A DNA stretch of 64,000 bases, from assembly GCA_947454955.1 (NCBI GenBank), contig CANGLW010000001.1:124001-188000 (forward strand). The letters are read 5' to 3'. The notes under the pieces are model-generated. The model did no database searches, was not told where the DNA came from, and was given only the letters and a program-made list of their open reading frames with translations. This DNA is from Comamonadaceae bacterium (GTDB lineage Bacteria > Pseudomonadota > Gammaproteobacteria > Burkholderiales > Burkholderiaceae_C). Each line of letters opens with the position of its first letter. Within the stretch, counting starts at the first letter, position 1. This document shows, piece after piece, positions 1 to 64,000 of the stretch. The translations under genes and the position numbers were made by a program.

Positions 1-1767
1 CATTTTGCCGAGCAAATTCTCAGCCTGGCCGGGCTGAATTTCTTTGAACTCCAGCGTCAAGCGGTAAGGGTTGGCGCCGGTTTCGCGCAAGACCTGCGCG
101 ACGTGGTCGGCAAAGTCCGGTTGCTCCAGCGCACAAGGGCTGATGTTGACCGACAGGTTCAAGCCCCGGGTCGATGGCTGTGTGGCCCAAAGGCCCAGTT
201 GCTGACAAGCTGCGCGCAAGGCCCAATCGTTGATGGGCATCACCAAGGGGTTGGCCTGGCTCATGTCCATGAACTCGGGCGGGTTCAAAAAGCCTCGCAC
301 CGGGTGGTTCCAACGCACATAAGCCTCGTAGCCAATGATCTGTTTGTGCGCGTCCATCATGGGCTGGTAATACAGCACAAACTCGTTGTTCTGCAAGGCG
401 CGGTTGATGTCGACCTTGAGGGCGGCGCGCGCCAGCACCGAGCTTTGCATGGTTTCATCAAAAAAGCGCAAGGTGTTGCGCCCTGCGGCTTTGGCCTGGT
501 ACATGGCCATGTCCGCGTGTTTGAGCAGATCGTCCAGCAGGGTGGCTTGCGCGCGGAACAACACCACCCCCATGCTGGCCGCAGGCGCATAGGTTTTGCC
601 GCAGACCACCATGCTCTCGTTGAGCCGGGTGAGGATTTTCATGGCCACCTGCTCGGCCTGGTAAACCGCCACACCCTCCAGGTCGCTTAAGTTTTCAATC
701 ATCACCACAAACTCATCGCCCCCAAAGCGAGAGGCTGTGTCGCCCTCACGCACCGCCTGTGAGAGGCGCCGGGCCACCTCGATGAGCATCTCGTCGCCCG
801 CGTCATGGCCCAAGGTGTCGTTGATGGTTTTGAAGTTGTCCAGGTCCAGGAACATCAGCGCGGCATGGCGCTGGGTACGCGCGCTGATGATTTGCGCCTG
901 ACGGATGCGGTCAATCATCAGCCGGCGGTTGGGCAGATCGGTGAGCTGGTCATAAAAGGCCAAACGCAAATTGCTTTCTTCGGTGGCCTTGAGGTGGGTG
1001 ATGTCGGTCAAGCTGCCATAGGCCTGCAGGTACTGCATGTCTTCGCGGTACACCGACGCATTGCCGCGCAACCAGCGTATGCGGTCGTCGGTGTTTTGAA
1101 TTCGAAACTCGTGGCGCCACACCGAACCGTGTGCAGCGGCCTCTTGCATGGAGAGCTTGAGTGCAGCCATGTCTTGCGGGTGCACCAGCTCAAACAACTG
1201 CGCGGCCGATTGCACCAGGGCCTCGGCCTTGACCCCAAAAATCGTCTCTACTGCCGGGCTGGCATAGGGCATCGAGACCACGCCTCGCGCACCCTGGATG
1301 AGTTGAAACAACATGTCGGGCGTGCGCTCAGCCACACGGTGAATGAACGCGAGCTGACTGGCCAGCGCCTTGGCCAATTCTTTTTCCTGGGTGACGTCTT
1401 GCAGGCTGACCAGCAAATGCTGCTGCCCGCCCAACATGATGATGGCGCCGCTCCAACGGATCACTTTGCTGATGCCATGCTTGAACACCATGGGGATTTC
1501 CAAGTCATGCACGCGGCCGTGGCGGTACACCTTGTCGATGGTGGCTTGCTGTGTGGGCTTGTCAGACCACAGCCCCAAGTCGCTCACATGGCGCCCCACC
1601 ACCTCGGCGCTGCTAAAGCCGGTGAGCGCCATCCACTCTTGGTTCACGCGCAGCAGCTTACCGTCTTGCAGGGTGGACAGGCTCATGGCCACCGGGCTGT
1701 CGTCAAACGCGGCTTGCATGAGGGAGGCATCCAGGGGCAGCGTGGATTCAATTTGGATGCGGCGCAC
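1..1767 (-). CDS. PAS-PAS-GGDEF-EAL signalling protein, C-terminus cut by window edge
   Basis: Cytoplasmic c-di-GMP signalling protein; the reading frame is open to base 1, so the C-terminus is missing. Two PAS-like sensor domains come first (about 1767-950), then a GGDEF domain with intact RFGGDEF at about 735-720 (diguanylate cyclase signature), then an EAL domain. The EAL signature itself reads YEAYVRW (about 315-335) and the later LEITE-type motif reads LEFKE, so the phosphodiesterase half looks degenerate. I infer a cyclase, or an EAL domain used for binding. Start: GTG at 1767 with AGAGGA 6 bases upstream; TTG at 1833 is an alternative. The frame is open right up to the stop codon of the upstream gene at 1864. 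Confidence 0.85.
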   Translation of the reverse strand, partial: MRRIQIESTLPLDASLMQAAFDDSPVAMSLSTLQDGKLLRVNQEWMALTGFSSAEVVGRHVSDLGLWSDKPTQQATIDKVYRHGRVHDLEIPMVFKHGISKVIRWSGAIIMLGGQQHLLVSLQDVTQEKELAKALASQLAFIHRVAERTPDMLFQLIQGARGVVSMPYASPAVETIFGVKAEALVQSAAQLFELVHPQDMAALKLSMQEAAAHGSVWRHEFRIQNTDDRIRWLRGNASVYREDMQYLQAYGSLTDITHLKATEESNLRLAFYDQLTDLPNRRLMIDRIRQAQIISARTQRHAALMFLDLDNFKTINDTLGHDAGDEMLIEVARRLSQAVREGDTASRFGGDEFVVMIENLSDLEGVAVYQAEQVAMKILTRLNESMVVCGKTYAPAASMGVVLFRAQATLLDDLLKHADMAMYQAKAAGRNTLRFFDETMQSSVLARAALKVDINRALQNNEFVLYYQPMMDAHKQIIGYEAYVRWNHPVRGFLNPPEFMDMSQANPLVMPINDWALRAACQQLGLWATQPSTRGLNLSVNISPCALEQPDFADHVAQVLRETGANPYRLTLEFKEIQPGQAENLLGKM

Positions 1768-1863
1768 CCAATCCTCTAAGGAGGCTTTGAGTTGTTGAAC
1801 GTCGGCTTGGGCGGTGGGGGTGGTAGGACTCAAAGGAGTTAGGGATAAAAGTTCTTGAATGAC

Positions 1864-3246
1864 TCAGACCACGGGGTCTAAGGCCGCTTGTAGCCAGGTG
1901 GAGGCCATGTCGTGGCCCATGGCCGCGCCCATGAGGTGGCCTTGCGCGTACTCGCATTGCAGGTTTTGCAACACGCTGAGTTGCTCGAGGGTCTCGACCC
2001 CTTCGGCCACCACCTTGATGCCCAGCAATTGCGCCATCTGCACCATGGTGGAGATGAGCGAGGACTGCTCGAAGTTGTGCACCATCGGGTCAAGAAAACA
2101 CTTGTCGATCTTGATGGCAGAAAACGGCAAGGCATGCAGGTGACTGAGCGACGAGTAGCCGGTGCCGAAGTCGTCCATGTAAAGCTCAAACCCGTGCTGG
2201 CGCAAACGTGTCATTTCGCCGCGGGCTACGCGCAGGTTTTGCATGAATGCGGATTCGGTCAGCTCCAGGTGCAGGTCTTGGGTGGAGATGCCGTGGCTGT
2301 GCATCAAACCCAGCAAGGTCTCGCACAAGCCAGGCCGGTTGAAGTGTTGGGCCGACAGGTTGACGCTGACAAACCAGCCTGAGCGCCACAACTGGCGGGC
2401 TTGCCAATCGGCCATGGCGCGCAGGCACAGGCCGATGACGTGCAAATCAAGCCGGCAGATCAACTCGGCGTCTTCGGCCACATCCAGAAAATCGCGCGGC
2501 ATCAAACAACCGCGCACCGGGTGCTGCCAGCGTGCCAGGGCCTCAAAGCCCACATGCTGGAGTTTGTCCAAGGCCATGATGGGCTGAAAGGCCAGCTCAA
2601 ACTGCTGCTCTTGAAGCGCCAAGTTGAGGTCGTTTTCCAGCAGCTGGTGTTTGACCAGCGCCTCGCGCATGCTGCGCTCAAACACCACCAGGCTGCCACG
2701 CCCGCGCGACACCGCCACGCGCAGCGCAATGTCAGCACACTGAAACAGATCTTGGGCATCGGGGTAGGCCTGGTCGCAGGCCGCCACGCCCACCGCTGCG
2801 TTGACGTGCACCGCCACCTCTTGCAGGGGGTAAGCCAGGTTGAGGGTTTCACACAACAAGGCCCCCAAACGACGCTGGGCTGCAGCGTCCACCGACGCGT
2901 CGGTGAGCACCGCGAACTCGGTCTCGCCCAAACGGGTCACCAGGGCCGGGTGGTTCTGGCCGTGTCCCAGGGCTTTGCCCAGGGTCAGCTCCAGCCGTTG
3001 GCCCACAAAGGTCATCAGCGCATCCGCGCGCCGCGCGCCGTAAGTGGCGCTCACTTTCGCGTGGTTCATCACCCGCACCAGCATGAGCCCCAAACCGGTG
3101 TACTGGGGCGACACATGCTGCGCCAAGGCGGTTTGGATGAGCTCGAGCACCAGACGCTTGTCGGGCAGGCCCGATGGCGCATGGGCTGGCCTGGGCAAGG
3201 CCTGCCATCGCCGGGTGATGCTGGAGAGGATGTTGGAATAAATCAA
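1864..3246 (-). CDS. GGDEF-EAL protein, probable c-di-GMP phosphodiesterase
   Basis: 460 residues. The N-terminal GGDEF-like domain has GETEF in place of GGDEF, so cyclase activity is unlikely. The EAL domain is complete: FEALARW, VNLSAQ, LELTES, DDFGTGYS and VVAEGVET are all present, so hydrolysis of c-di-GMP is expected. No membrane segment is visible. The start is uncertain: the first in-frame candidate is TTG at 3246 with no clear ribosome binding site, and the first ATG is about 50 residues in. It lies directly upstream of, and in the same frame as, the PAS-GGDEF-EAL gene, so the two are probably co-transcribed and have complementary activities (this one degrading, the next synthesising). 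Confidence 0.85.
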   Translation of the reverse strand: MIYSNILSSITRRWQALPRPAHAPSGLPDKRLVLELIQTALAQHVSPQYTGLGLMLVRVMNHAKVSATYGARRADALMTFVGQRLELTLGKALGHGQNHPALVTRLGETEFAVLTDASVDAAAQRRLGALLCETLNLAYPLQEVAVHVNAAVGVAACDQAYPDAQDLFQCADIALRVAVSRGRGSLVVFERSMREALVKHQLLENDLNLALQEQQFELAFQPIMALDKLQHVGFEALARWQHPVRGCLMPRDFLDVAEDAELICRLDLHVIGLCLRAMADWQARQLWRSGWFVSVNLSAQHFNRPGLCETLLGLMHSHGISTQDLHLELTESAFMQNLRVARGEMTRLRQHGFELYMDDFGTGYSSLSHLHALPFSAIKIDKCFLDPMVHNFEQSSLISTMVQMAQLLGIKVVAEGVETLEQLSVLQNLQCEYAQGHLMGAAMGHDMASTWLQAALDPVV

Positions 3247-3311
3247 AGTGAACCGGCTTGGCGTACAAGCCGCAAAAGCGGTTAAGCATCGATAATATCT
3301 ACCGGATAAAA

Positions 3312-3345
3312 CTTGGCGATTGATTTTTCCATCAAGCTTGCCAAG
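3312..3345. repeat. Imperfect hairpin in divergent intergenic region
   Basis: CTTGGC (3312-3317) pairs with GCCAAG (3340-3345), and inner TTGAT (3320-3324) pairs with ATCAA (3331-3335). It lies between the EAL gene and the cation exporter, in what would be the leader of the latter. Function unknown; it could be an operator or an RNA structure. Confidence 0.45.
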
Positions 3346-3392
3346 CCGGGGGCCGACTTGGGCTGGGGCAGGACTGCGGCTAAGCTAGCGGC

Positions 3393-4334
3393 ATGGACAT
3401 GTCACATCTGGACAACTGGCAAGACGAGACCGACGACCCCAAGCGTCAAAGCGCTGCGCGGCGCTGCACCTGGGTGAGCGTGGGCGTGAACCTTTGCCTC
3501 ACGGTGGTGCAGGTGGTCACAGGTGTGTGGGCCGGCTCACAAGCGCTGGTGGCCGACGGCATCCACTCCCTGTCTGACCTGGCCGCCGATTTTGTGGTGC
3601 TGTTGGCCTTGCAGCACAGCCGCAAAGCAGCCGATGAAGACCACCACTACGGCCACCAGCGTTATGAGACCGCCGCCTCCTTGGTGCTGGGGGCTTTGTT
3701 GCTGCTGGTGGGCATTGGCATGGTGTGGGCTGCTGCGGGCAAGCTGCGCGACCCGCAAAGTATCGTCCTGGTCAACCCCTTGGCACTGTGGGTGGCTGGT
3801 GTGGCTTTGCTGGCCAAAGAATTGTTGTTTCGCTACATGCTCAAAACCGGGCAGGCGTTGCGCTCCAGCCTCTTGGTGGCCAATGCCTGGCACGCGCGTT
3901 CAGACGCGGCCTCTTCGCTCTTGGTGGTGGTGGGCATCGGCGGCAATTTGTTGGGCTACCAGCTGCTGGACCCGGTGGCCGCCACGCTGGTGGGTTTCAT
4001 GGTGGGCAAGATGGGTTGGGGCTTTTTTTGGGAAGCCCTGCACGACCTCACCGACCGTGCGGCCTCGGCCGAACAAACTGAGCACATGGCGCGTGAGATT
4101 CTGGCCACCCCCGGGGTGTTGGGCCTGCATGACCTGCGCACCCGCAAAACCGGCGACATGATTTTGGTGGACGTGCACCTGGAAATTGATGGCGACTTGA
4201 GCGTGCGCCAAGGCCACGACATCGCCCTGGCGGTTCGTCAGCGCATCATGGCCCAACACCCGGTGCTCGATGTGATGACCCATGTCGACCCGGTGCCGCC
4301 ATCGAGCGCAGAGTCATCAGCGGCAATTTTATGA
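3393..4334 (+). CDS. Cation diffusion facilitator (CDF) family metal exporter
   Basis: Inner-membrane proton-coupled divalent metal exporter (Zn, Fe, Co or Mn; the metal cannot be read from sequence). 313 residues with about six membrane segments and a C-terminal cytoplasmic domain. The metal-site signatures of the family are present: DGIHSLSDLAADF in TM2, HHYGHQRYE in the loop, and HARSDAASS in TM5. The C-terminal half ends with the usual ferredoxin-like dimerisation domain (residues about 220-300). An ATG six bases later is an equally possible start. It stands alone, followed by a hairpin and a convergent gene. Confidence 0.9.
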   Translation: MDMSHLDNWQDETDDPKRQSAARRCTWVSVGVNLCLTVVQVVTGVWAGSQALVADGIHSLSDLAADFVVLLALQHSRKAADEDHHYGHQRYETAASLVLGALLLLVGIGMVWAAAGKLRDPQSIVLVNPLALWVAGVALLAKELLFRYMLKTGQALRSSLLVANAWHARSDAASSLLVVVGIGGNLLGYQLLDPVAATLVGFMVGKMGWGFFWEALHDLTDRAASAEQTEHMAREILATPGVLGLHDLRTRKTGDMILVDVHLEIDGDLSVRQGHDIALAVRQRIMAQHPVLDVMTHVDPVPPSSAESSAAIL

Positions 4335-4347
4335 CGACTGCCTGTAC

Positions 4348-4389
4348 TTGGCTTTAAAGTTAGTTGCTACTATTTCAATAGCAAGCCAA
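4348..4389. repeat. Hairpin of the dispersed GCTAC/GTAGC family, probable bidirectional terminator
   Basis: TTGCTA (4364-4369) and TAGCAA (4379-4384) pair around an AT-rich loop, enclosed by TTGGCTT (4348-4354) and AAGCCAA (4383-4389). It sits between two convergent genes, fitting a terminator role. The core resembles hairpins at 48213, 60448 and 32350. Confidence 0.6.
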
Positions 4390-4394
4390 AACCG

Positions 4395-4745
4395 TCAGCG
4401 CTTGTAAAACAACAAGTGGTTGCAGTGCGCGCACATCAAGGCTTTGTACTCGGGGGCATCCAAAATGCCGCGTTCTTGAATGGCTTGGCTGTTGCAGGCC
4501 TGGCAACTGAACTTGCCGTCACGCGCATGGTTGGGGTGGCGGCGCGCATAGGCCTGGGCATCGAGCTTGTCAAAGCGCGAGGCGCGGCTTTGCTCACCGG
4601 CGATGGACACCAGGCTCAAGCCCAAGACCAAGCCGGTGACCAGCACCACCTTGGTCACATGCTCAGGCGGGATGGCCAGCACGCCGCTGAGCACCGCCAA
4701 CAAAAAGCCCACAAGCGCCATCGATAAAATTTTTTGCGTCGGCAT
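4395..4745 (-). CDS. Small membrane protein with zinc-ribbon tail
   Basis: 116 residues. Two hydrophobic segments near the N-terminus (about residues 5-25 and 32-52) are followed by a soluble tail with two Cys pairs, CQAC and CAHC, about 25 residues apart, which looks like a zinc ribbon. I chose the ATG at 4745 because GGGAG lies 7 bases upstream; the frame is open further upstream, but that part is not protein-like. I do not recognise the family. The zinc ribbon could bind nucleic acid or a partner protein at the membrane. It is transcribed divergently from mutS. Confidence 0.7.
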   Translation of the reverse strand: MPTQKILSMALVGFLLAVLSGVLAIPPEHVTKVVLVTGLVLGLSLVSIAGEQSRASRFDKLDAQAYARRHPNHARDGKFSCQACNSQAIQERGILDAPEYKALMCAHCNHLLFYKR

Positions 4746-5054
4746 ACCAAACTCCCGAACAACTGGGTTGATCGACAAAAGATGAAGGCCCGCTGATGAA
4801 CCGCTAAACTGCAGCGTGGTCTGACCTTGGCCCCAAGACGCCAAGACCCTTACATGACCCGAACATGACCCAATTCGCAGGCTATGCATTCCAGCATCTC
4901 GATTATGAATTTCGAACTACAAACAACCACGAATTTCTGATTGGTTTTTACTATAGAGGCTGGTACAAGATGACCCCTCACAGCCCTTGATGGGCGAATG
5001 GCGGATAGCTAAAAGGAAGATGTCGGGGCAGTGCCAACTTGGTAGACTCATCGG
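4746..5054. other. Divergent intergenic region upstream of mutS
   Basis: About 300 bases between the zinc-ribbon gene and mutS, noticeably AT-richer around 4890-4960. It should hold the mutS promoter, but I see no hexamer pair good enough to mark, and no RNA gene or repeat. Confidence 0.5.
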
Positions 5055-7652
5055 ATGAGCCAGGCCCCGCAAGCAGATTTCTCCGCCCACACGCCCATGA
5101 TGCAGCAGTACCTGGGCATCAAGGCCGAGTTCCCGGGCACCCTGGTTTTCTACCGCATGGGCGACTTTTACGAGTTGTTTTTCGACGACGCGGAGCGCGC
5201 CGCACGGCTCCTGGACATCACCCTCACCCAACGCGGCCAGAGCGCCGGCCAACCGGTGGTCATGGCAGGCGTTCCCTTCCATGCGGTTGAAACTTATTTG
5301 GCGCGCCTCATCAAGCTGGGCGAATCGGTGGCGATTTGCGAGCAAGTGGGCGATGTGGGCGCCAGCAAAGGCCCAGTAGAGCGCAAAGTGGTGCGGGTGG
5401 TCACGCCCGGCACGCTGACCGACTCGGCCTTGCTCAGCGACAAATCGGAATCCTTGCTGTTGGCTGTGCACGTGGGTCTGCGTCAGCGTTGTGGGTTGGC
5501 ATGGCTCAGCGTCACGCAGGGCGAGCTCAAAGTGGCCGAGTGCGCCACTGACCAGTTGGAAGACTGGATCGGGCGCATCCAGCCTGGCGAGCTGATCTAC
5601 AGCGCCGCTGTCACCCCCGGCATGGAGCAGCAGCTACTTGCCTTGCGCGACCGCTTGGGTGTGTCATTGGCGGTGCGGCCCGACTGGCAGTTTGACACCC
5701 CGCTGGGCGAGCGCAGCTTGCTGAGCCTCTTGCAAGCTTCAAGCTTGCAAGCCTGGGGCGCACATGAATTGCCCCATGCACAGGCTGCAACCGGCGCGCT
5801 GCTGCATTACGCCGAGCACACCCAAGGCCGAAGCCTCACGCACATCCACAGCCTGCGGGTTCAACAGCAGGGCGAACTCATCGACTTGCCGCTGTCCACC
5901 CGCCGCAACCTGGAACTCACCCAGACCTTGCGTGGCGAAGACTCGCCGACCCTGTTCTCGCTGCTCGACACCTGCATGACCGGCATGGGCAGCCGTTTGC
6001 TCAAGACCTGGTTGCTCGAGCCGCCACGTGACCGCGTCATCGCGCAAGCGCGGCTGCAAGCCATCACCGATCTGCGCGACGGTTTGTGGCAAAACCTGCG
6101 CGCGCAACTCAAGGGTTGCAGCGATGTGGAACGCATCAGTGCACGCACCGCGCTGCGCCAAGTGCGGCCCCGCGAACTCGTGGCTTTGCAGATCACACTG
6201 CAAAAAGCAGAGCACCTAAGCCAATCCTTTCAAAGCACTGATGGGTTTTTGGCACAAATTTCTCAAGCCTTGACACCCCCTGAAGGTTGCGCGGCTTACA
6301 TAGCGCACGCGATCGCGTCAGAGCCTGCAGCGATGGTGCGCGATGGTGGTGTGATTGCCTCTGGGTTTGATGCAGAGCTGGATGAATTGCGCGCCATCCA
6401 AACCAACTGCGATGGCTTTTTGCTGGACCTGGAAACCCGCGAAAAAGCACGCACTGGCATTGCCAATCTGCGGGTGCAGTTCAACAAAGTGCATGGTTTT
6501 TACATCGAGGTCAGCACCGGCCAAGCCGACAAAGTGCCCGACGATTACCGCCGCCGCCAAACCCTGAAAAACGCTGAGCGCTTCATCACGCCTGAGCTGA
6601 AAGCCTTTGAAGACAAAGCCTTGAGCGCGCAAGAACGCGCGCTGAGCCGCGAGAAATTTTTGTTTGAACAAGTGCTGGATGCATTACAGGCCTACGTACC
6701 TGCTTTGAGCCGTGTGGCCCGCGCCCTGGCCACGCTCGATGCGCTGTGCACTTTGGCTGAACGCTCGCTCACCCTGCACTGGTCTGCGCCGCAGTTTGTG
6801 GCGGTGCCATGCATTGAGATCACGCAGGGCCGCCACCCGGTGGTGGAAGCGCGCTTGAATGAAACCAGCCGCGGCAACTTCATCGCCAACGACACGGCTT
6901 TGGGTGTGAAGGCGCGCATGCAAATCATCACCGGCCCCAACATGGGCGGTAAGTCCACCTACATGCGGCAAGTCGCACTCATCACACTGCTGGCTTCCAT
7001 GGGCAGCTATGTGCCCGCGCAGAGCTGCCGCTTAGGGCCCATCGATGCGATTTACACCCGCATTGGCGCGGCAGACGACCTGGCCAACGCGCAGTCCACC
7101 TTCATGCTGGAGATGACCGAGGGCGCGCAAATTCTCAACGCAGCCACGCCTAATTCGCTGGTGTTGATGGACGAGATTGGCCGGGGCACTTCGACCTTTG
7201 ACGGCCTGGCCCTGGCCAGCGCCATCGCCACGCACTTGCATGACAAAACCCAGGCTTTCACGCTGTTTGCCACGCATTACTTTGAGCTCACCGAGTTTCC
7301 TAAAACCCACCACGCCGCGCTCAACATGCATGTGAGCGCGACAGAGTCGGGCCACGACATTGTGTTTTTGCACGAGCTGCAAGCCGGCCCCGCCAGCAAG
7401 AGCTACGGCGTGCAGGTGGCGCGTTTGGCGGGCATGCCAGCGGGTGTGCTCAACCACGCACGGCATGTGTTGCAAACCCTGGAATCGCAGGCCGAACAAG
7501 CCCAAGCCCAGGTCGACTTGTTTGCCCCGCCGCCAGCCGCACCCGAGCCCGAAAAAAGCCGCCTTGAATCGGCCCTGTCTGCGATTGACCCCGACGCCCT
7601 GAGCCCGCGTGAAGCGCTCGATGCGCTCTACCAACTCAAGAAACTTTCATGA
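5055..7652 (+). CDS. mutS: DNA mismatch repair protein MutS
   Basis: Recognises base-base mismatches and small loops and starts methyl-directed mismatch repair with MutL. 865 residues, a typical length. The mismatch-binding signature [11 protein letters not shown] is at about residues 31-41. The ATPase domain has Walker [10 protein letters not shown] (about residue 630), Walker [16 protein letters not shown] (about 705) and the FATHYFELT motif. The C-terminus carries the usual alpha-helical tetramerisation tail after a proline-rich linker ([11 protein letters not shown]). A 23-bp inverted repeat lies inside the gene at 5729. The stop overlaps the next start (ATGA), so the hydrolase is translationally coupled. 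Confidence 0.98.
5729..5751. repeat. Perfect 11-bp inverted repeat inside mutS
   Basis: CTTGCAAGCTT, one spacer base, then its exact reverse complement. It encodes part of a variable, non-catalytic stretch of MutS. No function known; it would form a strong hairpin in mRNA. Confidence 0.7.
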
Positions 7653-8473
7653 CTCGCCCCACCATCATTTTTTCGCACGGTAACGGCTTTCCCGGCGGCA
7701 CCTACAGCATCTTGCTGCAGCACCTGCAAGCGCGTGGTTTTGACACGCTGTTCATTGACAAGTTCGGGCACGATGCGCGTTACAAGGTCAGCAACAACTG
7801 GCTGCATCTCATCCAACAGTTGCATGACTTTGTGCAGCCTGTGGCGAAAAAACGCGGACCACTCTATTTGGTGGGTCACTCGCTCGGTGGGTTTGTGAGT
7901 TTGCTCTGCGCTGCGCGCCACCCTGAAATCACCAGTGGTGTGGTGATGCTGGACTCACCCTTGATTGGTGGCTGGCGCGCCACCGGTGTGGGCGTGGCCA
8001 AGCGCACACCCTTGATGGGCAAAGTCTCGCCGGGCGCCATCAGCCGCCATCGCCGCACCAGCTGGGCGGATGCCGATGCCGCCCTGGCGCACTTTGCGCA
8101 TAAAAAAGCTTTTGCCAAATGGGAGCCGCAAACCCTGCGCGACTACATCACCCACGGCACCCACACGCAAGACGGCAAGTGCGTGCTGAGTTTTGACCGA
8201 GAGATTGAAACAGCGATTTACAACACCCTGCCCAGCAACATCGAGAGCACGTTGCGTCGTCACCCGCTCAAGTGCCCGGCCGCTTTTGTGGGCGGGCTAC
8301 ATTCATCCGAGCTGCAACAAGCTGGTTTGGCGCTGACCGAAAAAGTGTGCAAGGGCCGCCTGGCGATGGTGGATGGCACCCACCTTTTCCCCATGGAACA
8401 ACCCCAGGCCACTGCGGCCATGGTGGAAGCCGCGATTCTGAATTTTCAGAGTTCAGCTTACGTGAAACACTGA
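7649..8473 (+). CDS. Alpha/beta hydrolase
   Basis: 274 residues with the alpha/beta-hydrolase fold: oxyanion-type HGNGFPGG near the N-terminus, nucleophile elbow GHSLGG at about residue 79 (Ser nucleophile), and a late His in DGTHLFPME. No signal peptide, so cytoplasmic. The substrate (ester, lactone or thioester) cannot be told. It overlaps the mutS stop by four bases and is probably co-expressed with it, though no functional link to repair is known. Confidence 0.85.
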
Positions 8474-8489
8474 AGCTGAAGTGGGTTGA

Positions 8490-9380
8490 TCAAGCCGTCC
8501 AAGACACGGTGCCCGTCCACGCGGTAAGCAACACCACCACCCCAAAGACAATGCGGTAGTAAGCAAAGCCCACAAAACTGTGGGTGGCGATGAATTTGAG
8601 CAACCAGCGCACGCACAACCAGGCGCTGACAAAGGACATCACCAAGCCCACCGCGAACAAGGGCGCATCGGCCGCCGACAACAAAGCACGCTCTTTGTAC
8701 AAGCTGTAAGCGCCAGCGCCAATCAGTGTGGGGATGGCCAGGAAGAATGAGAAGTCGGTCGCGGCCTGGCGCGACAAACCCAGAAACATGCCGCCGATGA
8801 TGGTCGCCCCGCTACGGCTCGTCCCCGGCACCATGGCCAGGCACTGCACCAGGCCGACCTTGAGTGCATCGCGCCAGCTCATGTGGTCCACCGTGGGGAT
8901 GCGCGCGCTGCTATCTGTTTGGAAGTGCTGACGCCCGCCCGCATTGAGGTTTTGCCCCACCCCGCTCATGGACGGGTGCGCGTAACGCCGCTCAGCCCAC
9001 AAAATGATGAAGCCCCCGATGATGAAGGTGCTGGCCACCACGGTGGGGTTGAACAAATACGCCTTGATGGCCTTGCCAAACAAGAGGCCTAGCACCACCG
9101 CGGGCAAAAAAGCAATCAGCACATTGAGCGCAAACTGCTGCGCGTGACGGTCGCGCGGCAAGGCCAACACGGTGTCTTTGATGCGTTGCCAGTAAACCAA
9201 GATCACCGCAAAAATCGCCCCGGTTTGGATGGCGATGTCAAACACCTTGGCCTTGTCGTCGTCAAAGCCGAGCAAAGCCCCCGCCAAAATCAAATGCCCG
9301 GTGGAGGAGATCGGCAAAAACTCGGTCAAGCCCTCCACCACGCCCATCACCGCGGCCTTGAGCAACATCACAACATCCAT
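8490..9380 (-). CDS. uppP: Undecaprenyl-diphosphatase UppP/BacA
   Basis: Integral membrane phosphatase that recycles undecaprenyl diphosphate to the monophosphate carrier for peptidoglycan and other envelope polymers; overproduction gives bacitracin resistance. About 296 residues, with the family motifs [14 protein letters not shown] near the N-terminus and [10 protein letters not shown] in the middle, and around eight hydrophobic segments. The ATG at 9380 is preferred over 9386 because AAGGA then lies 6 bases upstream. A REP-like palindrome (9392-9412) ends just before this ribosome binding site. Confidence 0.95.
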
Positions 9381-9391
9381 CGTCATTCCTT

Positions 9392-9412
9392 AATTGGGGT
9401 CAGACCCCAATT
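9392..9412. repeat. REP-like palindrome between macB-type permease and uppP
   Basis: AATTGGGGT, three-base loop, ACCCCAATT. This GGGGTC/GACCCC palindrome resembles the REP sequences mobilised by RAYT (IS200-like) transposases in betaproteobacteria (from memory). It could also act as a terminator for the upstream operon or mask the uppP ribosome binding site. A related element is at 13058. Confidence 0.6.
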
Positions 9413-9419
9413 GTTTAAT

Positions 9420-10655
9420 TTATTCGTACCGCAGGGCTTGTATGGGCAGCAATTTGGCCGCGCGTTGCGCCGGGTAAAAGCCAAAGAACACGCCCACCAA
9501 GGCCGAGAAGCCGGCGGCCAGGGCCACCGAACTCAAGGTCATGCTGACCTGCCAACCGGCAAAGCTGCCCACCGCCCAGGTGGCCAGCGCGCCCAGCACC
9601 ACACCAATGGCACCACCGAGCAAACTCAAGGTGATGGCCTCAATCAGAAACTGCGCCAAGATGTCGCGCCCGCGCGCGCCCACCGCCATGCGCAGGCCAA
9701 TCTCACGGGTGCGCTCGGTGACACTCACCAGCATGATGTTCATGATGCCGATGCCACCGATGATCAAGCTGATGCCCGCCACCGCCGCGAGCAGCAGCGT
9801 CATGATGCGGCTGGACTCTTCCTGGGCTTGCAAAATTTCTGTGAGGTTGCGAATCGCAAACGGGTCTTCAGTACCAGGCGGCACTTTGAAGCGTTGACGC
9901 AGCAAATCTTTGATGCTTTCTTCCGCCACCTTCATGCTCTGGCCTTCACGCACCTTGACCGAGATCGAACCCACGCGCTTGAGCTTGCTGGTCGCATCGC
10001 CCCCCCAGATGCGATTGCGCAGGGTGGAGATGGGCATCATCAACACATCGTCCTGGTCTTGCCCCAGCGAGTTCTGACCTTTGGGTGCCAAAAGACCAAC
10101 GATTTTCATGGGCACACCACGCACCCGCACCATCTGGTCAATCGGGTCTTGCTCGCCAAAAAGTTCACGCGCCACGGTGGCGCCTATCCACGCCACTTTT
10201 GAAGAGCCGTTCATCTCGGCCGCATCAAACACGCGGCCAGCTTCCAGCGGCCACTCACGCGCTTCCAGGTAGTCGTTGGTCACCCCGAAAATCGTGGTAC
10301 CCCAGTTGGTGTTGCCACCCACCACCTGACCGGTGGTGCGGGAGGTGGGTGCAGCCACCTGAACTTCAGGCACTTCCAAACTGATGGCCAGCGCGTCTTC
10401 TTCGGTCAGGCGCTGGCGGGTTTGCGCACCCAAGCGCACACCCGCTTGGTTCACACCACCAGGCACCACCAGCATGATGTTGGAGCCCAGGCCTTTCATT
10501 TGCGCCTGCACCCGCTCGGTCGCGCCACTGCCCACCGCAATCATGGTGATGACCGCAGCCACGCCAATGATGATGCCCAGCATCGTCAAAATACTGCGCA
10601 AGGTGTTGGCAGCCAAAGCCCGCCAGGCGCTTCGCAGAGCAGCTAGCAAATTCAT
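9420..10655 (-). CDS. ABC transporter permease, MacB/FtsX type
   Basis: 411 residues with the MacB topology: one N-terminal membrane helix, a large periplasmic MacB_PCD domain (about residues 45-240), then three C-terminal helices with the FtsX domain (ERTREIGLRMAVGA is the characteristic loop). It mechanically drives substrate export through the adaptor and an outer-membrane TolC-type channel. Here permease and ATPase are separate genes, unlike fused E. coli MacB. The start codon overlaps the ATPase stop by four bases (ATGA). The start lies inside a GCTATGAATTTGCTAGC hairpin (10642-10658). The substrate could be a macrolide, peptide, siderophore or lipoprotein; unknown. Confidence 0.92.
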   Translation of the reverse strand: MNLLAALRSAWRALAANTLRSILTMLGIIIGVAAVITMIAVGSGATERVQAQMKGLGSNIMLVVPGGVNQAGVRLGAQTRQRLTEEDALAISLEVPEVQVAAPTSRTTGQVVGGNTNWGTTIFGVTNDYLEAREWPLEAGRVFDAAEMNGSSKVAWIGATVARELFGEQDPIDQMVRVRGVPMKIVGLLAPKGQNSLGQDQDDVLMMPISTLRNRIWGGDATSKLKRVGSISVKVREGQSMKVAEESIKDLLRQRFKVPPGTEDPFAIRNLTEILQAQEESSRIMTLLLAAVAGISLIIGGIGIMNIMLVSVTERTREIGLRMAVGARGRDILAQFLIEAITLSLLGGAIGVVLGALATWAVGSFAGWQVSMTLSSVALAAGFSALVGVFFGFYPAQRAAKLLPIQALRYE

Positions 10656-10658
10656 AGC
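10642..10658. repeat. Dispersed AT-cored hairpin at permease start codon
   Basis: Read on the minus strand it is GCTATGAATTTGCTAGC, with GCTA and TAGC as stem ends, spanning the permease ATG. It matches the element at 25066 (GCTATGACTTTTGAAGC) and others in the window. Confidence 0.5.
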
Positions 10659-11371
10659 GCAGTGCTTTCAGCAGCCAAACTGGTCGGGTTCGGGTTGAGC
10701 GCGTCTTCCACCATCAAGCCGTCTTTGAACACCAGCTTGCGCCGCGCCCACTGAGCGATGTCGGTCTCGTGCGTCACCAGCACAACGGTCATGCCTTGGG
10801 CGTTGAGTTCTGAGAGCAACTTCATGATGTCTTCGCTGGTGCGTGAGTCCAAAGCACCAGTGGGTTCATCCGCCAAGATGAGCTGGGGGTCATTCACCAA
10901 GGCGCGGGCAATCGCCACACGTTGCTGCTGTCCGCCCGATAACTCGGAAGGCGTGTGCATGTACCGTTCACTTAAGCCCACTTTTTGCAAAGCCGCCATG
11001 GCGCGGGCGCGACGCGCTTCTGCCTTCACCCCGGCATACACCATGGGCAGCTCAACGTTTTCCAGGGCCGAGGTGCGCGGCAGCAAATTGAATTGCTGAA
11101 ACACAAAACCAATGCGCCGGTTGCGGATGGAGGCAAGCTGGTCGCCCGCCATGGTATCCACCTCTTCTCCGGCCAAACGGTATTGGCCCGAGCTGGGTTG
11201 GTCCAGGCAACCCAGGATGTTCATCAAGGTGGATTTGCCCGAACCCGACGCGCCCATGATGGCCACGAACTCGCCCTCGGCAATGTCCAGCGACACGCCG
11301 TGCAAGGCGTGCACCGTGGTCGAACCCATGGTGTAGGTCTTGACCAGATCGCGGGCTTCAATCAGCGCCAT
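10652..11371 (-). CDS. ABC transporter ATP-binding protein, MacB/LolD type
   Basis: 239 residues. Walker A GASGSGKST, Q-loop, signature LSGGQQQR, Walker B LILADEPTGALD and the switch His in LVTHE are all present, so it should hydrolyse ATP. It powers the FtsX-type permease encoded downstream. It starts two bases after the adaptor stop and overlaps the permease start, giving an adaptor-ATPase-permease operon. Confidence 0.95.
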   Translation of the reverse strand: MALIEARDLVKTYTMGSTTVHALHGVSLDIAEGEFVAIMGASGSGKSTLMNILGCLDQPSSGQYRLAGEEVDTMAGDQLASIRNRRIGFVFQQFNLLPRTSALENVELPMVYAGVKAEARRARAMAALQKVGLSERYMHTPSELSGGQQQRVAIARALVNDPQLILADEPTGALDSRTSEDIMKLLSELNAQGMTVVLVTHETDIAQWARRKLVFKDGLMVEDALNPNPTSLAAESTAL

Positions 11372-11373
11372 GC

Positions 11374-13032
11374 TTAAAAGCCCATGCGAGGCACGGTAGC
11401 GGTCGGCGCTTTGGGCGCGTTGTTGGAGGACACCGTGCCGGTGATGACCACCGTGCCTTCTTTGAGCTCTTCAGCCAAAGGCGAGTTAGGGCCAATCAGC
11501 AACTCGGTGGTGGTGCCATCGGTGATGCCCAAGCGAATGTTGAGTGCTTTGGGTTTACCTTGCGCATCCATCACATGCAAGCGGCCGCGGGTCACAGTGC
11601 GCGCGCCCATCTCAGCCACCAAAGCGGCGAACTTAGGCTTTTGTTCAGGCGTCATCAGCTCTGCCAATTGCGCGCGTATTTCACCGGTGATGCGTTCACG
11701 CGCTTTGCCGCGCTCAGCCTCAGGCACCTCGCGCAACTGCATGAAGCGAGGACGTGCGGCGGCGTAAACGGCTTCGACTTTTTCTTTTTGCTCGGCGCTC
11801 AAATTGAGTTCAGCCATCAAGCGCTGACGGAACTCGCTCCCCGGACCACCTTGGCCACCACCCTGCCCCGGTGTTGAGGTTGAAGGCGCTGAAGGTGCAG
11901 CGGCATTAGTTGATGAAGCACCGGAAGCCGCATTGCCAGCAACCTCGGTCGCTCCTGTTTTAGGAGCGGGCGTATCCACCGCAGGCTCCACACCTGCAAT
12001 GCGCACACGCAGTGCCGAGTTGGGCACTTTGAGCACGCTCTCACGTGTGTCGGTCACCACGCGCACGTTGGCCGTCATGCCTGGCAGCAAGCGCCCATCG
12101 CTGTTGGCAAAGTGCACCACCGCCACATAGGTCACCACATTGGCCACATTGGTCGCAGCTTTGCGCACCTGGGCAATTTGGCCCTCGAAGGTCTGGCCCG
12201 GGAAAGCATCGACCGTGAAAGTGGCTTTCTGGCCATTGCGGATGCGGCCCACATCGGCCTCGTCGATCGCGGCTTCCACCTGCATTTCACGCAGGTTCTG
12301 CGCGATGATGAAAAGCTCCGGCGACTGCAAGGACGCGGCCACGGTTTGGCCTTTCTCGATCGTGCGCTTGATCACGATGCCGTTGACCGGCGAGGTGATG
12401 CGGGTGCGGGTCAGGTCAATGCGGGCTTGGGCCAGGGCAGCGTCGCGCTGCAAGACGGTGGCGCGTGCGCTTTGGGTTTGCGCTTCGCTCACACCCACCT
12501 GGGCTTGGGCCACTTTCAGGGCCTCGCTGGTGGTGTTGACCAAGGCATTGGATTTGTCGGCCTCGCTTTGGGCGATGAACTGTTTGCTCACCAACATCAG
12601 GTTGCGGTCATGGGTGCGGCGCGCTTCGTTCAGGTCGGTTTGCGCGCTCGACACCTGGGCACGGGCCGCCAGCTCATTGGCTTGGGCGGTCAGCACCGCG
12701 GCTTTGGCCGAATCCAGGTCGGCCTGGGCCGAACGCACGCGGTACTCAAAAGTTTCAGGATCGATGACGGCGATCAACTGCCCGGCTTTTACTTCGGAGT
12801 TGAAGTCCACCAAAATCTCTTTGATCTGGCCCGAGACCTGGGTGCCCACGGTGACCTGCGTGACCGGGCTCACCGCCCCGCTGGCCGCCACCGCCGCTTG
12901 CAAGGCGCCACGTTCAATCTTGCCGGTGCGGTACTGCACCTCTTGCGAGGCAGTTCGCTGCATCCACCACCAGCCGCCACCGGCAGCCAGGGCCACGGCG
13001 ACCAAGCCGCCTGCTATCCATGTCTTTTTCAT
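11374..13032 (-). CDS. MacA-like periplasmic adaptor with embedded LTxxQ domain
   Basis: Membrane-fusion protein linking the inner-membrane ABC pump to an outer-membrane channel. It has an N-terminal membrane anchor (MKKTWIAGGLVAVALAAGG), biotinyl-lipoyl half-motifs, a long coiled-coil hairpin (about 12430-12780) and beta-barrel domains. Unusually, the C-terminal barrel is interrupted by a Pro/Ala/Ser/Gly linker (about 11836-11965) and a helical block (about 11620-11835) containing LNLSAEQKEKV and LMTPEQ. These are LTxxQ-type motifs like those of the chaperone Spy/CpxP. The barrel then resumes. ATG 13032 is chosen for the signal anchor; ATG 13056 is possible. A REP-like element lies just upstream. 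Confidence 0.88.
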   Translation of the reverse strand: MKKTWIAGGLVAVALAAGGGWWWMQRTASQEVQYRTGKIERGALQAAVAASGAVSPVTQVTVGTQVSGQIKEILVDFNSEVKAGQLIAVIDPETFEYRVRSAQADLDSAKAAVLTAQANELAARAQVSSAQTDLNEARRTHDRNLMLVSKQFIAQSEADKSNALVNTTSEALKVAQAQVGVSEAQTQSARATVLQRDAALAQARIDLTRTRITSPVNGIVIKRTIEKGQTVAASLQSPELFIIAQNLREMQVEAAIDEADVGRIRNGQKATFTVDAFPGQTFEGQIAQVRKAATNVANVVTYVAVVHFANSDGRLLPGMTANVRVVTDTRESVLKVPNSALRVRIAGVEPAVDTPAPKTGATEVAGNAASGASSTNAAAPSAPSTSTPGQGGGQGGPGSEFRQRLMAELNLSAEQKEKVEAVYAAARPRFMQLREVPEAERGKARERITGEIRAQLAELMTPEQKPKFAALVAEMGARTVTRGRLHVMDAQGKPKALNIRLGITDGTTTELLIGPNSPLAEELKEGTVVITGTVSSNNAPKAPTATVPRMGF

Positions 13033-13057
13033 CAAGCCATTGTAGAAAGGATTCATG

Positions 13058-13075
13058 ACCCCGAATTGACCGGGG
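13058..13075. repeat. REP-like palindrome upstream of adaptor gene
   Basis: CCCCG and CGGGG arms around an AATTGAC centre. It is similar in style to the palindrome at 9392, so two such elements bracket the efflux operon. It could also be part of the adaptor's 5' leader. Confidence 0.45.
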
Positions 13076-13130
13076 ACACCCTGCGCCTTGATGCCCACAA
13101 CACCGCCCCTCGCCCGACTAAAATCAGCGG

Positions 13131-14963
13131 ATGAGTTCGAACCCAGCCCCTACCGGCCACCCCAACGCTGCCGACGCGCCCAAAGCCAGCAATTTTCTGC
13201 GTCAGATCATCGAAGCCGACCTGGCCCAGGGCACCTACGCCAGCCGCCGCTGGGCGGGCACACCTGGCGACGCCGCTCACCACGCGCAAGGCGAACCTGA
13301 CCCGGCGAAAATTCGCACCCGCTTCCCGCCCGAGCCCAATGGCTACCTGCACGTGGGCCACGCCAAAAGTATTTGCATCAATTTCGGCCTGGCGCGTGAC
13401 TACGGTGGCGTGTGCCACCTGCGATTTGACGACACCAACCCTGAAAAAGAAGACACCGAGTACGTCAACAGCATCATTGATGCGGTGAAATGGTTAGGCT
13501 TTGACTGGGCGCAAATCGGCCAAGCCGCTGGCAGCGCCGCGCCCTTCCAGGCCAGCGACTACTTCGACTTCATGTACCGCGCCGCTGAGGCCTTGGTTCA
13601 AGCGGGCCACGCGTATGTGGACGAGCAAACGGCCGAAGAGATGCGCGTGAACCGCGGCGACTTTGGCAAGCCTGGTGTGAACAGCCCCTTTCGCAGCCGC
13701 ACGCCTGCTGAGAACCTGGCACGTTTTCGCGAGATGCGCGACGGCCTGCATGCCGATGGCGCTATGGTTTTGCGAGCGAAGATCGACATGGCTTCGCCCA
13801 ACATCAACCTGCGCGACCCGGCCATCTACCGCATCCGTCGCGCCACCCACCACAACACGGGCGATGCCTGGTGCATCTACCCCATGTACACCTTCGCGCA
13901 CCCGATTGAGGACGCGCTCGAACAGATCACCCACAGCATCTGCACCTTAGAGTTTGAAGACCAGCGCCCGTTTTACGACTGGCTCATGGCGCGTTTGTGC
14001 GAGGCCGGTTTGTTGGCCGCGCCCTCGCCCAAGCAGTACGAGTTTGCGCGCCTGAACCTGACCTATGTGATCACCAGCAAACGCAAACTCGCGCAACTGG
14101 TGAATGAGGGCAAGGTCAGCGGTTGGGACGATCCGCGCATGCCCACCATCGTCGGTTTGCGCCGCCGTGGCTACACCCCGCAAAGTCTGCAGCTGTTTGC
14201 CGAGCGCATTGGCGTGACCAAAAGTGACTCGTGGATTGACTACAGCACCCTGGAAGGTTGCCTGCGCGAAACCCTGGAAAACACCGCCCACCGCGGCATG
14301 GCCGTGCTCGACCCGGTCAAGCTGGTGCTGACCAACTGGGCCGAGGTGTTTGGCAGCGAGAGCTATTTAGAAGACTGCACCCAACCCGCCCTGCCCCACA
14401 GTGCTGTGGCTGAGGGCCAGGCCGTGCCAGATCGCAGCTTCAAAATTGGCCGCGAGGTGTGGATTGAACGTGAAGACTTTGCTCAAACGCCACCCAAGGG
14501 CTACAAGCGTTTGTTCGAGGGCAATGTGGTGCGCCTCAAAGGCGGCTATGTGATTGAGTGCACAGGTTGCGCCAAAGACGCACAAGGCCAGATCACCGAG
14601 GTCCATGCGAAGGTCATAGCTGGTACGAAAAGCGGCACGCCAGGGGCGGACAGTGTTAAAGCCAAGGCCGCCATCACCTGGGTGGGTGTGGCCGATGGCG
14701 TGCAAGCCGAAGTGCGCTTGTATGAGCGATTGTTCAAAGATGAGCACCCTGATGCCGGTGGCAAAGATTTCCTGCAAGCCCTCAACCCCGAGAGCCTGCA
14801 CGTGGTGCAAGCCTACGTCGAGCCGTCCCTGGCCCAAGCTGCACCCGACCAAAAGTTCCAGTTCGAACGCCACGGCTACTTTGTCGCCGACCGCATCGAC
14901 CACTCGCCAGGTCAACCCGTGTTCAACCGCGCCGTAGGCCTGAAGGATTCTTGGGGCAAGTGA
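13131..14963 (+). CDS. glnS: Glutaminyl-tRNA synthetase
   Basis: Class I synthetase charging tRNA-Gln directly. 610 residues, slightly longer than the E. coli enzyme because of an N-terminal extension of about 50 residues. HIGH-type motif PEPNGYLHVGHAK at about residues 66-78; KMSKS-type motif VITSKRKL at about residue 310; C-terminal anticodon-binding beta-barrels. One late segment (AKVIAGTKSG, about 14605-14640) uses rarer AT-rich codons. The stop is four bases before the next ATG, but the downstream genes look like a later insertion rather than part of its operon. Confidence 0.97.
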   Translation: MSSNPAPTGHPNAADAPKASNFLRQIIEADLAQGTYASRRWAGTPGDAAHHAQGEPDPAKIRTRFPPEPNGYLHVGHAKSICINFGLARDYGGVCHLRFDDTNPEKEDTEYVNSIIDAVKWLGFDWAQIGQAAGSAAPFQASDYFDFMYRAAEALVQAGHAYVDEQTAEEMRVNRGDFGKPGVNSPFRSRTPAENLARFREMRDGLHADGAMVLRAKIDMASPNINLRDPAIYRIRRATHHNTGDAWCIYPMYTFAHPIEDALEQITHSICTLEFEDQRPFYDWLMARLCEAGLLAAPSPKQYEFARLNLTYVITSKRKLAQLVNEGKVSGWDDPRMPTIVGLRRRGYTPQSLQLFAERIGVTKSDSWIDYSTLEGCLRETLENTAHRGMAVLDPVKLVLTNWAEVFGSESYLEDCTQPALPHSAVAEGQAVPDRSFKIGREVWIEREDFAQTPPKGYKRLFEGNVVRLKGGYVIECTGCAKDAQGQITEVHAKVIAGTKSGTPGADSVKAKAAITWVGVADGVQAEVRLYERLFKDEHPDAGGKDFLQALNPESLHVVQAYVEPSLAQAAPDQKFQFERHGYFVADRIDHSPGQPVFNRAVGLKDSWGK

Positions 14964-14967
14964 GCTG

Positions 14968-15828
14968 ATGAGCAGAGCCCAGACCATTCAGATCTTTTTA
15001 CCAAAAGGTAATCCACGCGGTTTGCGTGTAGCTGAAATCACAACGCGTATCGTTCGTGTGATTGAGGTGCCTCGCAACGAACTGAGTGAATTCCTGGCGA
15101 TGCCTGAGTCTCAACAAGTTGGCATCTACTTTTTGGTAGGCGAACTGTATGAGTCCGGTTTGCCTCGCGCCTACATTGGTCAGTCTGGGAATGTGGGGCA
15201 ACGTTTGGCTCAACATCATCAGAGCAAAGATTTCTGGAATCGTGCTTTGGTTGTGGTTTCATTGACCAACAATTTCACGCAAACACACGCCCTGTTTTTG
15301 GAATGGTTAGCACTGGGACAGGCGCAGAAAGTTGGGCGGTACCAACTTGAAAACAGCAATGCAGGTGCAAGACCACACACCCCCGCACCGCTTGAGGCTG
15401 ATTGTCATGAAATCCATGAAACCGCAGCCATCCTGCTTGCGACCTTAGGGCAGCCCATATTTGAACCCTTGACTTCCATCTCTAACGGTTCAAATACACC
15501 TGAACTCTTTTACTGCAAAGGCTCTGGCGCTCATGGCGTTGGAGAACTGACGAGCGAGGGTTTTGTTGTTCTTATGGGGTCACAAGGCCGAGCTCAAGTT
15601 GTGAGCTCCTTACGAGGAACTCCCCTCGAAAAGATGCGCGAGCAATTAGTTAATGACGGCATCCTGTTCCAAGAGGGTGAGATGTTGGTTTTTAAACGTG
15701 ATCAATTGTTTTCCAGCCCTAGCACAGCAGCCACTGCTTTGATGGGTCGCTCAGCCAACGGCTGGATTGAATGGAAGACCGCCGAAGGTCAAACCTTGGA
15801 CGAACTCAAACGGCAAAGAGTTCAATAA
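14968..15828 (+). CDS. GIY-YIG nuclease family protein with DUF4357 tail
   Basis: 286 residues. The N-terminal third carries a GIY-YIG fold: VGIYFLVG, then AYIGQSGNVGQRLAQH (catalytic Tyr and Arg positions), then a conserved Glu in LFLEWLAL. The C-terminus has a DUF4357-like motif (GRSANGWIEWK...LDEL). Such proteins occur beside restriction systems and on mobile islands, but their substrates are largely uncharacterised. The gene begins four bases after glnS yet is visibly AT-richer, with codon use unlike its neighbours, so I infer horizontal acquisition together with the next two genes. Confidence 0.85.
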   Translation: MSRAQTIQIFLPKGNPRGLRVAEITTRIVRVIEVPRNELSEFLAMPESQQVGIYFLVGELYESGLPRAYIGQSGNVGQRLAQHHQSKDFWNRALVVVSLTNNFTQTHALFLEWLALGQAQKVGRYQLENSNAGARPHTPAPLEADCHEIHETAAILLATLGQPIFEPLTSISNGSNTPELFYCKGSGAHGVGELTSEGFVVLMGSQGRAQVVSSLRGTPLEKMREQLVNDGILFQEGEMLVFKRDQLFSSPSTAATALMGRSANGWIEWKTAEGQTLDELKRQRVQ

Positions 15829-15847
15829 CAAGCACGATCTTTTAAAA

Positions 15848-15881
15848 ACCTAATTTGGGTATAATAGAACCTAAATTAGGT
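15848..15881 (+). promoter_or_regulatory. Twin palindromic operators bracketing a perfect -10 box
   Basis: ACCTAATTTGGGT (15848-15860, one mismatch from a palindrome) and ACCTAAATTAGGT (15869-15881, perfect around a central A) lie 21 bp apart, two helical turns. TATAAT (15860-15865) falls between them; no good -35 hexamer is visible. The second palindrome ends directly at the ATG of the wHTH-nucleotidyltransferase gene, so the transcript would have a very short leader. Autorepression by the wHTH domain is the natural reading. Confidence 0.75.
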
Positions 15882-16505
15882 ATGAAAACACCCGGTACAC
15901 CACTTTCGCTCGCAGACGCTCTGCTGCCTAAGACCAGGCAGCGGGTGCTTGCTGTTCTGTTTGGGCAACCAGACCGGACTTTTTACGCTTCGGAATTGAT
16001 AGCACTGAGCCATTCGGGCTCGGGGTCTGTCCAGCGAGAATTAGCGGATCTCACGCAGGTCGGCATCCTAGCCTGTGTGAAGATCGGAAACCAAAAGCAT
16101 TACCAAGCCAACCCGGCCTCACCCGTATTTGAAGAACTCCGCGGTCTCGTCTTGAAAACCGTCGGACTGGGTGATCAACTACGGAAGGCTCTAGCAAGCT
16201 TGGCAACCAACATCCATACCGCCTTCGTCTTTGGCTCCATCGCCAAAGGCCAAGACAGTGCGATCAGCGATGTGGATCTGCTCATCGTCAGCGATGTCCT
16301 GAGTTATGGCGACCTTTTCGGTGCACTTGAACATGCCAGCCAAAACCTAGGCAGGCGCATCAACCCCGTGATTTACACCAGCCGTGAGTTCGAGAAGCGC
16401 CAGCTGGGTGACAATGCTTTCATACAACGCGTGATGCAACAGCCAAAAATATGGCTGATCGGTCAGGAGGAGTCACCCCAAGATGAAAATAGCGTCCCCA
16501 TTTGA
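15882..16505 (+). CDS. wHTH-minimal nucleotidyltransferase fusion (antitoxin-like)
   Basis: 207 residues from ATG 15882; a TTG 27 bases earlier lies inside the operators and is rejected. Residues 1-90 are an ArsR/MarR-like winged helix (LLPKTRQRVLAVLF... SGSVQRELADLTQVGIL). Residues about 110-140 are a minimal nucleotidyltransferase: FGSIAKGQDSAISDVDLLIV has the GS and DxD motifs. A third acidic residue is not obvious in the VIYTSREF strand. MNT proteins pair with HEPN partners as toxin-antitoxin modules, in which MNT can AMPylate the HEPN toxin. The winged helix probably represses its own promoter. Its last 23 bases overlap the HEPN gene. Confidence 0.85.
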   Translation: MKTPGTPLSLADALLPKTRQRVLAVLFGQPDRTFYASELIALSHSGSGSVQRELADLTQVGILACVKIGNQKHYQANPASPVFEELRGLVLKTVGLGDQLRKALASLATNIHTAFVFGSIAKGQDSAISDVDLLIVSDVLSYGDLFGALEHASQNLGRRINPVIYTSREFEKRQLGDNAFIQRVMQQPKIWLIGQEESPQDENSVPI

Positions 16506-16896
16506 GAATCTCTCTGGACCGGGTAAGCCTCTCAAAGCAGAAGCTTTTGATGCACAAGAATTCGCAGGGCTCTTGCGAACTGCGCAAGCTCGACTGGCAG
16601 ATGCCACGAATACTGCCCTCGCTCTCGAGAGTCGTTTTGATTTGGCCTACAACGCTGCGCACGCGCTTTGCCTGGCAGCGCTTCGCGCTCAAGGTTTTCG
16701 TTCAATTCAACGATACATCGTCTTTCAACTGTTACCACACACCTTGAGCTTAGGGCCTGAGGTTTGGCGCGTGCTGGACCTGTGTCACAACAAGCGCAAT
16801 CTGGGTGAATACGAAGGACTGATGGAAGTGGACGAACGCCTAGTCCAAGACCTGATCAACGCCACCCAGCAGGTATTGAAGAAACTGGTGCCTTGA
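16483..16896 (+). CDS. HEPN-domain protein (partner of nucleotidyltransferase)
   Basis: 137 residues, all-helical HEPN fold: SRFDLAYNAAHAL in the first helical pair and CHNKRNLGEYEG in the last. The usual HEPN ribonuclease motif RX4-6H is not present; instead there is H-x3-RN. RNase activity therefore cannot be assumed. It starts inside the end of the nucleotidyltransferase gene (translational coupling, AGGAGGAG about 10 bases upstream), the arrangement typical of MNT-HEPN pairs. This could be a toxin, a phage-defence effector or an RNA-binding partner. Confidence 0.82.
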   Translation: MKIASPFENLSGPGKPLKAEAFDAQEFAGLLRTAQARLADATNTALALESRFDLAYNAAHALCLAALRAQGFRSIQRYIVFQLLPHTLSLGPEVWRVLDLCHNKRNLGEYEGLMEVDERLVQDLINATQQVLKKLVP

Positions 16897-16993
16897 TACC
16901 CACCAACGTGTTTGTACGGACAAGCCAAGGCCCTGAAAGCAGCCAATAATCCGCTTTGCCGCAGCATTGGGCTGCGATTTTGAGATACACACC

Positions 16994-17974
16994 ATGACCC
17001 AAGCACGCACCATCCAACTCAATGAATTCGGCTCTCCTGATGTGATGAAACTCGTCACGCTCGACCTGCCCGCACCTGCTGCTGGCGAGGTGCAGCTGCG
17101 CCAGACTGCCATTGGTTTCAATTTCATCGACGTTTACCAGCGCTCGGGCAAATACCCCCTGCCCACCCCCACCGGCCTGGGCCATGAGGCGGCAGGTGTG
17201 GTCGAAGCCGTGGGCGACGGCGTGACCGACCTGAAAGTGGGCGACCATGTGGTTTACATGAACGCAGGCCTGGGCGCCTATGCCGACCGCCGCAATGTGG
17301 CAGCTGCCAAGATGGTCAAGATCCCTGCGGGCATCAGCGATGACGATGCCGCGGCCGTGTTTTTCAAAGCCATGACCGCGCAGTACCTGGTCAAGAAAAC
17401 CCACCAGGTTGCGCCGGGTGACGTGGTGCTGGTGCATGCCGCCGCTGGTGGCGTGGGCCTGATTCTGGTGCGCTGGGCCAAGGCCTTGGGTGCCAAGGTC
17501 ATTGGCACCGCTGGTTCTGCGGCCAAGTGCGCGCTGGCCAAGTCTGAAGGCGCTGATGCTTGCATTGACTACACCCAAAGCGACTGGGTGGCGCAGGTGC
17601 AAGCCGCCTTGGGCAGCCAAAAAGCGCAGGTGGTGTATGACTCGGTGGGGCAGCACACCTTCATGGCCTCGCTGGACATGGCCGCACCGTTTGGCACCGT
17701 GGTCACCTATGGCGCAGCCTCTGGCCCAGCACCGGCCATTGAGCCTGAGCTGCTCAACAAAAAGGGTTGCCTGTTCCTCACCCGCCCCTCGGTGTTCCCG
17801 CACAACGCCGACACCGCCAGTTTGCGCGCCAACGCGGCCGATGTGTTCGCGGCCATGGCCAGTGGTGCGGTCAAAGCCACCATCGGTGCGCGCTTCAGCC
17901 TGTCTGACATGCCCGCAGCACACCGCGCAGCCGAGTCGCGTGCCACCACCGGGGCCATCGTCATCACACCTTGA
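16994..17974 (+). CDS. Quinone oxidoreductase (MDR family, zeta-crystallin-like)
   Basis: 326 residues from ATG 16994. NADPH-dependent one-electron quinone or enal reductase of the zinc-less medium-chain dehydrogenase family. The substrate-domain signature GHEAAGVVEAVG and the Rossmann motif VHAAAGGVGLILVRWAK (AAxGGVG) are clear. The length is typical (E. coli QorA 327). The stop overlaps the TTG start of the next small gene. Confidence 0.93.
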   Translation: MTQARTIQLNEFGSPDVMKLVTLDLPAPAAGEVQLRQTAIGFNFIDVYQRSGKYPLPTPTGLGHEAAGVVEAVGDGVTDLKVGDHVVYMNAGLGAYADRRNVAAAKMVKIPAGISDDDAAAVFFKAMTAQYLVKKTHQVAPGDVVLVHAAAGGVGLILVRWAKALGAKVIGTAGSAAKCALAKSEGADACIDYTQSDWVAQVQAALGSQKAQVVYDSVGQHTFMASLDMAAPFGTVVTYGAASGPAPAIEPELLNKKGCLFLTRPSVFPHNADTASLRANAADVFAAMASGAVKATIGARFSLSDMPAAHRAAESRATTGAIVITP

Positions 17975-18213
17975 GCTTGGTGCAGTCCATCGCCCAGCCC
18001 ATCATTGACCTAGCCACCGCGCAGGCGGCCTTTGCGCATTGGCAAGCCCAAGCGCAAACTGCCAGCGTGGTGTTGCGGCCTCCACCGCCTGAGCCCACCA
18101 CCTGTTGCGGCCGAGGCTGCAACGGCTGTGTGTGGGAAGGTTTTTACGCCGCGGCGCACTTCTGGGTGGAAGATGCCCAACTCGCTCTGACAAGCACGCA
18201 CAAGCATGACTGA
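17971..18213 (+). CDS. Oxidoreductase-like domain small protein
   Basis: 80 residues or slightly fewer; start is TTG 17971 or GTG 17980, overlapping the qor stop. The core PPPPEPTTCCGRGCNGCVW is the signature of the 'oxidoreductase-like, N-terminal' family (CCG-x-GC-x2-CVW), known from eukaryotic mitochondrial and betaproteobacterial small proteins. The clustered Cys suggest metal or Fe-S binding. It overlaps the ferredoxin gene by eight bases, so redox partnership is plausible but inferred. Confidence 0.75.
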   Translation: MSLVQSIAQPIIDLATAQAAFAHWQAQAQTASVVLRPPPPEPTTCCGRGCNGCVWEGFYAAAHFWVEDAQLALTSTHKHD

Positions 18214-18478
18214 TTTCATTGCCCTCACCGATGACGGTCACCAGGTGGACGTGTCTGCCGCCGACAAACTGCTCGACGCCCTGGAAATGGGCGGCGTGAA
18301 TTGGCCCAGCTCCTGTCGCAACGGCAGCTGCCGCACTTGCATCGGGCAGTTGCTCGAAGGCACGGTGCGCTATGAAATTGATTGGCCCGGTTTAACCGCC
18401 GAAGAAAAAGCTGAAGGCTATGTGCTGCCCTGCGTGGCACACGCTTGCAGCAACGTCAAACTCAAGTCGGGGTACTGA
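18206..18478 (+). CDS. Plant-type [2Fe-2S] ferredoxin
   Basis: 90 residues. Cluster ligands SCRNGSCRTCIG (Cx4Cx2C) and a distal LPCVA Cys match plant-type ferredoxins. Soluble electron carrier. Third gene of the qor operon with overlapping reading frames, followed by a hairpin terminator. Confidence 0.93.
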   Translation: MTDFIALTDDGHQVDVSAADKLLDALEMGGVNWPSSCRNGSCRTCIGQLLEGTVRYEIDWPGLTAEEKAEGYVLPCVAHACSNVKLKSGY

Positions 18479-18510
18479 GCCTAAGACTTCTTAGGCTTAG
18501 CCGTTTTTTT
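18479..18510 (+). terminator. Terminator between ferredoxin and ylqF genes
   Basis: GCCTAAG, ACTT loop, CTTAGGC (18479-18496), then a T run at 18504-18510. The stem overlaps the last codons of the convergent GTPase gene. Confidence 0.6.
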
Positions 18511-19428
18511 GCGGATGAAACCGGCCTCGGCCAAGGCTTCTTTGCGCAGTTGCCGCTCAGCATCGAGCTGCTTGCCTTCTTTGAGCCAAGCCGCAAACTC
18601 AGCCGGCGTTTCCAAAGACACACGGCCGATGGCCGCACTGCGGAAATCGTGGATCACCAACTCGGCGGCCTTTTGTAAATTGATGCGCCCGCCACTGAGC
18701 AATGCGCCGCGCTTGCGGCCGATGTGTTCGAGTAATTCGTCTTCAGTTAAATCAGCAATACTCTGAATTTGATAGCGATCACACAAGGCAGCTGGGTAGC
18801 TGCGCTGCAAATAGGCCAACAACTCCAGGGCCACCTCTTCGTCATCAAACGCGTTCTTGCCCACCGCACCACTGGCTGCCAAGTTGTAGCCGCTTTGCGC
18901 CACGATGATGCGCGGCCACAGCATGCCGGGGGTGTCGAACAAATACACATCATCGGCCAGGGCCAAGCGTTGTTCGCTCTTGGTCACGCCCGCCTCGTCA
19001 GCGGCTTTGGCAGCGCGCTTGCCCATCAAGCGGTTGATCAGCGTGGACTTGCCCACATTGGGAATGCCGCAAATCAAAATACGCAGGGGTTTGGTCAGGC
19101 CATGGCGGTTGGGGGCCAGGGCTTGGCTCTCGCGCACCAAGGCTTGTGCGGCCTGGGTGTGCGCGGTGTCCAAGGCCAGGGCGCGCGTGTTCTCCAGGGC
19201 TTGGTAGTGCGCCAGCCACTGTGCGGTCACGGCCGGATCGGCCAGGTCTTGCTTGTTCAAGACCTTGAGCGTGGGCTTGTGGCCGGTGAGTTGCTGCAGC
19301 ATGGGGTTGGCGCTCGAGCCCGGCAGGCGCGCATCGAGCATCTCAATCACCACGTCGATGGTTTTGATGCGCTCGGTGATCGCCTTCTGGGTCAAAAACA
19401 TATGACCCGGGAACCATTGAACCGCCAT
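18481..19428 (-). CDS. ylqF: Ribosome biogenesis GTPase YlqF/RbgA family
   Basis: 315 residues. Circularly permuted GTPase: G4 NKQDLADP precedes G1 GIPNVGKSTL and G3 DTPGMLWP. N-terminal WFPGHM is the family signature. It acts late in 50S subunit assembly. An unusual AT-codon patch encoding YQIQSIAD (18754-18775) coincides with one of the dispersed hairpin-like motifs. Single gene, convergent with the ferredoxin operon. Confidence 0.93.
   Translation of the reverse strand: MAVQWFPGHMFLTQKAITERIKTIDVVIEMLDARLPGSSANPMLQQLTGHKPTLKVLNKQDLADPAVTAQWLAHYQALENTRALALDTAHTQAAQALVRESQALAPNRHGLTKPLRILICGIPNVGKSTLINRLMGKRAAKAADEAGVTKSEQRLALADDVYLFDTPGMLWPRIIVAQSGYNLAASGAVGKNAFDDEEVALELLAYLQRSYPAALCDRYQIQSIADLTEDELLEHIGRKRGALLSGGRINLQKAAELVIHDFRSAAIGRVSLETPAEFAAWLKEGKQLDAERQLRKEALAEAGFIRKKTAKPKKS
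18754..18775. repeat. Dispersed AT-cored motif inside ylqF
   Basis: On the minus strand GCTATCAAATTCAGAGTATTGCT. It shares the GCTATCAAATT core with the element at 57256. It is in frame in the coding sequence and uses atypical AT-rich codons. Confidence 0.4.
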
Positions 19429-19453
19429 GCTCAGCCTTTGTTGAACCTACGTT

Positions 19454-20371
19454 TTAAAACGCCTGGATGGGCTTGCCCAAAGCGCGGCCCACCTCGTGGC
19501 TGCCTTGAATCACCCCACTGGTGGGCACCAGGTCAGCGGCGCGGTCGGTCACCTCGCTCAGGCGCGCCAGCAGTTCGCTGTCGGCATCTGGGCCAGTGCC
19601 GATCTGCAGGCCCTGGGTCATGGTGATGTGCGCGGCCTCAAAGCCACCCGCCCCAGCGCACAGCGTGGTGCGGGTGGGTGCGTTCTCGCAAGCCAGTACC
19701 AGCATGGCTGGCACCACCGCCTCGGGTTTGAGCGCGGCCAGCACCTCGGGGGGCATGAGGTCTTCGGTCATGCGGGTGGCCGCGGTGGGTGCCAGGCTAT
19801 TCACGCGGATGTTGTTTTTCTCACCCTCGAGCGAGAGGGTTTGCATCAGGCCCACCAACGCCATCTTGGCCGCGCCATAGTTGGACTGGCCGAAATTGCC
19901 ATACAGGCCAGAGGACGAGGTGGTCATCACAATGCGGCCGTATTTCGCCGCCACCATGTGCGGCCACACCGCCTTGGTGCAATGCACCGCGCCCATCAAG
20001 TGCACATCCACCACGAGGCGGAAATCGGCAATGTCCATCTTGGCGAATGTTTTGTCGCGCAGGATGCCCGCGTTGTTCACCAGCACGTCCACCCGGCCCC
20101 AAGCGTCCACCGCTTGCTGCACCATGGCTTGCACCGCTTCAAAGTCGGTCACCGAGGCGCCGTTGGCCAGGGCCTCGCCGCCCATGGCGCGGATCTCGTC
20201 CACCACAGCTTGCGCCGCACTCACCGAGCCGCCTGAGCCGTCTCGCGCGCCGCCTAAATCGTTCACCAACACCTTGGCACCACGCTTGGCCAGCGCCAAG
20301 GCGTGTGCGCGCCCCAAACCGCCGCCGGCACCGGTGACGATGGCCACACGGCCTGTGAAATCCAAACTCAT
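19454..20371 (-). CDS. SDR-family dehydrogenase (hydroxyacyl-CoA dehydrogenase-like)
   Basis: 305 residues. NAD-binding TGAGGGLGRAHALALA at the N-terminus followed by VLVNDLGG, the style of peroxisomal multifunctional enzyme (17-beta-HSD4) dehydrogenase domains. Catalytic Ser (MTTSSSG) and YGAAK follow. Probable role in beta-oxidation of branched or steroid-like acyl-CoAs. The start has a good TAAGGAG-like site (AAGGAGACAAG). Transcribed divergently from the Nudix gene. Confidence 0.88.
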   Translation of the reverse strand: MSLDFTGRVAIVTGAGGGLGRAHALALAKRGAKVLVNDLGGARDGSGGSVSAAQAVVDEIRAMGGEALANGASVTDFEAVQAMVQQAVDAWGRVDVLVNNAGILRDKTFAKMDIADFRLVVDVHLMGAVHCTKAVWPHMVAAKYGRIVMTTSSSGLYGNFGQSNYGAAKMALVGLMQTLSLEGEKNNIRVNSLAPTAATRMTEDLMPPEVLAALKPEAVVPAMLVLACENAPTRTTLCAGAGGFEAAHITMTQGLQIGTGPDADSELLARLSEVTDRAADLVPTSGVIQGSHEVGRALGKPIQAF

Positions 20372-20437
20372 CTTGTCTCCTTGGTTGCTCTGTTTTTGAA
20401 AAGGTCGGGCATCATATGCAGAGCTCTACTTTAAGCC

Positions 20438-21310
20438 ATGCAACTCAACGACGACGTCATCACCACGACACCCCGCCCGGCCGCTACCGTGGTCATGCTG
20501 CGCCAAGCGCCTGAGCTAGAAGTGTTCATGCTCAAGCGCCATGCCGACTCCGCGGTGTTGGGTGGTGCTTATGTGTTCCCCGGTGGCAAAGTGGACGCGG
20601 CCGATGCCGCCACGCCACCCGCCTTGTTTGACCAAGCCACCAGACAACTGCACCAAGCCTTGGGCGAGCCTGAATTGAGCCCTGAACAAGCCGCTGGCCT
20701 GTATGTGGCGGTGCTGCGTGAGGCCTTTGAAGAATGTGGCGTGTTGTTGGCCCAGCCTTCTTCCGCAGATGCCGGCGCGCAAGTGCGGGCGCTCATCGCA
20801 CAAGGCCAAAGTTTTGCACAAGCCTTGCAAAGCGTGGGGCTGCAACTGCAAACCCGTCGGGTGCAACCCTGGACGCGATGGATCACCTCCATCATGCCCT
20901 CGCTGACCAACAAGCGCTTTGACACACGCTTCTTTGTGACGGCCCTGGAAGACCAACACACCGCGGTGCACGACAACGTGGAAGCCACCGAGAGCCTGTG
21001 GATTCAGCCAAGACAAGCTCTGCAAGACTACTGGGATGGCAAGTTGTATCTGGCGCCACCGCAAATCATGAGCCTGGCCCATCTGGCACGCCACACCACG
21101 GTGCACAGCGTCTTGCAAGAAGCCGCGTCGCGCCCGCCGCCTGCAGTCATGTCAGCACCCCACACCATCGATGGCGTGCGCATGATGGCCTACCCCGGTG
21201 ACCCGCTGCACCCCTTGCCCAAGCGCTTGATTCCCGGGCCGCTGCGCATGTACTTTCGCAACCAGCGTTTTGAGCCCGAAGGGGGCTTAGACGAGCTGCT
21301 GCAGGGTTAA
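20438..21310 (+). CDS. Nudix hydrolase (NUDT19/CoA-type)
   Basis: 290 residues. The Nudix box is split by an insertion: GGKVDAAD (residues about 48-55) and then REAFEECGVLLA (about 95-106), the arrangement of NUDT19-like enzymes that cleave CoA or acyl-CoA diphosphates. N-terminal ATVVMLRQAPELEVFMLKR is typical of that subfamily. Next to an acyl-CoA-type SDR, which supports a CoA-linked substrate (inference). Confidence 0.85.
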   Translation: MQLNDDVITTTPRPAATVVMLRQAPELEVFMLKRHADSAVLGGAYVFPGGKVDAADAATPPALFDQATRQLHQALGEPELSPEQAAGLYVAVLREAFEECGVLLAQPSSADAGAQVRALIAQGQSFAQALQSVGLQLQTRRVQPWTRWITSIMPSLTNKRFDTRFFVTALEDQHTAVHDNVEATESLWIQPRQALQDYWDGKLYLAPPQIMSLAHLARHTTVHSVLQEAASRPPPAVMSAPHTIDGVRMMAYPGDPLHPLPKRLIPGPLRMYFRNQRFEPEGGLDELLQG

Positions 21311-21324
21311 GCTTTTGCTGAAAT

Positions 21325-21777
21325 TCAGCTGTTCGCGCGCGCCTTGAGCCAGCGCATCATACCGCCCACTACAGGCAGTTTTTCGTACAGCTCTTCGGCC
21401 GCATCCCAGTAATCGCGGTGGTAGGCAATGCGCCCATCTGCGGCGAATTTCAGGTGGCTGCTGCCGCGCACGGTTTGCGTGACCTCGGGGCTGAATTTTT
21501 TGAAGCGGAATAAAAAATCCCACACCAAAAAACATTCATCACCTTGCACCACACGCCCGGTCACCACAAAGCGCGGCTCATGCAAGGCCACATACATGTG
21601 GCTGAAAATACCGCTCACGGCTGCTAAGCCGCGCACCTCGTTGAAGGGGTCTTTGAAGTAGGCATCGTCGGTGTAGTAGTGCGCAAACTGCGTCACGCTT
21701 TGCGGCGTGAGTTGCTCAAAAAAATCCACCACGCGTTGCACGCGTTCGTCTTCAGTCATGGCCCTGCTCCCCATCAC
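21325..21777 (-). CDS. NTF2-like (SnoaL-type) protein
   Basis: 150 residues with the cone-shaped NTF2-like fold: YYTDDAYFKDPFNEVRG, then HEPRFVVTGRVVQGDECFLVWDF, then GRIAYHRDYWDA. Such domains can be small isomerases or binding proteins; no activity can be assigned. Last gene of the eight-gene lipid operon, overlapping the SDR stop by four bases. Confidence 0.85.
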   Translation of the reverse strand: MMGSRAMTEDERVQRVVDFFEQLTPQSVTQFAHYYTDDAYFKDPFNEVRGLAAVSGIFSHMYVALHEPRFVVTGRVVQGDECFLVWDFLFRFKKFSPEVTQTVRGSSHLKFAADGRIAYHRDYWDAAEELYEKLPVVGGMMRWLKARANS

Positions 21778-22580
21778 AAGCCCGTCATTTTGCGGATGGC
21801 CGGGAAATACAGCCGGTGAGGCAGCAGGCGCAGAAACTTCATCACGTGGGTGAAGCGTTTGGGGAAATGAATTTCAAACTCACCCTTGCTCCAGCCTTTG
21901 ATGATTTCTTCCGCCGCCACATCCGCGGTGATGAGCCCCGGCATGGGGAACTCATTGGGCGCTGTGAGCGGCGTGTCCACAAACCCGGGGTTGATCACGC
22001 TCACCGCGATGCCTCGATCTTGCAAATCCAGGTACAGGGTTTCAGCCAGGTTGATCAGCGCGGCCTTGGTGGGGCCATACGCCAAGCTTTTGGGCAAACC
22101 CCGAAAGCCCGCCACGCTGCTGACCAAACTGATGTGCGAAGGAACAGCTGCGGACTGCTTGAGCAGGCTGGGCAACAACGCATCGAGCATGTGCAAAGCA
22201 CCCACGTAGTTGATCTGTTCGTGGCGCAGCACCTCTTGCAAATCAAAGTCGGTGGCGCGCACTTCTTTGAAGTAACCCGCGCAGTACAAGACCAGATCGA
22301 GCGGGCCTTGCTGCATGACGGTGTGCGCTGCGTCCTTCACCGCTGGCCCATCGGTCACATCCAGTGGCAAAGCGATCGCACGCGGGGGCGTGCCGGTTTT
22401 CAAAGTGGTGTTGAAGGCATCGGCCCAGCTGTGCAGGGCTTGCGCTTTGCGGGCAGAGTTGATGACCTTGGCACCGCGCGCGAGCAAGGCATTGGCCAGC
22501 GACAAACCAATGCCCGTGGAGGCACCGATCAGCCACACGGTTTTGCCGTGCCAGTTCTGCAGGGGTGGGTTGAAGGCCAT
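21774..22580 (-). CDS. SDR-family NAD(P)-dependent oxidoreductase
   Basis: 268 residues from ATG 22580. GASTGIG cofactor motif, SSVAG with catalytic Ser, and YGPTKAAL with catalytic Tyr/Lys. The C-terminal part is typical of the membrane-associated SDRs found next to CFA/DUF1365 genes. ATG 22580 is one base past the upstream stop (TGACATG). Seventh gene of the lipid operon. Confidence 0.9.
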   Translation of the reverse strand: MAFNPPLQNWHGKTVWLIGASTGIGLSLANALLARGAKVINSARKAQALHSWADAFNTTLKTGTPPRAIALPLDVTDGPAVKDAAHTVMQQGPLDLVLYCAGYFKEVRATDFDLQEVLRHEQINYVGALHMLDALLPSLLKQSAAVPSHISLVSSVAGFRGLPKSLAYGPTKAALINLAETLYLDLQDRGIAVSVINPGFVDTPLTAPNEFPMPGLITADVAAEEIIKGWSKGEFEIHFPKRFTHVMKFLRLLPHRLYFPAIRKMTGL

Positions 22581-22581
22581 G

Positions 22582-23157
22582 TCAGACCCGTTTGGTGAAG
22601 GCCAGGGTGACCTCACCGAGCTTCACACCGAACTTGCTCATGGTGGCTTTGTTGAGCATCACGCGGTCGTTCATCAAATACATCCAGTCTTCAAACTGCA
22701 CATCAATCACGGTCCCGTCCACCGGCAGGCTCAAGGTGTAGTGCCAGTAAAACGCGTTGCCCGCCTCTTCGCCCAGGGCCTGGCCCACCACGTCATCGGC
22801 ACGTCCCACATACTTGCCCTGACCGGTGCCGCCCTGGCGCTGCAAGCGCCAGATGCGGCGTTGCTTGGTGCCGTCGGAATAGGTGAAGTCTTCGTCTAAC
22901 ACCCCCTCTTCTTGACCCGCGGGGCCGCTCCAGCTGCAGCTCATCACCACGGTGAAGCGTTTGACCACCGCGCCCGATCGGTCGGTGAAGACGCCATAGG
23001 CATCCACCGTACCGTTGAAATACTGGCGCATGTCCAGCACCGGGGTTTGGGTGGCGTAGTCACCCACCTTGGGTGTTGAGCAGCCGCTCAGTCCCATCAG
23101 GCCCAGGCCAGTGGCGCCCAGGGTCGCGGCTTGGGTCAAAAATAAACGTCTCTCCAT
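22582..23157 (-). CDS. DUF3833 lipoprotein
   Basis: 191 residues from ATG 23157 (GGAG 7 bases upstream). N-terminus MERRLFLTQAATLGATG ends in a lipobox LSGC, so it is probably an outer- or inner-membrane lipoprotein. The rest matches DUF3833 (GKYVGRADDVVGQA, YLMNDRVMLNKATMSKFG). The family has a lipocalin-like look and always travels with CFA-like and SDR genes; the function is not established. Confidence 0.87.
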   Translation of the reverse strand: MERRLFLTQAATLGATGLGLMGLSGCSTPKVGDYATQTPVLDMRQYFNGTVDAYGVFTDRSGAVVKRFTVVMSCSWSGPAGQEEGVLDEDFTYSDGTKQRRIWRLQRQGGTGQGKYVGRADDVVGQALGEEAGNAFYWHYTLSLPVDGTVIDVQFEDWMYLMNDRVMLNKATMSKFGVKLGEVTLAFTKRV

Positions 23158-23173
23158 CGTCTTCTCCAAAATA

Positions 23174-24487
23174 TCAAGCGCGAGCTTGCGGCCGAACGAG
23201 CCAGATGTAAAGCCCTGCCGAGGCGATGAGCTTCAAAACGCAAGGCAACAAGCAATAGGCCACCGTCAAGGCCTGCAAGGCTGAGGCATCGCGCGCGCCT
23301 GGTGTGTAGCCTAAAGCACCCAGCACCGGCAGGGCCACACCGGCGGCCAGGGCTAAATTGAGCTTGGTCGCAAAGTTCCACCAGCCCCAGCAGGTGGCCT
23401 GAGCGTTTTGTAAACGCTGCGAATGTTGAATAACCCCTGCCAAGAGCGCACCGGGCAAAGCCAAATCAGCTCCCATGGCCAAGCCTGAGCCGATGCAGAT
23501 CAGCACAAAAGCGGTGGTTTGCCCTTGGCCCAAGAGGCTGGCGCCCACAAACACCGCGGTGGACAGGCACATGCCGCACAACCAGGAACGCGCCAAGCCC
23601 CAGCGCGCCACCGCCTTGAGCCACAAGGGCATGGACGCTGCAGCGCACATGAAAAAGGTGCCAAGAAACACCGTCTCCATGCCCGCAGGCGCTTGCAGCC
23701 GGTCTTGCACAAAAAACAGCATGAGGGTGGCGGGAATGGCGCTGGCCATGCCGTTGATGACGAACACCAAGATCAAACGCACAAAGGCTGGGTCTTTGAA
23801 AGGCAAGACCAGGCTGGTGGGTGCTTTGGTTTCACCACCAGCTAGGACTGACGGGTTGTCAGCCTCAGGGGATAGACGCGCACGCTCAACATAAGCCAAG
23901 CCAGGACGCGGCGCTGTGCGCCACAACAGCCAACCCGCAGCCAATGCCAAGGCAAACAAACCCACCATGGCTTCCAAGCCCAGCACCGTGGGTACGACCG
24001 ATGCGAGCACCACACCCAAGAGCCCTAAGCCCTCGCGCCAAGCCACCACACGGCTTTGTTCAACCGCGTTGCCACCCAGCATCGCACCCCAGGTTTGGTG
24101 GGCCACCGTCACCGCACTGAAACTCGCGTAAGTGACCATCAGCAAAGCAGCACTCACCCACAGCAGGGCCTCAGCACTTTGCACCGGCGGAAAAAACAAA
24201 GCGGCAAAGCCCAGCGCCATGAAGACACACGCCACAGCGGTGAAGCGCTGCACTGCACTCAGTGAACGGTGAAACAAGCGGTCCACCCAGCGGCCTAACA
24301 AGGGGTCTATCAGCGCATCAGCCAGACGTGTGATGAGCAGCACCGCGCCCAAGGCCGAGAGCGGCACGCCAAACTGGCGTGCGTAGTGGTTGGGCAGCAG
24401 CACATACAGGGGCAGCGCCACAAAGGCCAACGCCAAACCCATGAGGCCATAGCGCCACAAACGACGATGGGAAAAGTCGGCGCTCAA
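23174..24487 (-). CDS. MFS transporter, GPH/melibiose-symporter type
   Basis: 437 residues with about twelve membrane helices. The N-terminal loop ITRLADALIDPLLGRWVDR resembles GPH cation symporters and lysophospholipid transporters. Within this operon it more likely moves a lipid or lipid precursor than a sugar (inference from context). Confidence 0.85.
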   Translation of the reverse strand: MSADFSHRRLWRYGLMGLALAFVALPLYVLLPNHYARQFGVPLSALGAVLLITRLADALIDPLLGRWVDRLFHRSLSAVQRFTAVACVFMALGFAALFFPPVQSAEALLWVSAALLMVTYASFSAVTVAHQTWGAMLGGNAVEQSRVVAWREGLGLLGVVLASVVPTVLGLEAMVGLFALALAAGWLLWRTAPRPGLAYVERARLSPEADNPSVLAGGETKAPTSLVLPFKDPAFVRLILVFVINGMASAIPATLMLFFVQDRLQAPAGMETVFLGTFFMCAAASMPLWLKAVARWGLARSWLCGMCLSTAVFVGASLLGQGQTTAFVLICIGSGLAMGADLALPGALLAGVIQHSQRLQNAQATCWGWWNFATKLNLALAAGVALPVLGALGYTPGARDASALQALTVAYCLLPCVLKLIASAGLYIWLVRPQARA

Positions 24488-24505
24488 AACATCAATGCTT
24501 CAACA

Positions 24506-25153
24506 TCAAGGCTGGGAGGCCAACAACACCGGACCTAAAAGAGCTTGGCGCAGCTTGGGCTCGGAGGTTTTGTCGGACAACCAAATGCCGAAAAACACCC
24601 GCGCGAATTCCGCATCAGCCACTTCAGCCAGTGACTGGCCATTGAGCAAAAAACGCACGCCTTTACCCGGCAAGTGAATGCCAGTGAGCCGGTCGCCCTC
24701 TTTCACATCGGGGAAAGCGTCTTGCATGAGCTTGAGCCAGGTCTGCGCGCGCGCGTCTGAAAAATTGGCCACGCGGCGCATCTCATCGAGAGAACGCTGC
24801 GCGATGTCTTTGCCTTTGAAGTTGCGCAGGTAGCGCAGGTCCAAGGCATAAGCCGCATCGTTCATGGCCGAGAGTTTGAAATCAGGCGCCACCCACAAGG
24901 TGGCCTGGTAGACCTCAAAGCCCCAGTAAGTGAAGCGGCTGCTGCCCAGCGTGCGCGGCTGCCCCAGGGCAGAGGCCACCAAGGCAGGCGCTTCGGTGGG
25001 CGAAAGTGTTTGCGCTTGTGCTGAGTTGATTAAACCAGCCCAAAGCAGCGTGACGGTTAAGGCAGACGCTATGACTTTTGAAGCGTGAACTGCATCACAT
25101 CGATGTCCGAGCCATCGAAAGCCGCTTCGCAGTAGGCCAGATAAAACTCCCAT
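24506..25153 (-). CDS. Chalcone isomerase-like periplasmic protein
   Basis: Up to 215 residues. The mature part (FTYWGFEVYQATLWV... YLRNFKGKDIAQRSLDEM) matches the chalcone-isomerase-like family, which in bacteria binds fatty acids rather than chalcones. A hydrophobic stretch (VIASALTVTLLWAGLINSAQA) looks like a signal peptide, but the only ATG is 27 residues earlier, inside the cfa gene (overlap of 85 bases), so the start is uncertain. Confidence 0.8.
   Translation of the reverse strand: MGVLSGLLRSGFRWLGHRCDAVHASKVIASALTVTLLWAGLINSAQAQTLSPTEAPALVASALGQPRTLGSSRFTYWGFEVYQATLWVAPDFKLSAMNDAAYALDLRYLRNFKGKDIAQRSLDEMRRVANFSDARAQTWLKLMQDAFPDVKEGDRLTGIHLPGKGVRFLLNGQSLAEVADAEFARVFFGIWLSDKTSEPKLRQALLGPVLLASQP
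25066..25086. repeat. Dispersed hairpin at the 3' end of the cfa-like gene
   Basis: ACGCT (25066-25070) pairs with AGCGT (25082-25086) around ATGACTTTTGA. It includes the cfa-like stop codon. Same pattern as 10642 and 57256. Confidence 0.5.
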
Positions 25154-26304
25154 ATGCGCATGAACCTTTCATCAAATCCGAGTTGGAGCACCTGCTCTTT
25201 TTCCGCCATGAACTTGTGGCGCCAACGGCGCAAGGTCTCGGCGTAGTCAGGGCCGAAGCACAGTTCATCGACCACCTGCAAACCCGCGGCTTGCGCATGA
25301 CGGCGGAACTCCGAGGGGCTGGGCAAACAACCACCGGGGAAAATGTACTGCTGAATGAAGTCGGTTGATTTGATGTAGCGCTCAAACAGCTCGTCTTTGA
25401 TGACGATGCTCTGAATACAGGAGCGCCCACCGGTTTTGAGCAGCTTGGCAATGCTTTGGAAATAGGTGGGCCAGTACTCCTGGCCGACCGCCTCGATCAT
25501 CTCGATCGAGCACACTGCATCAAACGGGCCATCTGAAATATCTCGGTAGTCTTGCAAACGCAAATCAGCGTTCACGCCGGTGCCTGGCTGTGTGGCCACA
25601 CCATGGCGCGCCATGCGCGCTTGGGCAGAGGCGAGTTGCTCGGTGCTCAAGGTCACGCCCACCAAGCTGGCCTTGAATTCGGTGGTGCACATCTCGGCCA
25701 GGGCACCCCAACCACAACCGATTTCCAGCACTCGGTCACCAGGCTTCACGCCGGTCATGCGCAGCGCACGGCGCACCTTGGCACGTTGCGCGTCGCGCAT
25801 GTCGGTGCTGAAATTGCCCTCGAACAAGGCCGATGAATAGTTGAGGGTGTCATCGAGCCACAACTCGTAAAACGCGTTGCCCAGGTCGTAATGGGCATGG
25901 ATGTTTTTCTTGCTGTTGCCCCGGGTGTTGCGGTTGAGCAAGTGCTTGATGCGGTAAATCAAACGCCCCAACCACGTGCCGTAAATCACGTCTTCCACAT
26001 CGTGCCGGTTGTGGATGAAAAGCGTGAGCAAGGCGGCCAAATCGGTGGTGGTCCAGTCGCCGTTGATGTAACCCTCAGCAAACCCGATGTCACCCGACTT
26101 CAAAGCCTGGGTGAAGACCCGCCAATTGTGGACCGACAAGCTGGCCGTTGGTTCACCGCCCTGGCCCACGCGTTGCACCGAACCATCGGGCAGTTGCAAC
26201 ACCAAGCTGCCGTGCTTGATTTTTTGTAGCAGCTTGAAAACAGTGCGTACACCAGCTGGGGCACCAGCGGGAACGGCAAGAGGTGTGGCGGTGGTCGTGT
26301 TCAT
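25069..26304 (-). CDS. cfa: Cyclopropane-fatty-acyl-phospholipid synthase family methyltransferase
   Basis: 411 residues. SAM-binding LEIGCGWGALAE (about residue 195) and the CFA-family motifs YDLGNAFYELWLDDTLNYSSA and GGCLPS. It methylates or cyclopropanates unsaturated acyl chains in membrane phospholipids. The N-terminal about 100 residues are the CFA lipid-binding extension. In this operon type some members add a methyl branch instead of a ring, so the exact product is open. 36 bases after DUF1365. Confidence 0.9.
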   Translation of the reverse strand: MNTTTATPLAVPAGAPAGVRTVFKLLQKIKHGSLVLQLPDGSVQRVGQGGEPTASLSVHNWRVFTQALKSGDIGFAEGYINGDWTTTDLAALLTLFIHNRHDVEDVIYGTWLGRLIYRIKHLLNRNTRGNSKKNIHAHYDLGNAFYELWLDDTLNYSSALFEGNFSTDMRDAQRAKVRRALRMTGVKPGDRVLEIGCGWGALAEMCTTEFKASLVGVTLSTEQLASAQARMARHGVATQPGTGVNADLRLQDYRDISDGPFDAVCSIEMIEAVGQEYWPTYFQSIAKLLKTGGRSCIQSIVIKDELFERYIKSTDFIQQYIFPGGCLPSPSEFRRHAQAAGLQVVDELCFGPDYAETLRRWRHKFMAEKEQVLQLGFDERFMRIWEFYLAYCEAAFDGSDIDVMQFTLQKS

Positions 26305-26340
26305 GCGGGGCTCATCACATCAAAAGTTCAACAGGTCATG

Positions 26341-27138
26341 TCAGCGGGTGACAAAGGCATCGGGTGGCGCGGGCTTACGGAAAAAAGTGGTGCGTTTGAA
26401 CCACAGCTTCACCGCTTGCCAATGGATGCGCGCCATCACCCCCAGGGTCATGGCGGGGTAACGCCACAAGGCGCGCCGGATATTGCTTGCATTAGCCGGC
26501 ACCAAGGTGCCGCTCACACTGGTTTGCAAGAGCGGGCCTTGCGCGTCGTCGTAATCAATACGCACCACGGTTCTGTTTGGATTCAAGGTGGCTTCCATCA
26601 GCTCGGTGCGCATGAAGCGAAAGCGGTAACGCCCCTGCACTTCGCAAAACGGCGAGACATGGAACACCTTGTCGGTCTGCAACTCAGCGCCCAAGGTCGG
26701 CCGGTCGAGCAAATAGCAATGCCGCTCGCCAAAGGTGTTGTTGACCTCCACCACGATGGCGCGCAAAGCATCGTCGGCCGCGTGGCAATACCAAAAGCTC
26801 ACCGGCTTGAAGGTGTAGCCCAACACCCGCGGGTAACAGTGCAACCACACCTCACCGGTGGCATCTGTGATGCCGTGCTCGTGCAGCAGCGCATCCAACC
26901 AAGCCAAGGCGCCACCTTCACTCACACTGCGGCCGTCGCCATGGTCCACATCGAAAAAACTCAAGGCGGCCGAGCGGTTGACTGCCAGCTCACCACTGCC
27001 ATGCTGCTGGATGGTGCGCATGGGCAGCATCAAAAAATACGTGGGGTAAGCAAAGGCATTGCGTTTGGGACGCAGCCGTGCATGGCGCACCTGGCCAAAG
27101 CCAATGTGGGCTTGCGCCAGCGACTTCACGTGGTTCAT
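26341..27138 (-). CDS. DUF1365 protein
   Basis: 265 residues. Family signature RHARLRPKRNAFAYPTYF at the N-terminus, then NRSAALSFFDVDHGDG and FKPVSFWYCH. The biochemical role is unknown; the family is nearly always beside a flavin oxidoreductase and a CFA-like enzyme, as here. It overlaps the upstream stop by four bases. Confidence 0.92.
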   Translation of the reverse strand: MNHVKSLAQAHIGFGQVRHARLRPKRNAFAYPTYFLMLPMRTIQQHGSGELAVNRSAALSFFDVDHGDGRSVSEGGALAWLDALLHEHGITDATGEVWLHCYPRVLGYTFKPVSFWYCHAADDALRAIVVEVNNTFGERHCYLLDRPTLGAELQTDKVFHVSPFCEVQGRYRFRFMRTELMEATLNPNRTVVRIDYDDAQGPLLQTSVSGTLVPANASNIRRALWRYPAMTLGVMARIHWQAVKLWFKRTTFFRKPAPPDAFVTR

Positions 27139-28421
27139 CCGGCTCGCAGCGTGGCCGCTGCGCCCAAACCGGCCTTCAAGCCGTCTTCGTGGAAACCGTA
27201 GCCCATCCAGGCACCGGCATAACAGGTGTGTTGCTGGCCTTGCAGCTCAGGCATGGCCTGCTGGGCGCGGTTGGCGGCCAGGTCAAACACCGGGTGCGAA
27301 TAGCTGTACTGCCCCAACACCTTGCTGGGGTCAATCTCGCGCAAGGGGTTGAGCGAAACCACCACCGGCTGCTCAAACGGGATTGGCTGCAATTTGTTGA
27401 TGAGGTAGTGCAGGCACACCTTGGTGTTCTCCACATCCGCACTGGCGGCACGCTCGTAGTTCCACGCGGCCCAGGCCAGCTTGGCGCGCGGCAGCACCGA
27501 GGCATCGGTGTGCAGCACCGCGTGGTTGGGTTGGTAGCGTATTGCACCCAGCACCGTTTGTTCTTGCGCAGAGGGCTGCGCCAACATGGCCAGGGCCTGG
27601 TCGGGGTGGGTGGCGATGATGACCTTGTCAAACACCTCGGCGCCTGCATCGGTGTGCACCGTCACCCCGCCTTGGGCGAGTGCGGGATTGCGCTCAATGC
27701 GGCGCACCGGGGTGTTCAAGCGCTTGTCGGCAATGTCTGCCACAATTTTTTGCACGTAATGTTTGGCACCACCGCGCACCGTCCACCAGGCCGGGCGGCC
27801 ATTGACCTGAATGAGGCCATGGTTGTGGCAAAAGCGAATCATGGTGCTCACCGGGAACTGCAGCATTTGCGCGGTGGGGCAGCTCCAGATGCAGCCCATC
27901 ATGGGCAGGAAGTACCAGTCGCGAAAACTCTGGCTGAAGCGGTGCTCATCCAAAAAAGCCGACAAGGGTTGGGCCATGGCCGCGTCCGCGCCTTCTTCGG
28001 CCAAGCGGGTGCACAAGGTGTTGAAACGCAGCACCTCACGCAACATGCCGATGAATTTGAAGTTCAACACATTACGCCGCTGCGCAAACACGGTGTTGAG
28101 GTTGGCGCCATTCCACTCCAAACGCCCACCAGCGGCTGAAAACGCTTGTACCGAAAACGACATGTCGGTTTTGGCCGTGTCCACCTGCAGCTCAGAGAAC
28201 ATCTGAATGAGGTTGGGGTAGGTGCGCTCGTTGAACACCAAAAAACCTGTGTCGACCCCATAGGTCAATGGCCCTTGGGGCGTGGGCAGGGTGATGTCCA
28301 CCGTGTGGGTGTGGCCGCCAAAGTAGTCATCGGCTTCCAACAGGGTGATGTCGGCGTGGCCGCGCAGGGCATGGGCGGCCCCCAGACCGGAGATGCCGGA
28401 ACCGACGATGGCTAATTTCAT
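27135..28421 (-). CDS. FAD-dependent oxidoreductase (amine-oxidase/desaturase-like)
   Basis: 428 residues from ATG 28421. Dinucleotide-binding GSGISGLGAAHAL followed by LEADDYFGGHTHT, and a C-terminal FAD motif (YAGAWMGYGFHEDGLKAG). First gene of the eight-gene lipid operon, and overlaps DUF1365. Homologous clusters in alphaproteobacteria are induced by singlet oxygen and make methylated furan fatty acids (from memory); this protein would be the desaturase/oxidase there. Confidence 0.9.
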   Translation of the reverse strand: MKLAIVGSGISGLGAAHALRGHADITLLEADDYFGGHTHTVDITLPTPQGPLTYGVDTGFLVFNERTYPNLIQMFSELQVDTAKTDMSFSVQAFSAAGGRLEWNGANLNTVFAQRRNVLNFKFIGMLREVLRFNTLCTRLAEEGADAAMAQPLSAFLDEHRFSQSFRDWYFLPMMGCIWSCPTAQMLQFPVSTMIRFCHNHGLIQVNGRPAWWTVRGGAKHYVQKIVADIADKRLNTPVRRIERNPALAQGGVTVHTDAGAEVFDKVIIATHPDQALAMLAQPSAQEQTVLGAIRYQPNHAVLHTDASVLPRAKLAWAAWNYERAASADVENTKVCLHYLINKLQPIPFEQPVVVSLNPLREIDPSKVLGQYSYSHPVFDLAANRAQQAMPELQGQQHTCYAGAWMGYGFHEDGLKAGLGAAATLRAG

Positions 28422-28603
28422 GAACGCAACAATCTGACGAAACAAGGAGGCGGCGCACTGACAAAACACAGCCGACAGCGAGCCAAAAAAAGGCTGGCCA
28501 GCACGGGCTGGCGACAGCGTCGAATCATTATTGCATCCCCGAATGAAAAGCAATTTGTGATAAAAATAAACATAACCCGACCGGGGTTTCCTAAAAGCCC
28601 AAT

Positions 28604-30325
28604 ATGAACCCCCTTCAGGCACCAGAAGCCACATCCGAAGTTGCGTCCGAAACCGCTTCTGCCAGCCCAGCGCCCATGAACGAGGCCCAGCTGGCCGCCA
28701 TCATCGATTCTTCGCTGGATGCCATCATTTGCCTGGACGATCAGCTGCGCATCACGGTGTTCAACCGAGCCGCCGAGAAGCTGTTTCAGTGCGCGGCGAT
28801 CCAGGCCATGCGCCATGAACTGGGTCGTTTTTTACCCTCGGTGCTGGACCAAATCATGGCTGTGGGTGTGAACGAGCAAGTCAGCCTGGGTGAGGTGCAA
28901 GGCCAAACCGCTGCTGGCATGCCCTTGCCGCTGGAGATCAGTGTGTCCTGCCAGCGCCACGCCCAAGGCATGGTCACCACCGTGTTCGCCCACGATTTGA
29001 GCGCGCGAAAAATCATCGAATCGCAGTTGCTCGAGTCGCAAAAAATGCAAGCTATGGGCACCATGGCTGGCGGCATTGCGCACGACTTCAACAACATCCT
29101 GAGCGCGATTTTGGGCAATGTCTCGCTGGCCAAAGCCGACCTGAGCGAAGACGCGCCTGCCCGGGAAAGCCTCAACGAGATTGACCGCGCCGCACGCCGT
29201 GCCCGCAACCTGGTGCGGCAAATTTTGACCTTCAGCCGCAACGAGCCGCCCAAGCGCATCCCGCTCAAGCTCATGGACGCGGTGCGCGATGCGGTGCGCC
29301 TGCTGCGGGTCACCCTGCCGCCGGGCATCGCCATCAAGGTAGACAGCGGCCCCAACGCCCCCATGGTCATGGCCGACACCGTGCAGGTGGAGCAGGCCCT
29401 GGTGAATTTGTGCACCAACGCCATCCACGCCACCTTGCCCAACAGCGGCACCATCACGGTGATGGTGGATGCGATGACGCTCGATGCCCGCCAAGCCGAG
29501 TCGCTCAACCTGCCCCCGCAACGCTATGCGGTGCTGTCGGTGCGTGACCAAGGCCAGGGCATGGACGAACAAACCGTGGGCCGCATTTTCGAGCCGTTTT
29601 TCACTACCAAAGACGTGGACCAAGGCACGGGCCTGGGCCTGGCCGTGGTGCACGGGGTCATGCGTTCGCACCAAGGCACGGTGGACGTGCAAAGCGCGCC
29701 GGGCCAAGGCAGTGTGTTCTCGCTCTACTTCCCGGCCATCAGCCAGGTGTTGCTCGATGGCGTGGCGCCTGAGGCCCCTCGACCAGCGCGCAAACCCGCC
29801 AAACTGCGCGGCCATGTGATGTATGTGGACGATGACCAGGCGCTGGTGTTTTTGATTCAACGCGCCTTGACGCGCCGCGGCCTGAAGGTCAGCACCTTCA
29901 CCAACCCGCAACTGGCCATGGCTGCGCTGCGCGAGCACCCCATGGGCTACGACCTGCTGGTGACCGACTACAACATGCCCGGCATCAGCGGCGTGGCGGT
30001 GCTGCGCGAAGCCAGCAACATCCGCAATGACCTGCCCATGGCCTTGGCCTCGGGTTATGTGACGCCCGAGATCGAGCAGGAAGCCCGGCAAGCCGGTGCT
30101 CGTGACTTGATTCACAAGCCCAACGATGTGGACGAGATGTGCGAGACCGTGGCCCGGTTGCTGGGACAGTCCCTGCCACAAGACGAGCTTGAACCTGAGA
30201 CTCAAGCTGCACCAAGCCAGCCTTTGGGTTCACGCACAAGCTCGCGATCAAGCACGCGGTCAAGCGCGGGCTCAAACACAGCCACAAACCCTGTCCCCAG
30301 CTTGTTCGAGCCGGATGATTTTTAA
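28604..30325 (+). CDS. Hybrid PAS sensor histidine kinase with C-terminal receiver
   Basis: 573 residues, no membrane segment, so a cytoplasmic sensor. PAS domain (about residues 25-140), HisKA H-box GGIAHDFNNILS (phosphorylated His about 158), HATPase with N-box NLCTNAIHA, FEPFFTTK and GTGLGLAVVHG, then a receiver domain (about 405-520) with DDDQ acidic pair, phospho-Asp in LLVTDYNMPG and Lys in IHKP. The tail is Ser/Arg/Thr-rich low complexity (SRTSSRSSTRSS). NtrB-like kinase of unknown signal; no cognate regulator gene lies beside it. Confidence 0.93.
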   Translation: MNPLQAPEATSEVASETASASPAPMNEAQLAAIIDSSLDAIICLDDQLRITVFNRAAEKLFQCAAIQAMRHELGRFLPSVLDQIMAVGVNEQVSLGEVQGQTAAGMPLPLEISVSCQRHAQGMVTTVFAHDLSARKIIESQLLESQKMQAMGTMAGGIAHDFNNILSAILGNVSLAKADLSEDAPARESLNEIDRAARRARNLVRQILTFSRNEPPKRIPLKLMDAVRDAVRLLRVTLPPGIAIKVDSGPNAPMVMADTVQVEQALVNLCTNAIHATLPNSGTITVMVDAMTLDARQAESLNLPPQRYAVLSVRDQGQGMDEQTVGRIFEPFFTTKDVDQGTGLGLAVVHGVMRSHQGTVDVQSAPGQGSVFSLYFPAISQVLLDGVAPEAPRPARKPAKLRGHVMYVDDDQALVFLIQRALTRRGLKVSTFTNPQLAMAALREHPMGYDLLVTDYNMPGISGVAVLREASNIRNDLPMALASGYVTPEIEQEARQAGARDLIHKPNDVDEMCETVARLLGQSLPQDELEPETQAAPSQPLGSRTSSRSSTRSSAGSNTATNPVPSLFEPDDF

Positions 30326-31030
30326 GTGCACGGTGAAGTGCGCGATCTCGACATCGTTGACCAAGACGACGACCTGCTGGTTCTGAACAAACCCGCAGGG
30401 CTGTTGTGTGTGCCCGGGCGCGGACCGGACAAGCAAGATTGCTTGAGCAGCCGCGTGCAAGCCCTCTACCCCGAAGCCTTGGTGGTGCACCGCTTGGACA
30501 TGGCCACCTCAGGTCTGGTGGTGATGGCACGCCAGCCCCAAGCCCAGCGTGCTTTGAGCTTTGCGTTTGCACAACGCCACACCGACAAGCGTTACGAGGC
30601 CGTCGTGCAGGGTCACCTCCTGGATAACATCGCAGACGACACAGCCCATGACAAGCCAGACCACTGGCCCTTGATCGACGCGTCCATCCTGGTGGATTGG
30701 CCCCACCGCCCCTTACGCAAAATTGATGCGGCCGGACAGATGAGCCAAACCCGTTGGCGCGTTCTGGAACACCTCACCCTCAATGGCCAGCCCTGCACCC
30801 GCTTGGCCTTGGCCCCCATCACCGGGCGCACCCACCAGTTGCGCGTGCATTTGAAGCACATCGGTCACCCGATCGTTGGCGACGCGCTGTACGGCACAGC
30901 AGCGCAGCGTTTGATGTTGCACGCCTGCGCTTTAAGCCTGCCCCACCCCCGCACCCAAGTGCTGTGCCAATGGCGCAGCCCGGCAGCGTTTCTTGACTTA
31001 AATCACAGCGCGTCTGAACCGTCTCTCTAA
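30326..31030 (+). CDS. RluA-family pseudouridine synthase
   Basis: 234 residues, GTG start immediately after the kinase stop codon. Converts uridine to pseudouridine in rRNA and/or tRNA. Catalytic Asp in [15 protein letters not shown] (about residue 50), plus KRYEAVVQG and [10 protein letters not shown], are diagnostic. No S4 domain, as in RluA itself (dual 23S U746/tRNA U32 specificity), so RluA type is favoured. Confidence 0.92.
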
Positions 31031-31061
31031 GCTCAAGGCTTCGCAACACACGGAGCGCGAG

Positions 31062-31373
31062 ATGCTCGAACTCAGCCAAGCCCACAAAGACAAACTCAAC
31101 GCCGATTTGCAACAAGTCATCCACGACGCTGAAGAGGTGCTCAAGGTCATGGCCGGACAAACCGGTCAGGAAGCCGAGAAGCTGCGCAGCCGCATGGAGT
31201 CACGACTTCAGCAAGCCCGGCAAGATCTCAAGCGCTTGCAACTGCAAGCCAGCGAACAGGTGCGCCACGCCTGCCACAGCACCGATGAATTCGTGCACGA
31301 CCACCCCTGGGCTGCCGCAGGTGCAGCGGCGGGCTTGGGTTTGTTGATGGGCATGCTGGTGGCGCGCCGCTGA
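31062..31373 (+). CDS. DUF883 (ElaB/YqjD-type) membrane-anchored protein
   Basis: 103 residues: a long charged amphipathic helix, then a C-terminal hydrophobic anchor (PWAAAGAAAGLGLLMGMLVARR region). Members tether stationary-phase ribosomes to the inner membrane in E. coli. One base before the next ATG, forming a yqjD-yqjE-like pair. Confidence 0.88.
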   Translation: MLELSQAHKDKLNADLQQVIHDAEEVLKVMAGQTGQEAEKLRSRMESRLQQARQDLKRLQLQASEQVRHACHSTDEFVHDHPWAAAGAAAGLGLLMGMLVARR

Positions 31374-31374
31374 C

Positions 31375-31698
31375 ATGAGCGACGAAAAAACCTCTCGCCC
31401 CTTGCTCTCGCTGTTGCTGGACGGTTTAGTGCAGCTCGGCACCCAGGCCGTGCGTGAGCGTTGGCAAGACATGCAGACCGAATGGGCGCATGAACGCGAC
31501 CGCGTGCTGCGCATGTTACTGCGCTCAGCCCTGGCCTTGTTGCTCATTGGCCTGGGGCTTTGTCTGCTGATCACTTGGGTGGTGGTGGTGTGCTGGGAGG
31601 TGTGCGGCCCGCAGCTCTTGGCAGGCTTTGGTGTGGTGCTGCTGGGTTTGGGTGCTTGGCTCTTAGACAGAACCCGATTGACGGCCCACCGGCGTTAG
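31375..31698 (+). CDS. YqjE/holin-X-like membrane protein
   Basis: 107 residues with two membrane helices (about 48-70 and 76-96) after a charged N-terminus. Matches the phage holin superfamily III/YqjE family that follows DUF883 genes; despite the name no phage link is implied. Confidence 0.85.
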   Translation: MSDEKTSRPLLSLLLDGLVQLGTQAVRERWQDMQTEWAHERDRVLRMLLRSALALLLIGLGLCLLITWVVVVCWEVCGPQLLAGFGVVLLGLGAWLLDRTRLTAHRR

Positions 31699-31713
31699 CC
31701 TGAGCCCTGCTGT

Positions 31714-32484
31714 TCAATCACCCTGAAAAGCACCAGCGCGCAGGGTGACGACCAAGGTGTCGCGATGAGAAGGCTGCCCCAGCGTTTGCGGTTGGATGGG
31801 CGTGGTCTCATGGATCACCCGCTCGTCATCGAGCAACAACACCGACCAGGGTTGGGTCAGCGTGAAGCGTTGGCCGTGCGGGCTGCGCGCATCGAACACC
31901 CGGGTCTCGCCGCCTTTGACGCCTTGGCGCTCGATCATGAACACGGCCACCAGGTCCACACCATCACGGTGCGCACCCTCAGGCGTGGGCCGGCCGATGC
32001 CATCGGTGGTGTCAATGCGAAACTGGTGCGCTTCCACATACCAAGGCTGCTGGCCACGCAAGGCACTGGCCACCTGGGCCAGCCAACGCAGCAAAGCCTG
32101 CCAAGCCGTTTGCGCCAAGACCTGTGCGTCCATGGGTGCAAACAAACGCTGCATGCCACCATGCAAGGCGTTGTAGGCCACCGGTTGCCAATGCGCGCGG
32201 TGCGGCTGCAAGCTCACCTCAGCATCGTTGACCACAAAGCAGCTGTGGCGTCGGCGCCGGTAACGACCGCCGTCTTTCAAAAAAGCGTCCGGCGGCAAAT
32301 CAGACCATGAAGGCATCAAATGATTCAAAGCCTCATGGATATTCAATGAATTGCTATGGATATCATAGCAATGTGAAACACCTTGCGTGACCGCATCAGC
32401 ATCCAACACCGCATAGCCCTGCTGCGCCAAGGTAGCGTTGAGCTCAACCAGGGCGGTCAGGGGTGGGGCAAGTAGCTCGCTCAT
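31714..32484 (-). CDS. 2OG-Fe(II) dioxygenase family protein
   Basis: 256 residues. Fe ligands likely HRDGVD (His and Asp about 172-175) and the later His in VIHETTPI; RDTLVVT supplies the 2-oxoglutarate Arg. The family (2OG-Fe_Oxy_2 type) includes amino-acid hydroxylases such as isoleucine dioxygenase. Residues YDIHSNSLNI (32340-32375) are encoded by an AT-rich 23-bp perfect hairpin that looks inserted. Confidence 0.85.
   Translation of the reverse strand: MSELLAPPLTALVELNATLAQQGYAVLDADAVTQGVSHCYDIHSNSLNIHEALNHLMPSWSDLPPDAFLKDGGRYRRRRHSCFVVNDAEVSLQPHRAHWQPVAYNALHGGMQRLFAPMDAQVLAQTAWQALLRWLAQVASALRGQQPWYVEAHQFRIDTTDGIGRPTPEGAHRDGVDLVAVFMIERQGVKGGETRVFDARSPHGQRFTLTQPWSVLLLDDERVIHETTPIQPQTLGQPSHRDTLVVTLRAGAFQGD
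32350..32372. repeat. Perfect 9-bp-stem hairpin inside dioxygenase gene
   Basis: ATTGCTATG, five-base loop, CATAGCAAT. AT-rich in a GC-rich gene; best-formed member of the dispersed hairpin family. Confidence 0.65.
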
Positions 32485-33666
32485 TCAGCGCAGCACACTG
32501 GCGTACACCAGGTTGCGAAACAGCGGGCGGTAGTAGTCGCGTTGGTTGGGCGCTTGGATCAACATGATGGCAAACATATCCAACACCGGGTCCACAAAGA
32601 AAGTGGTGCCCGCAATTCCGCCCCAGTAATACAAACCGACCGAACCGGGCACCGAGGTTTCGCCCAAGCTGGTGCGCACCGCAAAGCCCAAACCAAAGCC
32701 GTGGCCTGGTGGCAGCAAGGTGCCCAGATCGCCGTGGTGCAAAGGAATGTTGCCCAGATGATCGGCGGTCATGAAGTCGATGATGTGTGGCGCCAACAAG
32801 CGCACGCCATCCAACTCGCCTTTGTTGAGCATGAACTGCAAAAAGCGCGCGTAGTCTTGCGCGGTCGAGACCAAGCCACCGCCACCCGATTCAAGCGCGG
32901 GCGTTTCGCGCACATCGATCACCCGCATGGGCACGCCACCATCGGGGTCGTGCGCAAAAGGCTCAGCAATGCGGTCCCACTGCGCTTGCGGCACGGCAAA
33001 GGTGGTCTCGTGCATGCCCAGCGGTTGCAAGATGTGTTGCTGCAAAAACGCACCCAAGCTTTGGCCGCTGATCACCTCCACCAAGCGGCCCAGCACGTCG
33101 GTAGAACGGCTGTATTCCCAGGCGCTACCGGGCTCAAAAGCCAGGGGCACTGCGGCCAAGTCTTTCGAGAACGTGGCGTTGGTGCGCTCGCGCGAGCTCA
33201 TGTTGATTTGCGCGTAATGGCGCTGCACCGGCGACTGCCCCAAGAACTCATAGGTCAAGCCTGAGGTGTGACGCAGCAAGTCCTGGATGGTCATGGCCCG
33301 CTTGACCGGGTGCAACTGTCCCTGCGCGTCTTGCCAATGTTGCGCTGCGTACTCGGGCAAAAATTTAGCCACCGCATCGCCCAGCAGCAACTTGCCTTGT
33401 TCCATCAACATCATGACCGCCACCGACACGATGGGCTTGGTCATGGAGTAAATGCGAAACAGGCTGTCGAGCCGCATGGGGCTTTGCGCGAGCGGGTCTT
33501 GCCACCCCACCTTGTCGAACATGGCCAGCTGGCCGTGACGCGCGATCATCATCACCGCGCCAGGCAGACGCTGGCGCTTGACCTCGTCTTGCAGGACGGC
33601 ACGCAGACGAGCCAAGCGGTCGGGGCAAAAGCCCAACTCCGCGGCGGGTGTGAGGGTCGGGGTCAT
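32485..33666 (-). CDS. Serine hydrolase, class C beta-lactamase/EstB-like
   Basis: 393 residues, no signal peptide. Catalytic SMTK (SxxK, about residue 74) and the YSR motif (Tyr of YxN) are present, with HGFGLGFAV near the C-terminus. Typical of cytoplasmic esterases of the EstB group rather than resistance enzymes. Ends one base before the neighbouring dioxygenase start region, so the two may be co-transcribed. Confidence 0.9.
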   Translation of the reverse strand: MTPTLTPAAELGFCPDRLARLRAVLQDEVKRQRLPGAVMMIARHGQLAMFDKVGWQDPLAQSPMRLDSLFRIYSMTKPIVSVAVMMLMEQGKLLLGDAVAKFLPEYAAQHWQDAQGQLHPVKRAMTIQDLLRHTSGLTYEFLGQSPVQRHYAQINMSSRERTNATFSKDLAAVPLAFEPGSAWEYSRSTDVLGRLVEVISGQSLGAFLQQHILQPLGMHETTFAVPQAQWDRIAEPFAHDPDGGVPMRVIDVRETPALESGGGGLVSTAQDYARFLQFMLNKGELDGVRLLAPHIIDFMTADHLGNIPLHHGDLGTLLPPGHGFGLGFAVRTSLGETSVPGSVGLYYWGGIAGTTFFVDPVLDMFAIMLIQAPNQRDYYRPLFRNLVYASVLR

Positions 33667-33680
33667 CCAGGCAGATCAGC

Positions 33681-34700
33681 TCAAGCGTGGCGTTGACGGG
33701 CCAAAGCGGCACCAGCGGCCAGGGCTTGCAGTTTCTTCATGGCTACTTCGCGGTCCATGGGCGCCAAGCCACAGTTGGTGCAGGGGAACAAGCGGTTTTT
33801 GGGCACAAACTGCAAAGCGCGGCCAATGGTCTCGGCCACCTCTTCGGGCGTCTCAATCACATCGCTGGCCACATCAATCACACCCACCATCACGTCTTTG
33901 CCCTCAAGCAATTTCATCAGGTCTGGTGGCACATGCGAGTGGTAGCACTCCAGGCTCACCTGCTGAATGCTGCTCTTGGCAAGTGCAGGGAACACCAACT
34001 CGTATTGGCGCCATTCGTTACCGAGTTTTTCTTTCCAGTCGTTGTTGGCCTGGATGCCGTAGCCGTAGCAAATGTGCACGGCGGTGGTGCAGGTCAGGCC
34101 TTGGGCAGCGCGCTCCAGGGCTTTGACACCCCAGTCGGCGGCGTCTTTCATGTAGACGTTGAAGGCCGGCTCATCAAACTGGATGATGTCCACACCATCG
34201 GCCTGCAAAGCCAGGGCCTCCTGGTTGAGCAGCTCGGCAAAGGCCATGGCCATTTTGATTTTGTCGCCGTAAAAATTGTCGGCCACGGTGTCGACAATCG
34301 TCATCGGGCCAGGCAGCGTGAACTTGATTTTTTTCTTGGTGTGCGCGCGCAAAACCTTGGCTTCAGCAGCGTGCACACGGCCTTTGAGTTTGAGGGCCGA
34401 GACCACCTGGGGCACCATGGCGTCATAGCGGTTGTCGCGGATGCCCATCTTGACCTTGTGATCAAAGTCAATGCCCTCGACCATCTCCAGAAAGCCATGC
34501 ACAAAGTGCTGGCGCGACTGCTCGCCGTCGCCAATGATGTCCAAGCCCGCGTCTTCCTGGGCTTTGATCCACAAGAGGGTGGCGTCTTTTTTGGCTTGGG
34601 CGAGTTCTTCGCCCTGGGCCTTCCATTGGGGCCAGAGTTTGTGGGTTTCAGACAGCCAGGCGGGTTTGGGCAGGCTGCCAGCGATGGTGGCTTCGAACAT
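33681..34700 (-). CDS. Core MetE-like methionine synthase
   Basis: 339 residues from ATG 34700 (GGAG 6 bases upstream). It corresponds to the C-terminal catalytic half of MetE only: zinc ligands in VHICYGYG (His, Cys), SLECYHSH (Glu) and CTNCGLAP (Cys). It transfers a methyl group to homocysteine; single-domain 'core' MetE proteins are reported to take it from methylcobalamin proteins rather than methyl-folate (from memory). 15 bases upstream of the EstB-like gene. Confidence 0.85.
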   Translation of the reverse strand: MFEATIAGSLPKPAWLSETHKLWPQWKAQGEELAQAKKDATLLWIKAQEDAGLDIIGDGEQSRQHFVHGFLEMVEGIDFDHKVKMGIRDNRYDAMVPQVVSALKLKGRVHAAEAKVLRAHTKKKIKFTLPGPMTIVDTVADNFYGDKIKMAMAFAELLNQEALALQADGVDIIQFDEPAFNVYMKDAADWGVKALERAAQGLTCTTAVHICYGYGIQANNDWKEKLGNEWRQYELVFPALAKSSIQQVSLECYHSHVPPDLMKLLEGKDVMVGVIDVASDVIETPEEVAETIGRALQFVPKNRLFPCTNCGLAPMDREVAMKKLQALAAGAALARQRHA

Positions 34701-34795
34701 GATGTCTCCAAGAAAAAAAGCATTGTGGCAGAGGCGGCCTACCCCTGCCGATGTGGCAAACGCGCAGACAAAGTCTGGTTTGTTGAGGCTTAGGC

Positions 34796-36490
34796 TTAGG
34801 CTTGCGCTTCGGCCTCTTGCAAGGCCCGCCACATCACCTTGCCGCTGCCGCTCTTGGGCAGGGCATCGGTGAATTGCACCACGCGCGGCACTTTGTAAAC
34901 CGCCATGTTCTCGCGGCACCAGGCCACGATGTCGGCCTCAGTGACCTTGCCCACAAAGGCCGGGCGCAGCACGACCACCGCCTTGACCGACTCGCCGCGG
35001 TAGCTGTCTTTGGTGGCAATCACACAGGCTTCCACAATCGCGGGGTGGCGGAACATCAGGGCCTCGACCTCGGCCGGCCAGACCTTGAAGCCCGAAGCGT
35101 TGATCATGCGTTTGAGGCGGTCGGTCAAAAAGAAATAACCCTCTTCATCCACCCGGCCCAAGTCGCCGGTGCGGAAAAAGCGTTTGCCGTCCAGCTCAAA
35201 AAACGCTTGCTCAGTGGCATCGGGGCGCTTCCAGTAGCCCTGAAACACCTCGGGGCCGCACACCACAATCTCGCCTTGCTCGCCGACCGGCACCTCTTGC
35301 AAGGTTTCGGGGTCGACCACACGCGCATCGGTGCTCATGAAAGGAATGCCCAGGCACTGCTGCTTGGCCGCATCGGGCGGGTTGGTGTGCGAAGGTGCGG
35401 CGGTTTCGGTCAGGCCATAGCCCTCTACATAACGCAGGCCATATTGCTCAAGCAAACGTTGCGCCACCGCTTGGGGCATGGCTGCGCCACCCCCGCCGAT
35501 GTACACAATGCTGGAGAGGTCGTAGCTCTCAAAATTCGGGCTGCCCAACAGGTCGATCACCATGGTGGGGATGTTGGTCCAGTGGGTGATGCGGCGCTTG
35601 GAAATCAAGCGGCCGGCCAGGTCACGGTCCCAGCGCGGCATGACCACCAGGCTCGCGCCCAAGGCGATGCTGGCGTGCATCATGCTCACCATGCCGGTGA
35701 TGTGGAACATGGGCACCGCCGCCAGGGTGATGTTTTCTGCGGTGCTGTTGCCCCACATGCCGCTGCTGACAGCGTTGTGCATGATGCTACGGTGGGTGTG
35801 CATGCAGCCCTTGGGCAATCCGGTGGTGCCGCTGGTGTAGGGCAGCACGGCTAGGTCTTGCGGCCCGGTGGTCAAAGGGCCGGGTGCTGTGGCGCAGGCC
35901 AAAGCCTCGGTCCAGGTGTGCACTTGCGCGCCTTGCACAGCCGGCAAGTCATGCCGGGTGAACAGCCAGTCATGCCAGCCAGCAGGCGGGGCCTCAGGGC
36001 CTTGCACGGCGACATCAAAGGTGTCGGTGAAATGGGTGACGATGAGGTGCTTGAGGCTGGGCTGAGCGCTCGACGCCAAGGCGTTACTGGCCGCAGCCAG
36101 GTCAGCGGCCAAGTCGGCGGTGGTCAGGGCCACGGTCGCGTCGGGGTCGGTGATGTAGTGCTTGAGCTCTTCGGCGCGGTTCATGGGGTTGACCGGCACC
36201 ACCACCGCATTGGCCCGCAAAATCGCGAAATGCGCGATCACCAGCTGCGGGCAGTTCTGCATGTTGAGCACCACCCTGTCACCCTTTTGCACGCCCAAGC
36301 TTTGCAAATAGGCGGCCAGGCGCTCTGTTTGTTGTAGCAGCTGGCGGTAGCTGATGGTGCTGCCGAAAAACACCAGGGCGTCTTTGTCGGGGTAGCGCTT
36401 GGCGCTGATGGCCAGGTTTTCCCACAGCGGCATGGCCGGCGGGTTGATGGCGTGGGGCAGGCGTTTGGGCCAGACAGCGTGGTGTCTCAT
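34796..36490 (-). CDS. Long-chain acyl-CoA ligase (AMP-forming)
   Basis: 564 residues from ATG 36490 with GGAG upstream. Motifs: P-loop YTSGTTGLPKG, adenylation YGLTETAA, hinge GDLGRVDEEGYFFLTDRLK, and the catalytic C-terminal Lys in SGSGKVMWR. Activates a fatty or aromatic acid to its CoA ester; FadD-like, exact substrate unknown. Confidence 0.92.
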   Translation of the reverse strand: MRHHAVWPKRLPHAINPPAMPLWENLAISAKRYPDKDALVFFGSTISYRQLLQQTERLAAYLQSLGVQKGDRVVLNMQNCPQLVIAHFAILRANAVVVPVNPMNRAEELKHYITDPDATVALTTADLAADLAAASNALASSAQPSLKHLIVTHFTDTFDVAVQGPEAPPAGWHDWLFTRHDLPAVQGAQVHTWTEALACATAPGPLTTGPQDLAVLPYTSGTTGLPKGCMHTHRSIMHNAVSSGMWGNSTAENITLAAVPMFHITGMVSMMHASIALGASLVVMPRWDRDLAGRLISKRRITHWTNIPTMVIDLLGSPNFESYDLSSIVYIGGGGAAMPQAVAQRLLEQYGLRYVEGYGLTETAAPSHTNPPDAAKQQCLGIPFMSTDARVVDPETLQEVPVGEQGEIVVCGPEVFQGYWKRPDATEQAFFELDGKRFFRTGDLGRVDEEGYFFLTDRLKRMINASGFKVWPAEVEALMFRHPAIVEACVIATKDSYRGESVKAVVVLRPAFVGKVTEADIVAWCRENMAVYKVPRVVQFTDALPKSGSGKVMWRALQEAEAQA

Positions 36491-36493
36491 CAA

Positions 36494-36698
36494 GGTCTCC
36501 TTATGTGCCTAGCTTACCGTGCGCAGCCCGCCCTCCCCATTGGTAGCTACCCCAAAGCCACGCTGCATGTTGGCAAGAAGGCTAAGGCTTGGTCAAACGC
36601 CAGCGTGTCATTTCGAATTAGACTTTGTGTAGCCACCCATTCGTGATGCCCTTGTCGTGCAACCCATACTTGCCCCCACTTTGGTCCCTAGATCAGCC
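36494..36698. other. Divergent intergenic region
   Basis: Separates the acyl-CoA ligase from the amino-acid transporter. It contains the perfect palindrome GGTAGCTACC (36542-36551), possibly an operator; otherwise nothing recognisable. Confidence 0.4.
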
Positions 36699-37718
36699 AT
36701 GAAACACCTCGCCCCCGCCCTCCTCAGCCTGCTTGCCTTGCTTGGCACCCCCAACGCCCATGCCGGCAAAACACTGGATGCCATCAAAGCCCGTGGCCAA
36801 TTGGTGTGCGGGGTGAACACCGGCTTGGCTGGATTTGGCGCAGCCGATTCCAACGGCAAATGGAGCGGGCTGGATGTGGATGTCTGCCGCGCCACCGCCG
36901 CTGCGGTGCTGGGCGATGGCGAGAAGGTGAAGTACGTGCCCCTCAATGCGCAACAGCGTTTCACCGCCTTGCAGTCGGGCGAGGTGGACATGTTGTCGCG
37001 CAACACCACCTTCAGCCTCACGCGCGATGCGTCGCTGGGCATGCACATGACCGCGGTGATTTACTACGACGGCCAGGGCTTCATGGTGCCGGCCAAGAGC
37101 AAGGTCAAAAGCGCCAAGCAACTCAAAGGTGCGACGGTGTGCGTGCAGTCTGGCACCACCACCGAAAAAAACATGACCGACTATTCGCGCGCCAACGACC
37201 TCAAGCTCAAGCCGGTGGTGTTTGAAAAATTAGAGGCGGCCACCGGGGCTTATTTCTCGGGCCGTTGCGCAGCCTACACCACCGATGCCTCAGGCTTGGC
37301 CTCGACCCGCAACAAAGAAGCGAAGAACCCGGATGAGCACATCATCCTGCCCGAGCTGATTTCCAAAGAACCCCTAGGCCCCATGGTGCGCCGTGGTGAC
37401 GACGAGTGGTTCGCGATTGTGAAGTGGGTCATCTACGGCCTGATAGAGGCTGAGGAATACGGCATCACCCAGGCCAACCTGGAACAAATGAAAACCAGCC
37501 CCGACCCGGTGATTGCCCGCATTCTGGGCACCGGCGAAGACATGGGCAAGCTGCTGGGCCTGGAGCGCGATTGGCTGGCCAAAGCCATCAAAACCACCGG
37601 CAACTATGGCGAGATGTTTGAGCGCAATGTGGGCAGCCAGTCCTCCCTCAAACTGCCACGCGGTCTGAACAAGCAATGGAACAAAGGTGGCCTGATGTAC
37701 GCCCCACCGATCCGCTGA
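36699..37718 (+). CDS. aapJ: Amino-acid ABC transporter substrate-binding protein
   Basis: 340 residues with a Sec signal peptide (MKHLAPALLSLLALLG... AHAG). Periplasmic receptor of the general L-amino acid system: LDAIKARGQLVCGVNTGLAGF, GLDVDVCRA and GVTVCVQSGTTTEKN-type segments match AapJ/BztA. First gene of the four-gene transporter operon. Confidence 0.93.
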   Translation: MKHLAPALLSLLALLGTPNAHAGKTLDAIKARGQLVCGVNTGLAGFGAADSNGKWSGLDVDVCRATAAAVLGDGEKVKYVPLNAQQRFTALQSGEVDMLSRNTTFSLTRDASLGMHMTAVIYYDGQGFMVPAKSKVKSAKQLKGATVCVQSGTTTEKNMTDYSRANDLKLKPVVFEKLEAATGAYFSGRCAAYTTDASGLASTRNKEAKNPDEHIILPELISKEPLGPMVRRGDDEWFAIVKWVIYGLIEAEEYGITQANLEQMKTSPDPVIARILGTGEDMGKLLGLERDWLAKAIKTTGNYGEMFERNVGSQSSLKLPRGLNKQWNKGGLMYAPPIR

Positions 37719-37725
37719 ACACCGC

Positions 37726-38724
37726 ATGCACAAGCCCCTGAATTCGCACTCGGGTTCGCGCTGGCGTTGGCACAGCCGCAGCTTTCAAGCCAAGGTTTAC
37801 CAGGCGCTGTTGCTCACCGTGATCTTGGTGGTGCTTGGGTGGTTGGTGGGTAACACCGCGTCCAACATGAAGGCGCGCGGCATCCAAAGCGGTTTTGATT
37901 TTTTGTGGCAAAGCGCGGGCTTTGACATCGGCGAGAGTTTGATTGACTTTGACGCGAGCCAACCCTTTTGGCGCGCCTTTCTGGTGGGCACCCTCAACAC
38001 TTTGCGGGTGGCGCTTGTGGGCATCGTGCTCACCACGGTTTTGGGCACTTTGGTGGGTGTGGGCAAACTCTCGCGCAACGGCTTGGTGCGGATGCTGTGT
38101 GCAGCGTATGTGGAGTTGTTTCGCAACATCCCGCTGCTCTTGCAACTGCTGATGTGGTACTTGCTGCTGACCGATGCGCTGCCCGATGTGGACCAAGCTT
38201 GGGCCTTCAAAGACCTGGTGTTTTTAAGCAAAGGGGGCTTGAGCTTTCCTGTGTGGGAACACGGTGCCTGGCGCATTCCGCAAGCCGGTGCGTTTGCAAT
38301 GGAAGGTGGCGGCTCGCTCACCCCTGAGTTTTTGGCGCTCTTGCTGGGCTTGACGCTTTACACCGCCGCCTTTGTGGCCGAGGTGGTGCGCTCAGGCTTA
38401 CAAGCCGTGCCGCGCGGCCAGACCGAAGCGGCGCTGTCGCTGGGCTTGAGCCGTGGGCAAATTTTGCGGCGCATCACCTTGCCCCAGGCGCTCAAGGTCA
38501 TCGTGCCGCCCATGACCAACCAGTACCTGAACCTCACGAAAAATTCATCTTTGGCGGTGGCCATCGGCTACCCCGATGTGGTGTCGATCGCCAACACCTC
38601 GCTCAACCAAACCGGCCGCGCACTGGAATGCATCGCGGTCATCATGGCGGTGTACCTGTGCACCTCGCTCATCACCGCGGCGCTGATGAGCCGCTTGAAC
38701 CAACGCGCCTTGCGCAGTGGCTGA
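37726..38724 (+). CDS. aapQ: Amino-acid ABC transporter permease AapQ type
   Basis: 332 residues. Polar amino-acid permease with an N-terminal extra segment, and the EAA loop (QTEAALSLGLSRGQILRRITLPQ). The large periplasmic insertion between helices is typical of AapQ/BztB. Confidence 0.92.
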   Translation: MHKPLNSHSGSRWRWHSRSFQAKVYQALLLTVILVVLGWLVGNTASNMKARGIQSGFDFLWQSAGFDIGESLIDFDASQPFWRAFLVGTLNTLRVALVGIVLTTVLGTLVGVGKLSRNGLVRMLCAAYVELFRNIPLLLQLLMWYLLLTDALPDVDQAWAFKDLVFLSKGGLSFPVWEHGAWRIPQAGAFAMEGGGSLTPEFLALLLGLTLYTAAFVAEVVRSGLQAVPRGQTEAALSLGLSRGQILRRITLPQALKVIVPPMTNQYLNLTKNSSLAVAIGYPDVVSIANTSLNQTGRALECIAVIMAVYLCTSLITAALMSRLNQRALRSG

Positions 38725-38729
38725 CTTGA

Positions 38730-39824
38730 ATGGCTGATGTGCTGATTGCCCCACGCCCCGCGCCTGCCACCCACCACGGTTGGCAAGCCTGGGTGCGCGC
38801 GCAGTTGGCCGCCACACCCGCCTCGGCACTGGCCAGTGTGCTCATGCTCGGAGCCTTCTTGTGGTGGTTGCCTGAGCTGTGGTCGTGGGCGGTTGGCCGC
38901 GCGCAATTCAGCCCGTCTGCTGCGTTGTGTCGTGCGGAAGGCGTGGGTGCTTGCTGGGGCGTGGTGACCGAAAAATACCGCGTGATTTTGCTGGGCCGCT
39001 ACCCCTTGGAAGAAGCGTGGCGACCCATCGCAGCCACCCTGCTTTTGTTGCATATGGTCGTGGCCAGTTGTGTGCGGCGATGCTGGCGGCCAGCTCTGAT
39101 GTTGGCCTGGCTGGTGGCCCTGTCACTTGGCTGGTGGTTCATGCATGGTGGCGCAGGCTTGAGCCGGGTCGAAACTGAGCGTTGGGGTGGTTTGCCACTG
39201 ACGATTTTGCTCTCCACCTTGTCGATTGCTTTGGCGTTTCCGCTCGCGGTGCTCTTGGCTTTGGGCCGGCGCTCCAAGCTGCCTGCGGTGCGCACGGTGT
39301 GTGCCACCTATGTAGAAATGGTGCGTGGTGTGCCCCTGGTCTCGGTGCTTTTCATGGCCTCCTTCATGTTCCCGTTGTTGTTGCCGCAAGGCATGACGGT
39401 GGATGTGCTCTTGCGCGTGCTGGCTGGCATCAGTTTGTTTGCTGCGGCCTACATGGCCGAGGTGGTGCGCGGTGGCTTGCAGGCTTTGCCCCAAGGGCAA
39501 ACCGAAGCTGCGGCCTCATTGGGCTTGAGTTACTGGCAAACCCAGCGGCGCATCGTGCTGCCCCAGGCCTTGGCCACCGTGGTGCCCGGGCTCATGAACA
39601 ACTTCATCGCGATTTTCAAAGACACGTCGCTGGTGACCATCGTGAGCTTGTATGAGCTCACGGGCTCGCTGGGCCTGGCACTCAATTCGGATGCCGATTG
39701 GCGGCCCTTCAAGCTCGAGGCCTACCTCTTCATTGCCTTGATTTATTTTGTGTTTTGCTTGGCCATGTCTCGTTACAGTTCGCGTGTGGAACAAGATCTC
39801 AAGCGGGGGCGCACGCATGACTGA
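38730..39824 (+). CDS. aapM: Amino-acid ABC transporter permease AapM type
   Basis: 364 residues, second permease of the pair. EAA loop [18 protein letters not shown]. Several N-terminal helices precede the core permease domain, as in AapM/BztC. The stop overlaps the ATPase start by eight bases. Confidence 0.92.
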
Positions 39825-40557
39825 AGCCATCATCCAATTCGACAAGGTCAACAAATGGTTCGGGCAGCTGCATGTGCTGCGCGACATCGATTTGCAAGTG
39901 AAGGCCGGCGAGCGCATTGTGATTTGCGGCCCCTCAGGCTCGGGCAAATCCACCTTGATACGTTGCATCAACCGACTCGAAGAACACCAAAGTGGCCGCT
40001 TGGTGGTTCAGGGTGTTGAGCTGGGCGATGACCAACGCGCGATTGACGCGGTGCGCCAGCAAGTGGGCATGGTGTTCCAGCAGTTCAACCTGTTCCCGCA
40101 CCTGACCGTGCTGGAGAACCTCACCCTCTCGCCCATGCTGGTGGGCAAGCTCAGCGCTGCGCAAGCCACCGAACGCGCCATGCAGCAACTCGAGCGGGTG
40201 CGCATTGCCGAGCAGGCGCACAAATACCCGCAGCAACTCTCAGGCGGGCAGCAGCAGCGCGTGGCCATTGCGCGCGCGCTGTGCCTCACGCCCAAGATCA
40301 TGTTGTTTGACGAGCCCACCTCGGCCCTCGACCCGGAGATGATCAAAGAGGTGCTTGATGTGATGGTGCAACTGGCCGACCAGGGCATCACCATGCTGTG
40401 CGTGACGCATGAGATGGGCTTTGCCAAAGCGGTGGCTGACCGGGTGATCTTCATGGACCAGGGTCAAATCATCGAGCAGGCCACACCACAAGCGTTTTTT
40501 GAGCGAGCGCAAAGCGAGCGTGGCCAGGCCTTTTTGTCGAAAATTCTAGGGCATTGA
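39817..40557 (+). CDS. aapP: Amino-acid ABC transporter ATP-binding protein
   Basis: 246 residues from ATG 39817. Walker [10 protein letters not shown], signature LSGGQQQRV, Walker [13 protein letters not shown], switch His CVTHEMG. Energises uptake by the AapQM channel. Confidence 0.95.
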
Positions 40558-40558
40558 T

Positions 40559-40575
40559 GCTCTTTATTGGATAGC
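40559..40575. repeat. Dispersed hairpin-like motif after aapP
   Basis: GCTCTTTATTGGATAGC directly after the aapP stop. Imperfect GCT/AGC ends with an AT-rich core, similar to the 57256 and 50053 copies. Confidence 0.35.
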
Positions 40576-40584
40576 AAAGAACCC

Positions 40585-40860
40585 ATGCAAAAAGAAGCTT
40601 TACAGCATATCGCGCAAGACTTCGCAGCCCTGAAAAGCGGCAGCTTGAGCATCAGCGCCTTCAGCACCAAGGCACGAGGTCAAGAGGCTTTGCTGCAAGC
40701 CCTGCCTGAGAAATTCGGTGTGGTGCTGCATGGGCTCTTGGACCGATTGGAGTCCAGCGCCTTGTTTGCCGAGGAAAGCTGCTCTTTCAGCCAGCAAGAT
40801 TTGTGGGACAGCCTGCAGATGTGGCTGGACAAGGCTCAAGCCCAACTGGCCAAAACTTGA
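40585..40860 (+). CDS. Hypothetical small protein
   Basis: 91 residues from ATG 40585 (the earlier TTG at 40567 lacks support). Soluble and helical, with one Cys (EESCSFSQQDLWDSLQMWLDKAQAQL). I do not recognise it. It lies between the transporter and the molybdenum hydroxylase operon on the same strand; no evidence ties it to either. Confidence 0.6.
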   Translation: MQKEALQHIAQDFAALKSGSLSISAFSTKARGQEALLQALPEKFGVVLHGLLDRLESSALFAEESCSFSQQDLWDSLQMWLDKAQAQLAKT

Positions 40861-40980
40861 GCCACATCCCGATCAAAACAGTTTGTCTTCAAGGGCATCG
40901 CCCCCAAGCACAGAAAAATCGCCTATAAATCGAGGTGGACCCGCACGGGCGGGATATGCATAACAAACTGGAGACCATCC

Positions 40981-41484
40981 ATGGCCAAACTCAATGTCAA
41001 CGGTCAGGTGCGCGACGTCGACGCCGAACCGGAAACCCCCCTCTTGTGGGTCTTGCGTGAACAACTCGGCTTGACCGGCACCAAATACGGTTGCGGCATC
41101 GCCCAGTGCGGTGCCTGCACGGTGCACATCGACGGTGTGGCCACCCGCACCTGCGTGCGTCCCCTGGCTTCGGTCAGCGCGAACCAAAAAGTCATCACCA
41201 TCGAGGGCTTGTCCAAAGACGGATCGCACCCAGTGCAAAAAGCCTGGGCCAAGCTCGATGTGCCCCAGTGCGGCTTTTGCCAGTCCGGCATGATCATGGC
41301 CGTCTCGGCCTTGCTCAAGTCCAAGCCCAACCCCACCGACGCTGAGATCAACCAGTCCATCACCAACATCTGCCGTTGCGGCACCTACAACCGGGTGCGC
41401 GCTGCGATCAAGGTGGTGGCTGCGGGCGGCAAGACCGCCTCAGCCGCGCTGGCCATTCAACATGCCGATGGCACCACCACCTAA
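40981..41484 (+). CDS. [2Fe-2S] subunit of xanthine-dehydrogenase-family enzyme (IorA-like)
   Basis: 167 residues. Plant-type cluster ligands CGIAQCGACTVHIDG and C-terminal cluster CGFCQSGMIM...CRCGTYNRVRAAI. Electron-transfer subunit of the molybdenum hydroxylase encoded next. GGAG lies upstream of the ATG. No signal peptide, so it presumably rides out with the Tat-exported large subunit. There is no FAD subunit gene, as in isoquinoline oxidoreductase-type two-subunit enzymes that pass electrons to cytochrome c. Confidence 0.92.
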   Translation: MAKLNVNGQVRDVDAEPETPLLWVLREQLGLTGTKYGCGIAQCGACTVHIDGVATRTCVRPLASVSANQKVITIEGLSKDGSHPVQKAWAKLDVPQCGFCQSGMIMAVSALLKSKPNPTDAEINQSITNICRCGTYNRVRAAIKVVAAGGKTASAALAIQHADGTTT

Positions 41485-41494
41485 GGAGCCCGAC

Positions 41495-43663
41495 ATGAGC
41501 TTGAACCGACGCGATTTTCTGGCCACCTCTGCCGGCACGGCGGGTGGCCTGGGCCTGAGTTTTCATGTGCCCTTTGCATCCGCGCAAAACGCACCGTCTG
41601 ACCTGCCTGAGGTCAATGCCTGGGTGATCGTCAAGCCTGACGACACCGTCATCATCCGCATCGCCCGCTCTGAAATGGGGCAGGGCACGCTCACAGGTTT
41701 GGCCCAATTGGTGGCCGAAGAGCTCTCTTGCGACTGGGCCAAAGTCACCACCGAGTACCCCACCCCGGGCCAAAACCTGGCACGCAAACGCGTGTGGGGC
41801 AACATGGCCACCGGTGGCAGCCGCGGCATTCGCGAATCGCATGAGTACGTGCGCAAAGGCGGCGCTGCGGCCCGCATGATGCTGGTGCAAGCCGCGGCCA
41901 ACAGCTGGGGCGTGCCGGCTGCGGAATGCAGCGCGGCCCAAAGCGTGGTCACCCACAACCCCACCGGGCGCAAAGTGAGCTTTGGCCAGGTGGCTGCTGC
42001 AGCCGGTCAACTGCCGGTGCCAGAGGCAGCAGGCATTGCCCTCAAAGACCCGAAGACCTGGACTTTGGTGGGCAAGCGCTTGGCGCGCCTGGACACCGTC
42101 AAGAAGACCATGGGCCAGCAGAACTACGGCATCGACGTGAACCTGCCGGGCATGCTCAATGCAGCCATCAAAGACTGCCCCGTGTTCGGTGGCAAGGTCA
42201 AGAGCTTCAACGCTGCAGCGGTCGAAGGCCGTCGTGGTGTGAAAAAAGTGGTGCAGGTGGGCGCCAGCGGCGTGGCCGTGGTGGCTGACACCTGGTGGCG
42301 CGCCAAGAGCGCGCTCGATGCGCTGCCGATTGAATGGGATTTTGGCGAGCACGCCAACGCCAGCAACGAGACGATCTCGGCCATGCTCAAAGCAGGCTTG
42401 ACTGCCAACGATGCGGTGGTGGGCAACAGCAATGGCGACGCCCCCGCTGCCATTGCCTCGGCCGCTACCAAAATCGAAGCGGTCTACAGCTACCCCTACC
42501 AAAACCATGCCCCCATGGAGCCCATGAACGCCACCGCGCGTTGGACCCCTGATCGCTGCGAGGTGTGGGTGCCCACGCAAAACGGTGACGCCTCACTGGC
42601 GGCCACCGCAGAAGCTTCGGGCTTGCCGATTGCACAGTGCGAGGTGCACAAGCAGTACCTGGGCGGCGGCTTCGGTCGCCGTGGCCGTACCGACTTCATC
42701 ACCCAAGCCGTGAACATTGCCAAGCAAATGCCTGGCACGCCCATCAAGCTGGTTTGGAGCCGTGAAGAGGACATGGCGCATTGCTTCTTCCACCCGGTCA
42801 CCCAGTGCAAAGTCAGCGCGGGTCTGGATGCGCAGGGCAATGTCACCGGTTTGCACATGCGTATCTCGGGCCAGTCCATCCTGGCCACGGTGGCGCCGCA
42901 AAACATTCGCAACGGCAAAGACCCGGTGATGTTCCAGGGCCTGGACACCGCTGGCGGCGCTGAGTCCTCGATTGGTTACAGCTTCCCCAACCTCTTGGTG
43001 GACCACGCCATGCGCAACCCGCATGTGCCTGCCGGTTTCTGGCGCGGTGTGAACCTGAACCAGAACGCGATTTACCTCGAGTGTTTTGTGGACGAGATTG
43101 CCCACGCCACCAAGCAGGATCCGCTGGCGCTGCGTCGCAAACTCATGGCCAACCACCCCAAGCACCTCGCGGTGCTCAAAGCGGTGGCCGAGAAAGCGGG
43201 CTGGGACAAGCCCGCACCCAAAGGTGTGTTCCGTGGCCTGGCCCAAACCATGGGCTTTGGCAGCTACGTGGCCGCTTGCGCTGAGGTCTCGGTGAACAAA
43301 GCTGGCGACCTCAAGATCCACCGCATCGTGGCAGCCACTGACCCGGGTTACGCGGTCAACCCACAGCAGATCGAGGCGCAGGTTGAAGGCTCATTCGCTT
43401 ATGGTTTGTCAGCGGCTTTGTTTGGCGAGATCACCATCAAAAACGGGCGTGTGCAGGAAGAGAACTTCCACACCTACCCGGTGGTGCGCATGGCTGACAT
43501 GCCGCCGGTGGAAACCGTGACCGTACCTTCGGGTGGTTTCTGGGGTGGTGTGGGCGAGCCCACCATCGCGGTGGCTGCGCCAGCGGTGCTCAACGCGATC
43601 TTTGCTGCTACTGGCAAACGCATCCGCGAGTTGCCACTGAAAAAGCACAGCCTGAAGGCTTGA
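41495..43663 (+). CDS. Tat-exported molybdopterin-binding hydroxylase subunit (IorB-like)
   Basis: 722 residues from ATG 41495. The Tat motif NRRDFLATSAGTAGG predicts folded export to the periplasm. XDH-family pterin motifs GGGFGRRGRTDF (about 392-403) and the catalytic Glu in GVGEPTIAVAAP near the C-terminus are present, so Mo-dependent hydroxylation of a small carbon or heteroatom compound is expected. The substrate is unknown. Immediately followed (4 bases) by soxX, which is unusual and suggests transfer of electrons to the Sox cytochromes. Confidence 0.92.
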   Translation: MSLNRRDFLATSAGTAGGLGLSFHVPFASAQNAPSDLPEVNAWVIVKPDDTVIIRIARSEMGQGTLTGLAQLVAEELSCDWAKVTTEYPTPGQNLARKRVWGNMATGGSRGIRESHEYVRKGGAAARMMLVQAAANSWGVPAAECSAAQSVVTHNPTGRKVSFGQVAAAAGQLPVPEAAGIALKDPKTWTLVGKRLARLDTVKKTMGQQNYGIDVNLPGMLNAAIKDCPVFGGKVKSFNAAAVEGRRGVKKVVQVGASGVAVVADTWWRAKSALDALPIEWDFGEHANASNETISAMLKAGLTANDAVVGNSNGDAPAAIASAATKIEAVYSYPYQNHAPMEPMNATARWTPDRCEVWVPTQNGDASLAATAEASGLPIAQCEVHKQYLGGGFGRRGRTDFITQAVNIAKQMPGTPIKLVWSREEDMAHCFFHPVTQCKVSAGLDAQGNVTGLHMRISGQSILATVAPQNIRNGKDPVMFQGLDTAGGAESSIGYSFPNLLVDHAMRNPHVPAGFWRGVNLNQNAIYLECFVDEIAHATKQDPLALRRKLMANHPKHLAVLKAVAEKAGWDKPAPKGVFRGLAQTMGFGSYVAACAEVSVNKAGDLKIHRIVAATDPGYAVNPQQIEAQVEGSFAYGLSAALFGEITIKNGRVQEENFHTYPVVRMADMPPVETVTVPSGGFWGGVGEPTIAVAAPAVLNAIFAATGKRIRELPLKKHSLKA

Positions 43664-43667
43664 GGAC

Positions 43668-44084
43668 ATGAACACACCGGCGCGGGTTTTGGCAGGCCTG
43701 AGCCTGGCCGGTGTGCTCATGGGCTCGCAGGCCCAACCAGCGTGGGACACACCCTTGGCCAGCACGGGAGATGCCGCGCGCGGCCAAGCGATTGTGCTCA
43801 AGCGCCAAGAAGGCTTGTGCCTGCTGTGCCACAGCGGACCGTTTCCCCAAGAACCTTTCCAAGGCAATTTGGCCCCCACGCTTTCAGGTGTGGGAGCGCG
43901 CATGAGTGCTGGGCAACTGCGGCTGCGCATGATGGACAGCCGCCAGGTCAACCCCGACTCCATCATGCCGCCCTACTTCGAGACCCGTGGCCTGCAACGT
44001 GTGGGCACGGCCTTCAGTGGCAAAACGCTGCTGACAGCCCAACAGGTCGAAGACGTGGTGGCCTTTCTTCAAACATTGCAATGA
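43668..44084 (+). CDS. soxX: SoxX-type cytochrome c
   Basis: 138 residues with signal peptide (MNTPARVLAGLSLAGVLMGSQAQ region). Single heme site CLLCH and the distal Met in SIMPPYF, with the SoxX-like C-terminus. With SoxA it forms the heterodimer that oxidatively couples a sulfur substrate to the SoxY cysteine. Ten bases before soxY. Confidence 0.9.
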   Translation: MNTPARVLAGLSLAGVLMGSQAQPAWDTPLASTGDAARGQAIVLKRQEGLCLLCHSGPFPQEPFQGNLAPTLSGVGARMSAGQLRLRMMDSRQVNPDSIMPPYFETRGLQRVGTAFSGKTLLTAQQVEDVVAFLQTLQ

Positions 44085-44094
44085 GGACCTCTTC

Positions 44095-44550
44095 ATGACC
44101 GTCACGCGACGTCAACTCATGCGCAACGGCACCGCGCTGGGCGCTTGGCTGCTGGTGGGACAGGCCCAGGCCACCCCGCAGTCCATGAAAGAAGCCATCG
44201 CCGCGTTCACCAACAACACCCCGCTCAAGCGCGGCTTGGTCAAACTTGACATTGCCGAGCTGATTGACAACGGCAACACCGTGCCGGTGAGCATCAGCGT
44301 TGACGGCCCGATGACACCACAACAGCATGTGGTGGCCATTGCCCTGTTCTCTGAAAAAAACCCTGAGAGCGAAGCCTTTGTGGCCCGCATGAACCACCTG
44401 GCTGGGCGCGCAGCGGTGAGCACACGCATCCGCTTGGCGAATTCGCAAACTTTGATGGCGGTGGCCAAGATGAACGACGGCAGTTGCTGGATGCACAGCG
44501 CCGAGGTGATCGTGACGATCGCGGCCTGCATTGAAGACGAGGACATGTGA
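44095..44550 (+). CDS. SoxY-like carrier protein with AACIE arm
   Basis: 151 residues. N-terminal TRRQLMRNGTALGAWLL is a Tat/Sec-like leader. The body matches the immunoglobulin-like SoxY fold. Canonical SoxY ends in a flexible GGCGG arm whose Cys carries the substrate; here the end is TIAACIEDEDM, so the Cys is kept but the arm is AACIE plus an acidic tail. I recall an NCBI/TIGR family named 'SoxY-related AACIE arm protein', to which this clearly belongs; to my knowledge its substrate is unassigned. Confidence 0.9.
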   Translation: MTVTRRQLMRNGTALGAWLLVGQAQATPQSMKEAIAAFTNNTPLKRGLVKLDIAELIDNGNTVPVSISVDGPMTPQQHVVAIALFSEKNPESEAFVARMNHLAGRAAVSTRIRLANSQTLMAVAKMNDGSCWMHSAEVIVTIAACIEDEDM

Positions 44551-44551
44551 G

Positions 44552-44872
44552 ATGACGCAAACCCTCATCAAGATTGCGAAAACTGCACGTGCCGGTGAGG
44601 TGATCGAGGTGGCCACCACCATCGCCCACCCCATGGAAAGCGGCTACAAACCCGCGGCGGACGGCAAGCTCATTCCCCGCAACATCCTGCGCAGCTTCAC
44701 CTGTCAGTACGACGGCGCCACCGTGTTTGAGGCGCAGTTTTTCCCGGCCATCTCCTCCAACCCCTTTGTGAGTTTTCACCTGCGCGCCACCCGCAGCGGC
44801 CCGGTGCTCTTGACCTGGCGCGGTGACCTGGGCTTTAGCCACAGCGAGACAGTTCAGTTGCAGGTAAGCTGA
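44552..44872 (+). CDS. soxZ: SoxZ carrier-complex partner
   Basis: 106 residues from ATG 44552, one base after the soxY-like stop. SoxZ core: IEVATTIAHPMESGY, FTCQYDG and FHLRATRSGPVLLTW. It dimerises with SoxY in the periplasm; SoxZ is exported with its partner, and no own signal is visible. Confidence 0.92.
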   Translation: MTQTLIKIAKTARAGEVIEVATTIAHPMESGYKPAADGKLIPRNILRSFTCQYDGATVFEAQFFPAISSNPFVSFHLRATRSGPVLLTWRGDLGFSHSETVQLQVS

Positions 44873-44879
44873 GCCGAGC

Positions 44880-45659
44880 ATGCAGCGTTTCAAGCGCCCA
44901 CAGATGTACTTGGCGTGGGCCAGCGTCTTCTTGAGCAGCCTCATGAGCTTGGGTGCGCTGGCGCAAGCGCCGAAAAAATCGGGCTACGACTTCATGAGCC
45001 CGCAGCTGCAAGCCATGCAAAACGACGAGGCCAACAACCCGGGCATGCTGTGGGTGCGCCAAGGCCAAAGCTTGTGGCACAACACCACGGGGGTGAGCCA
45101 ATCGTGTGCCAGTTGTCATGGTGAACCTGCCAGCCTACGCGGCGTGGCCACGCGCTACCCAGCGTTTTCCGAGGGTTTGCAAAAACCCATCAACCTGGCG
45201 CAGCGCATCAACCAATGCCGCGAACGCCAGGGTGCACCCGCTTTCAAATACGAAAGCCAAGAGTTGTTAAGTTTAGAAACCTTGGTGGCGTTTCAGTCTC
45301 GTGGCATGCCGGTGGCTGCACCGACAGATGCTCGGTTGCTCTCATTTGTAGAGCAAGGCCGTCAACGTTATGAGCAGCGCATGGGCCAGCTCAACCTGTC
45401 TTGCGCACAATGTCACGACCAACGCGCCGGGCTGCGTTTGGGCGGTAACACCATCCCCACCGCGCACCCCACCGGCTATCCCATCTACCGATTGGAGTGG
45501 AATGGTGTGGGCAGCTTGCAGCGACGTTTGCGCAACTGCATGAATGGCGTGCGTGCCCAGCCTTATGCGCTGGGCGCTGTGGAGTTGGTGGAACTGGAGT
45601 TGTACCTGGCCAAACAGGCTCAGGGCATGGCGTTGGAAACGCCTGGCGTGCGGCCTTGA
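44880..45659 (+). CDS. soxA: SoxA-type diheme cytochrome c
   Basis: 259 residues with signal peptide. Two heme motifs, CASCH and CAQCH, and the SoxA active-site Cys in RNCMNGVRAQPY. It pairs with SoxX to attach substrate to the carrier. Its 3' end overlaps the convergent membrane-protein gene by 40 bases. No soxB or soxCD follows. Confidence 0.92.
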   Translation: MQRFKRPQMYLAWASVFLSSLMSLGALAQAPKKSGYDFMSPQLQAMQNDEANNPGMLWVRQGQSLWHNTTGVSQSCASCHGEPASLRGVATRYPAFSEGLQKPINLAQRINQCRERQGAPAFKYESQELLSLETLVAFQSRGMPVAAPTDARLLSFVEQGRQRYEQRMGQLNLSCAQCHDQRAGLRLGGNTIPTAHPTGYPIYRLEWNGVGSLQRRLRNCMNGVRAQPYALGAVELVELELYLAKQAQGMALETPGVRP

Positions 45660-46729
45660 GCGTTCAAGCGGCGCCCCACGTACATCGCCAACAAAGCCAC
45701 GCCGCCGACCATGCTCAGTGCGGCATGCGCCCAGACCAAGACCATGGGACCACTGACGACCGAACTGTGCGTCAACACCGCCAAAGCTGAACAGCTGAAG
45801 ACCGCCCACAGCCAACGCTGCTTCTTGAGCACAGAAGCCTCAGGTAAATGGCGCCCTGACCCGCTCACACTCCAACCCCACGCCAAGCTGTGGCTTGCCA
45901 TGCAGCCCATGAGGCCCACGGGTCCCGGCCAGATCAGCAAGCACAAACCGCCTACCACCAAGCTCCCCGCGCGCAAGATGCCCTGATAAGACATGGCGCG
46001 CTCATGCCTGAGCATGCTTTGCCCCAAGCCTGCTGCCAAGGCCATGAACAGCAGATGCACACCCAAAGTCATGCCCGCTGGCCAACCCGCTTGGGTGCAC
46101 CAGCTGTCCGACAAGGCCAAGCTGCACATCATCAAACCCATGCTGAGTTGTGCGGCTTGCGCGGTGGCCCCTTTCAAACCCGGTGCGGCCCAGGCTTGTG
46201 CCGCGCGGGCAGCCATGATGGGGCACGTGAAGCCGCGAGCCACACCGTTCAGTGTCAGTCGTAACAGCACGGCGCCCACCAGCAACAGCACGATGGCGGC
46301 CATCCACAAAGCCGTCAAGCCAGCACACAGCCACACCAGGGCAGCGGCCAAGAGTGGGCTGAGCCAATTCACCAGCCCTGAACGTGCGCCCAATGCGCGA
46401 GAGATTTGTTGGCTGTGCAAACAGCTTTGCGCCCAGGCAGCAGCAGCCAGCACCGCCCAGACCATCTCGCCCGTGCTTGCTGCGGCCCACACAGCCAGCA
46501 CCGCCAGACCCGCCGCCAGCCACACACGCGTGGTACTGGGCAAGACCTGCAAAGACAAGGGACGTGCAACCATCCAGCCCCACCACACCAACAAGGGCAA
46601 GGCGCTGAAGGTCGATGAGCTGCGTTGGCCCAGCCCAGCCAAGGTGACCCAGCCCATCAACACCCACAGCCAATGCAGCAGCAAGCTGCTCTGCGGGCCG
46701 AGCTTGTGAAACACCTTAGCCACGCGCAT
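45620..46729 (-). CDS. Polytopic membrane protein, last gene of cox operon
   Basis: About 369 residues from ATG 46729, which overlaps the preceding stop by 14 bases; upstream in-frame starts exist. Ten or more hydrophobic segments and several Trp-rich helices, with a vague NnrS-like look, but I do not recognise a defining motif. By position it may serve the CO dehydrogenase or the 2OG-type protein before it. Its 3' end overlaps soxA antisense. Confidence 0.65.
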   Translation of the reverse strand: MRVAKVFHKLGPQSSLLLHWLWVLMGWVTLAGLGQRSSSTFSALPLLVWWGWMVARPLSLQVLPSTTRVWLAAGLAVLAVWAAASTGEMVWAVLAAAAWAQSCLHSQQISRALGARSGLVNWLSPLLAAALVWLCAGLTALWMAAIVLLLVGAVLLRLTLNGVARGFTCPIMAARAAQAWAAPGLKGATAQAAQLSMGLMMCSLALSDSWCTQAGWPAGMTLGVHLLFMALAAGLGQSMLRHERAMSYQGILRAGSLVVGGLCLLIWPGPVGLMGCMASHSLAWGWSVSGSGRHLPEASVLKKQRWLWAVFSCSALAVLTHSSVVSGPMVLVWAHAALSMVGGVALLAMYVGRRLNAQGRTPGVSNAMP

Positions 46730-47405
46730 AAGCCTGGAGCTGGTTGTTGCCATCGGCGCTGTGCACGCTGGCATTGAAAGACACGATCACCCGGTCTTGC
46801 TCACCTTGGTAAGGCATGGCCTGGTGGGCCAACCACGAGGGGAACACCACCAACTGGCCGGGCACGGGTTCGATGTCGATGTGCGGCGACATGAGGTAGG
46901 CGTTGCCAAAGTCCGCATGCGCCCCACCCAGGTGTTGAAAATGCGGACCGTAAAAACGCGTCACACCGTTGAGGGCGCCCAGCACCGGGTGCGCGGTACG
47001 TTGTGCGGGCGCGTCCACTTGCAAGCAATACACACCTGACCACGAGCAGTTGCCGTGGGTGTGGATGTCGTGGTGCACACCGTTGTTGCTGATCTGAAAC
47101 CAAATGCCGTTCAACGCGATTTGAAAAGCTGGTGCCGCCGAGGGCCAGTGGCCGCTGTTGGCTTGCACCACCGTGTCGCGAATGCCGCCCACGATGAACT
47201 GAATCAGTTGCTGCCACTCAGAAATTTTGATGCGACCCAGCAAGTCGTCACGGCTGGCGTAAAACGCAGCACCTGGCTGCGCATCGCCCAAACGCATGGT
47301 TTTGAACACACGCACCAAGACCTCGTTCACGTCTTGCGCTTGCGCCAGACGGTGCACACCCAAGGGCGTGGCCCACAAGGTGTTGAAGGTCTCGGAGGTG
47401 GTCAT
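46716..47405 (-). CDS. Putative 2OG-Fe(II) oxygenase (TIGR02466 type)
   Basis: 229 residues. Conserved HHDIHTHGNCSWSGVYCLQ, then VFPSWLAHQAMPY with a late His, and RVIVSFN: the pattern of the TIGR02466 putative oxygenases. Nine bases after the mocA-like stop, so part of the cox transcript. The substrate is unknown; it could modify a cofactor or a protein side chain. Confidence 0.8.
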   Translation of the reverse strand: MTTSETFNTLWATPLGVHRLAQAQDVNEVLVRVFKTMRLGDAQPGAAFYASRDDLLGRIKISEWQQLIQFIVGGIRDTVVQANSGHWPSAAPAFQIALNGIWFQISNNGVHHDIHTHGNCSWSGVYCLQVDAPAQRTAHPVLGALNGVTRFYGPHFQHLGGAHADFGNAYLMSPHIDIEPVPGQLVVFPSWLAHQAMPYQGEQDRVIVSFNASVHSADGNNQLQAYARG

Positions 47406-47414
47406 GGTGGGGGC

Positions 47415-48095
47415 TTAGGCCGGGTTCAAGAGATGCGCAGGCCAGCGCAGTTGATGGCCGGTGCGCTCAGCGAAAGCGGCAATGTCAGCTTCGGTGTCTA
47501 CATCGGTCAGGTAGCGGTTGTTGGTGGTGGACCAACGCAAGACTTGCGCAGGGTTGGCTTGCTGCCACTGCTTGCAGCCCCATTGTTGATCGCCCGCCAA
47601 AATCGCGTCTTTGACCAAGGTGCTGAACATCACCGGGTTACCGGGCACGCCGTCTTTTTCTGGCACCACCACTTGCACACCTTCAGGGCGTTTTTTGTAG
47701 GCCCCTATCAAATCGGTGGCGTCTTGCGCGTTGATCAAGGGTTGGTCCGCCAAGGCCACCAGCACCGCATCGAGTTTGCTTGATAAGGCCTGCAAACCCA
47801 AATGCAAAGAGCTGTTCTGCCCATTGTCAGGGTTGGGGTTGCGTACCAGGGTGACCGGGAAGGTGCTCACGGCAGGTTCAATTTGATCAGCGTAGTGGCC
47901 CAGCACCACCACCACCTCATCCACCCCAGCGCCTGAAAGCGCGATGAGTTGGCGACGGATCAGCGAGACGCCGCCCAACTCCAGCAAACATTTAGGCTTG
48001 CCGCCCATGCGTGAGGCCGAACCCGCAGCCAGCAGGACTGCGCCGACCGTCAAACGGTTGTAAAGACCACCGCCGCCTTTGAGTATGCAACCCAT
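47415..48095 (-). CDS. MocA-like molybdenum cofactor cytidylyltransferase
   Basis: 226 residues. NTP-transferase motif LLAAGSASRMGGKPKCL, then ADQPLI and PGNPVMF. Adds CMP to Mo-molybdopterin, making the MCD cofactor that xanthine-dehydrogenase-family enzymes (including CoxL) need. Its ribosome binding site GGAGG lies in the last codons of the upstream XdhC gene. Confidence 0.88.
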   Translation of the reverse strand: MGCILKGGGGLYNRLTVGAVLLAAGSASRMGGKPKCLLELGGVSLIRRQLIALSGAGVDEVVVVLGHYADQIEPAVSTFPVTLVRNPNPDNGQNSSLHLGLQALSSKLDAVLVALADQPLINAQDATDLIGAYKKRPEGVQVVVPEKDGVPGNPVMFSTLVKDAILAGDQQWGCKQWQQANPAQVLRWSTTNNRYLTDVDTEADIAAFAERTGHQLRWPAHLLNPA

Positions 48096-48096
48096 G

Positions 48097-49008
48097 TCAG
48101 CCTCCGCAACAAGATTTTTTAACTGGCTCCATGACGGCCGGGGCTTTGGCTTTGCTGCCGCAGCAAGACGCTGCAGGTGCAGCCTGAGTTTGAGCAGGTT
48201 CAGAAACTGCGTTTGCTACACTTTCAGTAGCAACCGTTTCTTGCATAACGGCACGCACAGGCTCTTCTGCTTTGAAATATTCTGTCGGGTTACGGCGTTT
48301 GGCCACCACATCAAACAAGACCGAGAGTGCGATTTCTTCAGGGGTCTGCGCACCCACCAAGCGTCCGGCCGGCGCAATGATGGCATCGACCGCATGCGCG
48401 TTTTCACCGCTGGTTTTGAGGTTGTCTTTGAGCACCTGTGCCTTGCGTGCACTGGCCACAAACCAGACACACTGCGCCTGGACACCCAAGGCAGCGCGCA
48501 AGGCATTGATATCGCCACGGCCTTGCGTGGCGACCACCACCCAGGGCGAGCGCGGCAGGTTCTCGCCGCTTTGCACGGTCGCTTGGGCATGCACTTGCAA
48601 GCCCACCTGCGGTGCGAGCTTGACCAGGGCTTGCGCCACCGGGGAGTCGCCCAGCACCATCAATGAAGCGGGAGGCAGCACGGGGTCGATGAACAACTCC
48701 AGGGTGCCGCCGGAATGGCAGCTCATGCCGAACTCGAGCACATCATCCAGCGTGCGCTCGACCGACTCACCACTGGGGGTGATGCGGATGGTGCGGGCCT
48801 GGCCGTCAGCCAAGGCCAAACGTGCCGCTTTCACGACCGCAGGCTGCGCGCAGCCACCGCCGATCCAGCCCTCGATCACGCCATCGGCACTCACCAAGGC
48901 TTTGTCGCCAGGACGTGCCGAGGTGGGGGCCTGCACACGCAGCACACTCACCAAAGCAAAAGGAATACCGGCTTGTTGCCGGGCTTGGGCCAATTCAAAA
49001 ATTTGCAT
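48097..49008 (-). CDS. coxF: XdhC/CoxF-family cofactor maturation protein with CCG tail
   Basis: 303 residues from ATG 49008. N-terminal XdhC_CoxI domain (IGGGCAQPAVVKAARLAL) and C-terminal Rossmann domain (LMVLGDSPVAQALVKLAP). It inserts or sulfurates the molybdenum cofactor; in the cox system CoxF works in maturing the CuSMoO2 centre. The tail ends in two CCG motifs (SCCGSKAK... KSCCGG), a likely copper, sulfur or selenium binding site. A GCTAC/GTAGC hairpin lies at 48213. Confidence 0.88.
   Translation of the reverse strand: MQIFELAQARQQAGIPFALVSVLRVQAPTSARPGDKALVSADGVIEGWIGGGCAQPAVVKAARLALADGQARTIRITPSGESVERTLDDVLEFGMSCHSGGTLELFIDPVLPPASLMVLGDSPVAQALVKLAPQVGLQVHAQATVQSGENLPRSPWVVVATQGRGDINALRAALGVQAQCVWFVASARKAQVLKDNLKTSGENAHAVDAIIAPAGRLVGAQTPEEIALSVLFDVVAKRRNPTEYFKAEEPVRAVMQETVATESVANAVSEPAQTQAAPAASCCGSKAKAPAVMEPVKKSCCGG
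48213..48233. repeat. Dispersed hairpin inside coxF
   Basis: TTGCTAC, loop ACTTTCA, GTAGCAA: a perfect 7-bp stem. Encodes VATESVAN with AT-rich codons in a variable tail. Confidence 0.55.
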
Positions 49009-49016
49009 GCCTGACC

Positions 49017-50201
49017 TCAATGAAGTTGATGGCTGGCCACCACCAGGTCTTGCAAGGTGGCCATGGGAATGAAGCGGTCGATGCTCGCACGTGCGTGCTG
49101 TATCGCCTCGGAGGATGGTACGCCACGGGTGGGGTGAAACCATGTGACTTTCACGGATCTGGCGCGCAAACTTTGCAGCGCTTGCGCGAGCTCCAAAGGT
49201 GGGTCGGCATCAAAGCCATCAGAGAACACCCACACACGTGCACCGGTGTGCAATTGCGCGCGGGCATGGACCTGCACAAAGTCTTGCAGGCTGGTGGCGA
49301 TGCGGGTGCCACCACCAAAACCTGCCGTGACCGCGTTGATTTTTTCCTGTACCCGGCCGGAGTCGCGTTCCAACCAAGAGGTGATTTCGCTCAAGCGGGT
49401 GTGAAACACAAAGGCCCGTGTGGGCGTGGCCTGCACAAAGGCGCGGGCCATGCGCAAAAACAACTGCGCATGGCTTTCCATGGAGCGGCTCACATCCACC
49501 AGGATGAAGAGGCGCGGCTGGATGCGGCGCGGTTGTTTCCAGGCTGGCTTGATCGGCAAGCCACCATGGGCCACGCTGCTGCGCAGGGTCTTGCGCACGT
49601 CCAGCCGGTGGCCCGCGTTGTGCCATTGCTGGCGACGCACCAAGCGCTTGCGCAGCTGCTGAGCGATGCGCTCAGCCACCTGGCGCAAACCCGCCAAATC
49701 TTGCGGCAACCACTGCGAGAGCTCACGGTCATGCAGGGCTTCGGTGCGGGTGGCACCACCCTGGGCACGCGGCTGCGCGTCACCGTCTTGCAAGGCCGCG
49801 TGGTCAGACACATCGCTGCTGCGCGGAGCAGCGTTGTTTTGGGGTTGCGAAGCTGCGTCCATGTCGGCGTGCATGGCCTGCACTTGCTCACGCAGCGAGC
49901 GCGAGGGGCGGGTCTGCCCGCTCACACGCACCGTGCCTTTGATGCGGTGGGGAAACCAAAAACGATCGAACAACTCAGGCCACTGGCGCCACTCACGCAC
50001 ATGGCAACATGCAATCGAACGCCAGGCAGCTGAGATATCTTCTGCCCTGGTAGCTCCTAAATGCATAGCGGCTTCGAGCATGCTTTGCTGTTCAGCCACA
50101 CCCACCGTGAAGCCCTGGTCACGCAACAAAGCTGCAAATTGCGCCAGGTTCTCGACGGGCCAGCTCGCAGCCGCTACGGTTTTCACGGCGCGAGCATGCA
50201 T
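49017..50201 (-). CDS. coxE: CoxE-like VWA-domain protein
   Basis: 394 residues. VWA metal-ion site DVSRSM (DxSxS) in the second half, preceded by an Arg/Gln-rich region. Partner of the MoxR-type ATPase CoxD in assembling the [CuSMoO2] active site of CO dehydrogenase. Three bases after coxD. Confidence 0.9.
   Translation of the reverse strand: MHARAVKTVAAASWPVENLAQFAALLRDQGFTVGVAEQQSMLEAAMHLGATRAEDISAAWRSIACCHVREWRQWPELFDRFWFPHRIKGTVRVSGQTRPSRSLREQVQAMHADMDAASQPQNNAAPRSSDVSDHAALQDGDAQPRAQGGATRTEALHDRELSQWLPQDLAGLRQVAERIAQQLRKRLVRRQQWHNAGHRLDVRKTLRSSVAHGGLPIKPAWKQPRRIQPRLFILVDVSRSMESHAQLFLRMARAFVQATPTRAFVFHTRLSEITSWLERDSGRVQEKINAVTAGFGGGTRIATSLQDFVQVHARAQLHTGARVWVFSDGFDADPPLELAQALQSLRARSVKVTWFHPTRGVPSSEAIQHARASIDRFIPMATLQDLVVASHQLH
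50053..50069. repeat. Dispersed AT-cored motif inside coxE
   Basis: On the minus strand GCTATGCATTTAGGAGC. Same GCTAT-ATTT-AGC pattern, coding for AMHLGA near the N-terminus. Confidence 0.35.
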
Positions 50202-50204
50202 GGC

Positions 50205-51101
50205 TCAGACCTTCTCAGCCACACCCACACTGCGCCGGCCTTCAATGAGTTGGCGCATGCGGTCGGTGCTGAGTTGAAACTGGTCTTCGCGTGTTTTGAG
50301 CAGGCAGCCCAAACTGGCCGCCATCACGTCCAGGTCTTCGGGCAGTTGCACTTGGCCCATGTGGTGCAAGGCCGCCACCCAGTCCAGGGTCTCGGCAATG
50401 CCGGGGGTTTTGTTCAGGTCTTCTTTGCGCAGGCGCTGCACAAACTGCACCGCCTCTTCCACCAACTGGGTGTTGGCCTCGGGCAAAGCGGCTTTGACAA
50501 TCGCGATCTCACGTTGCAGCTGCGGGTAGTCCAGGTAATGGAACAAGCAGCGGCGACGCAAAGCATCGGACAACTCGCGCGTGCCGTTGCTGGTGAGGAT
50601 CACCTGCGGCACATGACGGGCCTGCAAGGTGCCAATCTCGGGCACGGTGATTTGGTATTCGGAGAGCACCTCCAGCAAAAAGGCCTCGAAGGCCTCGTCG
50701 GCGCGGTCGATCTCATCGATCAACAGCACGCAGGGTTTGTCGCTGGAAATCGCTTTGAGCAAAGGACGCTCAAGCAGGTACTCGCGCGAAAACACATCGC
50801 TCTCTTGCAACTGCTGCGAGCCGCCTTCGTGCAAGCGGATGGCCATGAGCTGACGGCCGTAGTTCCACTCGTAAGCGGCTTGCGAGAGGTCCAGCCCCTC
50901 GAAACACTGCAAGCGCACCAATTGCGCGCCGCTGGCTCGCGCCAGCGCTTGGGCCAGCGCGGTTTTACCCACCCCGGCATCGCCCTCTAACAAAAGAGGA
51001 CGACGCAGGGACTGCGCCAGCCACAGGGTGGTAGCCAGACCATCGTCTGACAAATACCCCGCCTGGTGCAGGCGCTCACGCAGCGCAGTGGTGTGGCTCA
51101 T
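50205..51101 (-). CDS. coxD: CoxD-like MoxR AAA+ ATPase
   Basis: 298 residues. Walker A EGDAGVGKTALAQALA, Walker B VLLIDEIDRADE, sensor LTSNGTRELSDALRRR. CoxD is described as a chaperone that sulfurates the molybdenum cofactor in CO dehydrogenase. Overlaps coxG by four bases. Confidence 0.92.
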   Translation of the reverse strand: MSHTTALRERLHQAGYLSDDGLATTLWLAQSLRRPLLLEGDAGVGKTALAQALARASGAQLVRLQCFEGLDLSQAAYEWNYGRQLMAIRLHEGGSQQLQESDVFSREYLLERPLLKAISSDKPCVLLIDEIDRADEAFEAFLLEVLSEYQITVPEIGTLQARHVPQVILTSNGTRELSDALRRRCLFHYLDYPQLQREIAIVKAALPEANTQLVEEAVQFVQRLRKEDLNKTPGIAETLDWVAALHHMGQVQLPEDLDVMAASLGCLLKTREDQFQLSTDRMRQLIEGRRSVGVAEKV

Positions 51102-51739
51102 GCGCGCTTGCCGAACATCCCGGCAAACCAGCTCTTGACCAAAGCCCAGAAGATGGCCAAGCCATTGATCTCGGTGGCCACTTTGGGTGCTGCTGCTGGT
51201 GATGCCGCGGGCGCTGCTGCAGCGCTCGCTGGTGTTTCAGCAACCGCAGCGGCAGCAGGTGCAGCACCCGCAGGCTGGGGCAAGGTTTGCGCGGTGGCCA
51301 TGAAGTTGGCCACGAACTGGGCCAAGATCATGTCGGACACCTGCACCATCATGCGGCCGCCGAACTGTGCGAACTTGCCGTTGACGATCACCGCGGCTTC
51401 TCCGCGCAGCGAGCACTTGGCTGCGTCTGCGGGATCCGCTTCGATGGTGGCGGTCAGGTCCATGGAGGCGGACGAGCCGCCTTTGTCCGCACCCTTGCCG
51501 CGCAAGGTGAGCTTGCGGGCTGCCACGTCCACGTTGAGCACGTCGACCGTGCCGCCAAACTGGGCCACTGCGGGGCCCACTTTGACTTTCACGCCGCCCT
51601 TGTACGAGGTCTCGGAGAGCTGCTCGGTGATTTCAGCACCGGGCATGCAACCGGCCACAGCCTTGAGGTCGCTCAGCAGCGTCCAGGCACGTGTGGCGTC
51701 CACGTCCAGGGGATAAAGTTTGTCTAATTTGACTTCCAT
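51098..51739 (-). CDS. coxG: CoxG, SRPBCC-fold CO dehydrogenase subunit G
   Basis: 213 residues. N-terminal START/SRPBCC lipid-binding domain (about 1-150: DATRAWTLLSDLKAVAGCMPGAE), a long Ala/Pro linker, and a C-terminal hydrophobic anchor (NGLAIFWALVKSWFAGMFG). It recruits CO dehydrogenase to the membrane and is proposed to bring quinone to it. Twelve bases after coxL. Confidence 0.9.
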   Translation of the reverse strand: MEVKLDKLYPLDVDATRAWTLLSDLKAVAGCMPGAEITEQLSETSYKGGVKVKVGPAVAQFGGTVDVLNVDVAARKLTLRGKGADKGGSSASMDLTATIEADPADAAKCSLRGEAAVIVNGKFAQFGGRMMVQVSDMILAQFVANFMATAQTLPQPAGAAPAAAAVAETPASAAAAPAASPAAAPKVATEINGLAIFWALVKSWFAGMFGKRA

Positions 51740-51750
51740 CGTTGATCCGA

Positions 51751-54162
51751 TCAGAGGGCCACGCCGTGCTTCTGGAGTTCTTTCCAGACGCGGAAGGCGT
51801 TGTGTGGCATGTTGAGGTGGGTCACACCCAGGTGCGAGAAGGCATCGACCACCGCCGAGGTGAAGGTGGGGATGGAGCCAACGTGCGGCGACTCGGCCAC
51901 GCCTTTGGCACCGATGGGGTGATGCGGCGAGGGTGTCACGGTGTGGTCAGTTTCCCACTTGGGTGTTTCCACCGCGGTAGGCAAGAAGTAGTCCATCAGC
52001 GTGTTGCCCAACAGGTTGCCCTGGGCATCAAACGGCATTTGCTGGCCCATGGCCACGGCAAAGCCTTCGGTCAAACCACCGTGGATTTGGCCGTCGATGA
52101 TCATCGGGTTGATGCGGGTGCCGCAGTCGTCCAGCGCGTAGAAGCGACGGATCTTGGTCTCGCCGGTGCCACGGTCGATGTCGACCACGCACAGGTAAAT
52201 ACCGAAGGGGTAAGTGAAGTTAGGTGGGTCGTAGTAGTGCACGGCTTCCAGGCCTGGCTCCAGGCCAGCTGGTGGCTGGTGGTAAGCCTGCCAAGCGATG
52301 TCGCTCATGGTCTTGAAGCGGCTGTCGTCGCCCTTGACCTTGAAGCGGTCCACTTCCCAGTCCAGGTCGTTCTCACCGACTTCGAGCATGTGCGCCGCAA
52401 TCTTGCGGGCTTTGGCGTGGATTTTGCGCGCAGCCAAGGCGATGGCTGCACCGGCCACGGGGGTGGAGCGCGAACCATAGGTGCCCAGGCCGTAAGGCGC
52501 GGTGGAGGTGTCGCCCTCTTCCACTTGAATCACTTCACTTGGAATACCCAGCTCGGTGGCGATGATCTGCGCATAGGTGGTCTGGTGACCTTGACCTTGC
52601 GTGATCGTGCCCATGCGCGCAATCGCGCTGCCAGTGGGGTGAATGCGGATTTCGCACGAGTCGAACATGCCCACGCCCAAGATGTCGCAAATCTTGCTCG
52701 GGCCGGCACCCACCACCTCGGTGAAGGTGACCAAACCAATGCCCATCAACGTGGGGCTGTTGGGGTCGGCACGCTTGGCAGCTTGCTCAGCACGCAGGGC
52801 TTTGTAGTCCACCGCATCCAGCACTTTTTGCAAAGCGGTGTGGTAGTCGCCAGAGTCGTACTCGAAACCAAAGGCGCTGGTGTAGGGGAACTGTTCTTTC
52901 TTGACGAAGTTCTTGGCGCGGATCTCGGCCTTGTCCATGCCCAGCTTCTGCGCCAGCACGTCGACCATGCGCTCGATCAGGTAGACGGCCTCGGTCACGC
53001 GGAACGAGCAGCGGTAAGCCACACCACCGGGGGCCTTGTTGGTGTAGACACCTTTGACGCTGGCGTGCGCTGCGGGAATATCGTACGAGCCCGAGCAGAT
53101 GTGGAACAAACCAGCAGGGAACTTGGTGGGGTCTGCACACGCGTCAAACGCGCCGTGATCGGCCACCACATTCACACGCAGGCCAGTGATCTTGCCGTCA
53201 GCGGTGGCGGCGAGTTCGCCGTCCATGTGGTAGTCACGGGCGAAGGCGGTCGAAGAGATGTTCTCGATGCGATCTTCCACCCACTTCACGGGCTTGCCCA
53301 GCACGATGGAGGCCACGATGGCGCAGACATAACCGGGGTACACACCCACCTTGTTGCCAAAGCCGCCACCAATGTCGGGCGAGACGATGCGCACCTTGGA
53401 CTCAGGAATGCCTGAGAGCATGGACACCACGGTACGCACCACGTGAGGTGCTTGCGAGGTGATGTAGGTGGTCAGGTCGCCACGCACGGGGTCGAACGAG
53501 GCCACGCAACCGCAGGTCTCCAGCGGGCAGGGGTGCACGCGGGGGTAGTGCATGCTTTGCGACACGGTCACTTCAGCTTTGGTGAAAGCGGCATCAGCCG
53601 CTTCTTTGTCACCGGCATTCCAGGTGAAGATGTGGTTGTGGTGATCGCGCGCGCCGTGGGCGCCAGTGGTCTTGCCGGCCAGGTCTTCACGCAGCACAGG
53701 TGCGTCGGGCTTGAGGGCTTCGAAGGGGTCGAGCACCACGGGCAGTTCTTCGTACTCCACTTCAACGGCTTCCACCGCGTCAGCAGCGATGTAGCGATCG
53801 TCAGCGATGACGATGGCCACCTCTTGCATCTGGAAGTGGACTTTCTCGTCGGCCAACACTGCAGCCACGTCACCGGCCAGGGTGGGCATCCAGTGAAGCT
53901 TCAAAGGTTTGAGGTCATCGGCGGTCAACACAGCGTGCACGCCAGGAATGGCCAGCGCAGCTTCTTTGTTGATTTTCTTGATGCGGGCGTGGGCCACAGG
54001 CGAGCGCACGATGTCCATGTGCAGCATGCCGGGCATCTTGATGTCGTCGACATAGTTGCCCTTGCCCTGGATGAAGCGGGCATCTTCTTTACGCAGGCGC
54101 GAAGCGCCCATACCGGCCAGGGCCAGTTCGCGTGCTTCAGGGGAATTAACGGGAGCGTTCAT
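51751..54162 (-). CDS. coxL: Form I aerobic CO dehydrogenase large subunit
   Basis: 803 residues. The active-site loop is VAYRCSFR, with Cys at residue 385; AYxCSFR is the form I signature, and this Cys binds copper in the CuSMoO2 centre. Other Mo-cofactor motifs are GGGFGNKVG (265-273) and a catalytic Glu in GVAESPHVG (about 765). It oxidises CO to CO2. Length and order M-S-L match true CO dehydrogenases of Oligotropha type rather than form II. GGAG precedes the ATG. Confidence 0.97.
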   Translation of the reverse strand: MNAPVNSPEARELALAGMGASRLRKEDARFIQGKGNYVDDIKMPGMLHMDIVRSPVAHARIKKINKEAALAIPGVHAVLTADDLKPLKLHWMPTLAGDVAAVLADEKVHFQMQEVAIVIADDRYIAADAVEAVEVEYEELPVVLDPFEALKPDAPVLREDLAGKTTGAHGARDHHNHIFTWNAGDKEAADAAFTKAEVTVSQSMHYPRVHPCPLETCGCVASFDPVRGDLTTYITSQAPHVVRTVVSMLSGIPESKVRIVSPDIGGGFGNKVGVYPGYVCAIVASIVLGKPVKWVEDRIENISSTAFARDYHMDGELAATADGKITGLRVNVVADHGAFDACADPTKFPAGLFHICSGSYDIPAAHASVKGVYTNKAPGGVAYRCSFRVTEAVYLIERMVDVLAQKLGMDKAEIRAKNFVKKEQFPYTSAFGFEYDSGDYHTALQKVLDAVDYKALRAEQAAKRADPNSPTLMGIGLVTFTEVVGAGPSKICDILGVGMFDSCEIRIHPTGSAIARMGTITQGQGHQTTYAQIIATELGIPSEVIQVEEGDTSTAPYGLGTYGSRSTPVAGAAIALAARKIHAKARKIAAHMLEVGENDLDWEVDRFKVKGDDSRFKTMSDIAWQAYHQPPAGLEPGLEAVHYYDPPNFTYPFGIYLCVVDIDRGTGETKIRRFYALDDCGTRINPMIIDGQIHGGLTEGFAVAMGQQMPFDAQGNLLGNTLMDYFLPTAVETPKWETDHTVTPSPHHPIGAKGVAESPHVGSIPTFTSAVVDAFSHLGVTHLNMPHNAFRVWKELQKHGVAL

Positions 54163-54197
54163 AGGTGGTCTCCAAATTTAATGTGTGCGGTTTAGGC

Positions 54198-54683
54198 TCA
54201 GGCGGCCACAGGCTCTTGCAATTTGCGGGCAGCGTACTGAACCGCTTTGATGATGTTTTGGTAGCCGGTGCAACGGCACAGGTTGCCACTCATGCCCATG
54301 CGGATTTCTTCTTCCGTGGGGTTGGGGTTCTCTTGCAAAAAGCGGTAAGCGCGCATGAGCATGCCGGGGGTGCAGAAACCGCACTGCAGGCCGTGCTCTT
54401 TGTAAAAACCTTCTTGCACCGCGTGCAGCACGCCGCCTTGGGCCAGACCTTCAACGGTCAACACATCGCTGCCTTCGCACTGCACCGCCAGGTGGGTGCA
54501 AGACTTGACCGAGCGGCCATCGATGTCCACGGTGCACGCACCGCAGTGGCTGGTTTCGCAACCAATGTGGGCGCCGGTGAGGTTGAGCTCTTCACGCAGG
54601 AAGTGGATCAGCAGGGTACGGGGTTCAACGGCTTTTTCAACAGCGCGGCCGTTGACGTTGACGTTCACAATTTTCTTAGGCAT
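54198..54683 (-). CDS. coxS: CO dehydrogenase small [2Fe-2S] subunit
   Basis: 161 residues from ATG 54683. Two clusters: [15 protein letters not shown] and CGFCTPGML...CRCTGYQNI. Passes electrons from the Mo centre to FAD in CoxM. GGAGAGACAAC upstream of the start. Confidence 0.96.
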
Positions 54684-54700
54684 GTTGTCTCTCCGGGGAA

Positions 54701-55564
54701 TTACTGGCAGCGAGCCAGGGCGTTCTTGAGGGCGCGCTTGACCATCTGACGGGCCATGGCGGTTTTGTATTCGGGGTCGCCACGCAGGTCTTCGGCGGGG
54801 TCGCAAATGGCCATCGCAGCTTGGGCTGCAGCTTCCATCGTGGTCTCGTTGATGGGCTGACCGATCAAGGCTTGCTCAGCCGCTTCAGCGCGCAAAGCGG
54901 TGGGGCCTAAGTTGGTCAGGGCCATGCGGATGGCGCTGACTTTGCCGCCAGCCATTTGCATGACCACCGCGCAACCGGCCGTGGCCCAGTCACCGGTTTT
55001 ACGCTTGAGCTTTTCATAAGCCCAGCCAGCACCCGGGGCGATAGCGGGCACGCGAATGGCCACCATGATTTCGTTCTCTTCCATCAAGGTCATGTAGGTG
55101 CCCAAGAAGAAGTCGTTGGCAGCCACGGTGCGGCGGCCATTGGGGCCTTCGAGCACGAACTCAGCGTCGAGCGCGATGGACAAAGCGGGGTGGTCGTTGC
55201 CGGGGTCGCCGTGGGCGATGTCGCCGCCAATCGTGCCGCGGTTGCGCACTTGCGGGTCAGCAATCAGCTTAGCTGCTTCGGCCAGCAAGGGTGCTTTGGC
55301 TTGGATGATGGGCGAGGTGATGAGGTCGTTCTCAACCGTCATCGCACCAATGACCACGGTGTTGCCGTCTTCGCAAATGCCACGCAACTCAGGGATGCGG
55401 TTGATGTCGATCAGATGCGCCGGCTGCGCAAAGCGCAGCTTCATCATGGGTAGCAAGCTGTGGCCGCCCGCCAAGATCTTGGCATCGGATCCTAGTTGGC
55501 CCAACAGGGTGATGGCCTCACCCACAGAGCGGGGGGCGTGGTAGTCAAAACTCGGGGGAATCAT
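54701..55564 (-). CDS. coxM: CO dehydrogenase FAD-binding medium subunit
   Basis: 287 residues from ATG 55564 (GAGGAG 6 bases upstream; the longer frame crosses the promoter region). FAD motifs [13 protein letters not shown] and [17 protein letters not shown] are characteristic of CoxM. First structural gene of the CO dehydrogenase operon, about 110 bases from a LytTR-type operator. Confidence 0.96.
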
Positions 55565-55671
55565 GGGCTCTCCTCTTTGTGAAAAATGAAACCGAGCCAG
55601 TGTAATTTTTATCAATTCCCGAGGGCCGCACCCCACTATTCGGGTTAACTGGGATGAAAGAGGCTATGACT

Positions 55672-55704
55672 TGCACGAACTGCATCAGGTGATGCACGAA
55701 CTGC
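55672..55704 (-). promoter_or_regulatory. LytTR/RcoM-type direct-repeat operator upstream of coxM
   Basis: TGCACGAACTGC occurs exactly twice (55672-55683, 55693-55704), 21 bp apart. On the cox strand each half reads GCAGTTCGT, one base from the LytTR consensus half-site, and contains TTCGTG (TTnnnG, the motif described for RcoM). Two-turn spacing is the LytTR rule. Probable CO-dependent activation site. Confidence 0.8.
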
Positions 55705-55731
55705 GTAAAGCGAGCTTTAGAGGTGGCGACA

Positions 55732-55749
55732 ATGCGTGAAATTACGCAT
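55732..55749. promoter_or_regulatory. Palindrome between rcoM and coxM
   Basis: ATGCGT, GAAATT, ACGCAT: perfect 6-bp arms. Adjacent to an A/T run (55751-55770). May be a second regulator's site or part of the rcoM 3' end. Confidence 0.5.
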
Positions 55750-55789
55750 CAAAAAAAATTTAATTTTTTTGGCATTCAGACAACACCCA

Positions 55790-56536
55790 TCACAAACCCA
55801 TGGCCGCTTTGAGACCCGCTAAAGCCGTGCGGGCAACCGGCAAACGGTCCACCTCTTGGCCTTTGAGACGCAGCCAAACTTTGCTGCCTTCGCGCTCCAA
55901 GGCGCTGACCGCTTTGAGGTTGACGATGAAGCAGCGGTGGATGCGGTGGAACTGCGCAGCGTTGAGGCGCAGCGCCAAATCACCAATGCTCAAGTTACAA
56001 AAATGAAAACCGCTTTTACCTTTGACGCGGGTGTAGTGCGCCTGTGACTCCAAAAACAAAATCTCGTTGGTGTCGAGGAAGGCAATTTTTTGATTCACCA
56101 GCGTGGGGATTTTCATCAGCTCGCGGTTGACCTGCGGTGCATCTTTGGCCAGGGCCTGCGGGCTGCTCACCACCTTGGTGACTTCGTAAAACACCAACAC
56201 AAAACCCGTGAGTGCACCGGCATGGTTGTTCAAGCGCGTGACCTTGATGAGCAGCACCTGCTCGGGCACGTTGATGATCATGGTGATGGGCGCGGAGCTG
56301 GCCACCGGGCAGCCCTCGGCCGCATCGAGCATGTGCGCCACTTTGGGCTTGGCGCGCTCGGTATGAAAGGACAGCACCATCTTGTCGAAAGGTTGCTTTT
56401 CTTTCACCGGCAAACATGAGCGCGCGAAATCGTTCATGGCCAGCACGTTGCGATGCGCATCCAAATGGATCACCCCCACCTCGAATTTCTCGAAGATGGT
56501 GAGCGCGGTCGACGGGTGATCAAGAGGAGTCATCAT
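55790..56536 (-). CDS. rcoM: RcoM-type CO-sensing PAS-LytTR transcription regulator
   Basis: 248 residues. N-terminal PAS domain (about 10-130), then a LytTR DNA-binding domain (about 145-245: EILFLESQAHYTRVKG, FHRIHRCFIVNL). RcoM proteins are single-component CO sensors that bind heme in the PAS domain. The candidate ligands here are His58 (or His68), Cys76 and Met86; the Cys-Met spacing of 10 equals the 94/104 pair I recall from Burkholderia RcoM. Directly upstream of coxM and the paired operator. Confidence 0.88.
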   Translation of the reverse strand: MMTPLDHPSTALTIFEKFEVGVIHLDAHRNVLAMNDFARSCLPVKEKQPFDKMVLSFHTERAKPKVAHMLDAAEGCPVASSAPITMIINVPEQVLLIKVTRLNNHAGALTGFVLVFYEVTKVVSSPQALAKDAPQVNRELMKIPTLVNQKIAFLDTNEILFLESQAHYTRVKGKSGFHFCNLSIGDLALRLNAAQFHRIHRCFIVNLKAVSALEREGSKVWLRLKGQEVDRLPVARTALAGLKAAMGL

Positions 56537-56646
56537 GGGCTGGGTCTCAAGCGTCGGACATCATTGCCCCACATTGAGGCGGGCTTGGTACGTGTCAACA
56601 CGCAGGCCAAAACACTGACACACCGCCATGACAAGCCAGAATGACA

Positions 56647-56679
56647 ACAGCCCTTGCAACACGCGGCTGCAAGGGCTGT
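56647..56679 (-). terminator. Hairpin downstream of ettA
   Basis: CAGCCCTTGCA (56648-56658) pairs with TGCAAGGGCTG (56668-56678), an 11-bp perfect stem after the ettA stop. T-rich bases on the minus strand are only modest. Confidence 0.7.
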
Positions 56680-56699
56680 GGATGTAGGAAGCGTTGTGC

Positions 56700-58361
56700 T
56701 TACTTGAGCGTTTTGAAGCGCACGCGCTTGGGTTTGGCGCCCTCTTCGCCCAGGCGCTTTTTCTTGTCGGCTTCGTACTCTTGGTAGTTGCCGTCAAAGA
56801 ACACCCACTGGCTGTCGCCTTCAGCGGCCAGGATGTGCGTAGCAATGCGGTCCAGGAACCAGCGGTCGTGGCTGATGACCATCACCGAGCCGGCAAACTC
56901 CAGCAGCGCGTCTTCCAAGGCGCGCAAGGTTTCCACGTCCAAGTCGTTGGATGGCTCGTCGAGCAGCAACACATTGCCGCCCGCAATCAGCGTCTTGGCC
57001 AGGTGCAAACGGCCGCGCTCACCACCGGAGAGCATGCCGACTTTTTTCTGCTGGTCGCCACCGTTGAAGTTAAAGCGGCCGCAGTACGCACGGCTGGGCA
57101 TCTGGAACTTGCCCACGGTCAAAATGTCGAGGCCGCCGGAGATGTCTTCCCACACGGTTTTCTCATTGGCCAGCGCGTCGCGGTTCTGGTCCACAAAAGC
57201 CATCTTCACCGTCTGGCCAATTTTCACGTCGCCCGAATCGGGTTGCTCTTTGCCTGCTATCAATTTGAAGAGCGTGGATTTACCGGCACCATTGGGGCCG
57301 ATGATGCCCACGATGGCGCCCGCTGGCACTTTGAAGCTCAGGTTGTCAATCAACACGCGGTCGCCAAAAGACTTGCTCACGCCCTTGAACTCAATGACTT
57401 CATTGCCCAGGCGGTCGGCCACGGGGATGAAGATCTCTTGGGTTTCGTTGCGCTTTTGGTATTCGTAGTCAGACAGTTCTTCGAAGCGGGCCAGACGCGC
57501 CTTGCTTTTGGCTTGGCGGCCTTTGGGGTTTTGACGAGCCCACTCCAGCTCTTTCTTCATGGCCTTGGTGCGGGCATCTTCGGTGCGTTGTTCTTGTTCC
57601 AAGCGCGCTTCTTTTTGCTCCAGCCACAAAGAGTAATTGCCTTTGTAGGGAATGCCGTGGCCGCGGTCGAGTTCCAAAATCCACTCGGCAGCGTTGTCCA
57701 AAAAGTAACGGTCGTGGGTGATGGCCACCACGGTGCCGGGGAAGCGTTGCAGGAACAACTCCAGCCACTCCACCGATTCAGCGTCCAAGTGGTTGGTGGG
57801 CTCGTCAAGCAACAGCATGTCGGGCTTGGAGAGCAGCAAACGGCACAGCGCCACGCGGCGTTTTTCACCGCCCGAGAGTTTGCCAATCACCGCGTCCCAC
57901 GGTGGCAGGCGCAGCGCATCGGCCGCAATTTCGAGTTGGTGGTCACCCGCGTCACCTGCGGTGGCGATGATGGCTTCGAGCTTGGCTTGTTCGGCAGCCA
58001 GGGCGTCGAAGTCGGCGTTTTCATCCGCGTAAGCGGCGTACACCTCTTCCAAGCGGGCTTGTGCGGCTTTGGTTTCGCCCATGCCGCTTTCCACCGATTG
58101 GCGCACGGTGTCGTTGTCATCGAGCTTAGGTTCCTGGGGCAAGTAACCGATCTTCAGACCCGCCATGGGGATGGCTTCGCCCTCAAACTCTTTGTCCACA
58201 CCGGCCATGATTTTGAGCAGCGTGGATTTGCCCGAGCCGTTGAGGCCCAGCACGCCAATCTTGGCGCCAGGGAAAAAGCTCAAGGAAATGTCCTTGAGGA
58301 TGCTGCGTTTGGGCGGCACGATCTTGCCGAGCCGGTTCATCGAGAAAACGTATTGAGCCAT
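56700..58361 (-). CDS. ettA: Energy-dependent translational throttle protein EttA
   Basis: 553 residues. ABC-F protein with two ATPase cassettes: Walker A GLNGSGKST and GPNGAGKST, signatures LSGGEKRRVAL and LSGGERGRLHL, and the linker with WAR-type helix. Binds the ribosomal E site and gates the first elongation cycle according to ATP/ADP. An AT-codon patch at 57256 encodes FKLIAG. Not functionally tied to cox. Confidence 0.96.
   Translation of the reverse strand: MAQYVFSMNRLGKIVPPKRSILKDISLSFFPGAKIGVLGLNGSGKSTLLKIMAGVDKEFEGEAIPMAGLKIGYLPQEPKLDDNDTVRQSVESGMGETKAAQARLEEVYAAYADENADFDALAAEQAKLEAIIATAGDAGDHQLEIAADALRLPPWDAVIGKLSGGEKRRVALCRLLLSKPDMLLLDEPTNHLDAESVEWLELFLQRFPGTVVAITHDRYFLDNAAEWILELDRGHGIPYKGNYSLWLEQKEARLEQEQRTEDARTKAMKKELEWARQNPKGRQAKSKARLARFEELSDYEYQKRNETQEIFIPVADRLGNEVIEFKGVSKSFGDRVLIDNLSFKVPAGAIVGIIGPNGAGKSTLFKLIAGKEQPDSGDVKIGQTVKMAFVDQNRDALANEKTVWEDISGGLDILTVGKFQMPSRAYCGRFNFNGGDQQKKVGMLSGGERGRLHLAKTLIAGGNVLLLDEPSNDLDVETLRALEDALLEFAGSVMVISHDRWFLDRIATHILAAEGDSQWVFFDGNYQEYEADKKKRLGEEGAKPKRVRFKTLK
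57256..57273. repeat. Dispersed AT-cored motif inside ettA
   Basis: GCTATCAATTTGAAGAGC. It falls at a well-conserved protein position, yet uses AT-ending codons. Same core as 10642 and 25066. Confidence 0.4.
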
Positions 58362-58605
58362 GGTGTTCCAGGGGGAGAGGCGCGATGTCGCGCCATGAGA
58401 AAACCTCTATTATCCCTGCCCCGCGGCAAACGTGCGACAATATGACCACTGCGGCGCTTCAGTCGCCCGCGGTGCCAGCAACTTGCTGGGGGTTGCAGCT
58501 CACCAAAACGCTTGACCCCGATTGAAACCCGATCAGCCTTTGACTGAATCAGCGCAACGCGCTTGAACAGGCCGATTCCCAGCGCCAAGGATGGGCGCTT
58601 TATCC

Positions 58606-60366
58606 ATGAACTTCGAAGAACTCCAACTGGCTCCTGCCATTGTCCAAGCCGTGCGCGAGCAAGGTTACGACACCCCCACACCGATCCAAGCCCAAGCCAT
58701 TCCGCTGGTGTTGGCGGGCAACGACCTGCTGGGCGGTGCCCAAACCGGCACGGGCAAAACCGCGGCCTTCACGCTGCCCATGCTGCACCGTCTCTCGCTG
58801 GGCGAGCGCCCTGTCAACAAATTCAAAGGCATCGGCATCCGTGCTCTGGTGCTCACCCCTACCCGCGAACTCGCGGCGCAGGTGGAAGAGTCGGTGCGTG
58901 ACTACGGCAAATACCTGCAACTCACCAGCACCGTGATTTTTGGTGGCGTGGGCATGAACCCGCAAATCACCAAGATGAAAAAAGGCGTGGACATTCTGGT
59001 GGCCACACCAGGACGTCTGCTGGACCTGCAACAGCAAGGCATGCTGGACTTGTCGCATGTGCAAATGCTGGTGCTGGATGAGGCCGACCGCATGCTCGAC
59101 ATGGGCTTTATCCATGACGTGAAAAAAGTGCTGGCCCTGGTGCCCAAAGAAAAGCAAAGCCTGCTGTTCTCGGCCACCTTCAGCGACGAGATTCGCGACC
59201 TGGCCAACGGCCTGCTCAAGAACCCGCAAAGCGTGCAAGTGACCCCGCGCAACACCACGGTGCAACGCATCACCCAGGTGATCCACCCGGTGGGCCGTGC
59301 CAAGAAAAAAGCGCTGCTGCTGCACATCATCCAGCAACACAACTGGAGCCAAGTGCTGGTGTTCACCCGCACGAAATTTGGCGCCAACCATGTGGCCGAG
59401 TACCTCACCAAAAACGGTGTGTCGGCCATGGCCTTGCACGGTAACAAGAGTCAGTCAGCCCGCACACAAGCCTTGAGTGGCTTCAAGAGCGGCGATATTC
59501 GTGCTTTGGTTGCTACTGATATTGCAGCACGCGGCATTGACATTGACGAGTTGCCACACGTGGTGAACTACGAGATCCCCAACATCAGCGAAGACTATGT
59601 GCACCGCATTGGCCGCACCGGCCGCGCAGGTGCCAGCGGCGAAGCGGTCAACCTGGTGTGCATGGACGAAGAAGGTTTCATGCAAGCCATTGAGCGCTTC
59701 ACCAAGCAAGAAATTCCGGTGCAGTTCATCGAAGGCTTTGGTCCCGATGCGGGCGAGAAGGCTGAGCCCATCGCCATGGGTCGTCAGACCATCTGGGGCG
59801 GCGCTGGTCGCCCACCAAGCCGCGAAGTCATGCAAGCGGCGGCCAAAGCGGCACGCGGCGAGATGATGCAACGCATCCGCGAGAACAAGGCTGGCCAAGG
59901 CGGCGGCAATGGTGGAGGTCGCGGTGAAGGTCGTGGCAACGGCAACGGCGGCGGTGGACGTGGTGGCCCAGGCCGCTCACAAGGCCCCCGCCAAGAAGGT
60001 GCAGGTGGTCCTCGTCCGCAAGGTCAAGGCCAACGCCCCAACCGCAGCCACAACGCGCCGCGCGATTTTGGTGATGAGCCAGGTGATCCACCACCCTCAC
60101 GCATCAATCCGTTGGCGACCAACGCCATCGGCCGTCACGGCGAACCCCGTGGCCCCAAGAACAACACACCTGGCGGTCAGCCCGACCCGATGCGCACCAG
60201 CGTGGACCTGATGGCCAACCAAGGTCGTCGCCATGGCGGCGGTGGTGGCAATCGCGGTCGCGGCTTTGGCGGTGGCGGTGGTGGTGGTGGCAATCCAGGT
60301 GGCGGGCGTGGCGGCAACCGCTCGGGTGGCGGTGGTGGCGGGAACCGTGGCGGCTTTGGCCGTTGA
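58606..60366 (+). CDS. rhlE: DEAD-box RNA helicase RhlE with RGG tail
   Basis: 586 residues from ATG 58606 (58591 possible). Helicase core: [12 protein letters not shown] in [36 protein letters not shown]. The last about 160 residues are Gly/Arg/Asn-rich low complexity with RGG-like repeats, a disordered RNA-binding tail. Role in RNA remodelling and ribosome assembly; followed by a strong terminator. Confidence 0.94.
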
Positions 60367-60413
60367 CCCTGCCGAGCTGCTGTTGCCCTCATAGCTAGCA
60401 ACACACCCCAACG

Positions 60414-60444
60414 AAAAAGCCAAGTCATCTGACTTGGCTTTTTT
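60414..60444 (+). terminator. Strong Rho-independent terminator after rhlE
   Basis: AAAAAGCCAAGTCA, TC loop, TGACTTGGCTTTTTT: perfect stem with T run on both strands, so it can serve rhlE and the convergent xdhC. Confidence 0.95.
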
Positions 60445-60447
60445 CAT

Positions 60448-60470
60448 GGCGCTACAGAAATCGTAGCGCC
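60448..60470. repeat. Dispersed hairpin after rhlE terminator
   Basis: GGCGCTAC, loop AGAAATC, GTAGCGCC: an 8-bp perfect stem. Reverse-complement loop GATTTCT matches the AT core of other copies. Confidence 0.65.
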
Positions 60471-60490
60471 TCATTAAAGCTACAAAGCGC

Positions 60491-61483
60491 TTAAGCGATC
60501 GTACAGCCCGGCAAGTTGGCCACTTTCGGTGTGGCCATGTTTTTCACTTCCACCATTTGGGCCACGATGGACACCGCAATTTCAGCCGGTGTTTTCGCAC
60601 CAATGGCCAGCCCCACCGGGCCATACAAGCGGTCGAGTTCTTCTTGGCTCAGGTCAAAGTGCTCAGCCAAACGCTGCTTGCGTGTGGCCTGGTTGCGGGC
60701 CGAGCCCAAAGCACCCACATAAAACGCGGCAGATTTCAAGGCCTCTAACAAAGCCATGTCATCGAGCTTGGGGTCATGCGTGAGGGCCACGATCGCGGTG
60801 TGCGCATCAGGCATGAGTTCACGCACCACATCGTCGGGCATGCCAGATAAGCGGGTCACACCGGGCATGTCCATCATGAATTCTTCACGGGGGTCGCACA
60901 CCAAGACCTCAAAGTCGAGCATGGTGGCCATTTGCGCCACAGCCTGCGACAACTGGCCCGCGCCAATCAAGAGCAAGCGCCACTTGGGGCCAAACACGGT
61001 GGTCAGGGTGGTGTCGTCAAAATGCATGGCCTGGCCACGCGAGGCATCGCCCAGGGTGACGTCCCCGGTGCCTAAATTCAGGGAGCGCGAGACCAGCTGG
61101 TGCTGGGACGTACGGCTCAACAGTTCTTCGATCCAGGCGGTCGACTTGACCGGCTCTTGGACCAGGCGCAAGGTGCCCCCACAAGGCAAGCCAAAACGGC
61201 TGGCCTCTTCCTGGGTGACACCGTACGCGATGGTGGAAGGCAGGTTGATGGAAGGTTTGGGCACGGCTTTGAACGCGGCTTTGGTGCGCGCGATCAGGTC
61301 GTCTTCCACGCAGCCACCCGAGACCGAGCCGCTGACCAGGCCGTCATCGCGCACCGCCAGCAGTGCCCCGGGCGGGCGCGGCGCGCTCCCCCAGGTCTGC
61401 ACCACAGTGACCAGCGTGACGGCATGGCCGGCTTGATGCCAGCTCAGCACATCGGACAAAACGCGTAGATCCAAACTTTCCAT
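60491..61483 (-). CDS. XdhC-family molybdenum cofactor maturation protein
   Basis: 330 residues. N-terminal XdhC_CoxI (GSAPRPPGALLAV, SGGCVEDDLIARTK) and C-terminal NAD-like Rossmann (RLLLIGAGQLSQAVAQMA, VCDPREEFM). Delivers sulfurated Mo cofactor to a xanthine-dehydrogenase-family apoenzyme. 25 bases after the molybdenum hydroxylase gene, so it probably serves that enzyme, distinct from the coxF-type paralogue at 48097. Confidence 0.92.
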   Translation of the reverse strand: MESLDLRVLSDVLSWHQAGHAVTLVTVVQTWGSAPRPPGALLAVRDDGLVSGSVSGGCVEDDLIARTKAAFKAVPKPSINLPSTIAYGVTQEEASRFGLPCGGTLRLVQEPVKSTAWIEELLSRTSQHQLVSRSLNLGTGDVTLGDASRGQAMHFDDTTLTTVFGPKWRLLLIGAGQLSQAVAQMATMLDFEVLVCDPREEFMMDMPGVTRLSGMPDDVVRELMPDAHTAIVALTHDPKLDDMALLEALKSAAFYVGALGSARNQATRKQRLAEHFDLSQEELDRLYGPVGLAIGAKTPAEIAVSIVAQMVEVKNMATPKVANLPGCTIA

Positions 61484-61508
61484 CTCTGCTTCCTCAAAAC
61501 GCCAGATT

Positions 61509-63644
61509 TTAGGCCTGACGCAGATTGGCCGCGTTGATCGGCAGCTGACGCACGCGCTTGCCGGTCAGGGCAGCCACGGCGTTGGCGATGGCGGGCACCA
61601 CCACCGCAGCACCGGGCTCGCCGATACCGCCAGGCTTCTCTGTGCTCTTGACCAAGGTGATGTCGATCACCGGGGTCTCGTGCATGCGCACCACTTGGAA
61701 ATTGTTGAAGTTCGTTTGCTGAACCACACCTTTTTCCAAGGTGATTTCATGCTTCAAGCCAGCAGACATGCCGAAGTTGATGCTGGACTGGATCTGTGCC
61801 TCGACGATGTCGGGGTTGACCATCTGACCCACATCAGCAGCCACGGTGACGCGGTGCACCACCACTTCGCCGTCTTTGATCGAGACTTCAGCCACCTGCG
61901 CCATGTAGGTGTCGTAGCCTTCCATCAAGGCAATGCCACGGGCACGACCGGCCGGCAGTGCTTTGCCCCAGCCTGCTTTGTCGGCAGCCAGTTTGAGCAC
62001 GTTGGCAAAACGCGGTTTGTCTTTCAACAAGCCCATGCGGTAGGCGTAGGGGTCTTTGCCCGCAGCCTTGGCCAGCTCATCCATGAAGGACTCGTTGGCA
62101 AACGCATTCATGTTGTGGCTCACAGCGCGCCAGTAACCCACACGCATGCCGCTGTCGTGGATGATCAGGTCATGTTGTGTGTTGGGGATGTTGTAAGCCG
62201 CCACCGCAGCTTCAGCCATGAAGGGATCCAGGGTGTCTTTGGGCAGACCAAACGCACGCTGGGTCACCGACTGCGAAGACACCTTGAAGTGCAAAGCCAC
62301 CGGGTTGCCTTGGGCATCCAGGCCAGCTTGTAATTGGTTCACACCCGCAGGGCGGTAGAAGTCGTGGGTCATGTCGTCTTCACGCGTCCACACCAGCTTG
62401 ACGGGCTTGCCCACCGCCTTGGCGATTTGCGCTGCTTGCACGATGAAGTCGAGCTCAATGCGACGACCGAAGCCACCACCCAGGAAGGTGGTTTGCACCG
62501 AGATATCTTCAGGCTTGAGACCGAGCACCGCAGCCACGGCGCCTTGCGCACCTTGCTGGAACTGGGTCGGGCCAATCAGGGTCATCTTGCCATTGGCAAA
62601 GCTGGCCGTGAAGTTCATCGGCTCCAGCGGCGCGTGCGCTTGCATGGGGGTGATGTACTCGGCCTTGATCACTTTGGCAGCGCCCTTCATGGCCTCAGTC
62701 ACATTGCCCACAGGCTTGGTGATCTCCAACACTTTGGCGGTGCCAATCGCGTTGCGTGTGCCACTGATCACAGAGGCGGTGGTGATGGCAGCGCCAGCAC
62801 CTTCGTCCCACTGCACGCTCAGGGCTTTGCGGGCCTTGGCCGCTTGCCAGTAAGAGTTGGCCACGACAGCCACGCCGTCGTTGATCTGCACCACATCGAT
62901 CACGCCGGGCATGGCCTTGGCTTTGGAGCCATCAAAGCTCTTGACCTTGCCGCCAATGACGGGGCACTGCTCCAGGCTGGCATACACCATACCGGGCAGT
63001 TTCACGTCCATACCGAACTCGGCCGTGCCGTTGACCTTGTTGGGCGTGTCCAGACGGGGCACGCGCTTGCCGACGATGCGGAAGTCTTTCGGGTCTTTGA
63101 TGGCGACTTTCTCGGGCACGGGCAATTTAGAAGCCGCAGCAGCCAGGCTACCGTAAGTGGCTTTTTTGCCATTGGCGCCCAGCACCATGCCTTTTTCAGC
63201 ACGCAGGGTGGAACGGTCGACTTTCCATTCAGCAGCAGCGGCCGAGATCAGCATCTCGCGCACTTGCGCGCCGCTGGTGCGCAGTTTTTCCCAGCCGTCA
63301 CGCACCGAGGTGGAACCGCCGGTGATTTGCGCGCCCAACAAAGCGTTCACATACACAGCACCGGGGGGTGCAATGGCCACTTTGATCTGGTTGATGCCGA
63401 CATTGAGCTCTTCAGCGATCAGCATGGGCATGGCGGTGTAAACACCTTGCCCCATCTCGGAACGGGCCGAGAGGATGGTGATGGTGTTGTCATCAGCAAT
63501 GTGTACCCAAGCATTGGGGGTGTACACCATGCCTGCGGCTTGTGCTTCGTTTTTAGTAGCAGCGATGGTGAAGCCCATCATCAGGCCACCGGTCACCACC
63601 GAAGTGGTTTTGATGAAATCGCGGCGTGTGGTTTCCATGGTCAT
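61509..63644 (-). CDS. Tat-exported molybdopterin-binding hydroxylase subunit (IorB-like)
   Basis: 711 residues from ATG 63644 (GGAGAGAAC upstream). Tat motif TRRDFIKTTSVVTGG. XDH-family motifs GGGFGRRIELDF and GIGEPGAAVVVPAI with catalytic Glu. It shares architecture with the enzyme at 41495 but is clearly divergent from it, so a different substrate (aldehyde or N-heterocycle) is likely. Operon: IorA-like, this subunit, XdhC. Confidence 0.93.
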   Translation of the reverse strand: MTMETTRRDFIKTTSVVTGGLMMGFTIAATKNEAQAAGMVYTPNAWVHIADDNTITILSARSEMGQGVYTAMPMLIAEELNVGINQIKVAIAPPGAVYVNALLGAQITGGSTSVRDGWEKLRTSGAQVREMLISAAAAEWKVDRSTLRAEKGMVLGANGKKATYGSLAAAASKLPVPEKVAIKDPKDFRIVGKRVPRLDTPNKVNGTAEFGMDVKLPGMVYASLEQCPVIGGKVKSFDGSKAKAMPGVIDVVQINDGVAVVANSYWQAAKARKALSVQWDEGAGAAITTASVISGTRNAIGTAKVLEITKPVGNVTEAMKGAAKVIKAEYITPMQAHAPLEPMNFTASFANGKMTLIGPTQFQQGAQGAVAAVLGLKPEDISVQTTFLGGGFGRRIELDFIVQAAQIAKAVGKPVKLVWTREDDMTHDFYRPAGVNQLQAGLDAQGNPVALHFKVSSQSVTQRAFGLPKDTLDPFMAEAAVAAYNIPNTQHDLIIHDSGMRVGYWRAVSHNMNAFANESFMDELAKAAGKDPYAYRMGLLKDKPRFANVLKLAADKAGWGKALPAGRARGIALMEGYDTYMAQVAEVSIKDGEVVVHRVTVAADVGQMVNPDIVEAQIQSSINFGMSAGLKHEITLEKGVVQQTNFNNFQVVRMHETPVIDITLVKSTEKPGGIGEPGAAVVVPAIANAVAALTGKRVRQLPINAANLRQA

Positions 63645-63653
63645 GTTCTCTCC

Positions 63654-64000
63654 TTAAGCGCGCATGGCAGCGGCAGCGTCTTTGATGGCGGCCTTGATGC
63701 GGCCGTAAGTACCGCAACGGCAAATGTTGCCGCTCATGGCAGCGTCGATGTCAGCATCGCTGGGGTTTTTGTTGCTGGCCAACAAAGCTGCCGCGCTCAT
63801 GAGCTGACCCGACTGGCAGTAACCGCACTGGGGCACATCGTGCTTGATCCAGGCTTTTTGCAGGGGGTGGCTGTTGTCTTTGGACAGGCTCTCGACCGTC
63901 GCCACTTTGGCGCTGGACACGGCCGACAAAGGTGTGGAGCATGAACGCACAGGCTGGCCGTTGACGTGCACCGTGCAAGCACCGCACAGGGCCGCACCGC
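63654..64000 (-). CDS. [2Fe-2S] subunit IorA-like, N-terminus cut by window edge
   Basis: The visible part begins in the first cluster ([13 protein letters not shown]) and includes [10 protein letters not shown] and [13 protein letters not shown]. Partner of the hydroxylase encoded nine bases downstream. The first about 45 residues lie outside the window. Confidence 0.92.

Follow-up and report, generated by a model that had tools for sequence, protein, structure and literature searches.

The AACIE-arm family name, the Sox proteins, and cytochrome-linked molybdenum (Mo) hydroxylases are all known, and the unit described here is a variant that combines them. The canonical Sox system (PSO), which oxidizes thiosulfate, comprises SoxXA, SoxYZ, SoxB, and SoxCD, with SoxC belonging to a Mo family other than the xanthine oxidase family. 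Enzymes of the latter family usually oxidize aldehydes and N-heterocycles, not thiols, and those of the AldFGH and IorAB type use a cytochrome subunit; oxidation of isoquinoline characterizes IorAB. A carrier of SoxYZ type beside a periplasmic dehydrogenase has been described in P. putida, where PP_2677 represents the quinoprotein dehydrogenase-associated SoxYZ-like carrier TIGR04557; the section of the source that treats this system gives a SoxYZ fusion accompanied by a PQQ enzyme and by a SoxH-like metallohydrolase, and does not name SoxXA (PMC12997753).

The locus reported here resembles that system, as far as that section portrays it, in setting a SoxYZ-type carrier beside a periplasmic dehydrogenase, but its SoxY and SoxZ are encoded by separate genes and reach 45.3 and 37.2 bits, respectively, against a TIGR04557 cut-off of 140. 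Its SoxY instead falls within TIGR04487 (NCBIfam, “SoxY-related AACIE arm protein”), a name already annotated in Methylobacterium NMS14P, which denotes one protein whereas the unit comprises six genes. A first-pass annotation of this DNA had stated that such a name existed without a substrate or pathway. In the literature searched, we likewise found no described pathway, substrate, or Mo partner for TIGR04487; the family's own commentary may mention neighbors. Searches of open-licence papers returned none on the six-gene unit, which is weak evidence of novelty.

Results

Mo hydroxylase and Sox genes form a tight operon

The operon spans positions 40981–45659 of the window (the whole 64,000-nucleotide stretch of Comamonadaceae DNA that was analyzed) and comprises six open reading frames (ORFs), all on the plus strand:

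40981–41484, plus strand: small subunit with two [2Fe-2S] domains (Fer2 and Fer2_2; Pfam PF01799, 3e-28; PF00111, 3.7e-8)
41495–43663, plus strand: large molybdopterin subunit, IorB/AldFGH-like (MoCoBD_1/2), with a twin-arginine leader (NRRDFL); the ORF opens at 41462
43668–44084, plus strand: soxX, cytochrome c with one CxxCH (TIGR04485, 76.3 bits; cut-off 61)
44095–44550, plus strand: soxY variant, AACIE-arm carrier with a twin-arginine pattern (TRRQLM; TIGR04487, 172.5 bits; cut-off 172)
44552–44872, plus strand: soxZ, carrier partner (TIGR04490, 80.2 bits; cut-off 76); the ORF opens at a TTG at 44531
44880–45659, plus strand: soxA, di-heme cytochrome c; alignment shows its RxRxC cysteine site intact (TIGR04484, 213 bits; cut-off 110)

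ORFs and profile scores confirm the positions and families given in the first-pass annotation, including its gaps of 1–10 bases, which with refined starts measure 10, 4, 10, 1, and 7. For the large subunit the likelier start is 41495 (MSLNRRDFL, a twin-arginine pattern), because a start at 41462 overlaps the small subunit, and soxZ probably starts at the ATG at 44552, because 44531 is a TTG inside soxY. Values of dN/dS between the window and locus L175 (0.07–0.23) suggest purifying selection on every one of the six genes.

The MoCo domains, two 2Fe-2S domains, catalytic glutamate, and fold all place the Mo enzyme in the xanthine oxidase family. Among solved structures, its nearest relative is AldFGH (8gy3), the membrane-bound aldehyde dehydrogenase of Gluconobacter, which has the same fold over 666 aligned residues at 28% identity. 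The glutamate of C-H hydroxylases (G-x-G-E) is kept, and strict G[VI]GE occurs in 185 of 192 large-subunit ORFs; the other seven are two fragments, four with another residue at x, and L137, which has IGE. Further similarities to AldFGH and IorAB are the two-[2Fe-2S] small subunit, which is the electron relay of the Mo enzyme, and the twin-arginine pattern of the large one. In contrast, the six-gene operon has no dedicated cytochrome subunit, containing soxX, soxY, soxZ, and soxA instead, and the only cytochromes that it encodes are SoxX and SoxA.

On the Sox side, SoxX, SoxZ, and SoxA exceed their NCBIfam cut-offs like canonical proteins; SoxX and SoxA carry heme motifs, and SoxA keeps the cysteine site with its arginine. 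SoxY belongs to PF13501, as does canonical SoxY, and exceeds the TIGR04487 cut-off by 0.5 bit, but it scores below the canonical SoxY model (TIGR04488, 89 bits versus a cut-off of 125) and lacks the GGCGG arm. Its C-terminal end is VTIAACIEDEDM, with the arm IAACIEDEDM. Among 158 distinct SoxY proteins of the surveyed loci, which include a few from contigs too short to show Mo genes and that of L106, which has none, the arm cysteine is present in all; it is preceded by alanine in 155, and the second residue after it is glutamate or aspartate in 155. The SoxA site R-x-[RK]-x-C is found in 20 of 21 aligned SoxA proteins, five of the 21 not being Mo-linked, and L137 departs from the usual arginine spacing. 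The SoxA tree sets Mo-linked SoxA well apart from canonical Burkholderiaceae SoxA as represented by L005 and L307–L310; two further rows with a canonical label, L314 and L317 (G383 and G347), are copies of the Mo-gene type.

The unit is conserved across two classes of Proteobacteria

Of 65 assessable Burkholderiaceae loci, 63 have both Mo subunits next to an AACIE-type soxY, as do all 66 assessable loci of an overlapping GTDB set, so the adjacency expected from the first-pass annotation is nearly invariant. Gene order and strand are kept in 60/65 family, 11/11 genus, and 66/66 GTDB assessable loci (sets that share genomes), after setting aside those cut by contig ends (6/71, 3/14, and 14/80, respectively, and L182). 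Exceptions among the 65 family loci include L099, where soxX was not found, and L133, where soxA was not found. L141 has soxYZ beside the Mo genes, with soxX and soxA not found there; L106 (G347) has soxXYZA and no Mo genes; and L137 has only distant Mo genes, on the other strand. A rearranged version at seven loci places soxXYZA convergent to the Mo genes, with the arm TSSACFD or TATACFD.

The unit occurs in 72 of 399 sampled Burkholderiaceae genomes, or about one in five to six, counted at a score of at least 102 bits; 50 of the 72 exceed the curated TIGR04487 cut-off, and their arm variants include SACVD, SACLD, and IGACES. Four of 76 matching genomes (G224, G277, G424, and G571; 82–88 bits, with arms SGCGM or similar), in which soxYZ occurs with FCSD (flavocytochrome c sulfide dehydrogenase), were left out, as was a second match in G585. 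Polaromonas sp. JS666 (L205) and Curvibacter delicatus (L203) are among the carriers. The unit is also present in Alphaproteobacteria, giving two classes of Proteobacteria in all. In a 249-genome phylum sample, 12 genomes other than that of the window have the large subunit, and in nine of these soxX, soxY, soxZ, and all or the start of soxA come after it (G878 being viewed only within 1.5 kb).

Clustering of flanking ORFs revealed no conserved extra neighbor beyond apparent local synteny. Outside the operon, the most populated cluster in one set of 86 loci held an ATP-binding cassette protein, present in 13; in another set of 90 loci it held a lipoamide-dehydrogenase-like protein, present in 17, named by reading rather than by profile and accompanied by other pyruvate-dehydrogenase-like parts. 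Flanking ORFs were chosen by length, a choice that may pass over small genes. The genes mocA, xdhC, and coxE, downstream on the minus strand (47415–50201), were considered as helpers of the Mo enzyme and rejected, since they are grouped with an aerobic CO dehydrogenase set; among the surveyed loci, only the window and L175 have them next to the operon. Separately, mocA and xdhC adjoin some sox-free relatives of the Mo enzyme.

SoxB is dispensable to the unit, and FCSD accompanies it

soxB and soxCD are absent from the operon, as first noted, and tblastn did not find them in the examined flanks of six-gene loci. The absence does not extend to the genome, where contig C2 (L005) carries soxC, a soxD-like cytochrome gene, soxY (GGCGG), soxZ, soxA, soxX, and soxB, all over NCBIfam cut-offs except soxD, and contig C4 (L006) carries a second soxC over cut-off with a SoxY-like protein ending in GGCQR. 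The C2 set thus has its own SoxY.

Absence of soxB, scored as no match at E ≤ 1e-150 in genomes that are partly draft, applies to 19 of the 72 unit genomes, 18 of them at least 96% complete. The other 53 have the gene, a frequency enriched over the 162 of 327 other genomes (Fisher p = 2e-4). Since the unit occurs in soxB-free genomes, it is independent of SoxB; on this point and on adjacency, the checks proposed in the first-pass annotation turn out favorably for it. These genomes keep the arm, so the idea that AACIE is a SoxB-compatible variant was set aside.

An FCSD flavoprotein adjoins the unit in 26 of 66 GTDB loci, with 84–259 bases between aligned segments, and in 7 of the 12 phylum-sample genomes it separates the large subunit from soxX. 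Like FCSD/SoxEF, it has PF09242 and PF21706 in the two copies tested, and usually a small cytochrome; in the window genome, by contrast, FCSD is unlinked to the operon (contig C12). This partner was first noticed through a plasmid annotation and then counted across loci. Genome-wide, PF09242 occurs in 70/72 unit genomes versus 51/80 others, in counts that ignore shared ancestry and in which some AACIE-negative genomes (e.g., G337) carry the convergent version. The difference resides in soxB-free genomes (19/19 with the unit versus 18/47 without); soxB-positive genomes show no excess (51/53 versus 33/33).

Some relatives of the Mo enzyme lack Sox genes

Nine relatives of the Mo enzyme, ∼58%–72% identical, have no sox genes in the examined flank (L181, L186, L191, L193, L197, L198, L201, L202, and L303), and a c-type cytochrome adjoins four of them. 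Relatives beside such a cytochrome and without SoxYZ occur in Sinorhizobium, Agrobacterium, and Methylosinus (a multiheme cytochrome). In G816, whose genome is a single contig, the order is small subunit-large subunit-soxX-soxA, and the genome gave no match to SoxY. Because of these sox-free relatives and G816, the Mo enzyme can apparently work without SoxYZ. A quick tree of large subunits, with long branches at L137 and L305, shows eight changes of sox label, five of them forced by starred branches. We read the linkage as early, with several losses since, from a tree that cannot separate gain from loss, and claim no number of origins.

Discussion

The conserved gene order and strand, together with apparent purifying selection on six genes, indicate that the operon is more than a chance assembly. 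There is good support for regarding it as a periplasmic oxidation module that is complete in itself and separate from canonical Sox. Very probably, the cytochrome-linked type of Mo hydroxylase and SoxXA/SoxYZ with a re-tooled arm (AC-hydrophobic-[ED] in place of GGCGG) constitute a functional and evolutionary unit of sulfur metabolism that operates without SoxB and with FCSD, whether the latter is encoded within the cluster or at another site. In the many soil and freshwater bacteria that have the unit, the substrate is probably a sulfur compound, perhaps organic, that is oxidized without the usual Sox enzymes.

For the chemistry we tentatively favor a model in which the substrate is tethered, although we would not be surprised to see it fail. 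SoxXA would oxidatively attach a thiol of low molecular mass (R-SH) to the cysteine of SoxY, giving R-S-S-SoxYZ, and the Mo enzyme would then hydroxylate a C-H bond of R, at an aldehyde or a carbon near the sulfur, with water. Electrons would exit via the two [2Fe-2S] clusters to c-type hemes of SoxXA or of the small FCSD-type cytochrome. Subsequent loss of the C-S bond would leave a carrier persulfide or sulfide for oxidation by FCSD, and the bulkier, acidic arm would bar the AACIE carrier from SoxB and SoxCD. In favor of the module and of this model are the linkage, which persists in the convergent layout, its spread, the conserved arm and SoxA site, the FCSD association, the hydroxylase glutamate, and the soxB-free genomes. 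Counting against the tethered model are the sox-free relatives, the SoxY-less G816, L106 with its lack of Mo genes, the usual substrates of the xanthine oxidase family, and the lack of an FCSD excess in soxB-positive genomes.

A serious rival, since the Mo enzyme persists in some relatives that have no SoxYZ, is that the hydroxylase oxidizes a free periplasmic aldehyde or sulfur heterocycle, with SoxXA replacing the cytochrome subunit as electron acceptor and SoxYZ and FCSD only collecting sulfur released afterwards. This is possible, if on balance doubtful. The nearest solved relative is an aldehyde dehydrogenase, close relatives pair with a c-type cytochrome alone, and G816 keeps SoxXA and no SoxY. 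Conversely, the arm is specially conserved, and L141 keeps soxYZ, but neither soxX nor soxA, beside the Mo genes. soxYZ is present in 65/65 assessable family loci, which were, however, found through soxY, and in 9 of 10 phylum-sample genomes with soxXA, found through the Mo subunit.

The first-pass annotation, whose interpretation as a whole is partly supported, had the Mo enzyme replace SoxCD and SoxB; the repeated FCSD partner, the second arm type (SACFD), and the alphaproteobacterial versions lay beyond its reach. In the form in which the enzyme oxidizes the carrier-bound sulfur itself (thiosulfate or sulfane), the 19 soxB-free genomes and the intact SoxA cysteine site are consistent with such a role, but we consider it improbable: the enzyme has the fold and catalytic glutamate of a carbon hydroxylase, SoxC comes from a different Mo family, and sox-free relatives exist. 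It is distinctly improbable, too, that the AACIE carrier feeds the same cell's SoxB and SoxCD with the Mo enzyme as an accessory; the enrichment of soxB in unit genomes would fit, but not the 19 genomes that lack it, the separate GGCGG SoxY of the window genome, or the distance of Mo-linked SoxA from canonical Burkholderiaceae SoxA. A Mo enzyme of xanthine-oxidase type needs a Mo=S ligand, and a SoxYZ persulfide that repaired or re-installed it, the Sox genes serving the enzyme rather than a pathway, would explain the tie to a sulfur carrier; this is very unlikely, as the sox-free relatives do without SoxYZ and the FCSD link is left unexplained. Plain co-location of two unrelated units, by chance or shared regulation, is hardly credible: a few copies of either half do stand alone, but the linkage occurs in two layouts and in two classes of Proteobacteria, and both halves stand together in 63/65 and 66/66 assessable loci.

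The tethered model, taken to its full extent, amounts to a widespread periplasmic pathway, hitherto undescribed: organic thiols bound to a Sox carrier are oxidized by an enzyme of the xanthine oxidase family, and FCSD acts next. In this broad form it is rather unlikely. If true, a Mo hydroxylase would be working on a substrate tethered to a carrier protein, and organic sulfur would have a Sox system that dispenses with both SoxB and SoxCD. Surveys that score soxA, soxX, soxY, or soxZ as thiosulfate oxidation may misread genomes with the unit, some of which are soxB-free. Should the carrier indeed hold organic sulfur, the Polaromonas and Curvibacter carriers, among others, would allow a test of whether the turnover of organic sulfur is linked to that of inorganic sulfur in soil and freshwater.

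Genomic context of the operon

The six open reading frames named by the first-pass annotation all lie where it placed them (40981–45659, + strand), and each matches its family profile. They comprise the small (2Fe-2S) and large (Mo) subunits of a xanthine oxidase family hydroxylase, followed by soxX, soxY, soxZ and soxA. The likely starts of the large subunit (41495) and soxZ (44552) give intergenic gaps of 10, 4, 10, 1 and 7 bases. SoxY exceeds the cut-off of TIGR04487, the NCBIfam model for SoxY-related AACIE arm proteins, by half a bit, and falls below that of the true-SoxY model (89 versus 125 bits). The operon is flanked by the following features:

36657–40557, + strand: amino-acid-type ABC transporter-like genes (assigned by reading), directly upstream of the operon
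47415–50201, − strand: maturation-type mocA-, xdhC- and coxE-like genes, with the carbon monoxide dehydrogenase set
51751–55636, − strand: genes of an aerobic carbon monoxide dehydrogenase, namely its large subunit (TIGR02416, 1576 bits) together with the 2Fe-2S and FAD subunits
60491–63998, − strand, right end of the window: second IorAB-like Mo hydroxylase pair with its own XdhC

The carbon monoxide dehydrogenase set and maturation-type genes lie downstream of the sox operon on the opposite strand, converging on it. The large subunit of the second hydroxylase pair is 41% identical to that of the operon. Proteins similar to the upstream transporter recur in 6–8 of 86 loci.

The assembly of the window's genome spans 2.78 Mb in 101 contigs at 94.8% completeness and has three SoxY copies and one soxB. 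The canonical sox set on contig C2 consists of soxC, a soxD-like cytochrome gene, a soxY whose product ends in GGCGG, soxZ, soxA, soxX and soxB, all above NCBIfam cut-offs except the soxD-like gene. Contig C4 holds a separate group (locus L006, 5625–8276): a second soxC (TIGR04555, 590 bits versus a cut-off of 420), a cytochrome-like gene that matched no family and, after it, a gene for a SoxY-like protein that ends in GGCQR and is below every SoxY cut-off. Given the content of C2 and C4, the earlier statement that soxB and soxCD are missing holds for the operon and fails for the cell.

Conservation of the Mo-Sox linkage

TIGR04487 (E ≤ 1e-22) matched 76 of 399 Burkholderiaceae genomes, 50 of them above the curated cut-off; 72 were kept, four low scorers with a different arm being left out. 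The model also matched 18/26 genomes of the window's genus; among 274 genomes sampled across many families of the class, the window's own genome alone passed the cut-off. Named carriers include Curvibacter, Polaromonas, Noviherbaspirillum, Duganella, Massilia, Rhizobacter, Ramlibacter and Methylibium.

We retrieved the regions around 71 loci from the family survey, another 14 from the genus and several from the class. Six of the 71 end at contig ends, and in 63 of the remaining 65 both Mo subunits lie upstream of soxY. The complete six-gene order is identical in 60/65 family loci, in 11/11 assessable genus loci and in 66/66 assessable loci from a GTDB r220 scan (518 relatives, 80 loci kept), whose genomes overlap with the family and genus sets. 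The IorAB pairing with AACIE-arm SoxY, for which the first-pass annotation had proposed a survey, is thus borne out in 63/65 family and 66/66 GTDB loci. Between the window and locus L175, the two Mo subunits each have a dN/dS of 0.07 and the sox genes have values of 0.11–0.23; between loci L203 and L204 it is 0.06–0.19. The large subunit has the lowest value in both pairs. That the six genes form one functional unit is well supported at the sequence level.

The unit also occurs independently of SoxB. At E ≤ 1e-150, soxB is present in 215/399 Burkholderiaceae genomes; among the 72 with the unit it is found in 53 and absent from 19, of which 18 are at least 96% complete.

The large subunit was found in 81/399 family genomes (E ≤ 1e-180). 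Seven copies that are about 57–62% identical and have no adjoining AACIE-type SoxY (L183–L185, L187–L190) converge tail to tail on a soxXYZA group of the opposite strand, whose SoxY ends in TSSACFDAS or TATACFDET. SACVD and SACLD arms are also seen in copies that keep the collinear layout. In a phylum-wide sample, 13/249 genomes have the large subunit. Among the 12 besides the window's, it is followed by soxX, Y, Z and A in eight, by soxX, soxY, soxZ and the beginning of soxA in one (G878, viewed over 1.5 kb), by soxX and soxA only in one, and by no sox genes in two. The soxX- and soxA-only case (G816, locus L300) has the Mo hydroxylase pair, and no SoxY match was found in its single-contig genome. 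All 36 matching plasmid records are from alphaproteobacterial genera; of six inspected, two (Methylobacterium NMS14P and Roseomonas marmotae) carry a sox set and four carry none.

The carrier arm and the SoxA site

The arm cysteine is present in all 158 distinct SoxY rows of the surveyed loci, preceded by alanine in 155. Two positions after the cysteine, 144 rows have Glu and 11 have Asp. Canonical SoxY proteins of other families and of the window's genome end in GGCGG. The R-x-[RK]-x-C site of SoxA, whose Cys and Arg we take from SoxXA structure work to be the loading site, is intact in 20/21 aligned rows, and the window SoxA has both haem motifs. A further arm variant, of SGCGM type, occurs in soxYZ adjoining flavocytochrome c sulfide dehydrogenase (FCSD) genes at L149–L153; soxXA was not found beside these soxYZ.

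Association with FCSD

In the Methylobacterium and Roseomonas clusters there is a flavoprotein whose domains, PF09242 and PF21706, are those of FCSD, along with a small cytochrome-type protein. By tblastn, the flavoprotein adjoins the unit in 26/66 assessable GTDB loci, the aligned segments being 84–259 bases apart. It is downstream of soxA in 21 of these loci, upstream and on the same strand in one, and upstream but divergent in four. It lies beside four loci of the family survey and L137, and between the large subunit and soxX in 7/12 phylum genomes. At L137 (G585), soxXYZA with an IGACES arm follows the FCSD genes, and the opposite strand carries a distant IorAB pair and, by reading, a quinoprotein dehydrogenase-like gene. 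The window's genome has one FCSD, on contig C12, unlinked to the operon.

Genome-wide, PF09242 is found in 70/72 genomes with the unit versus 51/80 drawn from AACIE-negative family genomes (Fisher p 1e-7, ignoring shared ancestry). This contrast stems from soxB-free genomes (19/19 with the unit versus 18/47 without; p 1e-6, ignoring shared ancestry), since soxB-positive genomes nearly all have PF09242 either way (51/53 versus 33/33).

Possible function

In canonical Sox, as outlined in PMC9959259, SoxXA attaches thiosulfate to the cysteine at the C-terminus of SoxY, after which SoxB hydrolyses and SoxCD oxidises. As a carbon hydroxylase by type, the Mo enzyme speaks for an organic partner, and because of this we prefer a model in which that partner would be a thiol tethered to SoxY. 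The arrangement recalls the Pseudomonas putida ped cluster, where PMC12997753 places a SoxYZ-like carrier beside PQQ dehydrogenases. Close behind the tethered thiol comes oxidation of a free substrate by the Mo enzyme, which the sox-free relatives and the one SoxXA-only genome would favour. The earlier proposal that the Mo enzyme replaces SoxCD fares worse, as a carbon hydroxylase argues against simple replacement.

Each protein family is already known singly, and the SoxY variant is already named; our searches of open-licence papers turned up none on the combined Mo-Sox(-FCSD) unit. Its ties to FCSD and to SoxXA place the unit in sulfur metabolism.
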